Below, piece after piece: positions 1 through 64,000 of a stretch of 64,000 bases of DNA. The notes under the pieces were generated by a model. It saw nothing but the letters and a program-made list of their open reading frames with translations. It was not told the DNA's origin and searched no databases. The stretch is taken from contig NZ_KZ987724.1 of the NCBI RefSeq assembly GCF_003614185.1, positions 1,044,149 to 1,108,148 on the forward strand, given 5' to 3'. Position numbers and translations under genes: made by a program. The stretch comes from Paenibacillus aceti. GTDB taxonomy: Bacteria; Bacillota; Bacilli; Paenibacillales; Paenibacillaceae. Position 1 is the stretch's first letter, and each line of letters opens with the position of its first letter.

Positions 1-1323
1 GAGCAAGCGGTACTGGCTGCAGATACAGCATTCCAGACCTGGAGCAAAGTTGCAGTGCCGCGTCGTGCACGTATATTATTCAAGTTCCAACAATTGCTGA
101 TCCAGCACAAGCAAGAGCTGGCAGAGTTGATCACTAAGGAGAACGGCAAGGCGTTGTTCGAATCGCTGGGCGAAGTACAGCGGGGGATCGAGAATGTCGA
201 GTTCGCGGCAGGAGCACCGAGCCTGATGATGGGCGATTCGCTGTCTTCGATCGCTACGGATGTTGAAGCGACGAACTACAAATATCCGATCGGTGTCATC
301 GGCGGGATCGCACCATTCAACTTCCCGATGATGGTACCATGCTGGATGTTCCCGATGGCGATTGCTCTGGGTAACACCTTTGTGCTGAAGCCTTCGGAGA
401 AAACACCACTGCTTGCAGAGAAGGTGGTTGAGTTGTTCACGGAAGCCGGGCTGCCAGCAGGTGTGCTTAACATCGTCTACGGCGCTCATGATGTCGTGAA
501 CGGACTGCTTGAGCATCAGAAGGTCAAAGCGATCTCCTTCGTCGGCTCGAAGCCAGTGGGTGAGTATGTGTATCGCGAAGGCACGAAGAACCTGAAACGG
601 GTGCAATCCCTTACAGGTGCGAAGAACCACACCATCGTATTGAAGGATGCGAACCAGGAGGAAGCGGTTCAGAACGTAATCAGCGCTGCCTTTGGTTCGG
701 CGGGCGAGCGTTGCATGGCCTGTGCAGTATTGACAGTCGAAGATACGATCTATGACGAGTTCATGGAGAAGCTGGTTAAAGCGGCTAAGGCGATTAAGAT
801 CGGCGATGGACTAGATAAGGATACATTCCTGGGTCCGGTTATCCGTCAAGAGAACAAAGACAGAACCTTCCGTTATATTGAGCAAGGGGTTGCGGATGGA
901 GCTAAGCTGACACTGGATGGACGTACAGGCATTCCGGAAAAAGGCTACTTCGTTGGACCGACGATCTTCGAGAATGTTACAACCGACATGACATTGTGGA
1001 AAGAAGAGCTATTCGCTCCAGTATTGTCTGTCATCCGCATCAAGGACGTGAAGGAAGGCGTTGCGCTTGCGAACAAATCTCCGTTTGCTAACGGGGCATG
1101 CCTGTTCACGAACAATGCAAGTGCGATTCGCTACTTCCGTGAGAATATCGATGCAGGTATGCTCGGCGTGAACCTCGGTGTTCCGGCACCTATGGCCTTC
1201 TTCGCTTTCTCGGGATACAAGGATTCCTTCTACGGCGATTTGCACTGCAACGGCAAAGATAGCGTAGAGTTCTACACCAGAAGAAAAGTAGTTACGGCTC
1301 GTTACGGAGAGAACAACATCTAA
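1..1323 (+). CDS. iolA: Methylmalonate-semialdehyde dehydrogenase (acylating), 5' end outside window
   Basis: The reading frame is open from base 1, so the gene begins upstream; the GTG at 55 (in KVAVPRRAR) is an internal Val codon, not a start. The product belongs to the CoA-acylating aldehyde dehydrogenase family that turns malonate/methylmalonate semialdehyde plus CoA and NAD into acetyl-CoA/propionyl-CoA, the last step of myo-inositol breakdown. Visible features are the NAD-binding region with [14 protein letters not shown] and [17 protein letters not shown], and the catalytic cysteine in GSAGERCMA. The C-terminal [13 protein letters not shown] is typical of MMSDH. It is followed after 52 bp by iolB, and the gene order supports an iol operon. 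The family assignment is secure; preference for malonate over methylmalonate semialdehyde is inferred from context. Confidence 0.95.
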
Positions 1324-1375
1324 GCATGTTGATTAAATAGTCTATTTCATTAAATGAAGGAAGCGTGCGACAAGT

Positions 1376-2197
1376 ATGGTACAACTCAAAAGATCGCCAA
1401 TTCGTTATCAAGTTAGTGATGGAGTAACCTTACTCCATCACATCACCAAAGAGAATGCACCTCTCGAATTTATCGAGGCCCAAATGTACGGGCTGGCGGA
1501 AGGCGGAAAGATCGAACTGGAGCTTCGCTCTCATGAGCTATGCGTTGTAGCGCTGACAGGCAAGTATACAATTACGGATGGCGAACATCGATTTACCCAC
1601 GTAGGAACACGCAGCAGTGTATTCGAGAAAGTACCGACGGATAGTGTATATGTGCCTGTGGGCAAGAAGGTGAGCATTACCTGCGAGCAACAAGGTAAAG
1701 TGCTGCTGGCCTATGCTCCTACTGAAGATCGGACACGCCAGACGACGTTGATCCCTGCAGAGGCCAATCGCATCGAAGCACGTGGTAAATATCACAACCA
1801 GCGGCTGGTACACAACATCCTTGATGATCAGAGTCCGATTGCTGAGAAGCTGCTCGTCGTCGAAGTGTACACGGATACTGCGAACTGGTCGAGCTATCCG
1901 CCACATAAGCATGATCAGGATGATCTTCCGAAGGAGTCTTTCCTCGAAGAGACTTACTATCATGAGATCAATCCGCGTCAAGGCTATGTTATGCAGCGTG
2001 TCTATACAGATGATCGTCTGCTTGATGAGACGATGGCCGTGTATGATGAAGAGATGGTCATTGTGCCAAAAGGTTACCACCCGGTAGGGGTTCCTGATGG
2101 TTATGAATCCTATTATATGAACATAATGGCCGGACCTAAGAAGATCTGGAAATTCAACAATGATAAGGACCATGAATGGATCATAGAGCGTCCGTAA
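1376..2197 (+). CDS. iolB: 5-deoxy-glucuronate isomerase
   Basis: The 273-residue product is normal length for IolB, the cupin-type isomerase that converts 5-deoxy-D-glucuronate to 5-dehydro-2-deoxy-D-gluconate in inositol catabolism. The diagnostic C-terminal half is present: SSYPPHKHDQDD supplies metal-binding histidines, then EETYYHEINP, QRVYTDDR and VPKGYHPV. The ATG at 1376 is preceded by GAAGGAAG about 11 bp upstream. The gene lies between iolA and iolC, and its stop codon sits within the ribosome-binding region of iolC, suggesting translational coupling. The product is cytoplasmic. Recognition rests on the histidine motif plus the neighbours. Confidence 0.95.
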   Translation: MVQLKRSPIRYQVSDGVTLLHHITKENAPLEFIEAQMYGLAEGGKIELELRSHELCVVALTGKYTITDGEHRFTHVGTRSSVFEKVPTDSVYVPVGKKVSITCEQQGKVLLAYAPTEDRTRQTTLIPAEANRIEARGKYHNQRLVHNILDDQSPIAEKLLVVEVYTDTANWSSYPPHKHDQDDLPKESFLEETYYHEINPRQGYVMQRVYTDDRLLDETMAVYDEEMVIVPKGYHPVGVPDGYESYYMNIMAGPKKIWKFNNDKDHEWIIERP

Positions 2198-2211
2198 GGG
2201 AGAAGAATGAA

Positions 2212-3186
2212 ATGGCAAAAAAATATGATGTAATCGCGATTGGTCGGGCATGCATTGATTTGAACGCTGCCGAGTACAACCGACCGATGGAAGAAACGAT
2301 GACATTCTCAAAATATGTAGGCGGCTCGCCGGCTAATATTGTAATCGGTGCAGCTAAACTGGGATTATCTGTCGGTTTTATCGGTAAAATTCCGGACGAT
2401 CAGCATGGTAACTATATCAAGCAATATATGGCTGAAGCCGGTGTCAATACAGACGGTATGGTCGTCGATCAGGAAGGTCATAAATCCGGGCTTACGTTCA
2501 CAGAGATCAAGAGTCCGGAAGAATGCAGCATTTTGATGTATCGTGACGAGGTAGCTGACCTGTATTTGCGCCCGGAAGAAGTATCGGCGGAATATATCAA
2601 GCAAGCATCCAATCTTGTCGTCTCCGGTACGGCATTATCGAGAAGTCCTTCGCGGGAGGCTGTGCTTAAGGCCATCTCCATCGCCAAAGCGAATGATATC
2701 CGCGTTATCTTTGAACTGGACTATCGTCCATACACATGGACGAATGCGGAAGAGGTATCGATCTACTATTCCCTTGCAGCGCGTCAGGCTGATATCATTA
2801 TTGGTACAAGAGATGAATTCGATATGCTGGAAAATCGCCAAGGCGGGGACAATGATGCGACCGTAGCCGAGCTGTTCAAATATGCGCCGCAGCTGATCGT
2901 CATCAAGCACGGTGTAGAAGGCTCCTATGCTTACGAGCGCGGCGGCAAAATGACCCGCGGATTTGCTTACAAGTCCAATGTTCTGAAGACATTCGGCGCC
3001 GGGGATTCCTACGCAGCGGCCTTTATTACTGCACTTCATAACGGTAAAAATGTAAAAGAAGCACTGAAATACGGTAGCGCAGCCGCTGCGATTGTCGTCA
3101 GCAAGCATAGCTCCTCGGAAGCGATGCCGACGATCAAGGCGATTGAGCAGCTAATGAGCGAGCAAGCTGCAACCTATGGCAAATAA
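2212..3186 (+). CDS. iolC: 5-dehydro-2-deoxygluconokinase
   Basis: PfkB/ribokinase-family sugar kinase of 324 residues that phosphorylates 5-dehydro-2-deoxygluconate with ATP. An ATG at 2176 is in frame, but the ATG at 2212 (MAKKYDVIAIGRACID) has a good AAGGGAG site at 2196-2202 and begins where PfkB proteins normally begin, so I chose 2212. Visible motifs are the N-terminal VGGSPANIVIG substrate-binding stretch and the PfkB signature TFGAGDSYAAAFI with the catalytic Asp near the C-terminus. Gene order iolA-iolB-iolC-iolE-iolD supports IolC over a generic fructokinase. Confidence 0.95.
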   Translation: MAKKYDVIAIGRACIDLNAAEYNRPMEETMTFSKYVGGSPANIVIGAAKLGLSVGFIGKIPDDQHGNYIKQYMAEAGVNTDGMVVDQEGHKSGLTFTEIKSPEECSILMYRDEVADLYLRPEEVSAEYIKQASNLVVSGTALSRSPSREAVLKAISIAKANDIRVIFELDYRPYTWTNAEEVSIYYSLAARQADIIIGTRDEFDMLENRQGGDNDATVAELFKYAPQLIVIKHGVEGSYAYERGGKMTRGFAYKSNVLKTFGAGDSYAAAFITALHNGKNVKEALKYGSAAAAIVVSKHSSSEAMPTIKAIEQLMSEQAATYGK

Positions 3187-3228
3187 GCTAATACATCCTA
3201 TACAAACAACATTGGGAGGTTACGTACA

Positions 3229-4113
3229 ATGAGTATTACACTTGGGATTGCACCAATCGCGTGGACAAATGACGATATGCCGGAGCTTGGTGCGGAGAAC
3301 TCATTCGAGCAATGTATCAGCGAGATGGCTTTATCCGGTTTTACCGGTACGGAGATCGGCAACAAGTATCCCCGCGAGCCGCAAGTGCTGAAGAGCTATT
3401 TGGAGCTGCGAGGCCTTAATGTGGCCAGTGCCTGGTTCAGCGCGTTCCTGACTACGAAACCTTATGCTGAGACTGAGGCGGCTTTTGTACAGCACCGTGA
3501 TTTCCTGCACGCGATGGGCGCCAAGGTCATTGTCGTATCCGAACAGGGCCATAGTGTTCAAGGCCAGATGGATACCCCGGTTATCGATAAGAAACCCGTG
3601 TTCACGGATGAGGAATGGGACAGACTCACAAGCGGCCTGGAGAAGCTTGGTGCGTTAGCTCGTGAGAAAGATATGCGCATCGTCTATCACCATCATATGG
3701 GTACAGGCGTACAGACGACCGCTGAAATTGACCGCTTGATGGCGAACACGGACCCGGACAAAGTATCCCTATTGTTTGACACAGGGCATCTGGTATTCTC
3801 CGGTGAAGATCCACTGGTGATTTTCAAGAAATATCAGGACCGTATTTTCCATATTCACTTCAAGGATATCCGCGAGGATATGCTAAGACAAGTAAAAGAA
3901 GAGAAGCTGAGCTTCTTGCAGAGTGTGAAGAATGGCGTGTTCACAGTGCCAGGCGACGGGATGATCGATTTCCGTCCGATCTGGGAGCTGATCGATGCTA
4001 GCGGTTATGAAGGCTGGATTGTCGTCGAAGCCGAGCAGGACCCAGCTAAAGCTAATCCATTCCTGTATGCTCAAAAAGCGCGGAACTATATTCGTCAAGT
4101 CACGAAAATATAA
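3229..4113 (+). CDS. iolE: Myo-inosose-2 dehydratase
   Basis: 294-residue xylose-isomerase-like TIM barrel matching IolE, which removes water from scyllo-inosose (2-keto-myo-inositol). The N-terminus LGIAPIAWTNDDMPELG and GTEIGNKYPR are family hallmarks. Barrel metal/substrate ligands appear at IVYHHHMGTGVQT, LLFDTGHLVFSG, FHIHFKDIR and the C-terminal WIVVEAEQDP. The start ATG is preceded by GGGAGGT with about 9 bp spacing. It lies 42 bp after iolC. A hairpin follows the stop codon before iolD, so read-through into iolD may be partial. Confidence 0.95.
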   Translation: MSITLGIAPIAWTNDDMPELGAENSFEQCISEMALSGFTGTEIGNKYPREPQVLKSYLELRGLNVASAWFSAFLTTKPYAETEAAFVQHRDFLHAMGAKVIVVSEQGHSVQGQMDTPVIDKKPVFTDEEWDRLTSGLEKLGALAREKDMRIVYHHHMGTGVQTTAEIDRLMANTDPDKVSLLFDTGHLVFSGEDPLVIFKKYQDRIFHIHFKDIREDMLRQVKEEKLSFLQSVKNGVFTVPGDGMIDFRPIWELIDASGYEGWIVVEAEQDPAKANPFLYAQKARNYIRQVTKI

Positions 4114-4120
4114 TCAAAAA

Positions 4121-4152
4121 AGGCATTTCGTTCATTTTTGAATGAAATGCCT
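4121..4152 (+). terminator. Hairpin between iolE and iolD (terminator or processing site)
   Basis: AGGCATTTCGTTC pairs with GAATGAAATGCCT around a TTTT loop, with one G:U pair. It starts eight bases after the iolE stop, has an A-tract upstream and only a short weak T-tract downstream. It could be a leaky terminator, a bidirectional terminator or an mRNA stabilising hairpin within the operon. Confidence 0.6.
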
Positions 4153-4278
4153 AATTTCTCGCTTGAGCTTTCTTTCATCTTCTGGCGGCGGGTCATAGGC
4201 GGTCCATAATGATGAATGAATTCGGCATCTGAGATATGAATACGGATACATGAAATTAAGTTTGGGAGTGTGTGGGGA

Positions 4279-6195
4279 ATGAGCAAAACAATCCGATTAA
4301 CGACGGCGCAAGCTTTGATCAAGTTTTTGAACGCGCAATATGTGAGCGTGGATGGGACAGAAACACCCTTTGTCGATGGGGTTTTCCATATCTTCGGCCA
4401 TGGCAATGTACTCGGTATAGGACAGGCACTGGCTGAGGAGCCTGGTCATTTACGTAATTTCCAGGGCAAGAATGAACAGGGCATGGCTCATGCCGCAATC
4501 GCCTTCGCTAAGCAAAATCTGTGCAAGAAGATTTATGCAGTCACGGCTTCTTCTGGCCCGGGATCGGCGAATATGCTGGTGGCGGCAGCCACGGCATTTG
4601 CCAACAATATTCCGGTATTGTTCCTGCCAGCTGACACCTTTGCCAGCCGTCAGCCAGACCCGGTATTGCAGCAAATGGAGCATGAGCATAGCCATGCCTT
4701 GACCACCAATGATGCCTTCCGTGCCGTAACCCGTTACTGGGATCGCGTGCAGCGGCCAGAACAGCTTATGAGCGCGCTGATCCGCGCCTTTGAAGTGCTT
4801 ACGAATCCGGCCACGACCGGCCCGGTTGCGATCTCCATCCCGCAGGATACGGAGGCGGAGGCCTATGACTATCCAGAGGAATTCTTCAATAAGCGCGTGC
4901 ATTATTTGGATCGCCGTCCGGCGACGGAGCGGGAAATCGAAGCGGCAGCGGCGCTGATTAAGGAGAGCAAGCGCCCTGTCATCATTATCGGCGACGGTGC
5001 CAAATACTCCGAAGCGGGTCCTGCGCTTGAGCAGTGGTCCTTGCAGTGCCATATTCCACTGGTAAGCACACATTCCGGCAAATCGACGATTACGAATGAA
5101 TTTGTCAATGATCTGGGCGGTCTGGGTGTGCATGGGACGAGCGCGGGCAATAAGGCTGTACAGGCGGCGGATCTGATCATCGGGGTGGGTACGAAATACG
5201 ATGATTTCACGACCTCTTCCAAGACGATCTTCAATTTTGAACAGACGAAGTTTATCAATATCAACATCAACCGCAGTCAGACCTATAAGATGGATGCCCT
5301 TCAAATGGTAGCCGATCCGAAACAGGCGATAGAGCAATTGACGCCGAAATTAACAGGCTACAAGACGGCATTCGGCGATGAGATCGCTACGCTGAAGCAG
5401 GAATGGCTGAAGGAAAGAGAGCGCCTGGCAGTGACGCAGTTCAACCGTCAGAGCTTCACCCCTGAAATCGCCGGACATTACACTCAGGAGCGGATGAATG
5501 AATACGCGGAGGCGTTGGGGACGGAACTGACCCAGACCGAGGTGTTCATCAAGCTTAACGATCTGGCTGACGATGATGCGATTGTTGTCGGATCAGCGGG
5601 ATCGCTACCGGGCGATATGCAGCGGCTGTGGAATGTCAAGGTACCGAACACCTATCATCTGGAGTATGGTTATTCCTGCATGGGCTACGAGATCGCAGGC
5701 AGTGTTGGCGTGAAGCTGGCCGCGCCAGATCAAGAGGTCTATGCGCTGCTTGGCGACGGCAGCTTCCTGATGCTGCATACCGAGCTCGTTACGGCGCTAC
5801 AATATAGACAGAAGATTAATATCGTCCTGTTTGACAATTCCGGCTTCGGCTGCATTAACAATTTGCAGATGGCGCATGGCTGCGATAATTTCGGGACGGA
5901 ATTCCGCGATAGCGATGGACAGATCATGAATATTGATTATGCTGCGATCGGTACGGCATATGGTGCGAAGTCCTATGAAGTGCATACGATGAGGCAATTC
6001 GAAGCGGCTGTGCTCGATGCGAAGCAGCAGAATGTATCGACCCTGATCCATGTCAAGGTGCTGCCGAAGACGATGTCAGCAGACTGTGAGGGCAGCTGGT
6101 GGAATGTCGGCGTATCCGCCGTCTCGAAGCGTGAGGAAGTTGAGCAAGCCTACGCGGCGAAGCAAGAGAAACGCAAGTCAGCGAGGAAATATTAA
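4279..6195 (+). CDS. iolD: 3D-(3,5/4)-trihydroxycyclohexane-1,2-dione hydrolase
   Basis: Thiamine-diphosphate-dependent enzyme of 638 residues that opens the ring of trihydroxycyclohexane-dione to 5-deoxyglucuronate. The frame opens with a GTG at 4270, but the ATG at 4279 (MSKTIRLTTAQALI) with TTGGGAG upstream is the better start. The three-domain ThDP fold is evident: the N-terminal Pyr domain (ITEFP-type region here HIFGHGNVLGIGQALAEE), a middle domain with IIIGDGAKYSEAG, and the C-terminal PP domain with LLGDGSFLML followed by the Mg-binding DNSGF stretch. The DNS tripeptide replaces the common NN pair but is usual for IolD. It is the last gene of the iol run and is followed by a strong terminator. 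Confidence 0.95.
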   Translation: MSKTIRLTTAQALIKFLNAQYVSVDGTETPFVDGVFHIFGHGNVLGIGQALAEEPGHLRNFQGKNEQGMAHAAIAFAKQNLCKKIYAVTASSGPGSANMLVAAATAFANNIPVLFLPADTFASRQPDPVLQQMEHEHSHALTTNDAFRAVTRYWDRVQRPEQLMSALIRAFEVLTNPATTGPVAISIPQDTEAEAYDYPEEFFNKRVHYLDRRPATEREIEAAAALIKESKRPVIIIGDGAKYSEAGPALEQWSLQCHIPLVSTHSGKSTITNEFVNDLGGLGVHGTSAGNKAVQAADLIIGVGTKYDDFTTSSKTIFNFEQTKFINININRSQTYKMDALQMVADPKQAIEQLTPKLTGYKTAFGDEIATLKQEWLKERERLAVTQFNRQSFTPEIAGHYTQERMNEYAEALGTELTQTEVFIKLNDLADDDAIVVGSAGSLPGDMQRLWNVKVPNTYHLEYGYSCMGYEIAGSVGVKLAAPDQEVYALLGDGSFLMLHTELVTALQYRQKINIVLFDNSGFGCINNLQMAHGCDNFGTEFRDSDGQIMNIDYAAIGTAYGAKSYEVHTMRQFEAAVLDAKQQNVSTLIHVKVLPKTMSADCEGSWWNVGVSAVSKREEVEQAYAAKQEKRKSARKY

Positions 6196-6219
6196 TCGCC
6201 AGTAAGATTTTGAAATGAA

Positions 6220-6266
6220 AGCAGGATGGGGAGCAAAATGTGAAGTCTTTCCCCGTCCTGCTTTTT
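6220..6266 (+). terminator. Rho-independent terminator of the iol operon
   Basis: AGCAGGATGGGGA pairs with TCCCCGTCCTGCT (one G:U) around a loop of about 20 bases, followed by TTTTTGCTG. It begins 25 bp after the iolD stop. Confidence 0.85.
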
Positions 6267-6272
6267 GCTGTG

Positions 6273-6411
6273 TGTAACGGAAATGTAGATCCTTATTTGC
6301 TCTCAAAGGGGCTGAAAGTGGGAGGGAACTAAAGAATAAGGCCAGCTATTTCCGTTACATTTTTTAAATGGACGAAATTGTGGAAATAGCGGCCCTCAGT
6401 TCCGTTAGAAA
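6273..6411. repeat. Dispersed palindromic element, family A (three motif units)
   Basis: Contains TAACGGAAA (centre near 6279), TTTCCGTTA (near 6353) and GTTCCGTTA (near 6403). The units extend as TAACGGAAA-N5-...TTATTT or its complement AAATAGCG...TTCCGTTAG. The distances 74 and 50 bp match the copy at 20991-21174 exactly by my count. It fills most of the gap between the iolD terminator and the next gene. Function unknown. Confidence 0.7.
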
Positions 6412-6418
6412 CTTTATT

Positions 6419-6865
6419 TTACTTCTTGATCAGCACAATGCCGGCAATCAGGAGAAGGGCGCCCAGAATATGGCGCAGCGAGATTGGAGTGACATCGGAG
6501 CCGAATAGGCCAAAGTGGTCGATGATCATCGCCATGATGATCTGTCCGCTCAGCAGGATGGAGATGAATGTCGCATAGCCGATGCGTACCGGCGCTACGA
6601 TCATTGTCGTGACGATGACTGCGCTGAGTACACCGCCGCCCCACATCCACCAGTTGCCCGCCGACGTGTGCGGTACCAGCATCGGAATTTGCTTGCGGAA
6701 GAGAAAGCCGATGAAGATCATGATAGCCGCGCCGATCAGATTGCTGATCCCTCCGGATAGATAAGGGGAGCCTACATTTCTTCGCAGCTCAGCATTAAAT
6801 CCGCTCTGCAGCGGGAAGAAGACACCGGCTATCACAGTGAGTAAGATGAAGAATATCGTTTCCAT
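6419..6865 (-). CDS. Small DMT-superfamily membrane transporter (YdcZ/DUF606 type)
   Basis: 148-residue, strongly hydrophobic protein with about five membrane segments, matching the YdcZ (DUF606) family of short drug/metabolite-transporter proteins. Family traits are the N-terminal PLQSGFNAELRR, WWMWGGGVLSAVIVTT and the C-terminal HILGALLLIAGIVLIKK. The ATG at 6865 has AGGAG about 7 bp upstream. It lies opposite to the iol operon and just downstream of an iolG-like gene, from which it is separated by a hairpin. Its substrate cannot be read from sequence; a role in inositol or polyol movement is only a positional guess. Confidence 0.8.
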   Translation of the reverse strand: METIFFILLTVIAGVFFPLQSGFNAELRRNVGSPYLSGGISNLIGAAIMIFIGFLFRKQIPMLVPHTSAGNWWMWGGGVLSAVIVTTMIVAPVRIGYATFISILLSGQIIMAMIIDHFGLFGSDVTPISLRHILGALLLIAGIVLIKK

Positions 6866-6893
6866 AGTCGTCTCCTATACATAGCAAAGTAAG

Positions 6894-6920
6894 AAGCCAA
6901 GCGAGATACGCTTGGCTTTT
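6894..6920 (-). terminator. Hairpin terminator downstream of the minus-strand iolG-like gene
   Basis: AAGCCAAGCG pairs perfectly with CGCTTGGCTT around AGATA. On the minus strand it follows the dehydrogenase stop and leads into CTTACTTTG; the + strand side has TTTTATTAT, so it may act in both directions. Confidence 0.7.
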
Positions 6921-6962
6921 ATTATAAAGCAGTCATGCCATTATTGTTTAGATACTAGCTGA

Positions 6963-7988
6963 TCAAAATTCATTATTGACGCGAACTGGCTTGCCTGTCC
7001 GCAGTGATTCAAGCCCAGCAGCGGCGGCGCGTTGCGCCAGGATAACGTCTTCGATCGAGCAGACAACTGGAGTGCCGCTTTTAACGGATTGAATGAAGCT
7101 GTCCATTTCGGAGATATAAGCTTCTTCATAGCGCTCCATGAAGATAGGCAGAGGATTTTTCAGTTGAGCATTGTCTTTATTGTAATACTCGACTGCTGAT
7201 TTGTTTACGTTTTCGACTTTGAGCATGCCTTCGGAGCCGAATACTTCAACACGCACATCATAGCCATATACCGCTTGGCGGCTATTATCGATTAAACCGA
7301 ACGTGCCGTTCTCGAATTCAAGAACCAGGGCCAAGGTATCGATATCGTCGACCTCTTTCAGTTTCGGTTCGATCAGGACACCGCCTTTAGCGTACACTTC
7401 TTTAATATTGCTGCCCATCATGTAGCGGGCCATATCGAAGTCATACGTGGTGAAGTCGACGAGCAAGCCACCAATGCGTTTGATCAGATCGATAGAAATA
7501 ACGAACGGATCGCGGGAGGTAATCTTAACGACTTGTGGATCACCGATTTTTCCTTCTTGAATTTGCTCATAGGCAGCACGATACTGTTTGTCCATACGGC
7601 GGTTGAAGCCAATTTGGAACACGACGTCCGCTTGCTTTACCAGATTGTAAATCTTCATGCTTTCCGTCTCGTCGTTTACATTCATGTCTAATGGTTTTTC
7701 GCAGAAAATATGAATCTTCTTCGGATGCTGCAAGATGTATGCGCACATTTCTGTATGAAGATCTGTTGGCGATGCCACGATAATCGCTTCGATGTCCTCT
7801 TTATCAAGCATCTCTTTATAATCTTTGTATACCGCCTTGAAGCCAAGTTCTTTGGCCACGGCCAGTTGTCCGTCATCAAGTGCACAAGCTGCCAGCGCTT
7901 CGACTTGACCTGCATTAGCTGCGATATGCTTGGCATGCTCCATTCCCATACGTCCTAATCCGATAATGCCCATCTTCAACTTGCTCAT
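6963..7988 (-). CDS. Gfo/Idh/MocA dehydrogenase, inositol-2-dehydrogenase-like, with Tyr at the catalytic His position
   Basis: NAD(P)-dependent oxidoreductase of 341 residues. The N-terminal Rossmann domain has GIIGLGRMGMEHA and the C-terminal alpha/beta domain is typical of inositol/sugar dehydrogenases. CEKP contributes the conserved Lys98. The usual catalytic D-x3-H motif reads D178-F-T-T-Y182: Tyr replaces His, whereas the three paralogs in this window keep His. The start is the internal ATG at 7988 (MSKLKMG), preceded by GGAGGG; the frame also opens five codons earlier. It is closely similar to the dehydrogenase at 13670 (shared RIGGLL-DFT-DFDMARYMMG and NSR-AVYGYD). It could act on an inositol isomer, or have lost or altered chemistry. 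It diverges from the block starting at 8478. Confidence 0.88.
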   Translation of the reverse strand: MSKLKMGIIGLGRMGMEHAKHIAANAGQVEALAACALDDGQLAVAKELGFKAVYKDYKEMLDKEDIEAIIVASPTDLHTEMCAYILQHPKKIHIFCEKPLDMNVNDETESMKIYNLVKQADVVFQIGFNRRMDKQYRAAYEQIQEGKIGDPQVVKITSRDPFVISIDLIKRIGGLLVDFTTYDFDMARYMMGSNIKEVYAKGGVLIEPKLKEVDDIDTLALVLEFENGTFGLIDNSRQAVYGYDVRVEVFGSEGMLKVENVNKSAVEYYNKDNAQLKNPLPIFMERYEEAYISEMDSFIQSVKSGTPVVCSIEDVILAQRAAAAGLESLRTGKPVRVNNEF

Positions 7989-8027
7989 GTTGTTTCCCTC
8001 CATAATAGAATGTCATCCTTACTGCTT

Positions 8028-8041
8028 AGGCAGCGCTTACA
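8028..8041 (-). promoter_or_regulatory. Imperfect cre-like site upstream of the minus-strand dehydrogenase
   Basis: On the minus strand the sequence is TGTAAGCGCTGCCT. The TGTAAGCGCT half agrees with the CcpA consensus TGWAANCGNTNWCA, but the last four bases do not. It lies about 40 bp upstream of the chosen start. Weak call, supported mainly by the better site on the opposite gene. Confidence 0.35.
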
Positions 8042-8367
8042 TTTGAACTGCAATAGCTCACCTCTTTTGCACAATTGTATAATAGTCTAAAATGAGCAAA
8101 TGGTCAATAACAAAACTATGATTAAACATAAAACATTCAAAAGTTAACCTAAAATATCAACAAACTTATTCATTATGGATGATAACGAGTTTTCCAGATG
8201 AAATACTAAGGAGATATATGCGATTTTAATCGTGAATAACCTTTACACCCTCTAAGTTCAAGCTATGAATGGGTAAGTTTTCATCAAATAAAACCAAAGA
8301 ATTACTATAAAAGTTCAATAGTTAATCAAAAATACAAATTAAAATCCGTTTTTGAGCAAAAAAAGTA

Positions 8368-8414
8368 TTGCATTTCTGCCGGAAAAATTGTTTAATACAT
8401 TGTAAGCGATAACA
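8368..8414 (+). promoter_or_regulatory. Promoter with overlapping catabolite-responsive element
   Basis: TTGCAT (8368) and TTTAAT (8391) are spaced by 17 bp as a sigma-A-like promoter. Immediately downstream, 8401-8414 reads TGTAAGCGATAACA, a full match to the CcpA cre consensus TGWAANCGNTNWCA. Its position over the start region implies repression by preferred sugars. The rest of the 8004-8477 gap is AT-rich with no other structure that I could identify. Confidence 0.7.
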
Positions 8415-8477
8415 AGGAAATACAAGTTTCTTGCTACACCGGGTTTTTCATAATTTCAGCTAGAGGAGTGGTAAGTA

Positions 8478-9476
8478 GTGAGTAAAATTTCAATATCATT
8501 GATTGGTTTTGGTAGAATTGGCCAAGTTCATATGAATCATTTGCTTAAAAATGAACGATATTCCATCAAGTCAGTCTGTGACATCAAGCCAGCTAGGGAC
8601 TTTGCGCAGCGGTATCCAAACATTGAATATGTTCAGGATTATCGGGATGTGCTAGCCGATGAAGAGGTGGATGCGGTACTGATCTGCACGCCGACATCAT
8701 TACACCCGGAAATGATCAAGGCAGCTGCCCAGGCAAACAAGCATATTTTATGTGAAAAACCGATCGGATCGGATCTGGACGCCATTATGGATGCCTATCA
8801 TGAAGTGAAAAAGCATAATATCGTCTTCCAGCTTGGTTTTAATCGTCGCTTTGATGATGATTTCTTGAGCATCAAGGGACAAATTGATAAGATTGGTGTA
8901 CCACATATACTCAAAATTACATCACGTGATCCTGAAGCTCCTGGGCTGGACTATGTGAAGGACTCAGGCGGGCTATTTATGGATATGGCGATTCATGACT
9001 TCGATATGGCGCGCAATATGTTCGGGGAAATTGAGGAAGTGTATGTGAGTGGGGCGAGATTGATTAATCCGGACTATGCCCAATACGGAGATATCGATAC
9101 AGCAATTACGACTTTGAAATTCGCTAACGGTGTTATCGGAGTGATCGATAATAGCCGTCAGGCCGTTTATGGCTACGACCAACGTCTCGAAGCGTTCGGC
9201 TCGGAAGGGATGCTTCAGAACGCCAACCATAGTGACTTCAACACCGTATATTCGTCAAATCAGGGAATTCAGTCGGAGAAGCCGCAATACTTCTTCTTAC
9301 AGCGTTACATGAAATCGTATGCAACCGAGGCTAAATTCTTCGCCGATTCGATTCAAAATAATGCAGAGGTGGCTTGTACCATCATCGATGGAATTATGGC
9401 CGTCAAAGTTGCGCAGGCAGCCCGGCAATCTTTAGTTACTGGCAAGCCTGTCAGAGTAGAAAGGGTTCCAGACTAA
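8478..9476 (+). CDS. Gfo/Idh/MocA dehydrogenase, inositol 2-dehydrogenase type
   Basis: 332-residue NAD(P)-dependent dehydrogenase. The Rossmann motif is GFGRIGQVH, the conserved lysine is in CEKPIGSD (Lys94), and the catalytic D-x3-H is intact at D169-M-A-I-H173 within GGLFMDMAIHDFDMAR. The family's NSRQAVYGYDQR segment is also present. The start is GTG at 8478 with GAGGAG nine bases upstream. It heads a same-strand block of dehydrogenase, two sugar-porter transporters and two more dehydrogenases, under a cre-controlled promoter. This is probably the window's main myo-inositol or other inositol-isomer oxidising enzyme (IolG role); no other iolG candidate sits inside the iolA-D run. Confidence 0.9.
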   Translation: MSKISISLIGFGRIGQVHMNHLLKNERYSIKSVCDIKPARDFAQRYPNIEYVQDYRDVLADEEVDAVLICTPTSLHPEMIKAAAQANKHILCEKPIGSDLDAIMDAYHEVKKHNIVFQLGFNRRFDDDFLSIKGQIDKIGVPHILKITSRDPEAPGLDYVKDSGGLFMDMAIHDFDMARNMFGEIEEVYVSGARLINPDYAQYGDIDTAITTLKFANGVIGVIDNSRQAVYGYDQRLEAFGSEGMLQNANHSDFNTVYSSNQGIQSEKPQYFFLQRYMKSYATEAKFFADSIQNNAEVACTIIDGIMAVKVAQAARQSLVTGKPVRVERVPD

Positions 9477-9581
9477 AAGGATGCGTCCAATAAATATGAG
9501 CATGAAGGGTTCATAGGATGGATGCAAATTAATTATTCATCATCTGTGAAATGAATCACAATCTAATTGGAGGAATATATA

Positions 9582-10967
9582 GTGGCAAAGTCAAGCAATA
9601 AATTGCTTATGATTGCGATTATCGTAACGATTGGAGGATTGCTGTTCGGTGTGAACACCGCGGTCGTCAACGGAAGCTTAAGCTTTATCGTCCGGGACTG
9701 GGGGATTAACGACTGGACCCAAGGGTTTATCTCTTCCGCATTGACACTGGCAGCGGCGTTCGGAGCTATTTTCGGCGGTAGTATCAGCGACTCTATAGGA
9801 CGTAAGAAGACGCTGCGCATCATCGCCTGGATTTTCTTGATCGGGGCTCTGGGCTGCGCCTTGGCACCGAATGTAGGCGTATTGATCGCGGCCCGCTTCT
9901 TCCTGGGGCTGGCTGTAGGTTCAGCCTCGGCGGTAATTCCGATTTACTTGGCGGAGGTATCTACGCCGTCGCAGCGCGGTAAGATGGTCGGGCTTAACCA
10001 GGTTATGATCGTGGGTGGACAGTTCTTGGCCTTTTTACTCAATGCGATTCTCGGTAATGTCTTCTATGACAATGCGGGCACATGGCGTCTGATGATGGGT
10101 GTAGCCGCTATTCCAGCGGTCATTATGATTATCGGCATGACGAAGGTCATGGAATCGCCTAAGTGGCTGGTGAAGCAAGGCAAATTGCAGGATGCCGTGC
10201 AGATTATAAAAGGAATCTACAGCAATGAGGAAATGCAACAGGCTGAGATCCATGAACTGCAAGCATTACAGCAGAACAAGCAGGGAGAAAAATCCGCCAT
10301 GGGTAAAATCCCGGGCTGGGCTTACAAAGTGCTAGTGATCGGCTGCTTGCTCGGCATCATTCAACAGTTCGTCGGCATCAATGCCATGATGTATTACAGC
10401 ACGAATATTTTGGAGAAATTCGGCTTTGGTGAACAAGCGGCACTTATTTTCAATGTACTTAACGGTGTGATCTGTGTCTTGGCTTCATTCGTCGGTATGT
10501 CGATTATCGATAAGATGGGACGCAAGAAGCTGGAGAACCTGGGACTTATATTCTGTGCAGTGGCCCTCGTACTTGTAGCTGTATTGTCGGTTGTGCTGGC
10601 TGGACAGTCTTATACGCCTTATGTTCTGCTCGTTCTGATCTTCGTCTATATTTTCGCTTTCCAAGGTGCGCTTGGGCCATGTACATGGGTGTTAATTTCA
10701 GAGATTTTCCCGGCAAAATACCGCGGCAAGTTTACAGGAATCGCTACTTTCGTATTGTGGATGGCTAACTTCTGTGTCGGGCTGTTCGTACCTGTGCTGA
10801 TTAATCAGGTCGGCATCAATGCTATTTTCTATGGCTTCGCCGGTTGTGCGGTGTTGGGCATGATCGTCGTCAATACGATGGTTCCAGAGACAAAAGGCAA
10901 AACATTGGAGGAAATCGAGAACTACTTTGCAGGTGAACGTGATGCATCTACTTCGGCAGCATCATAA
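9582..10967 (+). CDS. Sugar-porter MFS transporter, inositol-type
   Basis: Twelve-helix major-facilitator protein of 461 residues in the sugar porter family. Signatures include DSIGRKKTLR after helix 2, PIYLAEVS, the QQFVGINAMMYYS motif of helix 7, DKMGRKKLE, and the C-terminal PETKGKTLEEIE. The frame is open from a TTG at 9567, but that TTG lies inside the TTGGAGGA ribosome site; GTG at 9582 is the sensible start. Placed between inositol-type dehydrogenases it most likely imports an inositol isomer by proton symport (IolT-like). The next gene is a close paralog, suggesting tandem duplication with divergence in substrate range. Confidence 0.9.
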   Translation: MAKSSNKLLMIAIIVTIGGLLFGVNTAVVNGSLSFIVRDWGINDWTQGFISSALTLAAAFGAIFGGSISDSIGRKKTLRIIAWIFLIGALGCALAPNVGVLIAARFFLGLAVGSASAVIPIYLAEVSTPSQRGKMVGLNQVMIVGGQFLAFLLNAILGNVFYDNAGTWRLMMGVAAIPAVIMIIGMTKVMESPKWLVKQGKLQDAVQIIKGIYSNEEMQQAEIHELQALQQNKQGEKSAMGKIPGWAYKVLVIGCLLGIIQQFVGINAMMYYSTNILEKFGFGEQAALIFNVLNGVICVLASFVGMSIIDKMGRKKLENLGLIFCAVALVLVAVLSVVLAGQSYTPYVLLVLIFVYIFAFQGALGPCTWVLISEIFPAKYRGKFTGIATFVLWMANFCVGLFVPVLINQVGINAIFYGFAGCAVLGMIVVNTMVPETKGKTLEEIENYFAGERDASTSAAS

Positions 10968-11039
10968 GAGCAAAGGACAACTGTTGCATAGTCGTGTGTT
11001 GAAATGTGACTTGGGCTGACGTAGAGGGAGGAAGCAATA

Positions 11040-12473
11040 GTGAGTGAACGCGTGAGTAAGAGTAAAGTGTTACTGATTGCTTTAATTGTGACGATTGGCG
11101 GATTGTTGTTTGGACATAACACAGCGGTTGTAAATGGTAGTTTAAGCTTTCTGGTGGATAGCTGGAATATCAGCTCGTGGATGCAAGGTCTCATCTCATC
11201 TGCACTGGAATTGAGCGCGGCAATAGGTGCCATCTTCGGTGGCGGTATTAGTGACAAGATTGGGCGCAAGAAGACACTGCGCATCATCTCCTGGATATTC
11301 CTGATCGGTGCTGTCGGTTGTGCGATGGCGCCAAGCGCATGGTTCCTGGTCGGCGCGAGATTCTTCCTGGGGTTAGCGGTTGGTTCGGCCTCGGCTACCG
11401 TCCCGATCTATCTGGCGGAGATTTCAACCACTGCAAGTCGCGGACGGGTTGTTTCGATCAATCAGGTGATGATTGTCAGCGGACAATTTCTAGCATTTCT
11501 ACTGAACTGGCTGCTCGGACGATTATTCATCGGTTCCGATGGCACGATCCTCTATAGCGGTGCATGGCGTCTCATGATGGGGGTAGCTATCATTCCGGCG
11601 CTGGTAATGATCATTGGTATGACGAAGGTATTCGAGTCTCCAAAATGGTTAGTCAAGCAAGGCAAGCTGCAAAAAGCGGTTGAAGTGATTAAATCAATCT
11701 ATTCGCGGGATGAAGATCAGAAGGCACAAATTGCTGAACTTCATGAAATGCAGGAGCAACTGCAGCAGAAGTGCAAAGTGGTCAAGACACGCGGTAAAAT
11801 TCCAGCCTGGGCCGTCCGGGTAGCTGTGATTGGCTGTTTGTTAGGAATCATTCAGCAATTTGTCGGCATTAACGCCATGATGTACTATAGCACGAATATT
11901 ATGGAGAACTTCGGATTTTCCAAGCAAGCGGCGCTGATGTTCAACGTATTTAATGGAGTCCTCTGTGTTGCTGGCGCGATGATCGCAATGAATGTGGTCG
12001 ATAAAATGGGGCGCAAGAAGCTGGACAGCGTCGGTCTGATCGTCTGTGCTGCTTCCCTAGTTCTTGTCGGGGTTCTGTCGAATCTGTTAGCAGGCATGAG
12101 CTATACTCCTTATGTATTATTGGCACTGATCTTTATCTATATTTTCGCCTTCCAGGGTGCGGTTGGCCCTTGTACATGGCTGTTGATTTCTGAAATTTTC
12201 CCGGGTGAGTATCGTGGTATGTTCATGGGGATTGCCACCTTCGTGCTGTGGACAGCGAATTTCCTTGTAGGCTTGTTGTTCCCGCCGATGCTTGAAGCGA
12301 TTGGCATCAACGCGATCTTCTATATCTTTGCCGGCTGTGCTGTGATCGGTTTAATTCTCGTGAATACTTTACTGCCAGAGACGAAGGGCAAATCACTGGA
12401 TGAAATTGAGGAATTCTTCTGCAACAGAGGCAAAAAGGACAAACAAAGCTCAACACAAGTAAATGCAGGTTAA
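11040..12473 (+). CDS. Sugar-porter MFS transporter, inositol-type (tandem paralog)
   Basis: 477-residue MFS sugar porter, clearly paralogous to the preceding gene (shared FGHNTAVVNGSLSF-type N-terminus, LGLAVGSASA-VPIYLAEIS, QQFVGINAMMYYSTNI, GAVGPCTWLLISEIFP). GTG at 11040 follows GGGAGGAAGC. It differs from its neighbour by an insertion in the loop after helix 5 (GRLFIGSDGTILYSG) and a longer charged C-terminal tail (CNRGKKDKQSS). It likely transports an inositol or related polyol. Seventy-two bp separate it from the upstream transporter with no terminator visible, so the two are probably co-transcribed. Confidence 0.9.
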   Translation: MSERVSKSKVLLIALIVTIGGLLFGHNTAVVNGSLSFLVDSWNISSWMQGLISSALELSAAIGAIFGGGISDKIGRKKTLRIISWIFLIGAVGCAMAPSAWFLVGARFFLGLAVGSASATVPIYLAEISTTASRGRVVSINQVMIVSGQFLAFLLNWLLGRLFIGSDGTILYSGAWRLMMGVAIIPALVMIIGMTKVFESPKWLVKQGKLQKAVEVIKSIYSRDEDQKAQIAELHEMQEQLQQKCKVVKTRGKIPAWAVRVAVIGCLLGIIQQFVGINAMMYYSTNIMENFGFSKQAALMFNVFNGVLCVAGAMIAMNVVDKMGRKKLDSVGLIVCAASLVLVGVLSNLLAGMSYTPYVLLALIFIYIFAFQGAVGPCTWLLISEIFPGEYRGMFMGIATFVLWTANFLVGLLFPPMLEAIGINAIFYIFAGCAVIGLILVNTLLPETKGKSLDEIEEFFCNRGKKDKQSSTQVNAG

Positions 12474-12606
12474 ATTCAAATTTTAGCGGGATCTGCTTGA
12501 GGCAAGTCATCAGGTGTTCCGATGTGCGGATAAGGCCTGAAATTGCTTCTAAGTTCATCTATATATTGTTATCCATATCATTCTCGTAGAAGGAGTGTCT
12601 ATCAAC

Positions 12607-13629
12607 ATGGAAAAAGTAAAAATTGGCGTAATTGGTTTGGGACGTTTGGGTATGGTGCATGCCGATCATCTTGTTAATTTAGTAAGTGAAGCAGACGTGA
12701 AGGCGGTCTGCGCTCTGGATCAAAGCCAGCTTGACTATGCCAAGAAGAACTTTGGCGTTAACACATACACCGATTATAAGGAAATGATCGATACTGAGGA
12801 TATTGATGCAGTTGTCATTGTAACACCAACCGGCTTCCACCCGGAAATGACGACATACGCGCTGAATGCGGGCAAGCATGTATTCTGTGAGAAGCCGGTC
12901 GGCCTTCATCTGGATGAAGGCGTACGCGAGATGGAAGCGGCGATCCAGGCTCATCCGGAACTGACCTTCCAGCTTGGCTTCATGCGTCGTTACGATGCTT
13001 CCTACCGTCATGCTAAAGAGCTGGTAGACAACGGTAAGATCGGCGACATTATCTACATTCGTGCTTATGGCATTGACCCGATCTCGGGCATGGAGAGCTT
13101 TACGAAATTTGCTACAGACAATGACAGCGGCGGTATCTTCGTTGACATGTGTATCCATGACATCGACCTGATCCGTTGGTATACAGGCAAGGAACCCGTG
13201 CAAACCTGGTCGCTGGGCAACAATATTGCTGCACCTCAACTGGAAGCGATCGGCGAATACGAGACTGGCGTAGCAACCCTGAAATTTGCCAATGGCATGG
13301 TGGCAACTCTAATCGGCGGACGTCATGCTGCGCACGGTAATCAGGTTGAAATGGAAATCATGGGCTCCAACGGCTGGATTCGGATCGCGCAAGAGCCGGA
13401 GAAGGATTTTGTAACGCTGTTCACTGAGGCTGGTGTGGTACGCCCAAGTATGCAAAGCTTCGCAGAGCGTTTTGAACAAGCCTTCATCAATGAATTGAAG
13501 GACTTCATCCACCGTGTACAAACCAAGCAACCAGGCAGCGTAACGATGGAAGACGGAATCAGAGCTTTGCTGATCGCTGAGGCGTGCAAGAAATCGGCAG
13601 AAACCGGCGAGCTGGTTAAGATCGGCTAA
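12607..13629 (+). CDS. Gfo/Idh/MocA dehydrogenase, scyllo-inositol-dehydrogenase-like
   Basis: 340-residue NAD(P)-dependent oxidoreductase: GVIGLGRLGMVHA Rossmann motif, CEKPVGLH with Lys96, and catalytic D180-M-C-I-H184. It is the most divergent of the four paralogs (GIDPISGMESF in place of ITSRDP, GGRHAAHGNQVE in place of NSRQAVYGYD), so its substrate probably differs, for example scyllo-inositol or another cyclitol. The ATG at 12607 lies 11 bp after AGGAG; a GTG at 12595 overlaps that site and is rejected. It follows the transporters in the same direction. Confidence 0.88.
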   Translation: MEKVKIGVIGLGRLGMVHADHLVNLVSEADVKAVCALDQSQLDYAKKNFGVNTYTDYKEMIDTEDIDAVVIVTPTGFHPEMTTYALNAGKHVFCEKPVGLHLDEGVREMEAAIQAHPELTFQLGFMRRYDASYRHAKELVDNGKIGDIIYIRAYGIDPISGMESFTKFATDNDSGGIFVDMCIHDIDLIRWYTGKEPVQTWSLGNNIAAPQLEAIGEYETGVATLKFANGMVATLIGGRHAAHGNQVEMEIMGSNGWIRIAQEPEKDFVTLFTEAGVVRPSMQSFAERFEQAFINELKDFIHRVQTKQPGSVTMEDGIRALLIAEACKKSAETGELVKIG

Positions 13630-13669
13630 ATCTAGGATAGAGATAATAGATAGAGGGAGAGAAATTAAC

Positions 13670-14695
13670 TTGAAAAAAATTAAATGTGGTGTAATTGGTG
13701 CAGGTCGCGTAGGCATGATGCACATCAGCAATCTGATCCAGATGTCCGAGGTGCAAATTGTGGCGGCAGCTGATCTTTTCATCGACAATGCTAAAGCTGA
13801 GCTTGGCCAAATGGGAATCAACCATACCTATCAGGATTATCACGAGCTGTTGGTTAATGATGATATCGAAGCCATATTCGTCTTCACCTCGACAGATACA
13901 CATGAAGAGATTGTGATCGCCGCTGTCAGAGCGGGGAAGCATATTTTCTGTGAGAAGCCCCTCAGCATGGATCTGAACGAGGAAGCCAGCATCAAGGTGC
14001 TGGAGGAAGTGAAGAAGCATGGAGTCAAGCTGCAAATTGGGTTCAATCGCCGGATCGACCAGCAGTTCCGGAATATCTACGAGCAAGTGCGCGCCGGCAA
14101 AATCGGCGATCCGCAAATCGTCAAGATCACTTCACGTGATCCGGATTTGCTGCCGTACGATCTGATCAAACGCATCGGCGGTCTGCTGTTTGACTTCACC
14201 ATGCATGACTTCGATATGGCACGTTATATGATGGGAAGCAATATTACGGAGGTATATGCCAAGGGAGGAACCTTGATTGATCCTAAGCTGCAGGAAATTG
14301 GCGATGTCGATACTCTAGCGATTGTCCTGCAATTTGAGAACGGTGCCTTTGCTCTGATCGATAACAGCCGCCGCGCTGTATATGGCTATGATCAGCGGGT
14401 GGAAGTATTCGGCACGGAAGGGATGCTGAAGGCCGAGAACGTGAATCAATCAACGGTAGAGCATTATACCAGCAGTAGCACCAACCTGAAGAAGCCGTTG
14501 CCGATCTTTAACGAGCGTTACCGTGATGCTTATATGGAAGAGACGCGCTTCTTCGTCAGAGCCTTGCTGGACGGCACGCCGCTGCTCGCAACTGGCGAAG
14601 ACGTCATTATGGCCCAGCGGGCTGCCGTGGCCGCTCAGCGGTCGCTGGAGACTGGCGAACCGGTGAAGGTCGATCCGGTGCTGCCAAGCATCTGA
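13670..14695 (+). CDS. Gfo/Idh/MocA dehydrogenase, inositol 2-dehydrogenase-like
   Basis: 341-residue dehydrogenase with GVIGAGRVGMMH, CEKPLSMD (Lys96) and an intact catalytic D175-F-T-M-H179. It starts at TTG 13670, preceded by GAGGGAGAG. It is the closest paralog of the minus-strand gene at 6963-7988 (same RIGGLL.DFT.DFDMARYMMG, EVYAKGG, NSR.AVYGYD and EVFG.EGMLK segments) but keeps the catalytic His. It closes the inositol block and is followed by a terminator. Confidence 0.88.
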   Translation: MKKIKCGVIGAGRVGMMHISNLIQMSEVQIVAAADLFIDNAKAELGQMGINHTYQDYHELLVNDDIEAIFVFTSTDTHEEIVIAAVRAGKHIFCEKPLSMDLNEEASIKVLEEVKKHGVKLQIGFNRRIDQQFRNIYEQVRAGKIGDPQIVKITSRDPDLLPYDLIKRIGGLLFDFTMHDFDMARYMMGSNITEVYAKGGTLIDPKLQEIGDVDTLAIVLQFENGAFALIDNSRRAVYGYDQRVEVFGTEGMLKAENVNQSTVEHYTSSSTNLKKPLPIFNERYRDAYMEETRFFVRALLDGTPLLATGEDVIMAQRAAVAAQRSLETGEPVKVDPVLPSI

Positions 14696-14737
14696 GCCTG
14701 AGCTTATTGATGAGGCATAGAGCCTGAAGACCATAGC

Positions 14738-14777
14738 AAAAGCACTGCTCCACAGAGATAGAGGGGCAGTGCTTTTT
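14738..14777 (+). terminator. Rho-independent terminator of the dehydrogenase/transporter block
   Basis: AAAAGCACTGCTC pairs with GGGGCAGTGCTTTTT with a short loop and ends in a T-run about 45 bp after the stop codon. Confidence 0.85.
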
Positions 14778-14842
14778 ATTTCTGAACTATCTTATTGGGC
14801 TTTACAGGGTCGAGAAGGCCAGAACAGGAGCAGGAAGGGAAC

Positions 14843-15030
14843 AAAAAAGATGCAAAAATGCATCCTTTTCTCCGATTTAAGTGCTGTAATGGGAAAAGCC
14901 TGCAGAAGTGCAGGCTTTTGCAAAGTTTTATGCTCACAACTCACTTTTCCGCCTAAAAAGATGCATTTTTGCAGGAATTTTCTTGAATCTCGCGTAATCT
15001 CCGAAAAAAGATGCACTTTTGCAGGCTTTT
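14843..15030. repeat. Dispersed four-palindrome element, family B (copy 1)
   Basis: Four short palindromes: TGCAAAAATGCA (centre about 14857), CCTGCAGAAGTGCAGG (14907), ATGCATTTTTGCAG (14967) and ATGCACTTTTGCAG (15017). Spacing is about 50-60-50 bp. Flanks read GCAGGCTTTT or, inverted, GATGCA...GCAGGAATTT. The same architecture recurs at 23674-23861 and 49130-49317. It occupies much of the 14.7-15.4 kb gap; apart from one weak small ORF nothing else is evident there. Confidence 0.75.
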
Positions 15031-15210
15031 GCTATTAGAAGTGGCTGATGCTTGTTCGCTGACCGAGATGCGTTTTCGTATCATATCACCCTCCATACAG
15101 ACGAAGTATCCCTTCCGGATTTCAAGTATATCCCAAGCCTCTTCCATCGGCAGTAGCCCGAACGACGGTCGCAACGTATTGGTCAGCCAGCTATTGAACG
15201 GTAGCGTCAT
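14953..15210 (-). CDS. Possible small protein, C-terminus running into a repeat element
   Basis: An ATG at 15210 (MTLPFNSWLTNTLRPS) has a clear TGGAGG seven bases upstream on the minus strand. About 60 residues look protein-like (SFGLLPMEEAWDILEIRKGY); the last 25 or so (KSLQKCIFF onward) are simply translation of the palindromic element at 14843-15030. I do not recognise a family. It could be a genuine small gene whose 3' end was replaced by the repeat, a decayed remnant, or chance. It stands alone between two unrelated + strand genes. Confidence 0.35.
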   Translation of the reverse strand: MTLPFNSWLTNTLRPSFGLLPMEEAWDILEIRKGYFVCMEGDMIRKRISVSEQASATSNSKSLQKCIFFRRLREIQENSCKNASF

Positions 15211-15460
15211 AAGTACCTCCATCATTTTACTTTTATCCATCGCGACAGATTATTACATCAAGTATACCGAAGCCGCTTGGACGCGAGAATATCCACCACG
15301 TAATAGGAATAACAAACTAGCGATCCTAGGCCTAAAGCATCGTTTCCTACCCTCATATGATGATAGAAATTGATTACAGAACTTGCCAAGCTTTATACTT
15401 ATTTTGATTGAGATTCGGATGATGTGTCAGTTCAATAATTGTTGTGATGGGGAGATGTAG

Positions 15461-15877
15461 ATGAAGCTGACCGTGACGGTGAAGAAGCCGGGAAAACGTA
15501 AGGAGCTTGTGGCGCAGGAGCTTGAATTGTCTAGCCCGCCGCAGACTCTCCGCGAATTGATTACGATGGTGGTGGAAGGGAGCGTGCAGGCGTTCAAGGA
15601 ACGACAGTCTGCGAAAACTGTGATTCCCTACTTAACGGAAGCACAGATCGGGGAAAGCGCGGCACAGGGGAAGGTTGGCTTTGGAACCATGTATGATGAT
15701 AGACAGGCAGATCCTGAGCAGGCGGTGGATGCGGCTTTGACCGCTTTTGCAGACGGTTTGTACCGGGTGTTCATCAATGAGATGGAAGTTGAGCATTTGG
15801 ATGCTCCGCTAGTGCCCCGAGAGGGCGATCGTGTCGTCTTTATGCGCTTTACGATGCTGGCGGGAAGACAGTGGTAA
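15461..15877 (+). CDS. Hypothetical protein paired with the DUF4132-type gene
   Basis: 138-residue soluble protein with no signal peptide or membrane segment. The start ATG follows GGGGAGATGTAG. Visible segments are LRELITMVVEGSVQAF, GESAAQGKVGFGTMYDD and a C-terminal PREGDRVVFMRFTMLAGRQW. The stop is 16 bp before the start of the giant DUF4132-type gene, so the two form an operon. I cannot assign a function; close spacing suggests it works with its larger neighbour. Confidence 0.75.
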   Translation: MKLTVTVKKPGKRKELVAQELELSSPPQTLRELITMVVEGSVQAFKERQSAKTVIPYLTEAQIGESAAQGKVGFGTMYDDRQADPEQAVDAALTAFADGLYRVFINEMEVEHLDAPLVPREGDRVVFMRFTMLAGRQW

Positions 15878-15893
15878 ATATGGAGGGGAGAAG

Positions 15894-18800
15894 ATGGATA
15901 ATTTGAACCAGGAAGAGCAGTATTGGCAAGCGATTGAAGCCAGAGTGAAAAAGGCCGGAGCGGCCGGGAATACGTTAGTGGAGACATTCTATAAGCTGAT
16001 CCGTGAAGGCCATATTAATCCCGATAGTGATGGATATCTGGCCTTGCAGAAAGAATTACAGAGGCTTAACGCTGCAAGCTCGGAGAGCTTCTATGCTCCT
16101 CTTGTGGGAACGGTGTCTGCGATTGCGAGTGAGCGAATAGCGGAAATTGTAAAGTACATAACTCAGCATGCGGCAGAATATCCCTATGCGTTCGGTTATT
16201 ATCGGAGACCGTATCGGACTCAGCGGCCAGAAGCCCAGCTCAATATGGTGCTTAGTAAAATTATGGAGCTTTTCTCGGCCGAATCTCTGCAATTCTCGCT
16301 ACGAGACTACTTAACCAAGCCGGATTATACGATCGAGCGCATCTATTGGCTGAATCGCGTGGTTCCGGATCTGATCGCCTATGAGCTGGATCGGGGCGAA
16401 GACTGGGTGGAAGAGGCATTACGAGAGATTATATACGGCGATAATCAGACAGCGCTGCTAAAGGCTGAAATGATCAAGGGGATTCTGCTAAGCCACCGCA
16501 AGGATTTATATACGATGATTGGCGAGCTGTTGATCGCGGCGCGGCTGCAGGAGGGACTTCGTCAATCGATCGCTGAACAGATGGATGCGGGTACGCTTGA
16601 GGCGAATTTATATTTGCTGAAAATCATTCTGGATCACAATCTGGCTCGCTTCAGTTCTATTGTGCGGGCGCTCGGCACCTGGACCGGAATGGGATTGGAA
16701 GCGGCGAATCAGCGTGTGGTTGGTCAACTATTACAGCAGGCTTACACTGCGCTGACCGATGAGGCGCAACGTCAAGCGTGGCTGGGTTCCGCCAATGCGA
16801 ATCAGGTCTATATCAGCCTGTGGGCTACCGCCGTACATGAGGAAGAGGATTTGCCGGGTCAGATTAAGTATTTAATGGAGAACGGAGAACGTTACCAGAA
16901 GGTCGTCGCTCAATATGTGCTGGCGAACAGCCAGAACAAGTTGGTACAGCTGGAAATCGCCCGGAATAGCTTGGATGAGAGAGATCCCGAGCTGCTGTAC
17001 TGGATTTTACAGAATTATTGCTTTGATTATGGTAAGGATTGGCGTTTTAGCGAAAATAGAGACCATTTGCTGAAGCTGAATTCCACGCCATTGTTGGAGG
17101 ATAAAACGGCGAGAAGGCAGGATTATGCTCGATTCAAGGCGATCCTCGCTGAGGTTCCGATCAAGGAGAAGTCGGGGGTATCCGCAGTGCTTGATTTTGT
17201 GCAATTCAGCTACTCCTCCCGATCTGGTGCTTCGTAAAATGATGTATTTGACCGCCTATGATATGGATGCCGAGTGGATCGCCGAGCTGATTGAAAAGTC
17301 TGGGGAGATGAGTCCGGATCTGCGGGGCGATTTGATCAACTATTTTGCAAGTGATGCCGAAGCTGAGCAGCAGCGGGCCTTCATCTTCGCCTCCCTCTCT
17401 GATAAGAGCATGACGAATCGTGAGCATGCGTTGCGCCGAGTGAAGCGGCTGTCTCTGCAGGAGAGCGAGCTGAAGCAGGTGGAGGGCTTGCTGAAGCTGA
17501 AGACTGGCTCACTTAGGCAGAGTGCTATCGATATTCTACTGCATCAGCCCGAGGAACTGCTGGCTCCGAGCCTGGAACGGTTGCTCTCGGCGAAGGGCGA
17601 ACTACAGCGGCTGGCCGGATTGGAGCTGTTGTCCGAGCTCAAGGAGGATCAGGATCGCGCGGAGCAATATGAGCAGCTGCGGTCATGGGCGGATCATATC
17701 ACCGATCCGACGCCGAAGGAAAGACAGCTGCTGGATAAATTGAAGCAGGGCAGCGGCGGCTTTAACGCTGAGAACGGCTTTGGCCTGTACGATCCGCAGC
17801 AGACAGAAGACTGGCTCTTAGAGCAGCGCGATGTATCCGGGGTCGATCTGAAGCAAATCCTGACGATCTCGACTGAACGCGCAAGCAAGTTTTTACAAGG
17901 ATTAGATGAGCTGGTGCATGAATATCGCGATACGGAATACGAGGTTGAATATTATGGCGGCCAGAGAGAAACGAAGCTGATCGGAGCGGATTTAAGGTCA
18001 TTATCGTATACATCGCGTTCCGATTCTAACGCGCTAGATTATAATCGTTTTGATAGGGAGAGTGAGCTGCAGAGGTATCCCCTAGCCGAGAAATGGCAGC
18101 GTTATTGCGAGGAGAGCGAGCTGAATGCTCAAGAACTGCTGACGCTTAATTATGCAATTCTGTCAGCGGATATTACGGAAACTTTGTATTCATTCTATAG
18201 TTGTTTTTCCGATGTCGTAGATTTCGATGCCATGAGGAAGACCAAATTGCTTGCTGGGCGCAGGCAACAATATCTGGAGCAGGTCCTCCCACTGGAGAGT
18301 ATCCTGGAGGTGCTGGACATATTGAACCGGCTCCGTTATAGCAGCCAGGTGAAAACGCTGGTGCATGCTTTTTTTGCTGACAGCGAGCGTAGCGATACGT
18401 ATGATCTGTTGGAAGCGGCTATGGTTAAGGCGATGACATATGATGTGAAGGATTTGACCGCACAGGATCGACCGGTATGGAAGGTGGCGATAGGACCTTT
18501 GCTCGCGATGCTGCGCAGCCGGGTCTACGATGTGGAATCCTTCCGTTCTTGCTTCCGTACGGTGATTCAGTACGATCTATTAAGACGAGAGATTGATAAG
18601 ACCCGTTATTCCAGCCTCGGCCTGGATCAATATTTCAGGGCCTTCCTGCTCGGAGTGATCGGGGAGAATGAGCTGTGTAAGGAATTGCTAGGCCAGGAGG
18701 CCAGCCATCACATGCGGGCGCTGACCTCTCCGCAGGATTCGTTAGTGAACCGAAATGAGAAGCTGATCGAGCTGCGTGAACGTATCGTTACGCGTCTGCT

Positions 18801-20892
18801 CGATATCGAGCTTGCTCGGGGGGATTTGAAGACGGAGGCTACGGCTTGCACGATGTCCTTCCAGCGGATTTACGGTATGGAACCGTTGATCCGTATTCTT
18901 ACTAGCCTGCGGGGCGAGACATTCGTTCGCGGCTATATCTATAGCTACAGTGGTCAGACGACCAAGAAGGAATCGCTCAGTCATCTCCTGAGAATCTGTT
19001 ATCCACGCGATGGGGAGGATGAGGCGAAGCTCGGGCAATTGCTGAAGGGGACGGGAATTTCCGAGAAGCTGCTGCTGGAAGCGGCCATGTATGCGCCGCA
19101 ATGGATTGAAATTGTGTCGCGGCATTTGGGCTGGGAAGGGCTGCGCAGTGCCGCATGGTATTTCCATGCTCATGTTAATGAGAGCTTTTCCGCGGAAAAA
19201 GAGACAATCGTCGCCCATTATTCACCGATTACGCCGCAGGAATTTAATGACGGGGCATTTGACGTCAATTGGTTCAATGAAGCTTATCGCATGATTGGGG
19301 AGGAGCGCTTCCGCCTGTTATATGACTGCGCCAAGTATATTTCCGCGGGCTCCAATCACCGCCGTTCGCAGCTGTTCGCCGATTCGGTTCTGGGCCGTCT
19401 GCGTCTGGAAGACATGCAGCGTTCTGTCATCGATAAAAGGAACAAGGAGCATTTACTGGCATACAGCTTGATTCCGTTCAAGTCTGATCGGGAGCAGGAT
19501 TTGCGTGAGCGATACAGCTTCATTCAGGAGTTCTTGAAGCAGAGCAGGAGCTTTGGCGCGCAGCGCCGGGCCAGCGAAGGCACGGTCGGGCAAATTGCGC
19601 TGGGCAATCTGGCCCGTAGTGCGGGATATGCCGATGTGATCCGGCTGACCTGGGATATGGAAGCGCGTATGCTGGAGCAGTTGGCGAGTCTGTTCGAGCC
19701 GTATGCCCTGGATAAGGATACGTCTGTGCGCCTGACGGTGGATGAGGAAGGCAAGACTGAGCTTGAGGTGACCAGCAAGGGCAAGCGGCTGAAATCGGTG
19801 CCGGCCCGATTCAAAAAGGACGGCTATATGGAGCAGCTCAAGCAGGCGAAGACGGAGCTGACCGACCAGTATCGCCGCGCGAAGCGGGAGCTGGAGCGTT
19901 CGATGGCGGAGCAAAGTAATTTCCGCGCTAGTGAACTGGCGGCTTTAGCGGCGAGCCCGGTGCTGCGTCCGCTGGTGGAGGCGCTGGTATTTAAAGCGGA
20001 TCAGCAGCTTGGCTATTTCACGGCAGCGGAGGATGGCACCTTGCGGCTGGTTGAGCCGGGCGGTGATACCTGGGGGCTGGCGGCCAAGGATGAGTTGACG
20101 ATCGCGCATCCGCTGGATCTGTATGAGAGCGGCGAGTGGAGCGAGTATCAGCGGGATTTATTCGCTCGCGGCATTCGGCAGCCGTTCAAGCAGGTGTTCC
20201 GGGAGCTGTACCTGGTGAACGCGGATGAGCGGGCGGGCAAGGCGGGATCGCGACGCTATGCCGGGCATCAGGTGCAGCCGAGCAAGACGGTGGCGCTGCT
20301 GCGCGGACGCGGCTGGACGGTCAGCTACGAGTCCGGTCTGCAAAAAGTGCATTACCGGGACAATATTATCGCCACGATCTACGCGCTGGCCGACTGGTTC
20401 TCGCCAGCGGACACGGAGGCGCCGACCTTGGAGACGGTGGAGTTCCTGGATCGCAAGACGTATCAACGGATTCCAGTCGATCAGGTTCCGCCAGTCCTGT
20501 TCTCGGAGACGATGCGGGACATCGATCTGGTCGTCAGCACCGCGCATGTTGGCGGCGTCGATCCAGAGGCCAGTCTGACGACGATCGAGCTGCGGAAGGT
20601 GATCGTGGAGGAATCCCTGCGCCTGCTCAAGCTGAGCAATGTGAAGCTGGACGGCAATTTTGCCCGTATCGAGGGCAAGCTGGGCGAATATGCCGTGCAT
20701 CTCGGCAGCGGCATGGCCTATAAGCAGGGCACGGGTGCGCTGCACATCATTCCGGTGCATTCCCAGCATCGCGGACGGCTGTTCCTGCCGTTCATGGACG
20801 AGGACCCAAGAACGGCTGAGGTGCTGTCCAAGGTCGTGCTGCTGGCCGAAGACACCAAAATCAAGGACCCGCAGATTTTGGTGCAGTTGTAG
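15894..20892 (+). pseudogene. DUF4132-type giant protein gene split by a frameshift
   Basis: One gene read in two frames. The first frame runs 15894-17237 (ATG after GGAGGGGAG; MDNLNQEEQYW onward) and stops soon after VLDFVQFSYSS. The second resumes in the +1 frame at about 17210 (PPDLVLRKMMYLTAYDMD) and continues to 20892. Removing one base near 17205-17215 would give a single protein of about 1665 residues. The C-terminal part carries the DUF4132 core (SPVLRPLVEALVF, FTAAEDGTLR, IAHPLDLYESGEW, IRQPFKQVFREL) and a terminal domain with VHLGSGMAYKQGTG, PVHSQHRGRLFLPF and LLAEDTKIKDP. The middle is helical-repeat-like. Biochemical function is not established. No other damage is visible, so it may be recent, a sequencing error or programmed shifting. 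Confidence 0.75.
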
Positions 20893-20990
20893 GGGGCGCA
20901 GGTCGAGGGGGTAGCCTAGGGTGAGTGATAGGGCGCCCCAAATGTGCCTTTCGCCCTTAGGCGCGTACCCTAGACGCCTCCTCCCCCCTC

Positions 20991-21174
20991 TAACGAAACT
21001 GGAGAACGCTATTTGAGTCAATTTACGGCCTTTTGAAATCTAACGAAACACCATATCGTTATTCGAGCGAAATAGTACCCGATCAGCCCATTTTCAGCTC
21101 AATAGCGATCCCCAGTTTCGTTAGATCTTTCAAAGGCCTTTTTTTGCCCAAATAGCGTTACCACGTTTCGTTAG
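20991..21174. repeat. Dispersed palindromic element, family A (four motif units)
   Basis: TAACGAAAC at 20991 and 21041, and its complement GTTTCGTTA at 21115 and 21165. Each is coupled to a CGCTATTT/AAATAGCG box about five bases away, imperfectly in the second unit. Pitch is 50-74-50 bp and the element is symmetric overall. It fills the whole gap between the DUF4132-type gene and the next gene. Confidence 0.75.
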
Positions 21175-21189
21175 CGGCCCAAAAGCGTA

Positions 21190-22164
21190 CTAATCCATTA
21201 ACGCAGGCAATATGTATTCTCGAAAAATATCAGGCTGCTCCTTCTTCTTGCGATTGTCATGCGTCTGGACTACCACCGTCTCCAAGCTCGGGATGATATG
21301 GATGAATTGTCCGCCGAAGCCGCGTGCATAGTAGTAATCTACAGCGGACAGCGAATCTACCCACCAATGCCAGCCATAGAAGCCGCGACGCGGCGCTTCC
21401 GCGGGGATCGCCGGCTTGACGGACTTCGCGATGAGTTCCGCGGGGATCAGCTGCTTATTCTTCCACAGCCCTTGCTGCAGATAGAGTTGTCCGAATTTAA
21501 GCATATCGTCAGGGCGCAGCCATAGACCGAAGCCGCCTGTATGGAAGCCCTGCGGATCGGTCTCCCATTGATAGGATTCAATCCCGAGCGGCCCGAATAA
21601 GTGCTTCTCGGCGAACTCGGCCACGGACAGACCGGTCGCTTGCACCAGGATCGCCGACAGCAGCTGCGAGACCCCGGAGTTATACTCCATTCGCACACCT
21701 GGAAGATCGGAGAGGGGTTGATCGAGCACGTAATTGATCCAATCGGAAGTCCGGGTCATCGTCGGAAAAGAATTCCGCCCGCCAAACTCAGTCCACTCAA
21801 AGCCCGCCGACATCGTTAATAGATGCTCCAGCGTAATGTCGAGCTTGCGAGAATCCGGGATTCCGCGCTGATCCGAACCATTCTCATGGCCTGATGTATC
21901 TCTGACAGACCGATATTCAGCCTTAATCCTAAGCTCAGGGAAAAACTTTGAAATCGCCGTGTCCGGCGGCGGAACCACACCTTTCTCCATTCCGATACAT
22001 ATGAGCGCGGAGAGAATACTTTTGGTGCAGGAATTGATCTTGGCGATTTGATCCTTAAATCTCGGTTCCTTATAATATTCGAAGATAAGCCTGCCTTGCT
22101 TGCGAATCAGACAGCTCCTTAGCTTCAGGTCTGCAAGAGGGGAGAATAGTGAAGATAGATTCAT
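21190..22164 (-). CDS. Serine hydrolase of the beta-lactamase (class C/esterase) fold
   Basis: 324-residue protein with the SxxK nucleophile motif SCTKS, the tyrosine motif YNSGVSQLL, and a C-terminal GGQFIHIIPSLETVVV stretch where the KTG-like strand lies. No signal peptide is seen, so it probably acts in the cytoplasm or is an esterase/peptidase-like enzyme, not a resistance enzyme. The frame extends to 22248, but AAAGGATG precedes the ATG at 22164 (MNLSSLF), which I use; the ATG at 22173 is an alternative. Upstream lies the terminator of the alkaline phosphatase gene, so it needs its own promoter or read-through. Confidence 0.82.
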   Translation of the reverse strand: MNLSSLFSPLADLKLRSCLIRKQGRLIFEYYKEPRFKDQIAKINSCTKSILSALICIGMEKGVVPPPDTAISKFFPELRIKAEYRSVRDTSGHENGSDQRGIPDSRKLDITLEHLLTMSAGFEWTEFGGRNSFPTMTRTSDWINYVLDQPLSDLPGVRMEYNSGVSQLLSAILVQATGLSVAEFAEKHLFGPLGIESYQWETDPQGFHTGGFGLWLRPDDMLKFGQLYLQQGLWKNKQLIPAELIAKSVKPAIPAEAPRRGFYGWHWWVDSLSAVDYYYARGFGGQFIHIIPSLETVVVQTHDNRKKKEQPDIFREYILPALMD

Positions 22165-22226
22165 GTCGTTCATCCTTTGGCTGATGATATATGTACCCAT
22201 ATTATGACCTAATTGAGCATAAAAAA

Positions 22227-22263
22227 CAGCCCTCCACGTCATTCGCATGACGAAGGGGCTGCT
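22227..22263 (-). terminator. Terminator of the alkaline phosphatase gene
   Basis: On the minus strand AGCCCCTTCGTCAT pairs with ATGACGTGGAGGGCT around a four-base loop and is followed by GTTTTTTA. It lies directly after the stop at 22278. Confidence 0.85.
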
Positions 22264-22277
22264 ATTTTGGAATCAGA

Positions 22278-23543
22278 TTATTTCTTTGCCTTCAGGCCGA
22301 GAGCCTGCATCAGCTTGCTGAATACTTCTGTATTCTCATAGCTTCCTGTGAATAGCTCTGCGTTCTTTCCGATGGCTGTGAGCGGGATGTCTACCGCCGT
22401 ATGTCCAGAGGTAGTCCAGTCCACGACGAATTTATCTTTGGATTTGGCGATGGCGAATGGTCCATCTTCCTGGGAAATGCCATCTCCTGATTCATCCTTA
22501 TCATCGATCGGTTCAATCGCGAGCCCGCCAGTTTCATGATCCGCCAGCACGAGTACCAGGGTATCCGGGTTCTTCTTGGCAAAATCCTTGGCCAACTTCA
22601 CGGCTTTATCCAGCTCCTGGCCCGATTTGATCGTCATCTTCGCATTGTTCTCATGGGCGAACTCATCCGTGCCTTCCTCTTCAACCATCAGGAAGAAGCC
22701 TTTTTTGTTCGTGGAGAGGGTATCCAGCGCTTTCTGCGTCATTTCCGGCAAAGAGACCACCGGATCGTAAATATCTCCTTCGCCTTCCGGATTCTGCTGG
22801 AACATTTCCTCATTAGCGAACAGTCCGAGCAGCTTGCCGCTCTTGGCTTTTTGCAGCTCCGACTTGCTTGAGATATAAGTATAGCCCAATTGCTTCGCCT
22901 TGTTCACCAGATTGCCCTGCGTTCCTTTGCTCTTCTCCGAAGGGTCTTCCGCAGGCTCATCCTTGAATTTACCTGGATCTCCGGCCGGATACCAGAAATC
23001 TTCACCTCCGCCAAGAATAACATCGAGCTTGCTCTCGGTAATGAACTGTAGAGCGATGTCGCTCTGTTTGGAGCGGTCCTCGACATGCGCGCCGAAGGCT
23101 GCGCCCGTGGCATCCGTAACCTGGCTCGTCGTGACGACGCCCGTGGATTTTCCGGCATCCTTGGCATATTCCATAATCGTCTTGACCTTTTTCTTATTCG
23201 CGTCCAGACCGATTGCGCCATTGTATGTCTTCACTCCGCTTGCATAAGCCGTGGCTGCCGCCGCCGAGTCGGTTATCGGCACGATCGAGCTCGTATGAAC
23301 TAAACCCACATAAGGCATATCGTCCATCGCCAGCTTCCCGTTGACACCAACGGTGGCCAGACGGATTGCATTGCGTGCAGCCGTACCCATTCCATCGCCG
23401 ATAAATAGGATTACATTTTTCGTATGCGGGGTTGCAGCTTCCGCATGATTGGAAATTTGCGTTGTAATAGCCCCAGAGACGAGGAGTGCTGCGGCGGTTG
23501 TGGCTACAATCGCTTGTTTCAGTTTGGTCTTATGTGGTTTCAT
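22278..23543 (-). CDS. Secreted alkaline phosphatase
   Basis: 421-residue PhoA-family phosphomonoesterase. A Sec signal peptide is visible (KTKLKQAIVATTAAALLV, cleavage likely near AEA-ATP, residue 37). Metal-binding Asp50 lies in LFIGDGMGTA, and the phosphorylated Ser93 in ITDSAAAATAYASG. Zinc/magnesium ligands follow in MVEEEGTDEFAHENN, LVLADHETGGLA and TTSGHTAVDIP. Length is normal for Bacillus-type enzymes. GGGAGGG precedes the ATG by about ten bases. It is exported to release phosphate from organic esters. The upstream region has loosely spaced TTAACA-like hexamers, too degenerate to call a Pho box. Confidence 0.93.
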   Translation of the reverse strand: MKPHKTKLKQAIVATTAAALLVSGAITTQISNHAEAATPHTKNVILFIGDGMGTAARNAIRLATVGVNGKLAMDDMPYVGLVHTSSIVPITDSAAAATAYASGVKTYNGAIGLDANKKKVKTIMEYAKDAGKSTGVVTTSQVTDATGAAFGAHVEDRSKQSDIALQFITESKLDVILGGGEDFWYPAGDPGKFKDEPAEDPSEKSKGTQGNLVNKAKQLGYTYISSKSELQKAKSGKLLGLFANEEMFQQNPEGEGDIYDPVVSLPEMTQKALDTLSTNKKGFFLMVEEEGTDEFAHENNAKMTIKSGQELDKAVKLAKDFAKKNPDTLVLVLADHETGGLAIEPIDDKDESGDGISQEDGPFAIAKSKDKFVVDWTTSGHTAVDIPLTAIGKNAELFTGSYENTEVFSKLMQALGLKAKK

Positions 23544-23673
23544 ATTTTATTTACCCTCCCAAATAGTGGTTTACAAATTTAATAGTAAGTTACATATGTT
23601 AAGAGAGTGTTTCTTTAATTACCATATCATGTAAACTGCAGAGTCTGTCCCGTTACGAACCTCGCGCTAAGTC

Positions 23674-23861
23674 GAAAACTGCAAATATGCAGGCTTTTCA
23701 CCTCTAACCCACCTGTCTGTAGCAAATTCCTGCAAATGTGCAGGCTTTTCCATCCTTTTCTGCGAAAGTGGGCTGATAGATAGAAAAAAGATGCATATTC
23801 GCAGGAATTTACGTTTTCGGGGCGAGGTAGTCGCCCAATTCCTGCAAATGTGCAGGCTTTT
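23674..23861. repeat. Dispersed four-palindrome element, family B (copy 2)
   Basis: Palindrome centres near 23686, 23737, 23797 and 23847 (CTGCAAATATGCAG, CCTGCAAATGTGCAGG, ATGCATATTCGCAG, CCTGCAAATGTGCAGG), about 50-60-50 bp apart. Total length and intervening words (GCAAATTCCTGC, GAAAAAAGATGC) match the copy at 49130-49317. It fills most of the gap between the asparaginase terminator and the phosphatase promoter. Confidence 0.78.
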
Positions 23862-23880
23862 CCATCCGGAACGCAAAACA

Positions 23881-23910
23881 AGACCATCAGGACGAACTTC
23901 CTGATGGTCT
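23881..23910 (-). terminator. Terminator of the L-asparaginase gene
   Basis: AGACCATCAGGA pairs with TCCTGATGGTCT around a six-base loop. On the minus strand it is followed by TGTTTTGC and lies 26 bp after the stop. Confidence 0.8.
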
Positions 23911-23935
23911 CGCTTAAGTCAACACCGGACTACTT

Positions 23936-24973
23936 CTAATACTCGTTGAACATGGAGGCGATCTCGTGATAATCCGTCGTCTGCGTCAGCGCGAGGGAGA
24001 GGAGAATCCTTGCTTTCTGCGGGACGAGACTGTTGCAAGGGATCGAATTGGCGGACAGATCGATATAAGCGTCCTTGAGCGTGATTCCGCTGGATATCCG
24101 CGAGCAGCGCACGACCGGGATATTGCTATTCTTAAGAGAGCGAACCCGATCGATCCACGGCTTGCTATAGATGCCTCCGCCCGCACCGGCGATGACGATT
24201 CCTTGGGAGATCGTCGCCAGATAGTCGAGAATGCCCGGATCGGCATCGACATGGAAATAAGCGACCGATACGGCGGGCAGCTCCGTAATATTCGAAATAT
24301 CGAATTGGGCATCGGTCGTATGCTTCTTCAGGGAGCGGGTATAGAAGAATGCCTGATGGTCCCGCATATAACCGAGGCAGCCGAAGTCCCGTTCATCGAA
24401 GGCATTGGCCTTGAAGGTATTTACCTTCTGTACATCTCTGCCGCTATAGATCCCTTCTGCAAACACAACCATGACCCCTTGTCCCTGAGCCTCCGGGTTC
24501 GCCGCCAGCGCGACGGACTGGAACAGATTCAGCGGCCCATCAGCGCTAATCGCGGTCGCTGGGCGCATCGAGCCGGTAATAATGACCGGTTTATCCGTCT
24601 TCACGACCAGATTCAGGAAATAGGAAGTTTCATCCAGTGTATCCGTGCCATGGGTAATGACGAAGCCATGCACATCGGGTCTCAGTGCCATTTTATTGAT
24701 GATGGTCGCCAGAGTCAGCCAGTGCTGACCGGTAATATCGGCGCTGCACAGATTGCTGATCTGAATGCCCAGACAATTGGCAATTTCATTCAAGTGCGGC
24801 ACACTGTCCAGCAGATGCTCAATCGGCAGCGAGCCGGGCTCATAGTTCAAGGTTTTATGCGCTTCACCGCTGCCCGCAATCGTCCCGCCGGTGGCTAGAA
24901 CCACTACATTTTTCAATTCAGGATTGTAAGAAGGCAGTGTGTCAAATTGTACGGAATAATCAGGTATTATCAT
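23936..24973 (-). CDS. L-asparaginase (type II family, no signal peptide)
   Basis: 345-residue asparaginase that hydrolyses asparagine to aspartate and ammonia. The first catalytic threonine is in LATGGTIAG (Thr31) and the second triad is in ITHGTDTLDE (Thr110-Asp111), with the lysine downstream before PVIITGSMRP. The C-terminal half has GIVIAGAGGG and the SRISSG segment. The ATG at 24973 (MIIPDYSVQF) follows GGAAAGGAAAC; the frame extends eight codons further upstream without a good site. No signal peptide or lipobox is visible, so a cytoplasmic enzyme is likely despite type II sequence features. Confidence 0.9.
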   Translation of the reverse strand: MIIPDYSVQFDTLPSYNPELKNVVVLATGGTIAGSGEAHKTLNYEPGSLPIEHLLDSVPHLNEIANCLGIQISNLCSADITGQHWLTLATIINKMALRPDVHGFVITHGTDTLDETSYFLNLVVKTDKPVIITGSMRPATAISADGPLNLFQSVALAANPEAQGQGVMVVFAEGIYSGRDVQKVNTFKANAFDERDFGCLGYMRDHQAFFYTRSLKKHTTDAQFDISNITELPAVSVAYFHVDADPGILDYLATISQGIVIAGAGGGIYSKPWIDRVRSLKNSNIPVVRCSRISSGITLKDAYIDLSANSIPCNSLVPQKARILLSLALTQTTDYHEIASMFNEY

Positions 24974-25165
24974 GTGCGAGTTTCCTTTCCGATTCAATCT
25001 CTTCAGTCTGAAAATTAACCTATATTGGGCAATAAGTCAAATACATGCGCTGTAGTCTGCCACGCGATAAACAAAACAATTCACCTGCAATAAAAATAAT
25101 TAATTTTACTTATCGTCCTTTCTTTTGTATGTTGTAATAAACATTGAGAAGGGTGATGACTAGAC

Positions 25166-26524
25166 ATGAAGGAGCTACCAGAGTTATATCGTGAACAGTT
25201 TCCTTATTCTGCGCCTCCGCGTATTCTGTTCGACGGGATAGAAGTTCCTGCCGCGCTGCCCTCGGATATATTTATTACGGACACAACATTTCGGGATGGT
25301 CAGCAGGCCAGGCCTCCTTATACAGTGAAGCAGATTGAGACCTTATTTGATTTTCTACATCGTTTATCCGGGCCTCGTGGCGTGATTCGCCAATCTGAAT
25401 TCTTTCTCTATACGAAGAAGGATCGTGATGCAGCTTACGCCTGTATGGAGAAGGGATATCTATTTCCTGAGGTAACGTCCTGGATCAGGGCGGTGAAGCA
25501 GGATTTTGCCTTAGTCAAAGAGATGGGAATCAAAGAGACCGGAATTCTGACCTCGATCTCTGATTATCATATTCATCTGAAGCTGGGGATGAGCAGAGAG
25601 CAAGCTATGAAGCAATATCTTGATGTGGTAACAGCTGCTCTTGAGGCGGGGATTCGCCCGCGCTGTCATCTGGAGGATATCACCCGGGCGGATATGAAGG
25701 GGATGGTGATTCCCTTTGTCCGCAAGCTGGTCGAATTGTCTGAAGAGAGCGGGATTCCGGTCAAGGTGAGGCTCTGCGATACGATGGGGCTTGGTGTGTC
25801 CTATCCGGGGGCGATGCTGCCAAGGAGTGTGCCTAGAATCATCCATTGCTTACGGACGGAGACGGGCATTACCAGTGATCTGTTGGAGTGGCATGGACAT
25901 AATGACTTCTATAAGGTTTTGACTAATGCGGCAACAGCCTGGCTGTACGGAGTAGGGGGGATCAACGGAACATTGCTCGGGTTTGGGGAGCGTACAGGGA
26001 ATACGCCGATTGAAGCGCTATTGATCGAGTATATGGGACTTACCGGGGATACTTCCGTCGATACCACTATTATTACGGAGATCGCTGAGTATTTTGCGCG
26101 CGAGCTGAACTATCAGGTGCCGCCGATGACGCCGTTTATCGGATCGCAAATCAATGTAACCTCTGCCGGAATTCATGCGGATGGTGTGGTGAAGAATGAA
26201 GAGATTTACAATATTTTTGATACCGGAGCATTGCTGAATCGGCCGCTGGGGGTACATGTGACCGATAAAGCCGGATCTGCCGGAGTCGCCTTCTGGGTGA
26301 ATCAACGATTGGGACTTGGTGGGGATGAACGCATCGATAAGCGCCATGAGGGCATCCAGCGGATGACGGTGTGGGTGGCTGAGCAATACAAGGACGGTCG
26401 CACGACGAGTTTGTCGGATGTGGAGCTTCTGGTGGCGGCGAAGGAATATTTGCCGGAATTTTTTGAGGGGGAATCGGAGGCTGCTGCTGGAGAAGCTACT
26501 GGCACAGATACCCTTCTACCATAA
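25166..26524 (+). CDS. HMGL-like acyltransferase resembling Re-citrate synthase / homocitrate synthase
   Basis: 452-residue TIM-barrel enzyme of the pyruvate-carboxylase/HMG-CoA-lyase-like superfamily. The N-terminal metal-binding motif reads ITDTTFRDGQQARPPYT, with IRQSEFFLYTKKDRDAAY, RCHLEDITRAD, LEWHGHNDFYKV (metal histidines) and GGINGTLLGFGERTGN. From memory of that family, the opening motif and length resemble anaerobe Re-type citrate synthases and homocitrate synthases more than LeuA, and the allosteric LeuA C-terminal domain is absent. It probably condenses acetyl-CoA with a 2-oxoacid; the acceptor cannot be read from sequence. It stands alone, divergent from the asparaginase gene, with GAAGGGTGATG upstream of the start. 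Confidence 0.75.
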   Translation: MKELPELYREQFPYSAPPRILFDGIEVPAALPSDIFITDTTFRDGQQARPPYTVKQIETLFDFLHRLSGPRGVIRQSEFFLYTKKDRDAAYACMEKGYLFPEVTSWIRAVKQDFALVKEMGIKETGILTSISDYHIHLKLGMSREQAMKQYLDVVTAALEAGIRPRCHLEDITRADMKGMVIPFVRKLVELSEESGIPVKVRLCDTMGLGVSYPGAMLPRSVPRIIHCLRTETGITSDLLEWHGHNDFYKVLTNAATAWLYGVGGINGTLLGFGERTGNTPIEALLIEYMGLTGDTSVDTTIITEIAEYFARELNYQVPPMTPFIGSQINVTSAGIHADGVVKNEEIYNIFDTGALLNRPLGVHVTDKAGSAGVAFWVNQRLGLGGDERIDKRHEGIQRMTVWVAEQYKDGRTTSLSDVELLVAAKEYLPEFFEGESEAAAGEATGTDTLLP

Positions 26525-26584
26525 AACGCCTATTAAAATAGGCCAACCAGAAATCTCTGGCTGACCTAACCTCATAATAATTCG

Positions 26585-26609
26585 AAAGCCTGCAAATCTG
26601 CAGGAATTT
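26585..26609. repeat. Single palindrome unit of family B
   Basis: AAAGCCTGCAAATCTGCAGGAATTT: one unit of the motif found four at a time at 14843, 23674 and 49130. It combines the GCCTGCA and GCAGGAATTT ends. It lies between two convergent genes and could also form a short bidirectional hairpin. Confidence 0.6.
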
Positions 26610-26652
26610 CCTCAGAACATTCTGATGTATGTGTATGATCGAATAAAATACT

Positions 26653-27540
26653 TTATTTAATAGAAGCTTCGTAGATATCTTCAATCGATTTGGCCAGCAT
26701 AGTGTTGAACTCCTCATCACTCTGGTCAACGGTCAAGCCTTGTGACAGAGCGCGGGAGAAGCTGGCGATCAGCCCGTGATTGCGGGCCAGTTTGTCATTG
26801 GCATCAGCCTGCGAATAGCCGCCGGACAGAGCCACCACTCGAACGACATGCGGATCGGAGATCAGATCGCTGTAGAAATTGTCTTGAGTAGGAATAGACA
26901 GCTTCAGCATAACCTTCGCGTCCGGGTCCAGCTTGCTCAACTGAGCGGAGATTTCCTGCTTCAATATTTGCTCAGAGGCTTCCTTATCCTTGCTGTGGAT
27001 ATCCACTTCTGGCTCAATAATCGGGACAAGCCCTGCTTTGATAATTTGCTTGCCAATTTCAAATTGCTGGGCAACGACCTTCTTGATTCCGTCCGGATTT
27101 GCTTCCTTGATCACCGAGCGCATCTTCGTTCCGAAGATATGGCGCTCAACCGCCCGCTTCAGCAGATCATCAAGCCCGGAAATCGGCTTCATCAGCTGAA
27201 CTCCGTGCTCTTGTTCGGCCAATCCCTGGTCAATCTTGAGGAATGGTACGATGCCTTTCTTTTCCCACAGATAGTCGGCGGTAAGCTGTCCGTCAATGCT
27301 ACGATCCATCGTATTCTCGAACAGAATGGCGCCCAGGATGCGCTTGGAGTCAAATGCAGGACTCTTGATAATGCGCGTTCTCATCTCATGTACCAGGGCG
27401 AACATCTCTTCATCATTGGAATAGCTGTCTTCCTTGACTCCGTATTGCCGGAGAGCCTTGGGAGTGCTGCCGCCGCTCTGATCGAGGGCTGCAATGAAGC
27501 CTTGCCCCGATTGGATTCTATTGAATTGCTCAGTATTCAT
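26653..27540 (-). CDS. Class I fructose-bisphosphate aldolase
   Basis: 295-residue class I (Schiff-base) aldolase of the type seen in Staphylococcus and other Bacillota. It cleaves or forms fructose-1,6-bisphosphate in glycolysis/gluconeogenesis. The family N-terminus [36 protein letters not shown] (active-site lysine region), [18 protein letters not shown] and the C-terminal [14 protein letters not shown] are present. The start ATG follows AAAGGGGAAG. It is monocistronic and has no link to iolJ, which would be a class II enzyme. Confidence 0.9.
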
Positions 27541-27640
27541 GAATACTTCCCCTTTCTCTAACTGAAAATGAAAGCGATCTTGAATCTCTTATATTATAGC
27601 ACTTATCGAAGTGGGAGATACATTTCGTTCTGCGCATCCG

Positions 27641-28240
27641 TTATTTAGCCAGCAGATTGATATGATCCAGATCGGTGCTGCTGTTAAAGATAAATTCCAA
27701 TTTATAATTTCCGCGGATATAAGTGAGCTTGGTCTGCTTCTTCTTGCCAGTTTTGAAGGTTTTCGTGGAATCGGGAGCGAACCAATGCTTCTTGACCATG
27801 CTCATCGTAATGCCGCCGATATTTGTTTGCCGTTCAACATTGGTGCCAAAATAGCGGATTTCCTTGATTTTATCGGATTTATCATATAAAAAAGCATAGC
27901 CCGGGCTTCCCATATCAGCGCTGTATAAATCGAAGTCACTTGCTTTTTTACGCTCTGCCATAGGTTCGCCGATCCCTTTAATTACATCCTTCCGGGTGCT
28001 CTTGCCGATCGTCAGGTCGCTTACTGCCCCAGGGAACTGTCCCTTCAAGGCAGGCTTATAGAAGCTATTTAGCGTCCGAAGCGCTTGTGCCGTATCTTCA
28101 TCGTTCTGGCTTGCCGCAGCTGCCGCCTTCACCTGATGCGCTGGTAATGCCACGCCTCCTACCATAGTTGCTCCGATGCCGACTACACCTGCGATCGCAA
28201 TAGAAGTCCATGCTTTTTTCGCGAATTGTTTCATGTTCAT
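27641..28240 (-). CDS. Secreted DUF4309 (YjgB-like) protein
   Basis: 199-residue protein with a Sec signal (KKAWTSIAIAGVVGIGATMV, cleavage probably near VKA-AAAA). The mature part matches the DUF4309/YjgB family: LNSFYKPALKGQFPGA, IGKSTRKDVIKGIGEP, GYAFLYDKSDKIKEIRYFG and LTYIRGNYKLEFIF. Related Bacillus proteins are extracellular; the biochemical role is unknown. ATG at 28240 follows GAGGAGTG. It stands alone, divergent from the cluster at 28455. Confidence 0.8.
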   Translation of the reverse strand: MNMKQFAKKAWTSIAIAGVVGIGATMVGGVALPAHQVKAAAAASQNDEDTAQALRTLNSFYKPALKGQFPGAVSDLTIGKSTRKDVIKGIGEPMAERKKASDFDLYSADMGSPGYAFLYDKSDKIKEIRYFGTNVERQTNIGGITMSMVKKHWFAPDSTKTFKTGKKKQTKLTYIRGNYKLEFIFNSSTDLDHINLLAK

Positions 28241-28454
28241 TACTGATTCACTCCTCGTGTCATGTATTTTTATGTCAATTCACAGTCTAAATCATAGTCA
28301 CATTGACCCCAAAATTGGGTTACGTTTCTATAATATTCAGATGTCATTTCTGACATTTTGTCTGAAATATTTATCGATAAACATTAAATTATTATTGATA
28401 ATCGATATTTTATTTGGCATACTTGGATTATCATAATTAAAGGGATGTGACTGA

Positions 28455-28997
28455 ATGAATACGATGAAAATACAGAAAACCAGCAGAATCCTGACCGTCT
28501 GTCTTCGGGTGATATGTATCATTCTACTGATCGCTATTGCCGGAGAGCTCGCGGCCATCCTCTGGCTAGCCACAGCCTCAGGGGAGGTGGTGCCTGTAGC
28601 ACTAAGCAATATTATTTCTTATTTTTCTCTTGCGGATTATGCCCATGGTCCGAAAACAGAGCTAATGGCGAATATATTCGTGAATATGTCGAGACAGGGG
28701 ATCATGGTCGCTATGTTCCTCATTGCCGGGGCGATTTTTAAGGATATTAGCAGAGAGTATACCCCTTTTGTAACCAAACATATTAGACGTCTTCATGTGA
28801 TCTCCATTCTGATGATATGCTTGTCGCTTATTCCCGGAGTTGTTGAGATCATCATGATTCAATGGGTACGGCCTTCTGTGAAGGGGACGGCGTCATTTGA
28901 ACTTTCTTACATTTTTGTAGCCGTGATCTTCTTCTGTCTGGCCCAAATCTTCGATTACGGCAGGTTGCTTCAGCAGCAATCTGATGAAACCTTATAA
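28455..28997 (+). CDS. DUF2975 membrane protein
   Basis: 180-residue protein with four hydrophobic segments (ICIILLIAIAGELAAILWL, GIMVAMFLIAGAIF, VISILMICLSLIPGVVEII, LSYIFVAVIFFCLAQIF), matching the DUF2975 pattern, including a FEYGxxLQ-like ending FDYGRLLQQQSDETL. DUF2975 genes are usually followed by a small YozG-type HTH regulator, exactly as here, and the stop is 13 bp before that start. Probably a membrane partner or sensor for the regulator; the role is inferred from the conserved pairing. Confidence 0.82.
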   Translation: MNTMKIQKTSRILTVCLRVICIILLIAIAGELAAILWLATASGEVVPVALSNIISYFSLADYAHGPKTELMANIFVNMSRQGIMVAMFLIAGAIFKDISREYTPFVTKHIRRLHVISILMICLSLIPGVVEIIMIQWVRPSVKGTASFELSYIFVAVIFFCLAQIFDYGRLLQQQSDETL

Positions 28998-29010
28998 GGA
29001 TGGATGCACT

Positions 29011-29220
29011 ATGGCTATTATTTTAAGACTGGATCGAGTGATGGCTGACCGGAAAATGTCTCTGAACGAGCTCGCAGACAAAGTAGGGATCTCGAATGTC
29101 AATCTTTCAAATATCAAGACAGGCAAGGTAAGTGCGATTCGATTCTCGACGCTGGATGCGATTTGTAAAGTGCTCGATTGCCAGCCTGGCGACATATTGG
29201 AGTATAAAAAGGAGGATTAG
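29011..29220 (+). CDS. XRE-family HTH regulator (YozG-like)
   Basis: 69-residue single-domain Cro/C1-type DNA-binding protein: MSLNELADKVGISNVNLSNIKTGK forms the helix-turn-helix, then STLDAICKVLDCQPGDILEY. The frame is open from 28984, but the ATG at 29011 with AAGGATGG upstream is the start. Length and C-terminus match YozG-type regulators that accompany DUF2975 proteins. It is sandwiched between the DUF2975 gene and a CPBP protease gene and likely controls this small operon. Confidence 0.88.
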   Translation: MAIILRLDRVMADRKMSLNELADKVGISNVNLSNIKTGKVSAIRFSTLDAICKVLDCQPGDILEYKKED

Positions 29221-29223
29221 AAT

Positions 29224-29832
29224 ATGACTATTAACCTGTTAGTATCATCGCTGCTCCAGCTTGTTCTCGTCATTGCTGTAGCGTTTGTTTGCTGGCTTAT
29301 TTTTGCTAGGAAGAGGCAGCCCTTCTTATCCTGGGTCGGATTCATCAAGCCAGCTATAAGGAAGAGGAAGCTTTTTAGCGGCTTATTTATAGCAGGATTT
29401 ATTTTGTTTTCTGTGGTGGGCTGGCTTGTTTTTGTTTATTTTACCGATCCTTCTGAGGTGGCGACCTCGCAGTTCTATGGGGTAGGTGTGTCAGGCATAG
29501 GCGGGGCCTTATTATATTCATTTGTACAGACAAGTTGCTCAGAGGAGATATTATTCAGAGGCTTAATCGGAAAAAGATGTATCTCTGCATTTGGCTTCGC
29601 AATCGGAAATTCGATTCAATCGATATTGTTCGGCGGCTTGCATGGAGTGATGTTCTTGGCGAGTACAGGAGTGGTTAACGCTCTAATCATAACGGTATTT
29701 ACGGCCCTCATCGGCTGGGGGATGGGATATATGAATGAGAAATTATCGGGCGGCTCTATATTGCCAAGCTGGATGCTGCATGGTCTCGCGAATCTGTTCT
29801 CGACGATGATTATGATGTTCAAGCTATTCTAG
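29224..29832 (+). CDS. CPBP-family intramembrane metalloprotease
   Basis: 202-residue membrane protein with the three motifs of the CPBP/Rce1 (Abi) family: SCSEEILFRG (EExxxR glutamates), FGGLHGVMF (first histidine) and SWMLHGLANL (second histidine). About five hydrophobic segments. The ATG at 29224 has AAAGGAGG at ideal spacing, three bases after the regulator's stop codon. CPBP proteins process membrane-bound peptides or signalling proteins and often provide bacteriocin self-immunity. No bacteriocin gene is visible nearby. Confidence 0.88.
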   Translation: MTINLLVSSLLQLVLVIAVAFVCWLIFARKRQPFLSWVGFIKPAIRKRKLFSGLFIAGFILFSVVGWLVFVYFTDPSEVATSQFYGVGVSGIGGALLYSFVQTSCSEEILFRGLIGKRCISAFGFAIGNSIQSILFGGLHGVMFLASTGVVNALIITVFTALIGWGMGYMNEKLSGGSILPSWMLHGLANLFSTMIMMFKLF

Positions 29833-29921
29833 GCGGGGATCAGCCTTGCATGTATTTCCAGCAATTTAATCATAATAGGCAGGAGGCTGTAGAAGATCAA
29901 AGACAAAGCGAGTGATGATAC

Positions 29922-30920
29922 TTGAAGTGGACAGCCATAGCGCAGCTCCTGCTCATGCTGCTGAATAATGACGGGGAACAGGATGACAGCTTGCTCACTA
30001 TAACCCAAGAGGGGAAAACGGTATCCACGGTGAACAGGGAGGCTTATGCTCTTCCCGTATTTCCGCTATTGGACATGGCTAAGTATAATCGATGGGTTAA
30101 TGAATTGGAGCGGAAAACTTACAGGCCAGCGATGAATGCACGGATTCAGCATAACGGTCAAATTAGGGCCGGGCAAAATGGCAGCAAACTGGATCGCCGG
30201 GAGCTGTTGAAGGCTTATTATGCGTATCTCTACAGTCAAGGGGCGGCTTCGCTTGAAGTACCCACATATCCGGTATACCCCAAGGTAGATACGGAGCTGC
30301 TCGCTTCACTGCGCTCCAGGCAGATCGGATATTATGTCACTTATTTCAATTCCAGTAATAAGGCTCGTACTACGAATATCGCCCTGGCAGCGGAAGCGAT
30401 TGACGGAACCGTTGTTTTCCCGGGGGAGACCTTCTCCTTCAATCAAGTGGTGGGAATCCGCACACCGGGCAAGGGATATAAGAAGGCTGCTGTCATTGTT
30501 CGGGGGGAACTGTCAGAAGGTGTAGGGGGCGGAATCTGTCAGGTATCCTCGACCTTATTCAATGCCGTGGATCGGGCAGGTTTAAGCATTGTACAGCGAT
30601 ATTCACATAGCCGTAACGTTGCCTATGTTCCTCCCGGGCGGGATGCGACGGTTAGCTGGGGTGGGCCGGATTTTGCCTTCGATAATATGTATAACCAGCC
30701 GGTTCTGATTCGGGCGTTTGCGGGAAGTGGCAGTATCTCTGTGTCCATTTTCTCATCTGATGTGATCGAATATACGCCAAGAAGGGTACCAAGCATGTCG
30801 AATCAGGTGCCGGAAGAGATTCATGATCCAACTCCAGAGGCCGCACATGGGAAATCTGGAAAAGAAGGCAATTACCCCTCAGGGTCGTCTTTACCTCCGA
30901 AAATACCTCAAGAAGAATAG
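29922..30920 (+). CDS. VanW-family protein
   Basis: 332-residue protein. The VanW domain occupies the C-terminal half: TFSFNQVVGIRTPGKGYKKA, GGGICQVSSTLFNAVDRAGL, RYSHSRNVAYVPPGRDATVSWG and FDNMYNQPVLIRA are hallmark segments. The C-terminal tail is Pro/Glu/Gly-rich. The start is TTG at 29922; an in-frame stop lies immediately upstream and no strong ribosome site is visible, so a later ATG is possible. The N-terminus is only weakly hydrophobic. VanW proteins are cell-envelope associated with no settled biochemical activity; there are no van resistance genes here. Confidence 0.85.
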   Translation: MKWTAIAQLLLMLLNNDGEQDDSLLTITQEGKTVSTVNREAYALPVFPLLDMAKYNRWVNELERKTYRPAMNARIQHNGQIRAGQNGSKLDRRELLKAYYAYLYSQGAASLEVPTYPVYPKVDTELLASLRSRQIGYYVTYFNSSNKARTTNIALAAEAIDGTVVFPGETFSFNQVVGIRTPGKGYKKAAVIVRGELSEGVGGGICQVSSTLFNAVDRAGLSIVQRYSHSRNVAYVPPGRDATVSWGGPDFAFDNMYNQPVLIRAFAGSGSISVSIFSSDVIEYTPRRVPSMSNQVPEEIHDPTPEAAHGKSGKEGNYPSGSSLPPKIPQEE

Positions 30921-31043
30921 GTCCGAGCGCGCTTGTCACTCCTTATATATTCATTCTACAATATAGGTAGATTTTTCTTGGAGATGGGTGGCATGTAACT
31001 TGGAGGTCGTGAAACAGAGGCAGTCATGGAAGGAGAGAGGGAA

Positions 31044-31712
31044 ATGGATAAGCAGGAGTATGCCCAATATCTACTCGGCTTGATGGATGAGGAAGCAGAT
31101 GCGGAAGAAATCGATGAAGATATGTTCTACGGGTATTTCCAAATGTATATGCCAAGCGGGGAAGGCGTAGAGCGAACCTTCAGCCCATTGCCGGATGGGG
31201 AGGCTTACCAGCAGCGGATCGTCCAAATCTATGAGATGCTTGATCCGAAGGAGTTTGCGGGGAATACGGTTCCTGGATATTTTAATGGTAAATCTGGGGC
31301 TGCACCCGAGGATCTGATACAGGCGTATGGCAGCAAGCATATCGCTGAACTGAAGCAGCTGCTGGAACAGCATGCGGATGAGGAGTATACTGCTGAAGCG
31401 ATTCACTATTTAGGTATGATTGACGAGGTAGTAGTGCTGCCGCCTGGTAAACTTGAGCAGTATCGAAAACAGTACGAACCCCTGGTGCATGACACACTGT
31501 TCGAGCTAATCAGCGAACATTCGGAGGGTGATGAGCCTGTTGAGATTTTAAGTGAGGCTTTCTATTCGATTGCCTGTGACTATTGGATTTCCTATTATCT
31601 GCAGTGGCATCGATATGGACTTGGCGGAGACCCATTGGCCTCCTATTTTGAGTTGTATCGGCTTGGGTATTCGGCTACATTCGCCGGAAATAAGCTGTAT
31701 CTTGGAGCATAA
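31044..31712 (+). CDS. Hypothetical acidic cytoplasmic protein
   Basis: 222-residue protein, rich in Glu/Asp in the first 60 residues (LMDEEADAEEIDEDMFYGYF), with helical middle and aromatic-rich C-terminus (YSIACDYWISYYLQWHRYG). No signal or membrane segment. ATG at 31044 (MDKQEYAQ) is preceded by GAGAGAGGG; the frame opens six codons earlier. I do not recognise the family. It stands alone between VanW and the metallophosphoesterase. Confidence 0.7.
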   Translation: MDKQEYAQYLLGLMDEEADAEEIDEDMFYGYFQMYMPSGEGVERTFSPLPDGEAYQQRIVQIYEMLDPKEFAGNTVPGYFNGKSGAAPEDLIQAYGSKHIAELKQLLEQHADEEYTAEAIHYLGMIDEVVVLPPGKLEQYRKQYEPLVHDTLFELISEHSEGDEPVEILSEAFYSIACDYWISYYLQWHRYGLGGDPLASYFELYRLGYSATFAGNKLYLGA

Positions 31713-31915
31713 GCGGCGGATTGTGGAGTTTCTGACAGTTGCCGTGTTTCTACATATCAGCCCTCAGTCAGTGGAGTTGGCATACTCTACTAGCCGGGGG
31801 CTATTGTCATATAAAGGCCATCATTTAATTTCAAATATTGAGTTCTGTTAAGCCAGGATCATCCGTATATTTAACAGGGAATGGACAGCCGGCTGAAATC
31901 CATTCGCATCGACTT

Positions 31916-31937
31916 AAAGTTATAGCGCTTTAACTTT
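31916..31937. promoter_or_regulatory. Near-perfect 22-bp palindrome, candidate operator
   Basis: AAAGTTATAGCGCT followed by TTAACTTT: outer arms AAAGTTA/TAACTTT with a central AGCGCT and two mismatches. It lies 24 bp upstream of the start of the frameshifted phosphoesterase gene, a typical repressor or activator position. The rest of the 31713-31954 gap shows nothing I can name. Confidence 0.45.
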
Positions 31938-31960
31938 ATGGGAGACGGAAGGAGATGTGT

Positions 31961-34121
31961 ATGAAGCTATTTTCGGGGAAAATGGGAAAACGGGGGCTGT
32001 CGCTGCTGCTTGCCTTTATGGTGCTTTTGCTTCAGCTGCAGTTCCAGTTTCAGGGCAGGGTATTTGCAGAAGACACGGCGACAACGGTACCTTCAGCGGA
32101 ATGGAGATACACGGAGACCCCGACGGATCTGGAGGTTTATTCGGCGACAAATGGGGTCTACAAGAATGCCTCGAATTTTCAGCCTGAAGTGATCCCTTCG
32201 GTTGAGGCTACTGCTGAGGAGAAGGTGCTGCTAGCGGAATGGGTCTTCGCCAATTCAGGCAGTAGCGGTGAATTTCCTGCCACAGGCGGTATTCTGAAGG
32301 CATTGTCCAGCTTCCAGAATGTCGGCGGCTATTACGAGTATTCTGACAGCAGCCAGCATTTAAGATACATTGTATATTCGTTGGGTGGTCCGTTCTAATA
32401 CGAATACGAAGGGATCGCAAGGGATTGGTAGCACGGGCTCCAGTCTGATCAAGGATATCCGTCTGTCAGGTACGGTTCAGGACGGTGAAGTTCCGGGTGA
32501 TACGCCGACCGTACCGAAGTTGATCAATATGACGCTGATTGGCGATACCAAAACGAGCCGTTCCTTCGCCTGGTATACTGACACAACGGCAGCATCCGTG
32601 GTGCAGGTGGTCGAGGCTGCAAGGGCTTCAGAAGACAGCTTTCCCGATAGTGAAGCGCTGACCTTCCAAGGCAGCACCGAAGAGATTCAGACATATGTGA
32701 CGAAGGCGGATCGGAACGCCAAGAAGAAACAGAAATTTTACAGCCATAAAGTGACGGCTACCGGCTTATCCCCAGGAACGACATACAAATATCGGGTGGG
32801 CAGCGGATTAGCGAATAGCTGGAGTGGAGTAGGAAGCTTCACGACGAATGCACAAGGCAACGAGCCGTTTCATTTCATCGCGGGTTCGGATTCGCAGGCC
32901 TCCAGCAAGTCGGGCTTTGAGCCATGGGCGGATACGTTCAAGAAGGCGGTACAGACGGTTGGCGATCCGAAGTTCCTGATCAACGCCGGGGATCTGGTCG
33001 ATAATGGCGATCTGGAGGAGCAGTGGCAGTGGATGCTGGGTCTGCCGCAAGAGCAACTGCTGAATGTGCCGATTGTCCCGGTTGTCGGCGGTCATGAAGT
33101 GCAGGATTATGATGGAGATGAGACAACGCCGAACTCCAACTTCTACTATCATTTCAATCTGCCGAAGCAGGTCGTGGCTAATACGCATGATGGATCGGTG
33201 TACTCTTTTGATTATGGGAATGCCCTGTTCCTGATCTTCAATTCACAGTATGCTGGAAAGCTGGCCAGTAATGGCAAGGACATCAAGAAGCAGGATCAGC
33301 AGTTCGCAGATCAAGTGGAGTGGATGAAATACATGGTCGCGAAGAGCGATGCTAAGTGGAAATTTGTAACCTTCCATAAAGGTCCGTATTCAGCAGGGGA
33401 TAATGCGGGGGAATGGGAGGACGACCGAGTTCAATTTTATAAAAAAGTGCTCATCCCCGCCTTTGATGAGATGGGCATCGATATGGTATTCGAGGCACAT
33501 GATCATATGTATATGAGATCGTACCAGATGCTGAACGACAAGGTGATCCCTCCCGGCCAAATTACGGTGGATGCGCAAGGGAATGCCGTGAACCCGAAGG
33601 GGACGGTCTACCTGATGTCCAACGCTTTTGGCGATAAGTTCTATAATAAGTATCCGGGCTATGATGATTATTTTGCCGCGATTGACACCCAGCCGAATAA
33701 GAAGATGTTCACCGACGTGTCTGTATCCGCGGATGTTCTGCAGATCAAGGCTTACACCGCAGCCAAAAAAGATGAGAAATCGGGCAGCAACGGCGTCAAG
33801 CTCTACGATCAATATGGGATCAAGCGGACGGATACCAAGCCAGCTAAGGTTGAAAATGCTAAAGCCCAGGTCAGCGGGGGCAAGGTAGTCATCTCCTGGA
33901 AGGCACCTGCATCGAGCAGCGAACCGATCAGGGGCTTCCGCATCTATGAGAAGAACGGTAAGATCAAAACCAACTGGAATGTATATGTCGGGGCCGAATC
34001 TGGAAAGAAGGACTATAGCTACACAGTAAACAACATCAGTACCTCTGAAAAATATCAGTTTGTGATCCGAGCTGTCGGAAGCAGAATCAATTCAGATCCG
34101 GTCGAAGTTAGTGTGAATTAA
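31961..34121 (+). pseudogene. Secreted purple-acid-phosphatase-like metallophosphoesterase, frameshifted
   Basis: Two frames make one gene. 31961-32398 encodes a signal peptide (GKRGLSLLLAFMVLLL) and an N-terminal domain, ending SSQHLRYIVYSLGGPF-stop; the second frame picks up at about 32388 (RSNTNTKGSQGIGSTG) and runs to 34121. Domains in order: N-terminal FN3-like/PAP-N region (RSFAWYTDTTAASVVQV), calcineurin-like phosphoesterase (FIAGSDSQ, NAGDLVDNG, VVGGHEVQ, FHKGPYSAG, EAHDHMYMRS), then a C-terminal FN3 domain. The metal-binding GNHE motif reads GGHE, losing the conserved Asn. Start ATG 31961 has GAAGGAG six bases upstream. The frameshift and lost ligand together suggest decay, though a sequencing error cannot be excluded for the shift. 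Confidence 0.78.
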
Positions 34122-34129
34122 CAATTAAG

Positions 34130-34166
34130 CAGCCTTGGTTCGGTGTTCAAGTGAACCAAGGCTATT
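34130..34166. terminator. Bidirectional terminator after the phosphoesterase gene
   Basis: AGCCTTGGTTC...GAACCAAGGCT followed by ATTTTAT on the + strand. A related hairpin (AGCCTTGGCTC...GAACCAAGGGCT) lies beside the other DUF11 gene copy at 42785, so this one may originally have served the DUF11 remnant next to it. Confidence 0.8.
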
Positions 34167-34171
34167 TTATC

Positions 34172-34225
34172 TATTCCTTGTGCTCGTGGATGCGGATGAA
34201 TATCACATTAGGGCTGACGAGGAGT
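34172..34225 (-). pseudogene. 3' scrap of a DUF11 surface-protein gene
   Basis: On the minus strand the last 14 or so codons read SPNVIFIRIHEHKE-stop, matching the ends of the DUF11 genes at 34638 (SSNVVFIRIHEHEE) and 42835 (SSKVVFIRIHEHEE). Similarity fades upstream beyond about 34225. It is followed by the same kind of AGCCTTGG hairpin as the 42.8 kb copy. A leftover of a third paralog. Confidence 0.7.
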
Positions 34226-34301
34226 CTCTCTCTGACTGGCTCCTAGCGGGCAGAAGATTAACTGGAAATTCGCTTGCCTTCGGCCTTTTATATAACTGCT
34301 A

Positions 34302-34470
34302 AAATGCATCTATTCCTAGGAAAATATCATGGGACCGGAGGAATAGATGCGAATATACAATTATTTTCTTAATTAAGCCTCTTTTGAACGAGAACCGATC
34401 CCAATAGTTGTAGAAATGCACTTATCTACGTAGTAGAGCGGCTAAAGGAGGAGAATAGATGTATATTCGC
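34302..34470. repeat. Four-motif palindromic element, family C
   Basis: Four arms: AAATGCATCTATTCC (34302), GGAATAGATGCGAAT (34340), AAATGCACTTATCT (34414) and GAATAGATGTATATTC (34453). Arms 2 and 4 are inverted relative to 1 and 3. Pitch is about 38-74-39 bp. No other full copy was found in this window. It occupies the gap between the DUF11 scrap and the terminator of the large DUF11 gene; nothing else is evident there. Confidence 0.6.
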
Positions 34471-34570
34471 ACTTATGATATGCGACTATCTTATCGAGCT
34501 GGATCATATGCCTGAACAGAAGTGTTACCTCTACATCTAACGCGCCATGTCTACGTGCTCTAAATAAGAA

Positions 34571-34612
34571 CGGAGAGCCCTGGTCCGCGAAATGCGGCCG
34601 TGGCTCTCTAAT
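34571..34612. terminator. Terminator downstream of the large DUF11 gene
   Basis: GAGAGCC...GGTCCGC, loop GAAAT, GCGGCCGTGGCTCTC: a long stem with small mismatches. On the minus strand it follows the stop at 34638 and leads into GTTCTTATTT. On the + strand a T7 run follows, so it can work both ways. Confidence 0.75.
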
Positions 34613-34637
34613 TTTTTTATTTCTATTTACCGTGTTA

Positions 34638-37600
34638 CTATTCCTCATGCTCATGAATGCGGATGAATACCACGTTAGAGCTAGCGTGGAAATTCTGGTT
34701 CGCTCCCTGCGGGCGGAAGGAGACCTGCGCGGTGTTGCTGACCTTCCGCTTGGCCGGGACTTTGACGACTTTGATCGCAAAAGTGACGCGAACCGTCTGA
34801 CCAGGGTTCAGTTGTCCCAGCGGGATGCCTGTTCCCGGGTTGGCGGTGTCAAGATGCTTGCCGTCTACCATCACGCTACCCTGCTTGAACTGAATGCCCT
34901 CCTGCAGTTTGTCAGTCAGCACTGTATCCAGGACGGGAATCGTTCCGGCATTGCTTATCTTCAAGGTAAAATGCACTGTATCTCCAACGAAGGCCTCGGT
35001 TGTACTCGTCTCCTTAATAATCGATAGCGGCAGGGCGGCTACATTCACCACCGCAGTTGCTGCCTGCTCCGGTAGACCGGGTGCCGACACGATCAAGGTG
35101 TTCACGATCTGCTCACCAGCTACCGCAGTGGCGGGAACGGTGAATGGAATGATCGCGGTTTGCACTTCGCCGGGCTCTTGAGCAGCGATCACGCCTTGTA
35201 AATTCAGTAGAGGATCAGAGAAACGCACCTGATGCAGTGTCACATTCCCTGTGTTCACCCCGCGCAGCGTGAAGAAGACGGTCTGCCCTGGCAGTGCTGT
35301 GGTCGGTGACACCTGCTTACGTAGATCCAGGCGCTTGATGCTGGCAACTGTGACCGTGGCTTCGGCTTCCAGCCGCCCGATCTCTGGAGATTCAAAGCTT
35401 ACGATGTTGTGTAGCAGCGTTCCGCCTGTAGTTCCCGGCGGTACTGTGAAAGTTTGAGTAATGATCGTGAAATAATCACTCGGTATCTCGTTGGCAATGT
35501 GCACAATACCCAGCAGTGGATCAGAGCAGCGCAGGTTGGTTAACGGCGCACCAGACAAGTTGCGAAACTCAATCGTGAAGGTAACCGTCTCTCCCGGAGC
35601 GGCTGTCGGGCGATCTACCGTCTTCGTTAAGCTAGCCTGGAACGGTGGCAGGACGGTGAGAGCCGAAGAAGCCGTTGTTTCCCCTGTCTGATCACTGCGG
35701 GCGACAATGGTATCGGCGATGACGGTGCCTGTCGGCAGATTCGGGACGACGAAAGGTACAGATACGGTTTGAGTGCTGCCCGCGCTTAGCGAAGGGACGA
35801 CTAGCTCAAAGCCCAATTGTGGATCGCTGAGCGTAATATTCGTTAAATCGGTGTTGCCCGTGTTGTGCAAAGTTAAGATCACGGATACCTTCTGACCCGG
35901 CTTCGCTTGAGCCGGGCTAAAGGCTTTGCTTAGCTCTAGTCCAGGCAATCCAGCGATGCTTAGAATTGTAGAGGTTACTACCGGATCACTTTGATCGGAA
36001 GTGACAGTTGCCGTGTTAATCAGCTCAGAGCCTGCTAGTGTCTCACCTGGAACGGTGAAGTCGAAGGTGAGCGTCCGCGTCTCTCCGGGAGCCATGGTTC
36101 CTAAAGGCTGCGTGATACCAATCAGATCGTCGGTGAGTACAACATTGGTTAATGGGCCGGTGCTTGGATTGGTGACGGTGAACGTATATTGTACCGTCTG
36201 ACCAGGTGCCGCCACCGATGGATTCACGGTTTTGTTCACATCAATCGTAAACGCTGGTGCATTGACGATGACGCGGGCGATGGCCTCGATCGATTCGGTC
36301 TGGTCGCTGGTGACCGTGCTGATATTGGTGAGGATCGTGCCATCCGGCGTTCCCGGTGGGATCACCATACTCAAATTGAAGGTTCTGGATTCGCCTACGG
36401 CAAGCACAGGTATCACCGCGTCCAGCCCGAGCGAATCATCCCCAACGCCAACGCTGATCAGATTATTGTTCCCGGTATTGGTAACGGTCACCGTATAGTT
36501 CACGGTGTCACCGGGCATAGCGGTAGAGACATCCGCTGTTTTCGTCAGCTCAATCGATGGCAATCCGAGCACTGTAACCGTGGCCGATGCCGACTGTGCA
36601 GGTACTTCCTGTGGTGCAGCGGTCAGTACGTTGGTGAACGTGGCCCCTTCCAAAGCATCCAGTGGTATTGTGAACGGAATCGATCCTCCGACTGAAGTTC
36701 CTGGAGCTATAGAGGGAACCGTGGCAGTGAACCCGATAAGCGGATCGGACAGAGCGATATTCGTTAATGGAACGTTGCCAGTATTGGTTAAGGTATAGAT
36801 AAACTGTACGGTATCGCCGGGCAAGGCCTCAGTCGGCTCTACGGTTTTTACCAAATTAAAGGAAGGTAGCAGTAGTGAGACAACTGCTTCTGCTTGAGCC
36901 AAAGTCTCAATAGGACCAAAGTGGCCGAGAACCGTAGCGATATTCACAAAATTCGTGCTCGCCCCCGCCGGAATGACGAAGGGGAGGGTGACCGTTCTGG
37001 ATTCCCCGACGCCGAGCGTCCCTAGATCCTGGTCAACGCTTAGCATCGGATCTGTCAGCAATACATCAGTTAAGGTGGTGTTCCCGCTGTTGGTGATGAC
37101 AAAGGTATAGGTGACTGTACTGCCGGGTGCCGCCGTAGCAGGATTTACCGTTTTCGTTAATTCAAGGGCGGAAGCTCCGGTAATGATCACATCGGCATTA
37201 GCAATCTCTGGCCCGGTTTGATCGGAAGAGGCAGTCACGGTGTTATGAATGATATCGCCTTCCATGGCGGTGACGGGAACGACGAACGGCACATCGATCT
37301 GCAGCGTATCTCCAGGATTCAGGGTATCAAAGAGTTCATCCACAGCCAGCATCGGGTCGGTGATGTGAACATTGGTGAGCGGTGTATTGCCGGTATTGGT
37401 CACGGAAATCGAATAGTTAATAGTTTCTCCGGGCGCAGCGGTGGAATGATCGACGGTTTTCATGATGAATAGTGCGGTAACACCTGTAACCACAATCTCA
37501 GCGGTCGTCGATACCGGCCCGGTTTCAGCTGGAGTCGCTGATGCTACGTTGGTTATGACGCTGCCCCCAGGGGTTCCTGGAGGAACCGTATATTGGACGA

Positions 37601-39521
37601 TGAAGGAGGACTCCGAATTTTGCCCCATAGAAGGCAGGACCGTGGAGAATCCGGTTAAGGAGTCCTCAATGACGACATTAGTAATCGGAGCATTAGACAG
37701 ATTGGAGACAGTAATCGTGTAATTGACGGTTTCTCCAGGGTTTACCACCATACGGTCCGGTACTTTCGTAATTTGTACATTGTAGAGGGCAAGTATGTTC
37801 ACGTTAGCAACAGCATTCATCGGCCCCGTCTCGTCAGAGAAGGCGGTGACGAAGTTCTGGAATACTCCAGCTGGCATATTCGAGGGTACGACGAAATCCA
37901 GGAAGAATTCTGAAGCCATCCCCGGGTCCAACTGGGAGAGGATTTGATGGAACCCCAGTGTCGGATCATCAACCGTTATATTGTGTAATGGTGTGCTGCC
38001 CGTATTAAAAACGGTAAAGGTGTAATGAATCACTTCGCCGGGGAACACGTTCTGTGGAGCGGCCGTTTTCTGAATGCTCATTTCACTGATAAGAAAGGGA
38101 GTAATGATCGGTGCAGAAATGACAGTTCCGTTCTCAAAAGGGCCCTCAGCAACGATTTGATAGAGAAAATCCAGCCTAGCTTCATTAACGATTACATCCC
38201 CTGGCGGACGGGAGACAACCCTGACTTGAAAAGTAAGCTCATGCGAATCGCCAATATTGAAATTGCCAATCGGGATGCCATCGGCAGGATTCACTCCCGG
38301 CAAATGGATCCCGTCCAGGAACACACTATCATTGACGAACTCCGTTCCTGCCGGAATGAGATCTGTAATCATGGCGGAATCAGCGTTAGCTGTACCAGTA
38401 TTACTGAAGTTGACCGTGTAAGTCAGGATTTGCCCGAGAACCGCTTCCGAGGTATCGACATGCTTGACAATATCGATTAACGGGGCGTTAATATCGATCT
38501 GGACACCGAAGGCATTAGTGATATAGTTATCAGCCGAAGTTCTAAATTGTACGGTTGCTGTGGTTTGATTATTCGCTAGTGTCGAGGAAATATCGACATT
38601 GGTAATATCCCAGCCTTGTCTGCCAGCAACTACGTTCGTACCTGGGCTACCGTTAATATGGTTGCGTGTCCCAAACGTACCAGAGGTGTCAAGAAGTCCG
38701 GCATCATTATTGATTTGTGAAGCAAAGAAATTATTAGAGAAGTTATTGGGTCCACTCAACACGGTTAGGCTACTGGAATTAGGACCAAATAGTAATTGAT
38801 CTCCAGCAGAGTTGTTGTCACCTTCACCAGCAGAAACCAGCAATCGACCAGACAGAGGCCCGGTAACTGGTGTTCCAAATCCACTAATAGAGGTCGTAAC
38901 CGTACTGCCGGTAGAAACGTAAACCCCGCCAACAAAGAGGGATAAATTACGGAAGGGAAGGGAGAAATTTTGATAAACGACGCATAAGGTCCATCCGGCA
39001 AAAGTTGTGGTAAGCGTAAAATTATTCCGGGCAATCAATCCCGCGACGGCGCCAGCGGTATAAGTACCTGCTCCCGAAGACTGAATAATTGAAGTAACAT
39101 TTGCTGACCTGACATAGTCAGCCACGCTAGAAGAAAGCACTATATTATTGGCTGTAGCAGGATCAGGTGAAATACTGTGTACCGTGCCTTGGGGTGTTGT
39201 AAAGTCAATGGATTTATCGATGAATGCACTTACGTTATCAGGGCTGTTTATATAAGTAGCACTCCAAATCAGTTCTGCGTACAGTACAGTGCTTCCTGAC
39301 GGCAGATCGAGAATCGCACTAGAGCTATTCAGATTGAAATCATCCGTTGTGCCAGGTGGATAACTGCCAAATTGCGAAGAAGAATCAATGGTTGTAAAAG
39401 CTCCGATGCTATCTGCCGTACCAGGTACACCTAAGCTATTACCGCGGCTTAGTCCTAACGTATTTCCAGTAAAAGTAATCGCCCCCGGCTGATTATCGAC
39501 GAAACGCAAAATGAGAGCCAT
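34638..39521 (-). CDS. Giant DUF11-repeat surface protein
   Basis: 1627-residue protein. An N-terminal domain of about 350 residues (ALILRFVDNQPGAITFTGN, LYAELIWSATYINS, GWTLCVVYQNFSLPFRNLSLFV) is followed by about twelve DUF11 repeats of 115-125 residues, each opening with a K-T-V/A...PGxTVxYTxxVxNTG pattern (for example LELTKTVNPATAAPGSTV). The last ends SNVVFIRIHEHEE. No signal peptide, LPXTG or membrane anchor is visible, which is unusual for a surface protein but occurs in DUF11 spore/exosporium-type proteins of Bacillota; location is therefore uncertain. AAAGGAGGG precedes the ATG. The C-terminal 200 codons are almost identical to the truncated copy at 42835, pointing to recent duplication or gene conversion. 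Confidence 0.88.
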   Translation of the reverse strand: MALILRFVDNQPGAITFTGNTLGLSRGNSLGVPGTADSIGAFTTIDSSSQFGSYPPGTTDDFNLNSSSAILDLPSGSTVLYAELIWSATYINSPDNVSAFIDKSIDFTTPQGTVHSISPDPATANNIVLSSSVADYVRSANVTSIIQSSGAGTYTAGAVAGLIARNNFTLTTTFAGWTLCVVYQNFSLPFRNLSLFVGGVYVSTGSTVTTSISGFGTPVTGPLSGRLLVSAGEGDNNSAGDQLLFGPNSSSLTVLSGPNNFSNNFFASQINNDAGLLDTSGTFGTRNHINGSPGTNVVAGRQGWDITNVDISSTLANNQTTATVQFRTSADNYITNAFGVQIDINAPLIDIVKHVDTSEAVLGQILTYTVNFSNTGTANADSAMITDLIPAGTEFVNDSVFLDGIHLPGVNPADGIPIGNFNIGDSHELTFQVRVVSRPPGDVIVNEARLDFLYQIVAEGPFENGTVISAPIITPFLISEMSIQKTAAPQNVFPGEVIHYTFTVFNTGSTPLHNITVDDPTLGFHQILSQLDPGMASEFFLDFVVPSNMPAGVFQNFVTAFSDETGPMNAVANVNILALYNVQITKVPDRMVVNPGETVNYTITVSNLSNAPITNVVIEDSLTGFSTVLPSMGQNSESSFIVQYTVPPGTPGGSVITNVASATPAETGPVSTTAEIVVTGVTALFIMKTVDHSTAAPGETINYSISVTNTGNTPLTNVHITDPMLAVDELFDTLNPGDTLQIDVPFVVPVTAMEGDIIHNTVTASSDQTGPEIANADVIITGASALELTKTVNPATAAPGSTVTYTFVITNSGNTTLTDVLLTDPMLSVDQDLGTLGVGESRTVTLPFVIPAGASTNFVNIATVLGHFGPIETLAQAEAVVSLLLPSFNLVKTVEPTEALPGDTVQFIYTLTNTGNVPLTNIALSDPLIGFTATVPSIAPGTSVGGSIPFTIPLDALEGATFTNVLTAAPQEVPAQSASATVTVLGLPSIELTKTADVSTAMPGDTVNYTVTVTNTGNNNLISVGVGDDSLGLDAVIPVLAVGESRTFNLSMVIPPGTPDGTILTNISTVTSDQTESIEAIARVIVNAPAFTIDVNKTVNPSVAAPGQTVQYTFTVTNPSTGPLTNVVLTDDLIGITQPLGTMAPGETRTLTFDFTVPGETLAGSELINTATVTSDQSDPVVTSTILSIAGLPGLELSKAFSPAQAKPGQKVSVILTLHNTGNTDLTNITLSDPQLGFELVVPSLSAGSTQTVSVPFVVPNLPTGTVIADTIVARSDQTGETTASSALTVLPPFQASLTKTVDRPTAAPGETVTFTIEFRNLSGAPLTNLRCSDPLLGIVHIANEIPSDYFTIITQTFTVPPGTTGGTLLHNIVSFESPEIGRLEAEATVTVASIKRLDLRKQVSPTTALPGQTVFFTLRGVNTGNVTLHQVRFSDPLLNLQGVIAAQEPGEVQTAIIPFTVPATAVAGEQIVNTLIVSAPGLPEQAATAVVNVAALPLSIIKETSTTEAFVGDTVHFTLKISNAGTIPVLDTVLTDKLQEGIQFKQGSVMVDGKHLDTANPGTGIPLGQLNPGQTVRVTFAIKVVKVPAKRKVSNTAQVSFRPQGANQNFHASSNVVFIRIHEHEE

Positions 39522-39649
39522 TTTATATTTAATTCCCTCCTTTGTGAGATATAGTTCTTCCTTCAGATTCCGCTTAACTTATATATGTGTATTCAGTAAC
39601 CTAATTTATTTGCCTGTACCTCACAAATCCTGGACTTTGAGAAACAAAA

Positions 39650-39682
39650 CAAGACAGCCACGCGGTTTGCGAAGCTGTCTTG
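39650..39682. terminator. Bidirectional terminator between the Mrr-like and DUF11 genes
   Basis: AAGACAGC...GCTGTCTT with a 17-base middle that itself pairs partly. On the minus strand TGTTTTGTTTC follows, serving the nuclease gene that ends at 39714. Confidence 0.75.
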
Positions 39683-39713
39683 TTAATTTCAAGGGATCTA
39701 CTGGTCCAAGGGT

Positions 39714-40307
39714 TTATGTAGCCTTCTTGAACTTCGGCTTCCAGGGAGATTCAATAGATTCGGCAGGCTCTTCAATAATAGCTACGGCCTCGTCATATCG
39801 ACGGCTTTTAAATAAATGAATGATGTCTTCGAGATCCTCGCGATCCAGCAACTTGACCTCATTCACGGCGGCCAGAGTACGGGAGCCTTCGGTATACCGT
39901 CCTGAAGTAAGCACGATCGCTCGTTCTGCTTCATAATAACGCATGGAAGCGTAGATCTCCTGGACGGCGCCAAGTCCCACCGGATTGCTCTGCCCGTAAC
40001 GCTTGGCCTGCAATACGTTCCGTCTACCATCGCGCCCTCTAAACACTAGGTCAGCCCCGAAATCCCGGCTGCCTGTCGTCTGATATACTTCATCGTATCC
40101 CAACTCATGAAATAAACGAAAAAGATAAAGCTCGAATTCCGAACCGTCTGCCATGAGATCGATGTCCTTCAAGGTGATTTTGCGCGGATTGGCTTCACGG
40201 CGGATGCGCCTTCTCCGATTGCTGATTAAGCGAGCAACGAGCAGAATAAGCAGCAGGGCGAGTATCCCAGCCGTTATGATCATAGTAGTGTCCATAGAAG
40301 TTGGCAT
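39714..40307 (-). CDS. Membrane-anchored Mrr-like restriction endonuclease domain protein
   Basis: 197-residue protein. Residues 9-28 (MIITAGILALLLILLVARLI) form one membrane anchor, followed by a basic stretch RRRRIRREANPRK. The rest is an Mrr_cat-type PD-(D/E)XK fold: GSEFELYLFRLFHELGY, then SRDFGADLVF (Asp86) and NVLQAKRY (Gln100-x-Lys102), and AIVLTSGRYTEGSRTLA. All expected catalytic residues are present. ATG at 40307 follows GAGGT. Proteins of this layout are widespread in Bacillota; substrate (foreign or methylated DNA, or DNA at the membrane) is unknown. No methyltransferase partner is adjacent. Confidence 0.85.
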   Translation of the reverse strand: MPTSMDTTMIITAGILALLLILLVARLISNRRRRIRREANPRKITLKDIDLMADGSEFELYLFRLFHELGYDEVYQTTGSRDFGADLVFRGRDGRRNVLQAKRYGQSNPVGLGAVQEIYASMRYYEAERAIVLTSGRYTEGSRTLAAVNEVKLLDREDLEDIIHLFKSRRYDEAVAIIEEPAESIESPWKPKFKKAT

Positions 40308-40399
40308 TGCAATTTTACCTCACTATTCGAATGTATGTTCCTATTTACTATAACAGACTCTATGAGGTTGGAAAAGACTTGGATTATACACTCTATGAT

Positions 40400-41143
40400 C
40401 TATTCCCATTTAAAAAAGCGGACCGAGATACTAGTACAAATGAATGCGAGCAGAATCATGATAAGTACGGGCCACATGACTTTATCGATAGGCAGGCCTA
40501 ACGAAGTCGCCTTCATCAACTTGATGCCCTGGGTGAGTGGAAGCAGATCGGCTGCCTTCTGCAGTGCGGTTGGCATTATTTCGTAAGGTAAGGTAGCCCC
40601 CGAGAAAATGAGCATTGGAAAATACAGCAGAGAGGCGATCACCCCCGCTATTTTCACATTTGGAGCTATACCCCCAACCAGAATCCCAATACTGAACATA
40701 GATAACATAACGAGAAGGTAGGATCCCAGAAAATACAGCCACGAGCCCTTCAAATCGTATCCGAAGCATATGGCGGAAGTCGCATAAACCAGTAGGAGCG
40801 AAACGATAGAATAAATCGCATAGATCGCTAATTGTACCGCTAGAATCAGGGAAGGACTGATGGGGGTGACCTTGAATCGCTTCAGAATTTTTTTGTGCCG
40901 ATAGTCAGATACGACCAGAGGAAGCCCCATGACTCCGCCTGCACAGATCGCAATAGTGGTTACAGCTCCGAAGGATTGCTCCAGGAAGGTATAGCTCGCC
41001 CCCTCGAAGGCAGGTCTATCTCCAACGACGACGCCTAGTATGATCATAACGATGACAGGCATGCAGAGAGCAAAAATAAACATATCGATTCCGCGCAGGG
41101 ACAGCTTGAATTCTGTTTTAAACAGGGTATGAAAAGCTTGCAT
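40400..41143 (-). CDS. ABC-2 type transporter permease
   Basis: 247-residue permease with six predicted membrane segments (for example FIFALCMPVIVMIILGVVVG, FGAVTTIAICAGGVMGLPLVV, LYFLGSYLLVMLSMFSIGIL). The ABC-2 family segment SDYRHKKILKRFKVTPIS and the FPMLIFSGATLPYEIMP loop are typical. Its start overlaps the ATPase gene by 26 bp, so the two are co-translated as an exporter. Substrate unknown; drug or lipid/peptide export is common for this pair and fits the MerR-type control upstream. Confidence 0.9.
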   Translation of the reverse strand: MQAFHTLFKTEFKLSLRGIDMFIFALCMPVIVMIILGVVVGDRPAFEGASYTFLEQSFGAVTTIAICAGGVMGLPLVVSDYRHKKILKRFKVTPISPSLILAVQLAIYAIYSIVSLLLVYATSAICFGYDLKGSWLYFLGSYLLVMLSMFSIGILVGGIAPNVKIAGVIASLLYFPMLIFSGATLPYEIMPTALQKAADLLPLTQGIKLMKATSLGLPIDKVMWPVLIMILLAFICTSISVRFFKWE

Positions 41144-41864
41144 TCTCTAATTCCTCCTTATCTGTAAACCAAAGATAGGCATCCTCCAAATGATCATAGG
41201 GACTGGCGGCAATGGCCTCCCGCACTGTTCCGTGGAAGATGCTTCGCCCCTCCTTGATAATCATGATTCTGTCGCATAGCGCTTCAACCTCATCCATGAA
41301 ATGAGAGGTTAGAAGAATAGTCAGTCCTTGGGCCTTCAAGCTGGAAAGGTATTTCCAGACCTCCCGTCTTACCTTCGCATCCAAACCGGTAGTCAGTTCA
41401 TCCAGGAACACCACCTCTGGATTGGGAATTAAGGCAAGAACAATGGATAAGCGCTGCTTCTGTCCTCCAGAGAGCTCGCTTACTTGTCTGTTCAAATGCT
41501 CTGATAATCCAAATTGCTGCAATAAGTCTCTGTAGTTCGATGCTGCTTGGTACAGGGATCGGGTGACTTCGCATAGCTCTGCTACTTTAATTTTGTCTTG
41601 ATAGATGGTCTCTTGAAATTGAACGCCCACCCGTTCGAACAGTTGCTTGCGGTCTTGCAATGGATTTAAGCCCAAGATGGATACCGTCCCACGGTCATAC
41701 TTTCTGGTACCGACGATGCACTCAATGGTAGTGCTTTTTCCTGCGCCGTTGGCTCCGAGGAAACCGAATACTTCTCCGCGGTTTACGGAGAAACTGAGAT
41801 TTTCTACCACCCTAACATCGCCATAGGATTTGTATAGTTGATTTACTGCAATAGCTGCTTCCAT
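41118..41864 (-). CDS. ABC transporter ATP-binding protein
   Basis: 248-residue ATPase with Walker A GANGAGKST, Q-loop VQFQETIYQD, signature LSGGQKQRLS, Walker B EVVFLDE, and the H-loop LTSHFMDE. The subgroup is that of DrrA/CcmA-like exporters. GGGAGGAATTTAAGC precedes the ATG. Transcribed from the 19-bp-spacer promoter at 41902-41932, just after the tandem-MerR gene, and coupled to the permease. Confidence 0.93.
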   Translation of the reverse strand: MEAAIAVNQLYKSYGDVRVVENLSFSVNRGEVFGFLGANGAGKSTTIECIVGTRKYDRGTVSILGLNPLQDRKQLFERVGVQFQETIYQDKIKVAELCEVTRSLYQAASNYRDLLQQFGLSEHLNRQVSELSGGQKQRLSIVLALIPNPEVVFLDELTTGLDAKVRREVWKYLSSLKAQGLTILLTSHFMDEVEALCDRIMIIKEGRSIFHGTVREAIAASPYDHLEDAYLWFTDKEELENASFSYPV

Positions 41865-41901
41865 GCTGCTTAAATTCCTCCCTTTTCTTCTTGCTGAATA
41901 A

Positions 41902-41932
41902 AAAATAACACCAGAACCAGGTCTGGTGTCAA
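41902..41932 (-). promoter_or_regulatory. MerR-type promoter with palindromic operator in a 19-bp spacer
   Basis: On the minus strand TTGACA (41932-41927) and TATTTT (41907-41902) are 19 bp apart. The perfect palindrome ACACCAGA-N6-TCTGGTGT (41908-41929) fills the spacer. The long spacer with a dyad is the hallmark of promoters activated by MerR-family regulators. The palindrome plus TATTTTTTATT could also act as a terminator for the upstream regulator gene, whose stop codon lies inside the -35 element. Confidence 0.8.
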
Positions 41933-42690
41933 AGTGGAGGGTTGGTGCTGAATCGTTCCCTCATTTCTCTTAAACGGCTAAGCATGATATAGCTAATCTT
42001 CTCAGCTTGCTGCAGCGAGGTAAGCAGCTTGTCACATGCAGAGACAATGTCCTCACCTTCTTCGGGCGTATCGATCGCTGCGCGTAGATCAGTCCGGGGA
42101 TTATCAGAGAAGGCCTGCAGCATTCTCAATATTGCTGCAAGGGAATAGTTGGCGCAGCGTAAGGAACGTATGATTGTCAGGCGCTGGAGATCTTCATTTG
42201 TATAGACGCGATAACCGTTTTGCTTTCTTTTTATAGTCAGCAGCCCGTTCATCTCCCAATTCCTTAAGGCATCTATGGAGATTTGCAGTCGATGGGCCGC
42301 TTGTTGTCGGGTAAGGAGTGTATCATCTGCTTCCAACTCACCACCTGACAGTAAACGGTCGGCAATAACGAGGGCTTCTTCGGCATTTTGCTGCTCTCGC
42401 TTAATTTTCTCTAAACAGGATTCGGTCAGTAGAATGGCTCTATCGAAGTTCCCGGCAGCGGAAGCTTTTACAATTTCAATAACCGTTTTGCGCAGGCCAT
42501 TCTGTAAAACCTCAATCTTGAGAGCGGTCCTTACCAGCCTAGTTTGCTCCATGTGGAAATCGGTGAAGATGCGGTACCCATTTGGTTTTCGCTTCGCTTT
42601 AGGAATCAAGGCTAGTTTCTCATATAACCGGACTGTATTGGGGTGGATATCGTTGTATTCAGCGATTTCTGATGTTTTATAGGTGTTCAT
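41929..42690 (-). CDS. Tandem-MerR transcriptional regulator
   Basis: 253-residue protein with two MerR-type winged-helix domains: residues about 3-70 (YKTSEIAEYNDIHPNTVRLYEKL, KPNGYRIFTDFH) and about 123-190 (LLTRQQAAHRLQISIDALRNWEMNGLL, KQNGYRVYTNEDLQRL). Between them is a helical linker with a short dimerisation-like stretch. A C-terminal helical segment follows, with no evident ligand domain or metal cysteines. It most likely controls the ABC exporter downstream and itself: both promoters carry related CACCAGA half-sites. One protein carrying both half-site readers is uncommon among MerR proteins, which normally dimerise. Confidence 0.85.
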   Translation of the reverse strand: MNTYKTSEIAEYNDIHPNTVRLYEKLALIPKAKRKPNGYRIFTDFHMEQTRLVRTALKIEVLQNGLRKTVIEIVKASAAGNFDRAILLTESCLEKIKREQQNAEEALVIADRLLSGGELEADDTLLTRQQAAHRLQISIDALRNWEMNGLLTIKRKQNGYRVYTNEDLQRLTIIRSLRCANYSLAAILRMLQAFSDNPRTDLRAAIDTPEEGEDIVSACDKLLTSLQQAEKISYIMLSRLREMRERFSTNPPL

Positions 42691-42719
42691 GGATCATGGC
42701 CGCCTTTGGTTTTTAGCCT

Positions 42720-42751
42720 AGTATAACACTCAAGTAAAAGTCTGGTGATAA
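42720..42751 (-). promoter_or_regulatory. Promoter of the tandem-MerR gene, related operator
   Basis: On the minus strand TTATCA and TTATAC/TATACT lie 19-20 bp apart. The spacer has an imperfect dyad (CACCAGA...TTGAGTG). The upstream 20 bases (ACCCTCCACTTT) are shared with the exporter promoter at 41902, indicating common control and autoregulation. Confidence 0.6.
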
Positions 42752-42784
42752 AGTGGAGGGTTTATATTTACATCACAATAGCCT

Positions 42785-42812
42785 TGGCTCACTAATCTGA
42801 ACCAAGGGCTAT
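42785..42812 (-). terminator. Hairpin downstream of the deleted DUF11 copy
   Basis: AGCCTTGGCTC...GAACCAAGGGCT hairpin, about 22 bp after the stop of the truncated DUF11 gene. Similar to the hairpin at 34130, next to the DUF11 scrap. Confidence 0.6.
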
Positions 42813-42834
42813 GTCTGTTTGTTTTCAGTTGAAT

Positions 42835-43803
42835 CTATTCCTCATGCTCATGAATGCGGATGAATACTACTTTAGAGCTAGCGTGGAAATTCTGGTTCGC
42901 TCCCTGAGGCCGGAAGGTGGCTTGCGCGGTGTTGCTGACCTTCCGCTTGGCCGGGACTTTGACGACTTTGATCGCAAAAGTGACGCGAACCGTCTGACCA
43001 GGGTTCAGTTGTCCCAGCGGGATGCCTGTTTCCGGGTTGGCGGTGTCAAGATGCTTGCCGTCTACCATCACGCTACCCTGCTTGAACTGAATGCCCTCCT
43101 GCAGTTTGTCAGTCAGCACTGTATCCAGGACGGGAATCGTTCCGGCATTGCTTATCTTCAAGGTAAAATGCACTGTATCTCCAACGAAGGCCTCGGTTGT
43201 ACTCGTCTCCTTAATAATCGATAGCGGCAGGGCGGCTACATTCACCACCGCAGTTGCTGCCTGCTCTGGTTGACCGGGTGCCGACACGATCAAGGTGTTC
43301 ACGATCTGCTCACCAGCTACCGCAGTGGCGGGAACGGTGAATGGAATGATCGCGGTTTGCACTTCGCCGGGCTCTTGAGCAGCGATCACGCCTTGTAAAT
43401 TCAGTTGAGGATCAGAGAAACGCACCTGATGCAGTGTCACATTGCCTGTGTTTACCCCGCGTAGCGTGAAGAAGACCGTCTGACCAGGCAGCGGGAATAT
43501 TAATTTGTGAGCTCAAGTCAGCCGTAGAGTTCCTGTAATTCCCGCTCCATACCAGCTCTGCATACAGAATATTGCTTCCTGGCGGAATATTTAATATAGC
43601 ACTTGAGCTGTTGAGATTGAAATCATTCGTTGTCCCTGGTGGATAACTACCAAATTGCATCGAAGTATCTATTGTGGTAAAGGCACCGATGGCGTTTACC
43701 GTAACTGGAGCACCAACCGTATTAGAACGGCTAAGCCCCAGCGTATCCCTGTAAAAGTAATAGCCCCTTGCTGGTTATCAACAAATCGAAGATTTAAGGC
43801 CAT
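42835..43803 (-). pseudogene. Internally deleted and frameshifted DUF11 surface-protein gene
   Basis: The 5' end (ATG at 43803) encodes ALNLRFVDNQQGAITFTG, matching the start of the intact 1627-residue paralog. A frameshift follows near 43745, after which the other frame matches again (MQFGSYPPGTTNDFNLNSSS, NILYAELVWSGNYRNS). At about 43490 the sequence jumps from SSQINIP straight to PGQTVFFTLRGVNTGN of the last-but-one repeat, out of frame. Around 1300 codons are missing relative to the paralog. The remaining 42835-43440 stretch (201 codons) is nearly identical in DNA to 34638-35240. Nonfunctional unless the last repeats are expressed separately. Confidence 0.85.
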
Positions 43804-44014
43804 CTTCTGATCATCCTTCCTTAACTTATGGATCTCTTACGTATCTCCGTTACTTATACATGTTTATGTCATAGTCCGCGTTAGTTGCCTGTACACGAGT
43901 ACCTATAGCATCATAGAAGATAGGTTGTTGCAGGAGGATAAAGACATAGACATCCTATGCTCAAGTCGAATAACGTATAGGAGAAGAGGTACAAGTGTAA
44001 GGAGGCAGAAGTGG

Positions 44015-44911
44015 ATGAGGATTGATCTTGGCAGCGGGAATCGCAAATTCCAGAACTGTGTAGGTATAGATCGCATCGCTTATGCGGATACGGATCTGGT
44101 ATTTGATTATAATCATCAGTTGCCTCTGGAGGATAATTCCGTGGAGTTTGTAATGGCCTCGCATTGCCTTGAGTACGTAGATGATCTTCAAGCTGTCATG
44201 CAGGAGTTGTATCGGGTCTGCCAACATAAAGCGATTGTATGTATCGTTGCTCCCTATGCGCATGTTAGTTCTCATATCGTCAATCCGGAATACAAGCAAT
44301 TATTCAACGAACATTCTCCACGTTACTGGACCCATTCCTCTGATACGATTATAGATCAGGATGAATTTTCCCTGTCGGATCGGAATTCTTGGTCGCTACT
44401 AGAGGATGAGCAGCCGGTTATGGATTTCAGGGTGCTGCGTATGGAATTCTTCTATTTTCCGTCTTTTCAAACCGGATACGATTCAGTTGAATTATCGCTT
44501 CTCAGGCAATCCCAGCTAAATGTAGCGCATCAAATCATGTTCCATCTGCTCGTCGTCAAGAAGCCGATCACGACCGAGGAGCAACTATTAATTAGCCAGA
44601 CAGAAATCTTGGAAGAACCGGATTACGTAAAGGAGCAGAGAGGGCCGACCGAAGTGGAGGAAGAATTAGAAAAAGAGCCCTTATTCTTCTTGGATCATAT
44701 ATCTTCCCAAGCTAAGCCCACAGCGCAGAAACCTATGATCCAGCAACCGGTTACACCTCCACCCGTGATGAAGACGACCGTTGCAAGGCAGCAGCCGATG
44801 AGAAATTCCGGCTCTATATCTAGGAGCAGCACGAATAGCAGACGCTCATCCCGTAGAACATCGGCCAGACGCCCTAAATACCAGAGGAGCAGAGCGATCA
44901 GGAGAAGGTAA
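44015..44911 (+). CDS. Class I SAM-dependent methyltransferase-like protein with basic tail
   Basis: 298-residue protein. Residues 1-160 show a Rossmann methyltransferase core: MRIDLGSGNRKFQNCVGID (motif I), FDYNHQLPLEDNSVEFVMASHCLEYV (post-I to motif II) and ELYRVCQHKAIVCIVAPY. The region after about 215 is Pro/Gln rich and then strongly basic (RSSTNSRRSSRRTSARRPKY), probably disordered and able to bind nucleic acid or spore/cell surface polymers. AAGGAGG is nine bases before the ATG at 44015; the frame opens 30 codons earlier. Substrate unknown; neighbours give no hint beyond the DUF11 locus. Confidence 0.78.
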   Translation: MRIDLGSGNRKFQNCVGIDRIAYADTDLVFDYNHQLPLEDNSVEFVMASHCLEYVDDLQAVMQELYRVCQHKAIVCIVAPYAHVSSHIVNPEYKQLFNEHSPRYWTHSSDTIIDQDEFSLSDRNSWSLLEDEQPVMDFRVLRMEFFYFPSFQTGYDSVELSLLRQSQLNVAHQIMFHLLVVKKPITTEEQLLISQTEILEEPDYVKEQRGPTEVEEELEKEPLFFLDHISSQAKPTAQKPMIQQPVTPPPVMKTTVARQQPMRNSGSISRSSTNSRRSSRRTSARRPKYQRSRAIRRR

Positions 44912-44937
44912 AGTAAAAAGTATCGTGAGAACAAAAG

Positions 44938-44983
44938 AGAAGCAGCCCCTGTCAAGCGAATGGCTTGGTAGCGGCTGCTTCTT
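44938..44983. terminator. Bidirectional terminator between the methyltransferase and aldo/keto reductase genes
   Basis: GAAGCAGCC...GGCTGCTTC with an internal CAAGCGAATGGCTTG stem, followed by TTTGGGTTT on the + strand. It lies between converging genes. Confidence 0.75.
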
Positions 44984-45011
44984 TGGGTTTCTATGAATAG
45001 GAACAGACGTG

Positions 45012-45950
45012 TTATTTCAGAATTTCCTCAATGCGGTTCAGCACATCTTCACTTAACTCGATCCCTGATGCCTTCGCATTCTCGGTCACTTGTTCAGGAC
45101 GGCTTGCGCCGACAAGCGCACTGGCTATATTGCTCTGACGCAAAATCCAGGCCAGGGCAAGATTGCCTACGGAGATGCCGAGCTCGGCAGCAATGACTTC
45201 AAGCTGCTTCACCTTGGCAATTTTCTCCTCAGTGATTCCCTTGCGAACCCAATCCAGCTTGCCTGCACGGCTGTCCTCCGGAATGTCGGTAGCTGATGTA
45301 TATTTACCCGTGAGCAGACCTTGTGCAAGCGGCGAGAATACCACCTGTCCGATACCGTGGCGCTCGCTTAGCGGAATGACCTCTTTCTCTATATAACGGT
45401 CGAACATATTGTAGACTGGCTGGTTAACGACGATGCGATCCAGCAGATAGCGGTCGGCTACGCCTAGCGCTTCGGCAATTTGCGAAGCTTGCCATTCGCT
45501 TACGCCAACATAGAGGACTTTACCTTGACGAACGAGGTCGTCGATAGCGCGAAGAGTCTCATATAGCGGTGTCTCAGGATCATGGCGATGGCAATAGAAA
45601 ATATCGACATAATCATGGCCCAGCCGCTTCAAGCTGGCATTTGCCTGCTCAATCACATGCTTGCGTGATAAGCCGCGGTCATTCGGTCCATCGCCCATAG
45701 GCCAGAAAGCCTTGGTAGCAAGAACATAGGATTCACGAGGATATTCCTTAAGAGCTTTTCCAACCAGTTCTTCAGCTGCACCTCTCTCATACACATTGGC
45801 CGTGTCAAAGAAGTTAATCCCGAGATCATAAGCGGTTTTAATAGAATTCACCGCATTCTCGCGTTCGACGTAACCGCCATATGTAAGCCAACTTCCCAAG
45901 CTGATTTCACTAACCTTCAATCCGGTTCCGCCCAGTCTTCTGTACTTCAT
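45012..45950 (-). CDS. Aldo/keto reductase (KCNAB/YghZ-like)
   Basis: 312-residue NADPH-dependent oxidoreductase of the aldo/keto reductase superfamily. It has the N-terminal MKYRRLGGTGLKVSEISLGSW, catalytic Asp and Tyr in FFDTANVYERG, Lys in LATKAFWPM, and the histidine in DIFYCHRHDPETP. GLLTGKY and the C-terminal NIASALVGASRPEQV bind the cofactor. The start is ATG 45950, where AAAGGAGG is well placed; the frame runs 20 codons further upstream. Physiological substrate unknown. Divergent from the AraC gene. Confidence 0.9.
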   Translation of the reverse strand: MKYRRLGGTGLKVSEISLGSWLTYGGYVERENAVNSIKTAYDLGINFFDTANVYERGAAEELVGKALKEYPRESYVLATKAFWPMGDGPNDRGLSRKHVIEQANASLKRLGHDYVDIFYCHRHDPETPLYETLRAIDDLVRQGKVLYVGVSEWQASQIAEALGVADRYLLDRIVVNQPVYNMFDRYIEKEVIPLSERHGIGQVVFSPLAQGLLTGKYTSATDIPEDSRAGKLDWVRKGITEEKIAKVKQLEVIAAELGISVGNLALAWILRQSNIASALVGASRPEQVTENAKASGIELSEDVLNRIEEILK

Positions 45951-46082
45951 TGTAAAAGCCTCCTTTGTAAGGTAACTTGGTCCATCACTTCTCATTGTAT
46001 AGAATTTCAATTACAATTTGAAGAAGCGAAATGTTTGAACGCTTTATTTTGGCTTATTTTTATTGTAATGGAGGCCTTTCGA

Positions 46083-47744
46083 GTGGATTATATTGTCCCG
46101 GAGTGGGTGGAGTCCCGCTTCCCATTATATGCTGTCAGCAGCATTCATTCCTTATACTGCACCTCGAGCATGCCGCTGCATCCGATCCATGAAGATTCAG
46201 CTGTGCTGATTGCGATAGCTGGTGGGAGGGGCATTCTGAGTGCTTATGATCAAATCTATGAACTTGAGGAAGGCAGCATCATGCTGGTGCCTGCCCATAT
46301 AGATGCGGTACTAAGGGCCAAGCTTCCGCATCCTTTACATGCCTATAAGCTGGTGATCCATGCCTATGAGCAGGAGCGAGGGGGAGCCGCTGGGGCACTG
46401 GTGCGCAGTAGTGAGATCGTCTCCAGTTCAATTTTCCGATACTATCCTACTAAAACTGAAATGATTACTCATATAGAGGAACTGTATACACATCGTCTTC
46501 CTGTCAGTGAGCTGCGCCATGTGCAGAATCAGCTCCTACTGCATCAGCTCCTTCTTGAGTTGTTGGAACAGCAGAATGCCGGGTTCGAAGCTGCCGAGAC
46601 TGACAGCCAGCCTTCAATAGACCGGAGCATCGCTTATTTGGAGATGCATTATAGTGAACGCATCACCCGCGAGAAGCTGGCCGCTATGGCTGGTGTCAGC
46701 CACTCGCATTTCTCAATCCTGTTCAAGCAGCAGACTGGATTCAGCCCAAGTGAGTATCTGTCGAGGCTGCGTGTACACCGGGCGAAGGAGCTGCTGCTCA
46801 GCGAATCGGGTACGCTCCGGGAAATTGCCCAGAAGGTGGGCTATAAGGATGAGTTTTATCTTAGCCGCCGTTTCAAGCAGCAGACCGGGATATCACCTTC
46901 CGCTTATACGCAGGATGGAGTCCAGCGTGTGGCCGCACTGCTCTCGCCTTATGCAAGTCATCTGTTGATGCTTGGGGTAGAGCCGACTGTGACGTTAACG
47001 GATACCAGTGAGTATGTGAATACGGCGGATTTGCAGCCACAGTTGATGAAGCTGATCGATATTCATAGCCCATTGGAGCAGGTGAAGACGATGCTGCTGC
47101 ACAATCATGTGGAGCTCATTATTGCAGCTACAGAGCATCTACAGCAGTACGGACTTAGCTCGGAGCAACTGCGGGCCATCGCCCCGGTCGTGGAGATCGC
47201 CTGGATGAAGCTGGGATGGAAGGAGCACCTGCGCCTGATCGCCCGGGCAATTCAGAGGAGTGAGCGGGCGGAGCAATGGCTGCACGAGTTCGAGCAGGAG
47301 GAGCGGGTGGCGCGTCTGCAATTGGAGCATACTCCAGTGGCGGAGGAGATCATTACGATCCTCGTTGTCAAGCCTGAAGGGCTGTTTGTATATGGCGGAC
47401 GGAATGTCGGTTATGTAATTTACCAATCATTGGGCCTGCAGCCACCGGCGCTGATCGCGGAAGAGATGAGCAGGCAGGGGGATCAATTCCATTCGGTTAT
47501 GATTGAAGAGACTGATCTGGGACGGTACGCCGGGTCGCGTATACTGGTTGTGGTATATCCGGATGAGAAGGGGGAAAAGGTCCATGCGGATGATTTTTTC
47601 AGATCAACGTCTTGGATGGCGCTTCCTGCAGTGCAGCAGCACAAGGTAGATTTCCTCGATGTAGATGAATGGGTGCCGTATAATCCGGTGTCTATCCGAT
47701 TGCAGCTTCAGCGTGCGTTAGTATTATTGGGTGGCTATCAATAG
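46083..47744 (+). CDS. AraC-family regulator fused to a siderophore-binding domain (Btr-like)
   Basis: 553-residue protein in three parts. An N-terminal AraC ligand/cupin-like region leads to a double helix-turn-helix at about residues 190-280 (ITREKLAAMAGVSHSHFSILFKQQTG and LREIAQKVGYKDEFYLSRRFKQQTG). From about 290 comes a periplasmic-binding-protein fold (LLSPYASHLLMLGVEP, VELIIAATEHL, GGRNVGYVIYQSLGL). This layout is that of Bacillus Btr, which senses ferric siderophore in the cytoplasm and activates uptake genes. The start is GTG 46083 after TGGAGG; upstream ATGs lack a site. The downstream Fur-boxed binding protein is the likely target. Confidence 0.88.
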   Translation: MDYIVPEWVESRFPLYAVSSIHSLYCTSSMPLHPIHEDSAVLIAIAGGRGILSAYDQIYELEEGSIMLVPAHIDAVLRAKLPHPLHAYKLVIHAYEQERGGAAGALVRSSEIVSSSIFRYYPTKTEMITHIEELYTHRLPVSELRHVQNQLLLHQLLLELLEQQNAGFEAAETDSQPSIDRSIAYLEMHYSERITREKLAAMAGVSHSHFSILFKQQTGFSPSEYLSRLRVHRAKELLLSESGTLREIAQKVGYKDEFYLSRRFKQQTGISPSAYTQDGVQRVAALLSPYASHLLMLGVEPTVTLTDTSEYVNTADLQPQLMKLIDIHSPLEQVKTMLLHNHVELIIAATEHLQQYGLSSEQLRAIAPVVEIAWMKLGWKEHLRLIARAIQRSERAEQWLHEFEQEERVARLQLEHTPVAEEIITILVVKPEGLFVYGGRNVGYVIYQSLGLQPPALIAEEMSRQGDQFHSVMIEETDLGRYAGSRILVVVYPDEKGEKVHADDFFRSTSWMALPAVQQHKVDFLDVDEWVPYNPVSIRLQLQRALVLLGGYQ

Positions 47745-47813
47745 TACAAGCTATTTTTCCAACAAAAAGGCATGGTTCGGCGGATAAGAGGTTCATATAA
47801 TTAGATATGTAAT

Positions 47814-47828
47814 TGAGAATGATTTTCA
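47814..47828. promoter_or_regulatory. Fur box upstream of the siderophore-binding protein gene
   Basis: TGAGAATGATTTTCA is a complete match to the 7-1-7 Bacillus Fur pattern TGANAATNATTNTCA. A TATAAT -10 candidate lies at 47796-47801. It sits 66 bp before the start, a normal repressor position. Confidence 0.8.
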
Positions 47829-47893
47829 AAATCAAAGATAGAATCATTCGCATATTCGAAGCACAGCATTTGAAAAGGGGAGAAAGTCATACG

Positions 47894-48874
47894 ATGAAGA
47901 AGCTGTTTATTCCGCTAGTTCTTCTGCTAGTCGTTGCGCTTAGCGCATGCGGTGGGGAGCCGGCTAACCATGTAGGAAATGAAGGGGAGGCGTCCCAAAC
48001 GCCTGCGGCCAATACGGCAGGTGAGGCAAATACGGAGAGTGGGGAAGCAGGTACTTTTACGTATCAGTCCGAGAATGGTCCTGTTGAGGTTCCGAAGAAC
48101 CCACAGCGGGTTGTCGTTATTACTAGATTCTTGACTGGTAATGTGATGCTTCTCGGCGTGCCTCTGGTCGGGGTGGATGAAATGTCCAAGGAGAACCCGA
48201 ATTTCAAGGAGCAGTTGAAGGATGTAGAGGACGTGACCGATGAGAGTCTGGAGAAGATTATCGAGCTGGAGCCGGATCTGATTATCGGGCAGTCCGATAT
48301 TAAGAATATCGACAAGCTCAAGCAAATCGCACCAACGGTGACTTATACCTACGGCAAGCTGGATTACCTTACCCAGCAGCTGGAGATCGGCAAATTGCTA
48401 AATAAGGAGAAGGAAGCACAAGCCTGGGTCGATGACTTCCAAGCCCGCACGAAGAAGGCCGGAGAAGAGATCAAGGCCAAGATCGGTGAGAATGCTACCG
48501 TCTCAGTAATCGAGACATTCAATAAACAGCTCTATGTGTATGGCGATAATTTTGGCCGGGGTACTGAAATCCTGTACCAAGCCTTCGGACTCTCCATGCC
48601 AGAGAAGGTCAAGGAAGCTACGGAGAAGGACGGCTACCTCGCCCTCTCTACGGAAGTGCTTAAGGATTACCTTGGCGACTACGTGATTTTCAGTAAAAAT
48701 GCGGAAGAAGATAACTCCTTCCAAAATACCGAAACCTACAAGAACCTCCCAGCCGTCAAGAATAACCATGTCTACGAAGCAGATGCTAAAGCCTTCTACT
48801 TCAACGATCCGCTTAGCATGGAGTACCAGCTGGACTTCTTCATCAAAAGTTTCCTTGGAGACGAGAATAAGTAG
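47894..48874 (+). CDS. Iron-siderophore ABC transporter substrate-binding lipoprotein
   Basis: 326-residue protein. The signal peptide ends in the lipobox LSAC (Cys about residue 19), followed by a Glu/Asn/Ala-rich linker and a type III periplasmic-binding (FepB/FeuA-like) fold: PVEVPKNPQRVVVITRFLTG, GVPLVGVDEM, IIELEPDLIIGQ, PAVKNNHVYEADAKAFYFNDP. The frame opens at 47813, but ATG 47894 with AAAGGGGAG is the start. It captures a ferric siderophore at the outer face of the membrane. Regulated by Fur and probably by the upstream Btr-like protein. No permease or ATPase gene follows, so it must use a transporter encoded elsewhere. Confidence 0.9.
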   Translation: MKKLFIPLVLLLVVALSACGGEPANHVGNEGEASQTPAANTAGEANTESGEAGTFTYQSENGPVEVPKNPQRVVVITRFLTGNVMLLGVPLVGVDEMSKENPNFKEQLKDVEDVTDESLEKIIELEPDLIIGQSDIKNIDKLKQIAPTVTYTYGKLDYLTQQLEIGKLLNKEKEAQAWVDDFQARTKKAGEEIKAKIGENATVSVIETFNKQLYVYGDNFGRGTEILYQAFGLSMPEKVKEATEKDGYLALSTEVLKDYLGDYVIFSKNAEEDNSFQNTETYKNLPAVKNNHVYEADAKAFYFNDPLSMEYQLDFFIKSFLGDENK

Positions 48875-48928
48875 CGTAGAGTGAGTAGCGGGAAAGTATG
48901 GGTCGGGAAGTATAGGATTAGGATGAGA

Positions 48929-48960
48929 AGCCCACGTCTGAATGGCGTGGGTTTTTCTTT
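48929..48960 (+). terminator. Terminator of the siderophore-binding protein gene
   Basis: CCCACG-TCTGAATG-GCGTGGG followed by TTTTTCTTT, 55 bp after the stop. Confidence 0.85.
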
Positions 48961-49129
48961 GTGGCTATAATAGTAACTAAACAACTCTGCGGTTGGGGAA
49001 ACTAGTTTGATTGTAAGAGTAGCCAAGAGTGAAGAGTGAGCTAACCGCATCGCCTATCTTCCCCCGTGGAGCAAATTAGTCTCGGATCACCAGTCGCATG
49101 AACCCTCCACTCCACCTTAGAACCTCAAA

Positions 49130-49317
49130 CCTGCATAAATGCAGGCTTTTCAGCCCAAAACCACCAGTTACGAGTAAATTCCTGCAAATGTGCAGGCTTT
49201 TCATCTCTTTTGGCTGAAAATGAGCTGATTCGAAGAAAAAAGATGCATTTTCGCAGGAATTTACCCCCTTAGGAGGATATCCTTGCTAAATTCCTGCATA
49301 TTTGCAGGCTTTTTTTC
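49130..49317. repeat. Dispersed four-palindrome element, family B (copy 3)
   Basis: Palindromes centred near 49138, 49188, 49249 and 49300 (CTGCATAAATGCAG, CCTGCAAATGTGCAGG, ATGCATTTTCGCAG, CCTGCATATTTGCAGG), 50-61-50 bp apart. Aligns along its whole length with the copy at 23674-23861, including the inverted orientation of the third unit. Between it and the CRISPR leader (49318-49564) I see only the family A fragment below. Confidence 0.78.
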
Positions 49318-49521
49318 TAAAGGGGGACAGGAAGGAGATTACTACGGTAAAATAGAAGTTATCATTAGCAATAAGTGGCAGGTTACCTCAAAAAGAAACT
49401 GGGGTTGCTCAAAAGTAGGTGGATGTTACCTAAGTAATTCGATGTTTTGCGCAAAGTAACTGAGGTACGGCCAAAGTGTGAAAAGTGGAATGTAACTCTG
49501 GCGATCGGCCAAACCAAGTGT

Positions 49522-49558
49522 GAAATTGTGGAAATGTGGTGCTTCATTCCGTTAGAAA
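49522..49558. repeat. Fragment of a family A element
   Basis: GAAATTGTGGAAAT...TTCCGTTAGAAA, matching 6373-6411 word for word at both ends. One unit only, directly upstream of the CRISPR leader. Confidence 0.6.
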
Positions 49559-49564
49559 AACACT

Positions 49565-49732
49565 GGTGCGAACCCCAAGCTCACATGAAATCCCCGGGGG
49601 ATTCGCACCGACGTAGCGGCGCGGCTTCCGGGCATTTTCGATACATTTTTTCACAAATAGTTTCGTTGAAAATGGACATTCGCACTTTAGGGCCTCTCAG
49701 CCCTTGCTCCATAAGGGCTGTTTTGGGGCGGA
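49565..49732 (+). promoter_or_regulatory. CRISPR leader 1
   Basis: 168 bp immediately before the first repeat. It opens with a dyad (GGTGCGAA...TTCGCACC), includes a T-rich centre and ends with a CAGCCCTT...AAGGGCTG hairpin and GGGGCGGA. The same 168-bp sequence, with roughly one change per ten bases, precedes the second array at 61976, so it is a genuine leader that should carry the array promoter and, in cells with Cas1-Cas2, the integration signal. Confidence 0.85.
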
Positions 49733-50494
49733 GTCACTCCTTGCACAGGAGTGTGGATTGAAAGACGACTTTTATGCCGTCCATCGTTTTCCGATTCACG
49801 TCACTCCTTGCACAGGAGTGTGGATTGAAAGAATCCTGTCCAGGACAGAACGGGACAAATACAAGGGCGTCACTCCTTGCACAGGAGTGTGGATTGAAAG
49901 CAAAATCCAGCCGCCCGCCTGAATCGCTATGTAAAGTCACTCCTTGCACAGGAGTGTGGATTGAAAGACCTGTGTAATCGCCATTTATGCGGCCTCCTTC
50001 GTTGTCACTCCTTGCACAGGAGTGTGGATTGAAAGATTGCAATGGTCTGGAAGGGCGGTCACAGAAGAAACGGTCACTCCTTGCACAGGAGTGTGGATTG
50101 AAAGTTTCCAAATCTGAACGTTATTATTTCGACCACGAAGGTCACTCCTTGCACAGGAGTGTGGATTGAAAGTGTCTGATCGTCTCAAACAATTCCCGCT
50201 TATCTAGTCACTCCTTGCACAGGAGTGTGGATTGAAAGAAGGTTTGGACCGTCTTTGTCAATTCAATTGAAAGTCACTCCTTGCACAGGAGTGTGGATTG
50301 AAAGATTGTTCGTTACTCTGGAAGTTTTGATATTAACAGGTCACTCCTTGCACAGGAGTGTGGATTGAAAGTCCTCTCCGAGTTGTTTGATCATATCGAG
50401 CAAGGGTCACTCCTTGCACAGGAGTGTGGATTGAAAGCGGATCTTGCCCAGTACACTGCGCCGAAGCAGGGGTCACTCCTTGCACAGGAGTGTG
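49733..50494 (+). CRISPR. CRISPR array 1, leader-proximal part (11 full repeats plus a split one)
   Basis: 32-nt repeats beginning GTCACTCCTTGCACAG and ending GAGTGTGGATTGAAAG, at 49733, 49800, 49869, 49936, 50004, 50073, 50141, 50207, 50273, 50340 and 50406. A twelfth starts at 50472 and is cut at 50494 by an IS66 element. Spacers are 34-37 nt, all different. The repeat forms a 7-bp stem (CACTCCT/AGGAGTG) and leaves an ATTGAAAG handle. The repeat is type I-C-like but the linked effector genes are type III-B. No repeat variants occur. Confidence 0.97.
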
Positions 50495-50580
50495 GTAAGC
50501 GTCAAACCCAGCACACCTGTCCATAATGGTTTGAATCAGTCACAATAAATCCATCACACATACGAAAGGATGGATTGTGA

Positions 50581-50889
50581 ATGGAGATGAATTTACAGGC
50601 GTTATGGGCGGAACGAATTCAGGCTTATCGGGCCAGTGGGCAAACGATGAAAGCTTGGTGCGCGGAGCAGAATCTGACCGTTCATCAATTAAAATACTGG
50701 CTCTACAAAGCCCAAAGACAAGATCAGGCCGCTTCCGCCACTACCTTCCGTCCGGTTACGGTTACCCATCAGGCTGCAGCAACCGAATCGCTTCAAATCC
50801 AAGTCGGGGTCGCTCGGATCGATGTTCGTTCCGGTTTTGAACCGGGGCTGCTTCGCGACGTGGTTGCGGCTCTTGCCCCGTTATGCTGA
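50581..50889 (+). CDS. tnpA: IS66 TnpA accessory protein
   Basis: 102-residue protein with the IS66 Orf1 pattern: an N-terminal helix-turn-helix-like segment (WAERIQAYRASGQTMKAWCAEQ, LTVHQLKYWLYK) followed by a variable tail. It overlaps tnpB by 7 bp (ATGCTGA), typical translational coupling in IS66. Required with TnpB for transposition in studied members; exact role unknown. Confidence 0.88.
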   Translation: MEMNLQALWAERIQAYRASGQTMKAWCAEQNLTVHQLKYWLYKAQRQDQAASATTFRPVTVTHQAAATESLQIQVGVARIDVRSGFEPGLLRDVVAALAPLC

Positions 50890-51236
50890 GTTTCACTTCA
50901 GCATCACCGGTATATCTGGCTTGTGGCGCAACCGACATGCGTAAATCCATTGACGGACTTGCGGCGATCGTGCAGGAGCAATTCGCGCTTAACCCGTTTT
51001 CCCCGGCGCTGTTTGTGTTCTGCAATCGCAGGCGGGACAAGCTCAAAATCCTGCACTGGGATCATGCCGGCTTCTGGCTCTACTATCGCAGACTGGAACG
51101 TGGTTCGTTTCAGTGGCCCGCAGGCGGCACGACTCCTTTGTGCCTTTCGCAGCGTGAACTGCGCTGGCTGCTGGACGGCCTTTCGCTCACCCAGCGTCAG
51201 GCGCATGCCCCTGTTTCGCCGGAAGTAGCGATCTAA
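50883..51236 (+). CDS. tnpB: IS66 TnpB (Orf2) protein
   Basis: 117-residue IS66 Orf2. Hallmarks are VYLACGATDMRKSIDGLAA, FVFCNRRRDKLKILHWD and GFWLYYRRLERG, FQWP. Unrelated to the IS200/605 TnpB nuclease despite the shared name. Lies between tnpA (overlapping) and tnpC (18 bp gap). Confidence 0.93.
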   Translation: MLSFTSASPVYLACGATDMRKSIDGLAAIVQEQFALNPFSPALFVFCNRRRDKLKILHWDHAGFWLYYRRLERGSFQWPAGGTTPLCLSQRELRWLLDGLSLTQRQAHAPVSPEVAI

Positions 51237-51254
51237 TAGGATCTAAACTAGGGC

Positions 51255-52874
51255 ATGCAGGATTTGGAGCTGCGCTTGTCGAATCATACCCTCATGAAAA
51301 ATGAACCGGAATCCCTCACCCTTGAACAACTTCAACAGCAAAATGCCCAGTTGGAACAACAAAATCGCCAGCAGGAACGGGAGCTTGCCGAGCTGTCCGC
51401 GAAACTGAAGTGGTATGAAGAACAGTTTCGGCTCGCGCAGCAGAAGCGCTTTGGCGCTTCCAGCGAGAAGACGCATCCGGATCAACTGGAGCTGAATCTG
51501 TTTAACGAAGCGGAAGTAACGGCTTTGCCAGAACCGGAAAAAGAATCGATCACGTATGAGCGCCGTAAAACCAGCGGCAAACGCGAAGCCGATCTATCCA
51601 AACTGCCGGTGGAAACCGTCACGTATACCCTTGCGGAACACGAGCAAATCTGCGACTGCTGCGGGGGCTCGCTGCATGAGATGACCACGGAGACCCGCCG
51701 TGAAATTGCAGTGATGCCCCCACAGGTCAAGCTCGTAGAGCATGTGCGTCACGTGTATGCCTGCCGTCATTGCGAGCGCCACGAGCTGCAAACGCCGATC
51801 CTCACGGCCCCGATGCCTCGGCCCGTCTATCCTGGCAGTCTAGCCTCGCCATCGGCGATGGCGCATATCATGTGCCAAAAATACGTCAATAGTCTGCCAC
51901 TGTACCGGCAAGAGCAGGATTGGGCCCGTTTGGGGTATCCGCTGTCGAGGCAAACGATGGCGAACTGGATGATCTACGGCGCGGAGCAGTGGCTAAAACC
52001 CGTTGTCGCGGAAATGAAACGGTATTTGCTGAAGCAAGAGGTGCTGCACGCGGACGAGACAACGCTGCAGGTGCTGAAGGAGCCTGGGAAAGCGGCGCAG
52101 TCGGAGTCGTATATGTGGCTGTACCGCACAGGTCAAGGAGTGGGTCCGGTGGTGCTCTACGACTACCAGCGTACGCGAGGCGGCGAACATCCGAGAGATA
52201 TGCTGGCGGGGTTCAACGGCTATCTGCATGTGGATGGGTACCCCGGCTACCACAAGGTCAAGGATGTGACACTGGTTGGATGCTGGGCGCATGCGCGTCG
52301 CAAATACGATGAAGCCCTGAAAGCGGCGCCGGAGGCCAGAAGCAATCCGCACAGTGTGGCTGCGCAAGGGCTTGCCTGGTGCAACCAGCTATTTGCCATT
52401 GAGCGGGAGCTCAAAGAAGCGACGCCTGAGGAACGACGGAAGGCACGTGAGGAGCAAAGCCGTCCGGTGCTGGATGGTTATTATGCTTGGCTACGTCAGC
52501 AGAAACCCCGGACGATGCCGAAGAGCTTGCTGGGTCAGGCGATTGCCTACAGTCTGAACCAGTGGGACAAACTGACGGCTTTCCTGAAAGATGGTCGGCT
52601 GGAGATTGACAATAACCGCGGGGAGCGTTCGATCAAGCCGTTTGTGATCGGACGAAAAAACTGGCTGTTTGCCTATACACCGAGGGGAGCTGCAGCTAGC
52701 GCAGCAATCTACAGCGTAATCGAGACGGCCAAGGAAAATGGGCTGCATCCGTTCCGTTATCTCACGTACCTGTTTGAACAATTGCCGCAACAGGTTAATC
52801 TGCAAGAGGCGCAGGTATTAGAGCCCTTCATGCCGTGGTCATCGACATTACCGGACTTCTGTCGTCTAAACTAA
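51255..52874 (+). CDS. tnpC: IS66 transposase TnpC
   Basis: 539-residue DDE transposase. An N-terminal Gln-rich leucine-zipper coiled coil (residues 15-60) is followed by the zinc-finger-like CDCCGG...CRHC region. The catalytic core has LHADETTLQV (first Asp), HVDGYPGYHKV (second Asp) and EIDNNRGERSIKP (Glu). The IS66 C-terminal domain ends the protein (FRYLTYLFEQLPQ). Intact and full length. Confidence 0.95.
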   Translation: MQDLELRLSNHTLMKNEPESLTLEQLQQQNAQLEQQNRQQERELAELSAKLKWYEEQFRLAQQKRFGASSEKTHPDQLELNLFNEAEVTALPEPEKESITYERRKTSGKREADLSKLPVETVTYTLAEHEQICDCCGGSLHEMTTETRREIAVMPPQVKLVEHVRHVYACRHCERHELQTPILTAPMPRPVYPGSLASPSAMAHIMCQKYVNSLPLYRQEQDWARLGYPLSRQTMANWMIYGAEQWLKPVVAEMKRYLLKQEVLHADETTLQVLKEPGKAAQSESYMWLYRTGQGVGPVVLYDYQRTRGGEHPRDMLAGFNGYLHVDGYPGYHKVKDVTLVGCWAHARRKYDEALKAAPEARSNPHSVAAQGLAWCNQLFAIERELKEATPEERRKAREEQSRPVLDGYYAWLRQQKPRTMPKSLLGQAIAYSLNQWDKLTAFLKDGRLEIDNNRGERSIKPFVIGRKNWLFAYTPRGAAASAAIYSVIETAKENGLHPFRYLTYLFEQLPQQVNLQEAQVLEPFMPWSSTLPDFCRLN

Positions 52875-52934
52875 TCTCATTCATCATACACGGGCCCCAG
52901 TCTGTCCGCTAGGTGGGGTCTATTTGACGTTCAC

Positions 52935-54085
52935 GGAGTGTGGATTGAAAGTCGTAATCGTCCAGAGCCTTCGCCAAAGAAGCAGTCACTCCTTGCACAG
53001 GAGTGTGGATTGAAAGTTCCCACCAAAGCGAAGGAGAAGAACCGCGATTTCCGTCACTCCTTGCACAGGAGTGTGGATTGAAAGACTATCATTTTCGATT
53101 GTAAACTTAGCGTTGGTGTCACTCCTTGCACAGGAGTGTGGATTGAAAGCGTGGTACTCAAAGACAAGCGGCATACCAATTATGTCACTCCTTGCACAGG
53201 AGTGTGGATTGAAAGTCAGAGTAGAACCTGTTATTAAAGAAGCTGATATATGTCACTCCTTGCACAGGAGTGTGGATTGAAAGATACTGGACTTCAGAAG
53301 TGATGGGACAGGGGAAGAGTCACTCCTTGCACAGGAGTGTGGATTGAAAGAACGATGTTTTCAGCGATGGATTGGATTGTGTCGTCGTCACTCCTTGCAC
53401 AGGAGTGTGGATTGAAAGTGTGTCAGCTAGGGATTTGACTAGTGGTAACACAAAGTCACTCCTTGCACAGGAGTGTGGATTGAAAGTCAATGATGGGAGC
53501 ATATCATTATTCCTCGGCGGTGTCACTCCTTGCACAGGAGTGTGGATTGAAAGCCGCAGGGATGTATAGCCCGTTTCCTCGGATCAACGTCACTCCTTGC
53601 ACAGGAGTGTGGATTGAAAGAAATGTTATATTTTTAAGCTCCATGCTCAAACCTCGTCACTCCTTGCACAGGAGTGTGGATTGAAAGCTCATACGGAAAA
53701 TAAAAGCCGACGAATTGCGCAGGTCACTCCTTGCACAGGAGTGTGGATTGAAAGATCTAACAGAGTATACATAACAGTAGCTGGAAAGTCACTCCTTGCA
53801 CAGGAGTGTGGATTGAAAGGATAAGGATTGGTACAAAGAGAAGGCAAAGAACGTCACTCCTTGCACAGGAGTGTGGATTGAAAGATCGATGCGGCGAGCG
53901 CGGAAGATGTAAACGAGCTGTCACTCCTTGCACAGGAGTGTGGATTGAAAGATAATGTCTCTACGGAGCGGAGCTGGATTGGATGGTCACTCCTTGCACA
54001 GGAGTGTGGATTGAAAGATGTAATGTAAGTATTTCAGAGTGTGAGTATATGGTGTCACTCCTTGCACAGGAGTGTGGATTGAAAG
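52935..54085 (+). CRISPR. CRISPR array 1, leader-distal part (17 full repeats plus the split one)
   Basis: The rest of the split repeat (52935-52951) is followed by 17 repeats identical to those before the IS: 52985, 53053, 53118, 53184, 53252, 53319, 53387, 53455, 53522, 53589, 53656, 53723, 53788, 53853, 53920, 53986 and 54054, the last ending at 54085. Spacers are 33-36 nt. Joined across the IS, array 1 has 29 repeats and 28 spacers. Without read-through of the 2.4-kb element these 17 spacers are cut off from the leader promoter. Confidence 0.97.
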
Positions 54086-54218
54086 CCTGCATACACCTCA
54101 CTTTCACCCGCTCATACAGAAGTCCCAGTAAACCCATAATCTACAGAAATGTCAGTTGTGCATCGATAATCGCTTGTTTTAGCGCAGAACAACGCAAATT
54201 CAAAAGCAAATATTAAAG

Positions 54219-54253
54219 AAAAAACTCATGTCTATAGCAGATGTGAGTTTTTT
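54219..54253 (+). terminator. Terminator after CRISPR array 1
   Basis: AAAAAACTCA...TGAGTTTTTT with a short inner pairing, lying 130 bp after the last repeat and 100 bp before cmr1. It separates array transcription from the cmr operon. No other feature is visible in 54086-54356. Confidence 0.8.
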
Positions 54254-54356
54254 AGCTTTTTTTAAAGGACGATAAAGGAAATTTAGGTAATCATGGAGAA
54301 TTATATGAATATGATACTATTTTCCTACTTAACTAGTTCATAAGGGAGGGGTTAGT

Positions 54357-55691
54357 TTGCCGGAGGATTTTACAATAGGAGATCTACAATTAGAGCAGTT
54401 GCAGGATATGGTTACCAAAGTCTCTATGGACCTTAGGAAAGCAAAAAACAGGAAATTTGAAGGTTCAAGTGTACAAGATCAGGGATTCTATGAAATACGC
54501 GTAGTTACTCCTATGTTTGGCGGGAGCGCTGAAGCAGGGAAAATAAATGAAAAGTATCCTATACGCAGCTCTTCTATTCGTGGACATCTTCGTTTCTGGT
54601 GGCGGGCTACAAAAGGAGCACAGTTTAAAAATGAAAAGGAACTATATGAACGTGAGAGCGAGATTTTTGGAAATACGAATCGTCCAAGTTCGGTAAAGAT
54701 TTGGGTGGACCATGATGAAATAAAAAATGCAGTCTCAGATTTACAAAGAAATTTAGATCCTAGTTATGTTTTTTTTCCGTTTAGAGAAAACAAGTCATCT
54801 ACTAAATATAGCAAGGATTTCAGCTTTAGACTCCATATTGAGTATGCAGATCAAAGTGTAAGAACTGAAATAGAAGCAGCGCTATGGGCCTGGATTAATT
54901 TCGGTGGGATAGGGACAAGAACGAGAAGGGGATGCGGCAGTCTATATTGTGAATATTTCTCGTTAAAAGAGTCAGAGGTCCATGAAAGTAAGCTTGAAAA
55001 GTGGTTCCAGGATAATATGAGAAAATATCGAATTGAGATTTTAGAACAAGATCAAGTAAGAGAATGGCCTACTTTAAGCACTATCACAATACAGGAAAAT
55101 AAAAAAGATATACAGTATGCATGGAACGAAGTCATAGAGGCATACAAAAGTTTTCGGAGACGAGCTAATAAAGGGAAGGGTAGGAGTCATTGGCCAGAAG
55201 CAGATTCTATTCGTAAAATAACAGGCGAATTTGAAACAAGGCACAAAGATCCAATTACTATTTCTCTTAAAAAGAATGATATTGCTTTTCCTAGAGCGCA
55301 ATTTGGATTGCCTATCGTATTCAGCTTTAAACCGGGTAAGGATCCTTATCGAACTGAACTGATCCTAAGTGAAAAAAAGACAAGACTCGCCTCCCCAGTG
55401 ATTACGAAAGCAATAGCAATAAATGAGAAACAGGGGTATGGAGCAATCATCGTGCTGAATCAGCCAAGGATAAAGGAGCTCGTATTAAAGAAGCAAAGAG
55501 GTAAAGTTCTGAAAAAAATCTATGCACATCAAATCTACACATCCATACCAACTTATAAGAAGCCAGAAAAACCAGGTGAAAATAAAGATAAAAATCCAAT
55601 GCGCAATAAAGACCAATCCTATGAATCGGCAATTGAAGCGTTTTTAAACAGTGAGGAGGTTAGGAAGTGGAAGAGCGGGAAAAACAGTTAG
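54357..55691 (+). CDS. cmr1: Type III-B RAMP protein Cmr1
   Basis: 444-residue RAMP-fold protein. Residues about 68-86 (YPIRSSSIRGHLRFWWRATKG) are the diagnostic Cmr1 motif, and GGIGTRTRRGCGSL near residue 185 is the glycine-rich RAMP loop. It starts at TTG 54357, preceded by AGGGAGGGG. Cmr1 caps the target-RNA 3' side of the Cmr complex. It is the first gene of the operon and overlaps cmr2 by 25 bp. Codon use is more AT-rich than the flanking chromosome, consistent with lateral arrival of the cassette. Confidence 0.93.
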   Translation: MPEDFTIGDLQLEQLQDMVTKVSMDLRKAKNRKFEGSSVQDQGFYEIRVVTPMFGGSAEAGKINEKYPIRSSSIRGHLRFWWRATKGAQFKNEKELYERESEIFGNTNRPSSVKIWVDHDEIKNAVSDLQRNLDPSYVFFPFRENKSSTKYSKDFSFRLHIEYADQSVRTEIEAALWAWINFGGIGTRTRRGCGSLYCEYFSLKESEVHESKLEKWFQDNMRKYRIEILEQDQVREWPTLSTITIQENKKDIQYAWNEVIEAYKSFRRRANKGKGRSHWPEADSIRKITGEFETRHKDPITISLKKNDIAFPRAQFGLPIVFSFKPGKDPYRTELILSEKKTRLASPVITKAIAINEKQGYGAIIVLNQPRIKELVLKKQRGKVLKKIYAHQIYTSIPTYKKPEKPGENKDKNPMRNKDQSYESAIEAFLNSEEVRKWKSGKNS

Positions 55692-57541
55692 AGCAGCAAG
55701 AAGCCTTCAAAGCGTTAATGATCTTCTCTATCGGACCTGTTCAAGAATTCATTGCTCAAGCCCGGAGAACACGTGATTTATGGTTCGGATCTCATTTGCT
55801 CTCTGAATTAAGTAAGGTAGTTGCTATAACTATTGATGAACAGCACGGTGAGCTTATCAGCCCATATTTCGATAAAGATATCTTGGCGGACAAGCAGAAA
55901 CTAGCGGAGTTAAAGGTTGCTAACAAGATTTATGCCATTGTAGAGACAAATGATCCTAAACAGATTGCACAAACAGTTCGTAAGGCAATTACAAAGAAAT
56001 GGAGAGAATATACAGAGCAAGCTAAGAGTGAATTGCAGGGCTGGATCAATGAAGGGGCATGGGATCGACAAATCAAAGATGTGATCGAGTTTTATGCTGC
56101 TTGGTCAAGGCTTGATAGCGATAACGAATACCGTCTAGTTCGAGAAAGAACAGAACAACTATTGTCTGCTCGTAAGGCATTACGAGATTTTAAGCAGAAT
56201 GAACCCGGGCGATTATTTGGTGAGCAGAAATCTAGTCTGGATGCCGGACGGGAATCTGTTCTCTGGATGGATCGTTATGAAGAGTTTCGCAAAAAGGGAA
56301 TTAAGAAGAATGAAACCATGGATGCGATATCTTTGGTGAAGCGACTATCGATACAAATTACAGAAGGAAGCTATAGTTTTCCATCGGTATGCGAGACTGT
56401 GTTCAAATCATTCCAAAAGAAAGTTCACACTAATCCAGAATGCAAAGTGGAGGTGGATCGCTATTACTCTAGCCTACGACAGAGACTTAGTTCAATCTTG
56501 AAGCTAGATGGAGACAGTATTGACAGCTATGACTCTCGCTTATTCTATGAGAGCCGTATAGATGATTATGTTAACGAACATGCTGCACGTAACACAACCG
56601 AGGAACAACGAACTGAAATTATAAAATCGATAAAAGTAGATTTGCAGAACTTATATGATCGTCTGAGCACCATCGGTGTTCAATTCACTCCATATTATGC
56701 GTTCATTCAGTGCGATGGCGATGGAATGGGGGATTTGGTGCGCAGTTTTGCCACTTCCAGTGAGCATCAGAATTTCAGCAAGCACCTTTCCCAGTTTGCT
56801 TCAGAGGCCAAACAAATTGTGAAGGCTTGCGAAGGTGAGCTTATTTACAGTGGCGGGGACGATATTATGGCGTACGTTCCACTACATAGATGTCTCGAGG
56901 TATCCAATGAACTCCGTAAGAGATTTGCAGAAATTCTGCAGAATGCAGTGCCGAAAGACAAGAAAGCTCCCACATTATCTGTCGGCTTGGCGATTGTCCA
57001 TATGCGTGAACGGCTCGAAGAAGTCCGCGAATTAGCACGGAATGCAGAGAAAATGGCCAAGGCTCGTAAAGATGAATTGGCGGTATTTTTTCAGAAGCGT
57101 AGCGGCGGAGATTTGATGAGAATCAGTCTTCCATTCTCGACAGACCCTGTAAATAATATACAGAAGCTTATCGGTCTTTTTCGGCAGGGAGTTCTATCTT
57201 CTCAATTTGCATACGGATTAAGGGACTTGTATATGAAGTACGAACAGATGCTAGGCCCTAAAAAGTGGAAGATCACCGATAGTGAGTTACATATCCTTAT
57301 ATGGCAGGAAATTGAACGATCTCTCAAAAAGAAAAGCCCGGAGCTTCTAACAAGCAGTATGGATGAGAATTTAGCAGTTGAGGCTTTACCATTACTTAGA
57401 GGCATGTATGAGTCCGTAAATCAATCTGAGGAAGATAGATTACTCCCATTGAAATTGTTAGCTGAACAATTGATTATTGCTGTGACTTTAGAGAAGGCAG
57501 GTTATGAGACTGATGCAAATATTGAGAATACAACCTCTTGA
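55667..57541 (+). CDS. cmr2: Cas10/Cmr2, type III-B large subunit without HD nuclease domain
   Basis: 624 residues, short for Cmr2 (archaeal forms exceed 800). The protein begins almost directly with the first cyclase-like domain (FSIGPVQEFIAQARRTRDLWFGS), so the N-terminal HD DNase domain is missing. The catalytic palm is intact: FIQCDGDGMGDLV and YSGGDDIMAYV, with GGDD at residues 396-399. The expected output is cyclic oligoadenylate made when target RNA is bound. GTG at 55667 follows GAGGAGG; the gene overlaps cmr1 by 25 bp and cmr3 by 38 bp. Confidence 0.95.
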   Translation: MEEREKQLEQQEAFKALMIFSIGPVQEFIAQARRTRDLWFGSHLLSELSKVVAITIDEQHGELISPYFDKDILADKQKLAELKVANKIYAIVETNDPKQIAQTVRKAITKKWREYTEQAKSELQGWINEGAWDRQIKDVIEFYAAWSRLDSDNEYRLVRERTEQLLSARKALRDFKQNEPGRLFGEQKSSLDAGRESVLWMDRYEEFRKKGIKKNETMDAISLVKRLSIQITEGSYSFPSVCETVFKSFQKKVHTNPECKVEVDRYYSSLRQRLSSILKLDGDSIDSYDSRLFYESRIDDYVNEHAARNTTEEQRTEIIKSIKVDLQNLYDRLSTIGVQFTPYYAFIQCDGDGMGDLVRSFATSSEHQNFSKHLSQFASEAKQIVKACEGELIYSGGDDIMAYVPLHRCLEVSNELRKRFAEILQNAVPKDKKAPTLSVGLAIVHMRERLEEVRELARNAEKMAKARKDELAVFFQKRSGGDLMRISLPFSTDPVNNIQKLIGLFRQGVLSSQFAYGLRDLYMKYEQMLGPKKWKITDSELHILIWQEIERSLKKKSPELLTSSMDENLAVEALPLLRGMYESVNQSEEDRLLPLKLLAEQLIIAVTLEKAGYETDANIENTTS

Positions 57542-58790
57542 TCCGTTGATGATTCGTGATGGTCGTCCCTTTGATATGACACCTGGAATTAAGGCACACT
57601 CCCTAAGTGATGTGTCTCCAAGTGTATTGGCAGGTACGATTCGCACTGTGCTGGGGAAGTATAGCAAGGATGTAAACCCGATTATAAATGGAGATCGAAA
57701 TATTTACAGACAGCTTAGTTCCAAAAAAAGCAAAGTGGTCGTGCGAGGGCCTTTATATGAGAAGGACGGGGAGATATTTTATCCCGTACCTCAGGATGTA
57801 GGGTTCTATCATTCTACTGAGAATAAGAAACTAGGCGTGGATATCCGCAGACCTGTTCAGCTTCTTGAAGGCGAAGGATTTTATGGAATCGGTACAAATG
57901 GTTTGTATGAGAATCTATTATGGCTGCCGATGAGTAAGCAGGTACATAAAGAAACTTCCGAGGCTCCGGCATATATGTCAGCGACACTTATGCATCAGTG
58001 GCTACTGGACGAATTATCCCAGGAGGATTGGGGCAGAGAACTGAAAAGATGGAGCGAGAAGCAGAATGGTAGTCATTTTATTGAGAAGTTTCCCCGTGAA
58101 GAGAGAGTTCATACTGCCATCGATCATACGACTTATACGGCGGAGGATCAGAAATTATTCTCTACTGAATCGATTATCCTTCCCGATGGAATGAGCATGC
58201 TCGTGGCAGTTGATGTATCACAGTCAAATATAGATTGGCCAAGGGATTTGTCGCTTGTTCATTCCCTGGGAGGCAAGAGAAGACTTGCTCATTTCAGTGC
58301 AGATAATCATGAAACTTCCGCTTATTGGAAATGCCCTGAGTCTATATTGAACGCCGTGAAGGAGAAGACATACATTCGTATGGTTTTAGCCACTCCAGCT
58401 TATTTCTCCAAGGGTTGGCTTCCGGGAGGTTTTAATGAGGAGCTTGTATATGAGAATGCTTGGGAATCAGGGGTGAATTTAAGGCTTCTTTTTGCTTGTA
58501 TTCCGAGATGGCAACCTGTATCCGGTTGGAGATATGGCGAGATTCCAGAGGATCATAGTAAGGAAAATTCAGCTCAAAAAAATGAGAAGACAGGCAGGGA
58601 GAAACCGGTACGCAGATTAGTTCCTGCTGGAAGTGTATATTTCTTCGAAGTAACAAAGGGGAATGCCGAAGATCTCGTGAAACTGAAGTGGCTGGCTTCA
58701 GTATCCGATGAAAATCGCAGAAAGTCTGCTTTTGATCATGAAGATGGATTTGGTCTGGCATTATGGGGAGTTTGGGAGCCTAGTAAATAA
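57504..58790 (+). CDS. cmr3: Type III-B RAMP protein Cmr3
   Basis: 428 residues. The N-terminus (LRIQPLDPLMIRDGRPFDM) and the early SVLAGTIRTVLG segment are Cmr3 hallmarks; KGWLPGGF and the C-terminal GFGLALWGVW form the RAMP glycine-rich loop region. Cmr3 binds the crRNA 5' handle beside Cas10. The start ATG 57504 overlaps the end of cmr2; the ATG at 57513 is an alternative. Positioned between cmr2 and cmr4 as in canonical Cmr operons. Confidence 0.93.
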   Translation: MRLMQILRIQPLDPLMIRDGRPFDMTPGIKAHSLSDVSPSVLAGTIRTVLGKYSKDVNPIINGDRNIYRQLSSKKSKVVVRGPLYEKDGEIFYPVPQDVGFYHSTENKKLGVDIRRPVQLLEGEGFYGIGTNGLYENLLWLPMSKQVHKETSEAPAYMSATLMHQWLLDELSQEDWGRELKRWSEKQNGSHFIEKFPREERVHTAIDHTTYTAEDQKLFSTESIILPDGMSMLVAVDVSQSNIDWPRDLSLVHSLGGKRRLAHFSADNHETSAYWKCPESILNAVKEKTYIRMVLATPAYFSKGWLPGGFNEELVYENAWESGVNLRLLFACIPRWQPVSGWRYGEIPEDHSKENSAQKNEKTGREKPVRRLVPAGSVYFFEVTKGNAEDLVKLKWLASVSDENRRKSAFDHEDGFGLALWGVWEPSK

Positions 58791-58806
58791 TTTGGAGGGT
58801 TAGACG

Positions 58807-59757
58807 ATGACTAATAGTAAATTATATTTTATGCACTGCATATCTCCCGTACATATTGGCGCGGGACAAGGTGTGGGAATTATAGATCTTCCGATGATGA
58901 GAGAACGGATTACCGAGTGGCCTTTCATTCCTGGTAGCAGTGTAAAAGGGGTTCAAAGAGATTACTATACTCGGCAAATGAATACCAACCCGCAAAAAAT
59001 AACGCAAGCGTGGATCGATACGGCTTTTGGGAAGGCGCATGATGAGAATGAATCCAATGCAGGTGCGGTTGTATTCTCGGATAGCCGCCTCTTTGCATTT
59101 CCTGTAGCTAGTCAATACGGAACATTTGCTTATGTAACTTGTCCTTTGGTTATCCAACGGTTCCTCAGAGACCTGAGCGCAGCGGGATTATCGGAAAATC
59201 ATAACGATAGGAATCCGGATAAATATGAGGAGATGCTTAATTGGGTTAATGGTTTGATTTCCGATGAGGTTCAAGCTATAGTTACTAATTTCAATAAAAA
59301 TAAAGATAGTGACGGGATCATTTATTTGGATGAATTCGAGTGTCGCTCAAAGTATGAGAAAGATTCGATATTCGATAGATGTATGGAGGTCCTTTCCAAA
59401 CAAATATTCTCAGATCCTCTATCCCAGAAGATGTTTAAAGAGCGTGTTGTTATGGTGTCAGATGATGCTTTCCAATATTTTGTGACCATGTGTTGTGAAG
59501 TGGTGACTCGCATTCGTATGGATGATGAGAAAAAGATCGTCAAAAAAGGACACCTATGGACGGAGGAGTATCTGCCAGTGGAATCAATATTGTACGGGAT
59601 TGTCTGGTGCGATAATCTTAGAAGTTCTTCAGGCTATAGTGAGGCTAATATACTCCGGGATTTGGAGGGGGAAACCCAGCTGCAAATTGGAGGGAATGCG
59701 AGTGTTGGTAAAGGTCGTGTACGCTTCCGTATTCCAGAGGGAGGGGGAGAACGATGA
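58807..59757 (+). CDS. cmr4: Type III-B backbone RNase Cmr4
   Basis: 316 residues. The N-terminal GAGQGVGIIDLPMMRERIT carries the catalytic aspartate (Asp27) that cuts target RNA every six nucleotides, and WPFIPGSSVKGVQRDYYT is the RAMP motif. QIGGNASVGKGRVRF is the C-terminal glycine-rich loop. TTTGGAGGG precedes the ATG. It overlaps cmr5 by four bases (ATGA). The RNase residue is intact, so target RNA cleavage should be functional. Confidence 0.95.
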   Translation: MTNSKLYFMHCISPVHIGAGQGVGIIDLPMMRERITEWPFIPGSSVKGVQRDYYTRQMNTNPQKITQAWIDTAFGKAHDENESNAGAVVFSDSRLFAFPVASQYGTFAYVTCPLVIQRFLRDLSAAGLSENHNDRNPDKYEEMLNWVNGLISDEVQAIVTNFNKNKDSDGIIYLDEFECRSKYEKDSIFDRCMEVLSKQIFSDPLSQKMFKERVVMVSDDAFQYFVTMCCEVVTRIRMDDEKKIVKKGHLWTEEYLPVESILYGIVWCDNLRSSSGYSEANILRDLEGETQLQIGGNASVGKGRVRFRIPEGGGER

Positions 59758-60155
59758 AATCTCAGGATCATTATTATGCTCAGACGGCTTACAATTGCAT
59801 TAAGCGAATAGAAAATGCTCATGTCCAATCCAAAGCTAATGCTCAAGAGTACGGCAGATTATGTCACAGATTTCCTGCAATGGTGATGTTGAATGGTCTA
59901 AGGCTAACGGTGGCCTACTTCGAAAGTGTAAATAAGGGTGAGATGCATCAAAATTATATTGCTGATTTGGGTTCTGTTCTTGGAATACAAAACTGGAATG
60001 AAGAGTTGCCGGAGCAGAGTAGCCAATATCGACATCTGACGAGACGAGCTCTCCAAGCGTCTGTTTGGTTTAAACGCTATGCCGAGGCTATTTTGAAGGT
60101 AGAGGGGGGAGAAGCAGATGATGACAATGAACAGACAAGAGACCTTGACGATTAA
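59754..60155 (+). CDS. cmr5: Type III-B small subunit Cmr5
   Basis: 133-residue, helical small subunit. The pattern AYNCIKRI, KANAQEYGRLCHRFPAMVMLNGL and the C-terminal LTRRALQASVWFKRYAEAIL match Cmr5. It forms the minor filament of the complex. The ATG overlaps the cmr4 stop and its own end overlaps cmr6 by 38 bp, so translation is tightly coupled. Confidence 0.92.
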   Translation: MKSQDHYYAQTAYNCIKRIENAHVQSKANAQEYGRLCHRFPAMVMLNGLRLTVAYFESVNKGEMHQNYIADLGSVLGIQNWNEELPEQSSQYRHLTRRALQASVWFKRYAEAILKVEGGEADDDNEQTRDLDD

Positions 60156-60930
60156 CCTTCATTTGGCGTTGACGAAGTTGAAGGGGGCATCCAAACAATC
60201 TGATTTGCTGTCAGTGATTCGAGATAAGGGTGAGAGTAAGAAGGTTTTTTATGAGAAAATTATTAAAAGATGGCACCCAGATCAATATGAATGGTACAAG
60301 CACCGGATGAAGCAATTTTATAATCAGGTAGATCCGAAATATTCACGTCTGCTTATTGTAAAGAATGATTCTCCCTTGGTTATCGGGCTTGGACAACGTT
60401 CAGTGTTAGAGACTAATTTGACCCTTCATCCTGTCTATGATGTCCCTTATATTCCTGGAACTGCAATTAAGGGAGCGGCTGCTCATTTCTGTCATCAATA
60501 TTTAGGAAATGAAGATGCGGGATTTAAGAGGGATGGCGTCTATTACAGGACACTATTCGGTTCTGAGGAACAAGCGGGTCTGATTCATTACTATGATGCT
60601 TTTCCTAAAAATAATAAAAATTTGGTGGAATTAGATGTGATGACGCCTCATCATCAGGGTTATAACGATGGGGCTAAGGCCGCACCACGAGATGATGATG
60701 ATCCTGTGCCAGTTCATTTTTTGACTGTGAGTAGAAACACAAAATTTTGTATACTTATCACTTGTAATTCCGAGGATTCCCAGGATACAAAATGGCTCGA
60801 TCTAGCTCAAGACATCATCAAGGCCACAGTTGAGCATGTAGGTCTTGGAGGTAAGACGAATTCGGGATATGGGAAATTTAGCTTTGTAGAAGGAGGACAT
60901 GCAGATGGGGAATCAAGTAACCAGTGCTGA
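60118..60930 (+). CDS. cmr6: Type III-B RAMP protein Cmr6
   Basis: 270 residues. VLETNLTLHPVYDVPYIPG and TAIKGAAAHFCHQYL form the RAMP core motif (PGTAIKGA). GLGGKTNSGYGKFSF is the glycine-rich loop near the C-terminus. It starts at ATG 60118, with GGGGGA upstream; overlaps cmr5 at one end and the following DUF6602 gene at the other (26 bp). Completes a full set of Cmr subunits 1-6. Confidence 0.93.
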   Translation: MMTMNRQETLTINLHLALTKLKGASKQSDLLSVIRDKGESKKVFYEKIIKRWHPDQYEWYKHRMKQFYNQVDPKYSRLLIVKNDSPLVIGLGQRSVLETNLTLHPVYDVPYIPGTAIKGAAAHFCHQYLGNEDAGFKRDGVYYRTLFGSEEQAGLIHYYDAFPKNNKNLVELDVMTPHHQGYNDGAKAAPRDDDDPVPVHFLTVSRNTKFCILITCNSEDSQDTKWLDLAQDIIKATVEHVGLGGKTNSGYGKFSFVEGGHADGESSNQC

Positions 60931-61780
60931 TATTATAAAAAATATTGCGGATAACTATGTGCAGTTGGAGAAGTCAATTGTAAGTCAGTTGCGTTTAAGT
61001 TGTGATAATCATTATGTAACGATTGGTAGTTTTAGAGAAGAAATATGGCAATCCCTATTTGAGAAGATTGTTCCTAGAAAATTCTCTATTGAACGTTCTG
61101 TTTTTATTATTGATTCTCATAAAAATGTGTCTAAAGAGGTAGATTTAGCGATCTTTGATGAGCAGTATACTCCGTACATATTTAACCATGGGAGTATAAA
61201 ATATATTCCGATTGAAGCCGTGGCGGTTGTAGTTCAATGTAAGAGTGACAAGTTAGATAGTAAAAATATTGATAAATGGGTTAAGAGTATAAAAAAACTA
61301 AAAACTTCTCAACAATCTATAGTCAGAATGTACAGTGGTGTAGTATGTGGAACAGATAAAATAGAAGGTGAGCTAACTCAAACATCAACCAGACCTATTC
61401 GCATCTTGTGTCATATAAATGAAACAACTACGAAGAGTTGGATAGATGATTTTGATATAGTTATAAGTGTAGAAGATAATCATTTAAAGACAGTGATGGC
61501 AGAGGGATGTCTTAGTGATTGGTATGAAAAACTAAATCATGCGGATTCCAAGTATGGAGAAAATATTAAAAAGGCAGACAGTATTTCAAATATCACATTG
61601 GACAAATATAAAATAAAAAGCTCAGATGAAAGCAAAGAAGTTTCACTCATGTCATTAGTGTTTCAATTGAATCAATTGCTAATGCTAATTAATAACCCTA
61701 TACTATTTCCACATTTAGCTTACGTTGAGATGATAAATGGAGTTTTAAATCCTAAAACGAGTAAAGATTTGGAGCATTAG
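60905..61780 (+). CDS. DUF6602 protein with a PD-(D/E)XK-like core, last gene of the cmr operon
   Basis: 291 residues, not a known Cas protein. It matches my recollection of the DUF6602 family: GSFREEIWQSLFEKIVP, SKEVDLAIFDEQYTPYIF, IPIEAVAVVVQCKSDKLD. The last two segments have the order and spacing of a PD-(D/E)XK nuclease: Asp80 in EVDLAIFD, Glu104 in IPIEAV and Gln111-x-Lys113 in QCKS (a QxK variant as in Mrr-type enzymes). No CARF, HEPN or membrane segment is evident; the C-terminal 60 residues are helical. AAGGAGG is eight bases before ATG 60905, and the start overlaps cmr6 by 26 bp, so it is co-translated. Likely an accessory nuclease; activity is inferred only. Confidence 0.75.
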   Translation: MGNQVTSADIIKNIADNYVQLEKSIVSQLRLSCDNHYVTIGSFREEIWQSLFEKIVPRKFSIERSVFIIDSHKNVSKEVDLAIFDEQYTPYIFNHGSIKYIPIEAVAVVVQCKSDKLDSKNIDKWVKSIKKLKTSQQSIVRMYSGVVCGTDKIEGELTQTSTRPIRILCHINETTTKSWIDDFDIVISVEDNHLKTVMAEGCLSDWYEKLNHADSKYGENIKKADSISNITLDKYKIKSSDESKEVSLMSLVFQLNQLLMLINNPILFPHLAYVEMINGVLNPKTSKDLEH

Positions 61781-61807
61781 AATCGATTTATAACGCCATT
61801 AGCAGTT

Positions 61808-61975
61808 GGTGCGAACCCCAAGCTCACATGAAATCCCTGGGGGATTCGCACCAGCGTAGTGGCGCGGGTTCTCGGCATTTTCAATACATTTTTTAACAAA
61901 TAAATATGCTGAAAATGGACATTCGCACTTTAGGGCCTCTCAGCCCTTGTCCCATAAGGGCTGTTTTGTGGCGGA
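61808..61975 (+). promoter_or_regulatory. CRISPR leader 2
   Basis: 168 bp, the same length as leader 1 and aligned without gaps; the last 70 bases before the repeat (CATTCGCACTTTAGGGCC onward) are nearly identical. Differences cluster in the middle. It starts 27 bp after the DUF6602 stop, so the array probably also receives read-through from the cmr operon. Confidence 0.85.
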
Positions 61976-62678
61976 GTCACTCCTTGCAAAGGAGTGTGGA
62001 TTGAAAGAAAAAGTACAGAGCAACAAAAGAAAATGTAATCTTGTCACTCCTTGCAAAGGAGTGTGGATTGAAAGATCCGGTGCTAAGATTTTTTCTAACT
62101 TTCCTTTGCGTCACTCCTTGCAAAGGAGTGTGGATTGAAAGGTACGTGTCGCGCCGGAAGCAACCGGGAAGTCGATGGTCACTCCTTGCAAAGGAGTGTG
62201 GATTGAAAGCCTTTGCGGTCTTGAAGTCCTGTGTACCACATGATGTCACTCCTTGCAAAGGAGTGTGGATTGAAAGATAAAACGAGTTTTCACGCGAAAA
62301 AAGGGGAGACGCGTCACTCCTTGCACAGGAGTGTGGATTGAAAGATGTCGTACACCTCCTTTCCGGCTTACGAATAAGAGTCACTCCTTGCACAGGAGTG
62401 TGGATTGAAAGCGTACAGCATAATACAACAGCAGAGCTATGCCACGTGTCACTCCTTGCACAGGAGTGTGGATTGAAAGGGAAGTGCAGCCGATCTACGG
62501 AGGAAACTAGACGTCACTCCTTGCACAGGAGTGTGGATTGAAAGTTCGGATTCTGTCAGGCTCTAGCTCCGGACTTCTGTCACTCCTTACACAGGAGTGT
62601 GGATTGAAAGGACGGGGAAGCAAGCGCAAGTAGCATCGCGCGTAACGTCACTCCTTACACAGGAGTGTGGATTGAAAG
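61976..62678 (+). CRISPR. CRISPR array 2 (11 repeats, three repeat variants in order)
   Basis: 32-nt repeats at 61976, 62043, 62110, 62178, 62245, 62313, 62380, 62448, 62513, 62579 and 62647. The first five read CTTGCAAAGG in the loop, the next four CTTGCACAGG (the array 1 type), the last two CTTACACAGG. Spacers are 33-36 nt and unique. The A variant lengthens the stem by one T:A pair. Same orientation as the cmr genes. Confidence 0.97.
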
Positions 62679-62706
62679 TTGTGCATGCTTAAATCCGCTC
62701 GAAAAT

Positions 62707-62741
62707 GTAACCGACACTCCTTACATAGGAGCGTCGGTTAC
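62707..62741. other. Palindromic end of CRISPR array 2 (degenerate terminal repeat)
   Basis: After the last spacer the repeat-like core ACTCCTTACATAGGAG is flanked by GTAACCGAC and GTCGGTTAC, giving a nearly perfect 35-nt inverted repeat. The usual 3' part of the repeat (GGATTGAAAG) is absent. It may stop array transcription or mark the end of the array. Confidence 0.7.
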
Positions 62742-62756
62742 CACCCTCTAGTAATC

Positions 62757-62818
62757 TAACGAAACACCATACCGCTATTTGCTCCCAAACAGGGCGATTC
62801 GAAATCTAACGAAACACC
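62757..62818. repeat. Family A element, cut by the IS3 element
   Basis: Two units, TAACGAAAC at 62757 (followed by ACCATACCGCTATTT) and at 62807, exactly 50 bp apart as in the copy at 20991. The sequence departs from the family right after TAACGAAACACC, where the IS3-family element begins. Confidence 0.7.
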
Positions 62819-62835
62819 TGCTGCTAGAATAAAAA

Positions 62836-62886
62836 GTGGACACCAGTTAACAGACTGGAGATAATGAGACCAACGGAGGTGTCCAC
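62836..62886 (+). promoter_or_regulatory. Inverted repeat that would sequester the orfA ribosome binding site
   Basis: GTGGACACC (62836-62844) is exactly complementary to GGTGTCCAC (62878-62886), which overlaps the GGAGGT site and abuts the orfA ATG. In read-through transcripts from outside, the hairpin would hide the ribosome site, limiting transposase synthesis. Confidence 0.55.
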
Positions 62887-63204
62887 ATGGGAGAACAGAG
62901 ACAACGTTATAACGAAGAGTTCAAGAAACAAACGGTAAGGTTCATTCAAGAACAAACCAAAACGGTAGCCGATCTGGCGGAGGAATTGAATATTCCTCGA
63001 AGTACCTTACACCAATGGATGAGCCAGTATCGGGAATTAAAGAACGAACCGGCAGCCCGTGTAGATCGGGTACGAGAGTTGGAAGCCCAATTAAATGAAA
63101 TGAGCCGTCAACTCCAGGAAAAAGAGCAAAAGATTGCAGATGTCGAAGAAGAACTAGCCATCGTAAAAAAAGCAGTGCACATCTTCAGCAAACCAAAGAA
63201 CTAA
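62887..63204 (+). CDS. IS3-family OrfA
   Basis: 105-residue protein with an N-terminal helix-turn-helix (YNEEFKKQTVRFIQEQTKTVADLAEELNIPRSTLHQWM region) and a leucine-zipper-like coiled coil (VRELEAQLNEMSRQLQEKE). It binds the element ends. Near its 3' end, GTA-AAA-AAA at 63163-63171 provides an A7 run for -1 slippage into orfB, giving the OrfAB transposase. Confidence 0.92.
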   Translation: MGEQRQRYNEEFKKQTVRFIQEQTKTVADLAEELNIPRSTLHQWMSQYRELKNEPAARVDRVRELEAQLNEMSRQLQEKEQKIADVEEELAIVKKAVHIFSKPKN

Positions 63205-64000
63205 GATTTCAATTTATTGAAGAACATCGCTCCGAGTTCTCTTTGGTGAAGATGTGCAAAGTCCTTCAGGTTTCCCGGAGCGGTTATTACAAGTGGAGAA
63301 TCAAGAAACCCTGCGAGCAGGCGCTTCGGAAGAAGGCTGTGATGGACCGTATTCAGTACCATTTCCATGACCATGAAAAGCGTTATGGCAGCCCTAAAAT
63401 CACCCATCTTCTGCATCAGGAAGGGCACTGCATTGCGGAACGAACGGTGAGTGTGTATATGCGTGAAATGAAGTTACGCTCCGTGGTATCTAGGAAGTTT
63501 CGCGTGCGAACTACAGATTCTGACCATGACCATCCGATTGAACCTAATCATCTGAATCAGCAATTTAACGTATCCCAACCCAACACGGTTTGGGTAACCG
63601 ATATCACGTATATTCCTTGCCGGGAGGGGCGATTATATCTTGCGAGTGTTATGGATCTATGCACTCGAGAGATTGTAGGATGGCGTTTAGACAACCACAT
63701 GGAGACGAGTCTGGTGCTGGGAGCCTTACAGGACGCTTATAAAGCCAAACGTCCTAAGAAGGGCTTGATTCATCACTCTGACCGTGGAACTCAGTATACC
63801 TCCCATGAATACCGAAAAACGTTGAAAAAGTACCAGATGCTATCCAGTATGAGTCGAAAAGGAAATTGCTATGACAATGCGTGCATCGAGTCCTGGCATA
63901 GTGTTTTGAAAAAAGAACTCATTTATTGCAATGCTCGCTTCAAAACGAAGAAACAAGCTTACCAGGCTTTGTTTCAATATATTGAGTTTTATTACAATCG
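63166..64000 (+). CDS. IS3-family OrfB transposase domain, 3' end outside window
   Basis: Read in the -1 frame relative to orfA, entered by slippage on A7 at 63165-63171; there is no obvious independent start. The HTH_21 region (KMCKVLQVSRSGYYKW) precedes an rve integrase core with TVWVTDITYIP (first Asp), HHSDRGTQYTS (second Asp) and NACIESWHS (Glu), exactly 35 residues between the last two (DD35E). The sequence is open to the window edge, so it looks intact. Confidence 0.9.

Follow-up and report, generated by a model that had tools for sequence, protein, structure and literature searches.

The locus studied here lies in a stretch of 64,000 nucleotides of Paenibacillus aceti DNA (the window) and raises the question of which effector serves a type III-B CRISPR system whose Cas10 has a cyclase motif and no HD nuclease domain, and whether the DUF6602 gene that overlaps the end of its operon is that effector. 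The operon is complete, as an earlier note on this DNA had proposed: all six genes, on the plus strand between 54357 and 60930, were matched by profiles, cmr1, a Cas7-like RAMP gene (54357–55691; PADLOC Cmr1, 224 bits), cas10/cmr2 (55667–57541; Pfam Cas10-Cmr2_palm2 and Cmr2_N; NCBIfam TIGR02577, 213 bits), cmr3 (57504–58790; Pfam Cas_Cmr3, 242 bits), cmr4 (58807–59757; PADLOC Cmr4, 263 bits), cmr5 (59754–60155; Pfam Cas_Cmr5, 68.9 bits) and cmr6 (60118–60930; PADLOC Cmr6, 186 bits). Motif checks found SGGDD in Cas10, no profile matched an HD nuclease domain in it and the dipeptides HD and HE are absent from its first 200 residues, which agrees with its description as signal-capable and HD-less. 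The genome yielded no other Cas10. Searches of all its sequence for the Csx1-CARF and Csx1-HEPN families likewise detected no member, so that the claim of a window devoid of CARF effectors holds for these families, which are the ones covered; nor did the genome give any match to SMODS (PF18144), the CD-NTase family looked for.

The candidate gene (60905–61780, plus strand) is an open reading frame encoding 291 amino acids. A likely ribosome-binding site, AAGGAGG, lies inside cmr6 on the same strand (60890–60896), 8 nt ahead of the ATG at 60905; an alternative ATG at 60899 leaves a spacing of no more than 2 nt to this motif, which makes 60905 the better start. As the cmr6 stop is at 60930, the two genes overlap by 26 bp. 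Overlap and ribosome-binding site agree with the earlier description, except that nothing is 'fused': these are two overlapping genes and not a gene fusion. The motifs EVDLAIFD (78–85), IPIEAV (101–106) and QCKS (111–114) do follow one another in the order first reported, but it had been missed that QCKS carries a Gln in place of the catalytic Glu of solved NucCs.

On its sequence, the protein is a member of the NucC family and belongs to a divergent long clade rather than to the canonical short NucCs, a class in which we place it because the canonical catalytic Glu is a Gln here. The DUF6602 assignment was confirmed (78.7 bits against a Pfam cut-off of 27), and the PADLOC NucC profile PDLC01051 gave an end-to-end match (267 bits, E 3.6e-80; residues 7–278 of 291 on profile positions 7–240 of 243); the naming of this clade as NucC thus already exists in PADLOC. 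No NCBIfam family scored above its cut-off. A PDB search led to NucC entries, and a fold search with the AlphaFold model returned the NucC fold, that is, the PD-(D/E)XK nuclease fold anticipated earlier. Two results count against a NucC-type effector: Foldseek comparisons with solved NucCs gave modest TM-scores (0.38–0.46, by query) with rmsd values of 5.6–8.2, and therefore the inserts and the C-terminus are unlike those of the solved enzymes; and in a global hhalign alignment the C-terminal part was not sensibly aligned. A 'domain of unknown function' can in this way be read as NucC, which gives the Cmr locus a recognised effector. Literature searches returned no match for DUF6602 by name, and none for a NucC with a type III Cas10 in Paenibacillus. 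The protein had no match among 50,697 phage records; 90 plasmid records matched it, one of them with a query coverage of at least 80%.

The association with Cas10 extends to the relatives of this gene. We fetched 40 relatives from named genomes, using the window protein as query, with flanks of up to 10 kb per side, and 39 of them had Cas10 in these flanks. The cmr genes mark 23 of the loci as III-B, and 16 others carry a Cas10 of a different kind; the one without Cas10 (L051) lies on a 6.9-kb contig, where Cas1, Cas3 and Cas4 genes adjoin. Among the 23 III-B loci, 16 have nucC immediately after cmr6, and a further one (L024) has it overlapping cmr6 by more than the adjacency criterion allowed. 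Because the query protein itself adjoins cmr genes, we added a profile-based draw from 398 genomes of the class, which yielded 17 places in 15 genomes; 15 of the places were fetched again together with some 10 kb of flanking DNA, the two own-genome places being left out. Cas10 was present within about 10 kb at 7/7 clade loci versus 0/7 DUF6602 relatives outside the clade, a count from which a broken 77-aa fragment beside Cas10 (L091) was kept apart. Homologs of this clade are thus enriched beside type III loci; the outcome that would have refuted the earlier note, a lack of such enrichment, did not occur. In the window, Cas10 with GGDD is encoded in the nuclease gene's own operon, and the link is to an active-looking cyclase. 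The lack of GGDD in the Cas10 of some relatives does not speak for a cyclase-free activation, as those with an available palm region show other xGDD forms when aligned.

Some of these loci have duplicated components. Two tandem NucC open reading frames lie ahead of cas10 in some long-clade loci, as in L037 (2640–3668 and 3802–4821), and contig 36 of genome G549 has two NucC-family places. L084 apparently has two Cas10 genes (2572–4227 and 7821–9488, minus strand), one of them in two pieces.

NucC homology, the NucC fold, the association with Cas10, the overlap with cmr6 and the conserved nuclease residues speak directly for an accessory nuclease of the type III-B Cmr system; this role, put forward in the earlier note, is supported. 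We consider it highly probable that the gene product is a NucC-type effector serving the neighbouring Cmr system, and that it is a double-stranded DNase switched on by a cyclic oligoadenylate, most likely cA3. This published NucC scheme is the simplest reading because the Cas10 cyclase motif is kept, this Cas10 is the only one and no Csx1 member was found. A crRNA-guided Cmr complex would bind phage RNA, and the HD-less Cas10 cyclase would make the cyclic oligoadenylate. By analogy with published NucCs, the idle nuclease would be a trimer that takes up the ligand in a pocket on its three-fold axis, ligand-bound trimers would pair to form a hexamer that cuts double-stranded DNA, and this cutting would lead to abortive infection and cell death. 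Judging by the clade sequences, the metal site would be a PD-QXK version, in which E78 possibly stands in for the missing Glu, and in the sensor pocket Lys and Asn would take the places that Arg and Thr have in solved NucCs. An unrecognised mode of activation, as once suggested, is largely unsupported, since the protein groups with NucC and activation by cA3 without CARF or SAVED has already been published.

The NucCs of E. coli MS115-1 and P. aeruginosa have CBASS partners, whereas none was found here (the family searched was SMODS, PF18144). Compared with these two enzymes (PDB 6p7o, 6p7p, 6q1h), the window protein shows Glu-to-Gln, Gln-to-Glu, Arg-to-Lys and Thr-to-Asn changes. Its closest parallel in set-up, III-B with an HD-less Cas10 and NucC, is V. 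metoecus VmeCmr/NucC (PDB 6uxf, 6uxg), for which the available text of the report gives cA3 as the main product and as the activator of NucC (PMC8682760). The Vibrio NucC is short (a 245-residue chain) and has FEVKQ, whereas the window protein has 291 residues and QCKS; according to the same text the Vibrio locus has a Cas6 and lies on a prophage (PMC8682760), whereas the window's genome gave no CRISPR_Cas6 (PF10040) match. Serratia NucC (PDB 7zgv, 7zgw), in the accessible part of its description, is a short form that goes with type III-A and has a Glu, E114 (PMC13060164), in contrast with the long, Gln-containing protein of this III-B locus. Hoikkala et al. list NucC in 35 type III loci and NucC-Cas10 fusions as rare, in the portion of their survey consulted (PMC11229360).

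Two further observations stand against a cA3-switched DNase: the catalytic Glu is a Gln, and no member of the clade keeps more than one of the three residues taken as cA3 contacts. Both were assessed on 48 long-clade sequences and five short NucCs, with lengths counted from the first start codon of each open reading frame. Surplus copies of the window gene and of a second NucC of the same genome were removed, the latter being kept once among the five short sequences; one of the two tandem L037 open reading frames was used; L012 (a 77-aa fragment of a broken gene) and L011, L013, L014 and L016 (outside the clade) were left out, and the phmmer step did not select L015, L017 or L019. We take the cA3 contacts of E. 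coli NucC to be R53, Y81 and T226. The Tyr is kept in 48/48 long-clade sequences (Y88 in the window protein), and Arg is Lys (K59) and Thr is Asn (N264) in 48/48, whereas the five short NucCs, like the Vibrio enzyme at the positions that differ, have Arg, Tyr and Thr. The pairing of T226 with N264 is supported by structural alignments to seven NucC entries, since the last aligned position is in every case residue 264 of the model and residue 226 of the chain (236 for Serratia); these alignments give ranges, from which we infer the pairing. N263, P265 and H270 are likewise invariant in the 48 and clade-specific, and the C-terminal region that contains them together with N264 is among the most distinctive of the clade. 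The idea of a cryptic C-terminal sensor was therefore partly right: one NucC pocket residue and these invariant residues are there.

These substitutions in 48/48 long versus 0/5 short sequences, together with the clade-specific N263, P265 and H270, are what would be expected if the same NucC-family nuclease read another Cas10 product, of different ring size or with a modified nucleotide. We hold this to be improbable: Arg-to-Lys is conservative, Y88 is kept throughout, a three-fold pocket suits a three-fold ring, and the NucCs described in the parts of the literature consulted use cA3. It is likelier that the pocket binds cA3 slightly differently than that it reads another product. If the pocket preferred another ligand, RNA detection based on Cas10 would gain an orthogonal readout; short NucCs have been used for this purpose, as the available texts describe (PMC8682760, PMC13060164).

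The preferred reading, a cA3-switched DNase, also has to accommodate the metal site. In a likeness that concerns the metal site as an analogy and implies no homology, Gln is found in the (D/E)XK motif of the PD-QXK nucleases (BisI family, Mrr-like), which the accessible text presents as modification-dependent restriction enzymes (PMC11347163). That text calls the motif Gln equally suited to chelating the metal, which it coordinates in BisI-family structures (PMC11347163), and Gln and Asn variants as well as migrated side chains are on record in a survey of the superfamily from 2005 (PMC1189080). If this known Gln variant is allowed, a PD-(D/E)XK-type metal site is present in the window protein (E45, D80, Q111, K113). 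PD-QXK restriction enzymes are not known to be under cyclic-nucleotide control. The catalytic residues of E. coli NucC, which we take to be D73, E104 and K106, fit the printed chain at these positions and correspond to D80, Q111 and K113. E45, D80 and K113 are invariant in all 48 long-clade sequences; at position 111, 34 of them have Gln and 14 have Glu, versus Glu in 5/5 short NucCs. The Gln form occurs in Bacillota, Bacteroidota, Pseudomonadota (two sequences), Myxococcota (one) and Fusobacteriota (one), several being metagenome-assembled. In a tree of 53 rows, which has many open forks and very long branches from short to long NucCs, five Q/E changes are needed and at least three are forced by well-supported branches.

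A second change accompanies the first: position 78, two residues ahead of the catalytic Asp, is Glu in 48/48 long-clade sequences versus Gln in 5/5 short NucCs. Side chains two positions apart in a strand point in the same direction. In the AlphaFold model E78 immediately precedes strand 79–85, so that it could lie at the metal site. We also tallied 72 distinct DUF6602/NucC hits plus the window protein, 69 of which keep Asp and Lys: 12 are Gln78-Glu111, 19 Glu78-Glu111 and 38 Glu78-Gln111. Gln78-Gln111 is absent among these 69; because the rows share ancestry and include near-copies, this amounts to a pattern rather than a test. Rows sharing 60-residue stretches (L040/L041/L042; L053/L056; L067/L120 with an L037 open reading frame) are near-copies or one gene taken twice, and L064 is a fragment without the site. 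The pattern fits a path in which the added carboxylate precedes the loss of the Glu: E78 may have taken over, making the old Glu dispensable in a PD-QXK site.

The Gln stands at the position of Serratia E114, if the numbering is shifted by 10 residues, and Ala in place of E114 is reported to abolish interference when assayed in a recombinant system (PMC13060164). The QCK branch could for this reason be a dead or strongly weakened NucC, serving as a structural or cA3-buffering partner. We judge this very unlikely, and set it aside as main reading: D80, K113 and E45 are invariant in 48/48, which is unexpected for a dead enzyme, the suitability of the motif Gln for metal chelation is on record (available text of PMC11347163), and members of five phyla carry the Gln form, although three of these phyla contribute one or two sequences only. 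It is scarcely credible that the Cmr complex activates the nuclease directly, without a diffusible signal, as the tight gene linkage, the position of nucC immediately upstream of cas10 in part of the clade and a NucC-Cas10 fusion reported in Virgibacillus (consulted portion of PMC11229360) might suggest, since the Cas10 cyclase motif is intact and published NucCs are activated by free cA3 (available text of PMC8682760).

Some DUF6602-like proteins have lost parts of the site. L017 and L019 keep the Asp and have Gln-x-Leu in place of (E/Q)-x-Lys, and L017 also lacks the Glu; judged by these motifs, both are possibly inactive nucleases. A 426-aa open reading frame immediately behind the L051 nucC (L051:5603–6880) matches the NucC core profile with 0/4 site residues aligned; it is possibly an inactive NucC-like partner, or else its site is misaligned or lost.

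In this clade, seen in five phyla, a well-studied suicide nuclease is altered at its metal site and, by the contacts named above, in its ligand pocket as well. A NucC with a Gln active site or a variant pocket is not described in the accessible parts of the NucC literature consulted (PMC8682760, PMC12669027, PMC11229360, PMC13060164, PMC12409355, PMC10419184, PMC9704534), and the paired changes of the long clade appear to be new here, as far as literature searches reach. There is a small chance that the long type III clade is a functionally distinct second branch, in which the gain of E78 would have allowed the Glu-to-Gln change and a migration of the metal site, and in which the pocket, rebuilt with Lys, Asn-Asn-Pro and His, would read a signal other than plain cA3, or cA3 with a different threshold. 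If so, a single Cas10 could serve two NucCs that differ in threshold or ligand. The same genome has a second, canonical short NucC (L060:9971–10699, at 5.435 Mb; 242 aa, FEVKQ), which scores 326 bits to PADLOC PDLC00745 'Endonuclease (NucC)' and has a caspase-like gene nearby. Because no Cas10 was found in the surrounding 19.5 kb and the genome has no SMODS match, the Cas10 of the window might activate this short NucC in trans.

The genome also contains a complete type I-C operon, cas3-cas5c-cas8c-cas7c-cas4-cas1-cas2 (L098:3088–11323, about 5.344–5.352 Mb), whose array repeat shares the terminal GTGGATTGAAAG with the window repeat. Because CRISPR_Cas6 is missing from the genome's profile matches, Cas5c may process the Cmr crRNAs. 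The window has three CRISPR arrays on the plus strand. The first (49733–50494) has 11 repeats and the left part of a twelfth, and the second (52935–54085), upstream of cmr1, begins with the right part of a repeat followed by 17 repeats. A 2.4-kb element (50495–52934) with transposase-like open reading frames of 539 and 117 aa, which we take to be IS66-like, is inserted within a CRISPR repeat and is bounded by the 8-bp direct repeat GGAGTGTG (50487–50494 and 52935–52942); the two arrays therefore look like a single array split by the insertion. A second leader downstream of the nuclease gene, mentioned in the earlier note, was found as a 202-nt copy on the plus strand (61807–62008), 91% identical to the leader upstream of the first array (49564–49765), and extends into the repeat with which the third array opens. 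This array (61976–62678) has 11 repeats of the GTCACTCCTTGCAMAGGAGTGTGGATTGAAAG family, which vary blockwise, with GCAAAG in the five leader-proximal repeats, then GCACAG in four and a TACACAG-type in two. Immediately 3' of it lie transposase-like open reading frames (62887–64000) that are presumably IS3-like.
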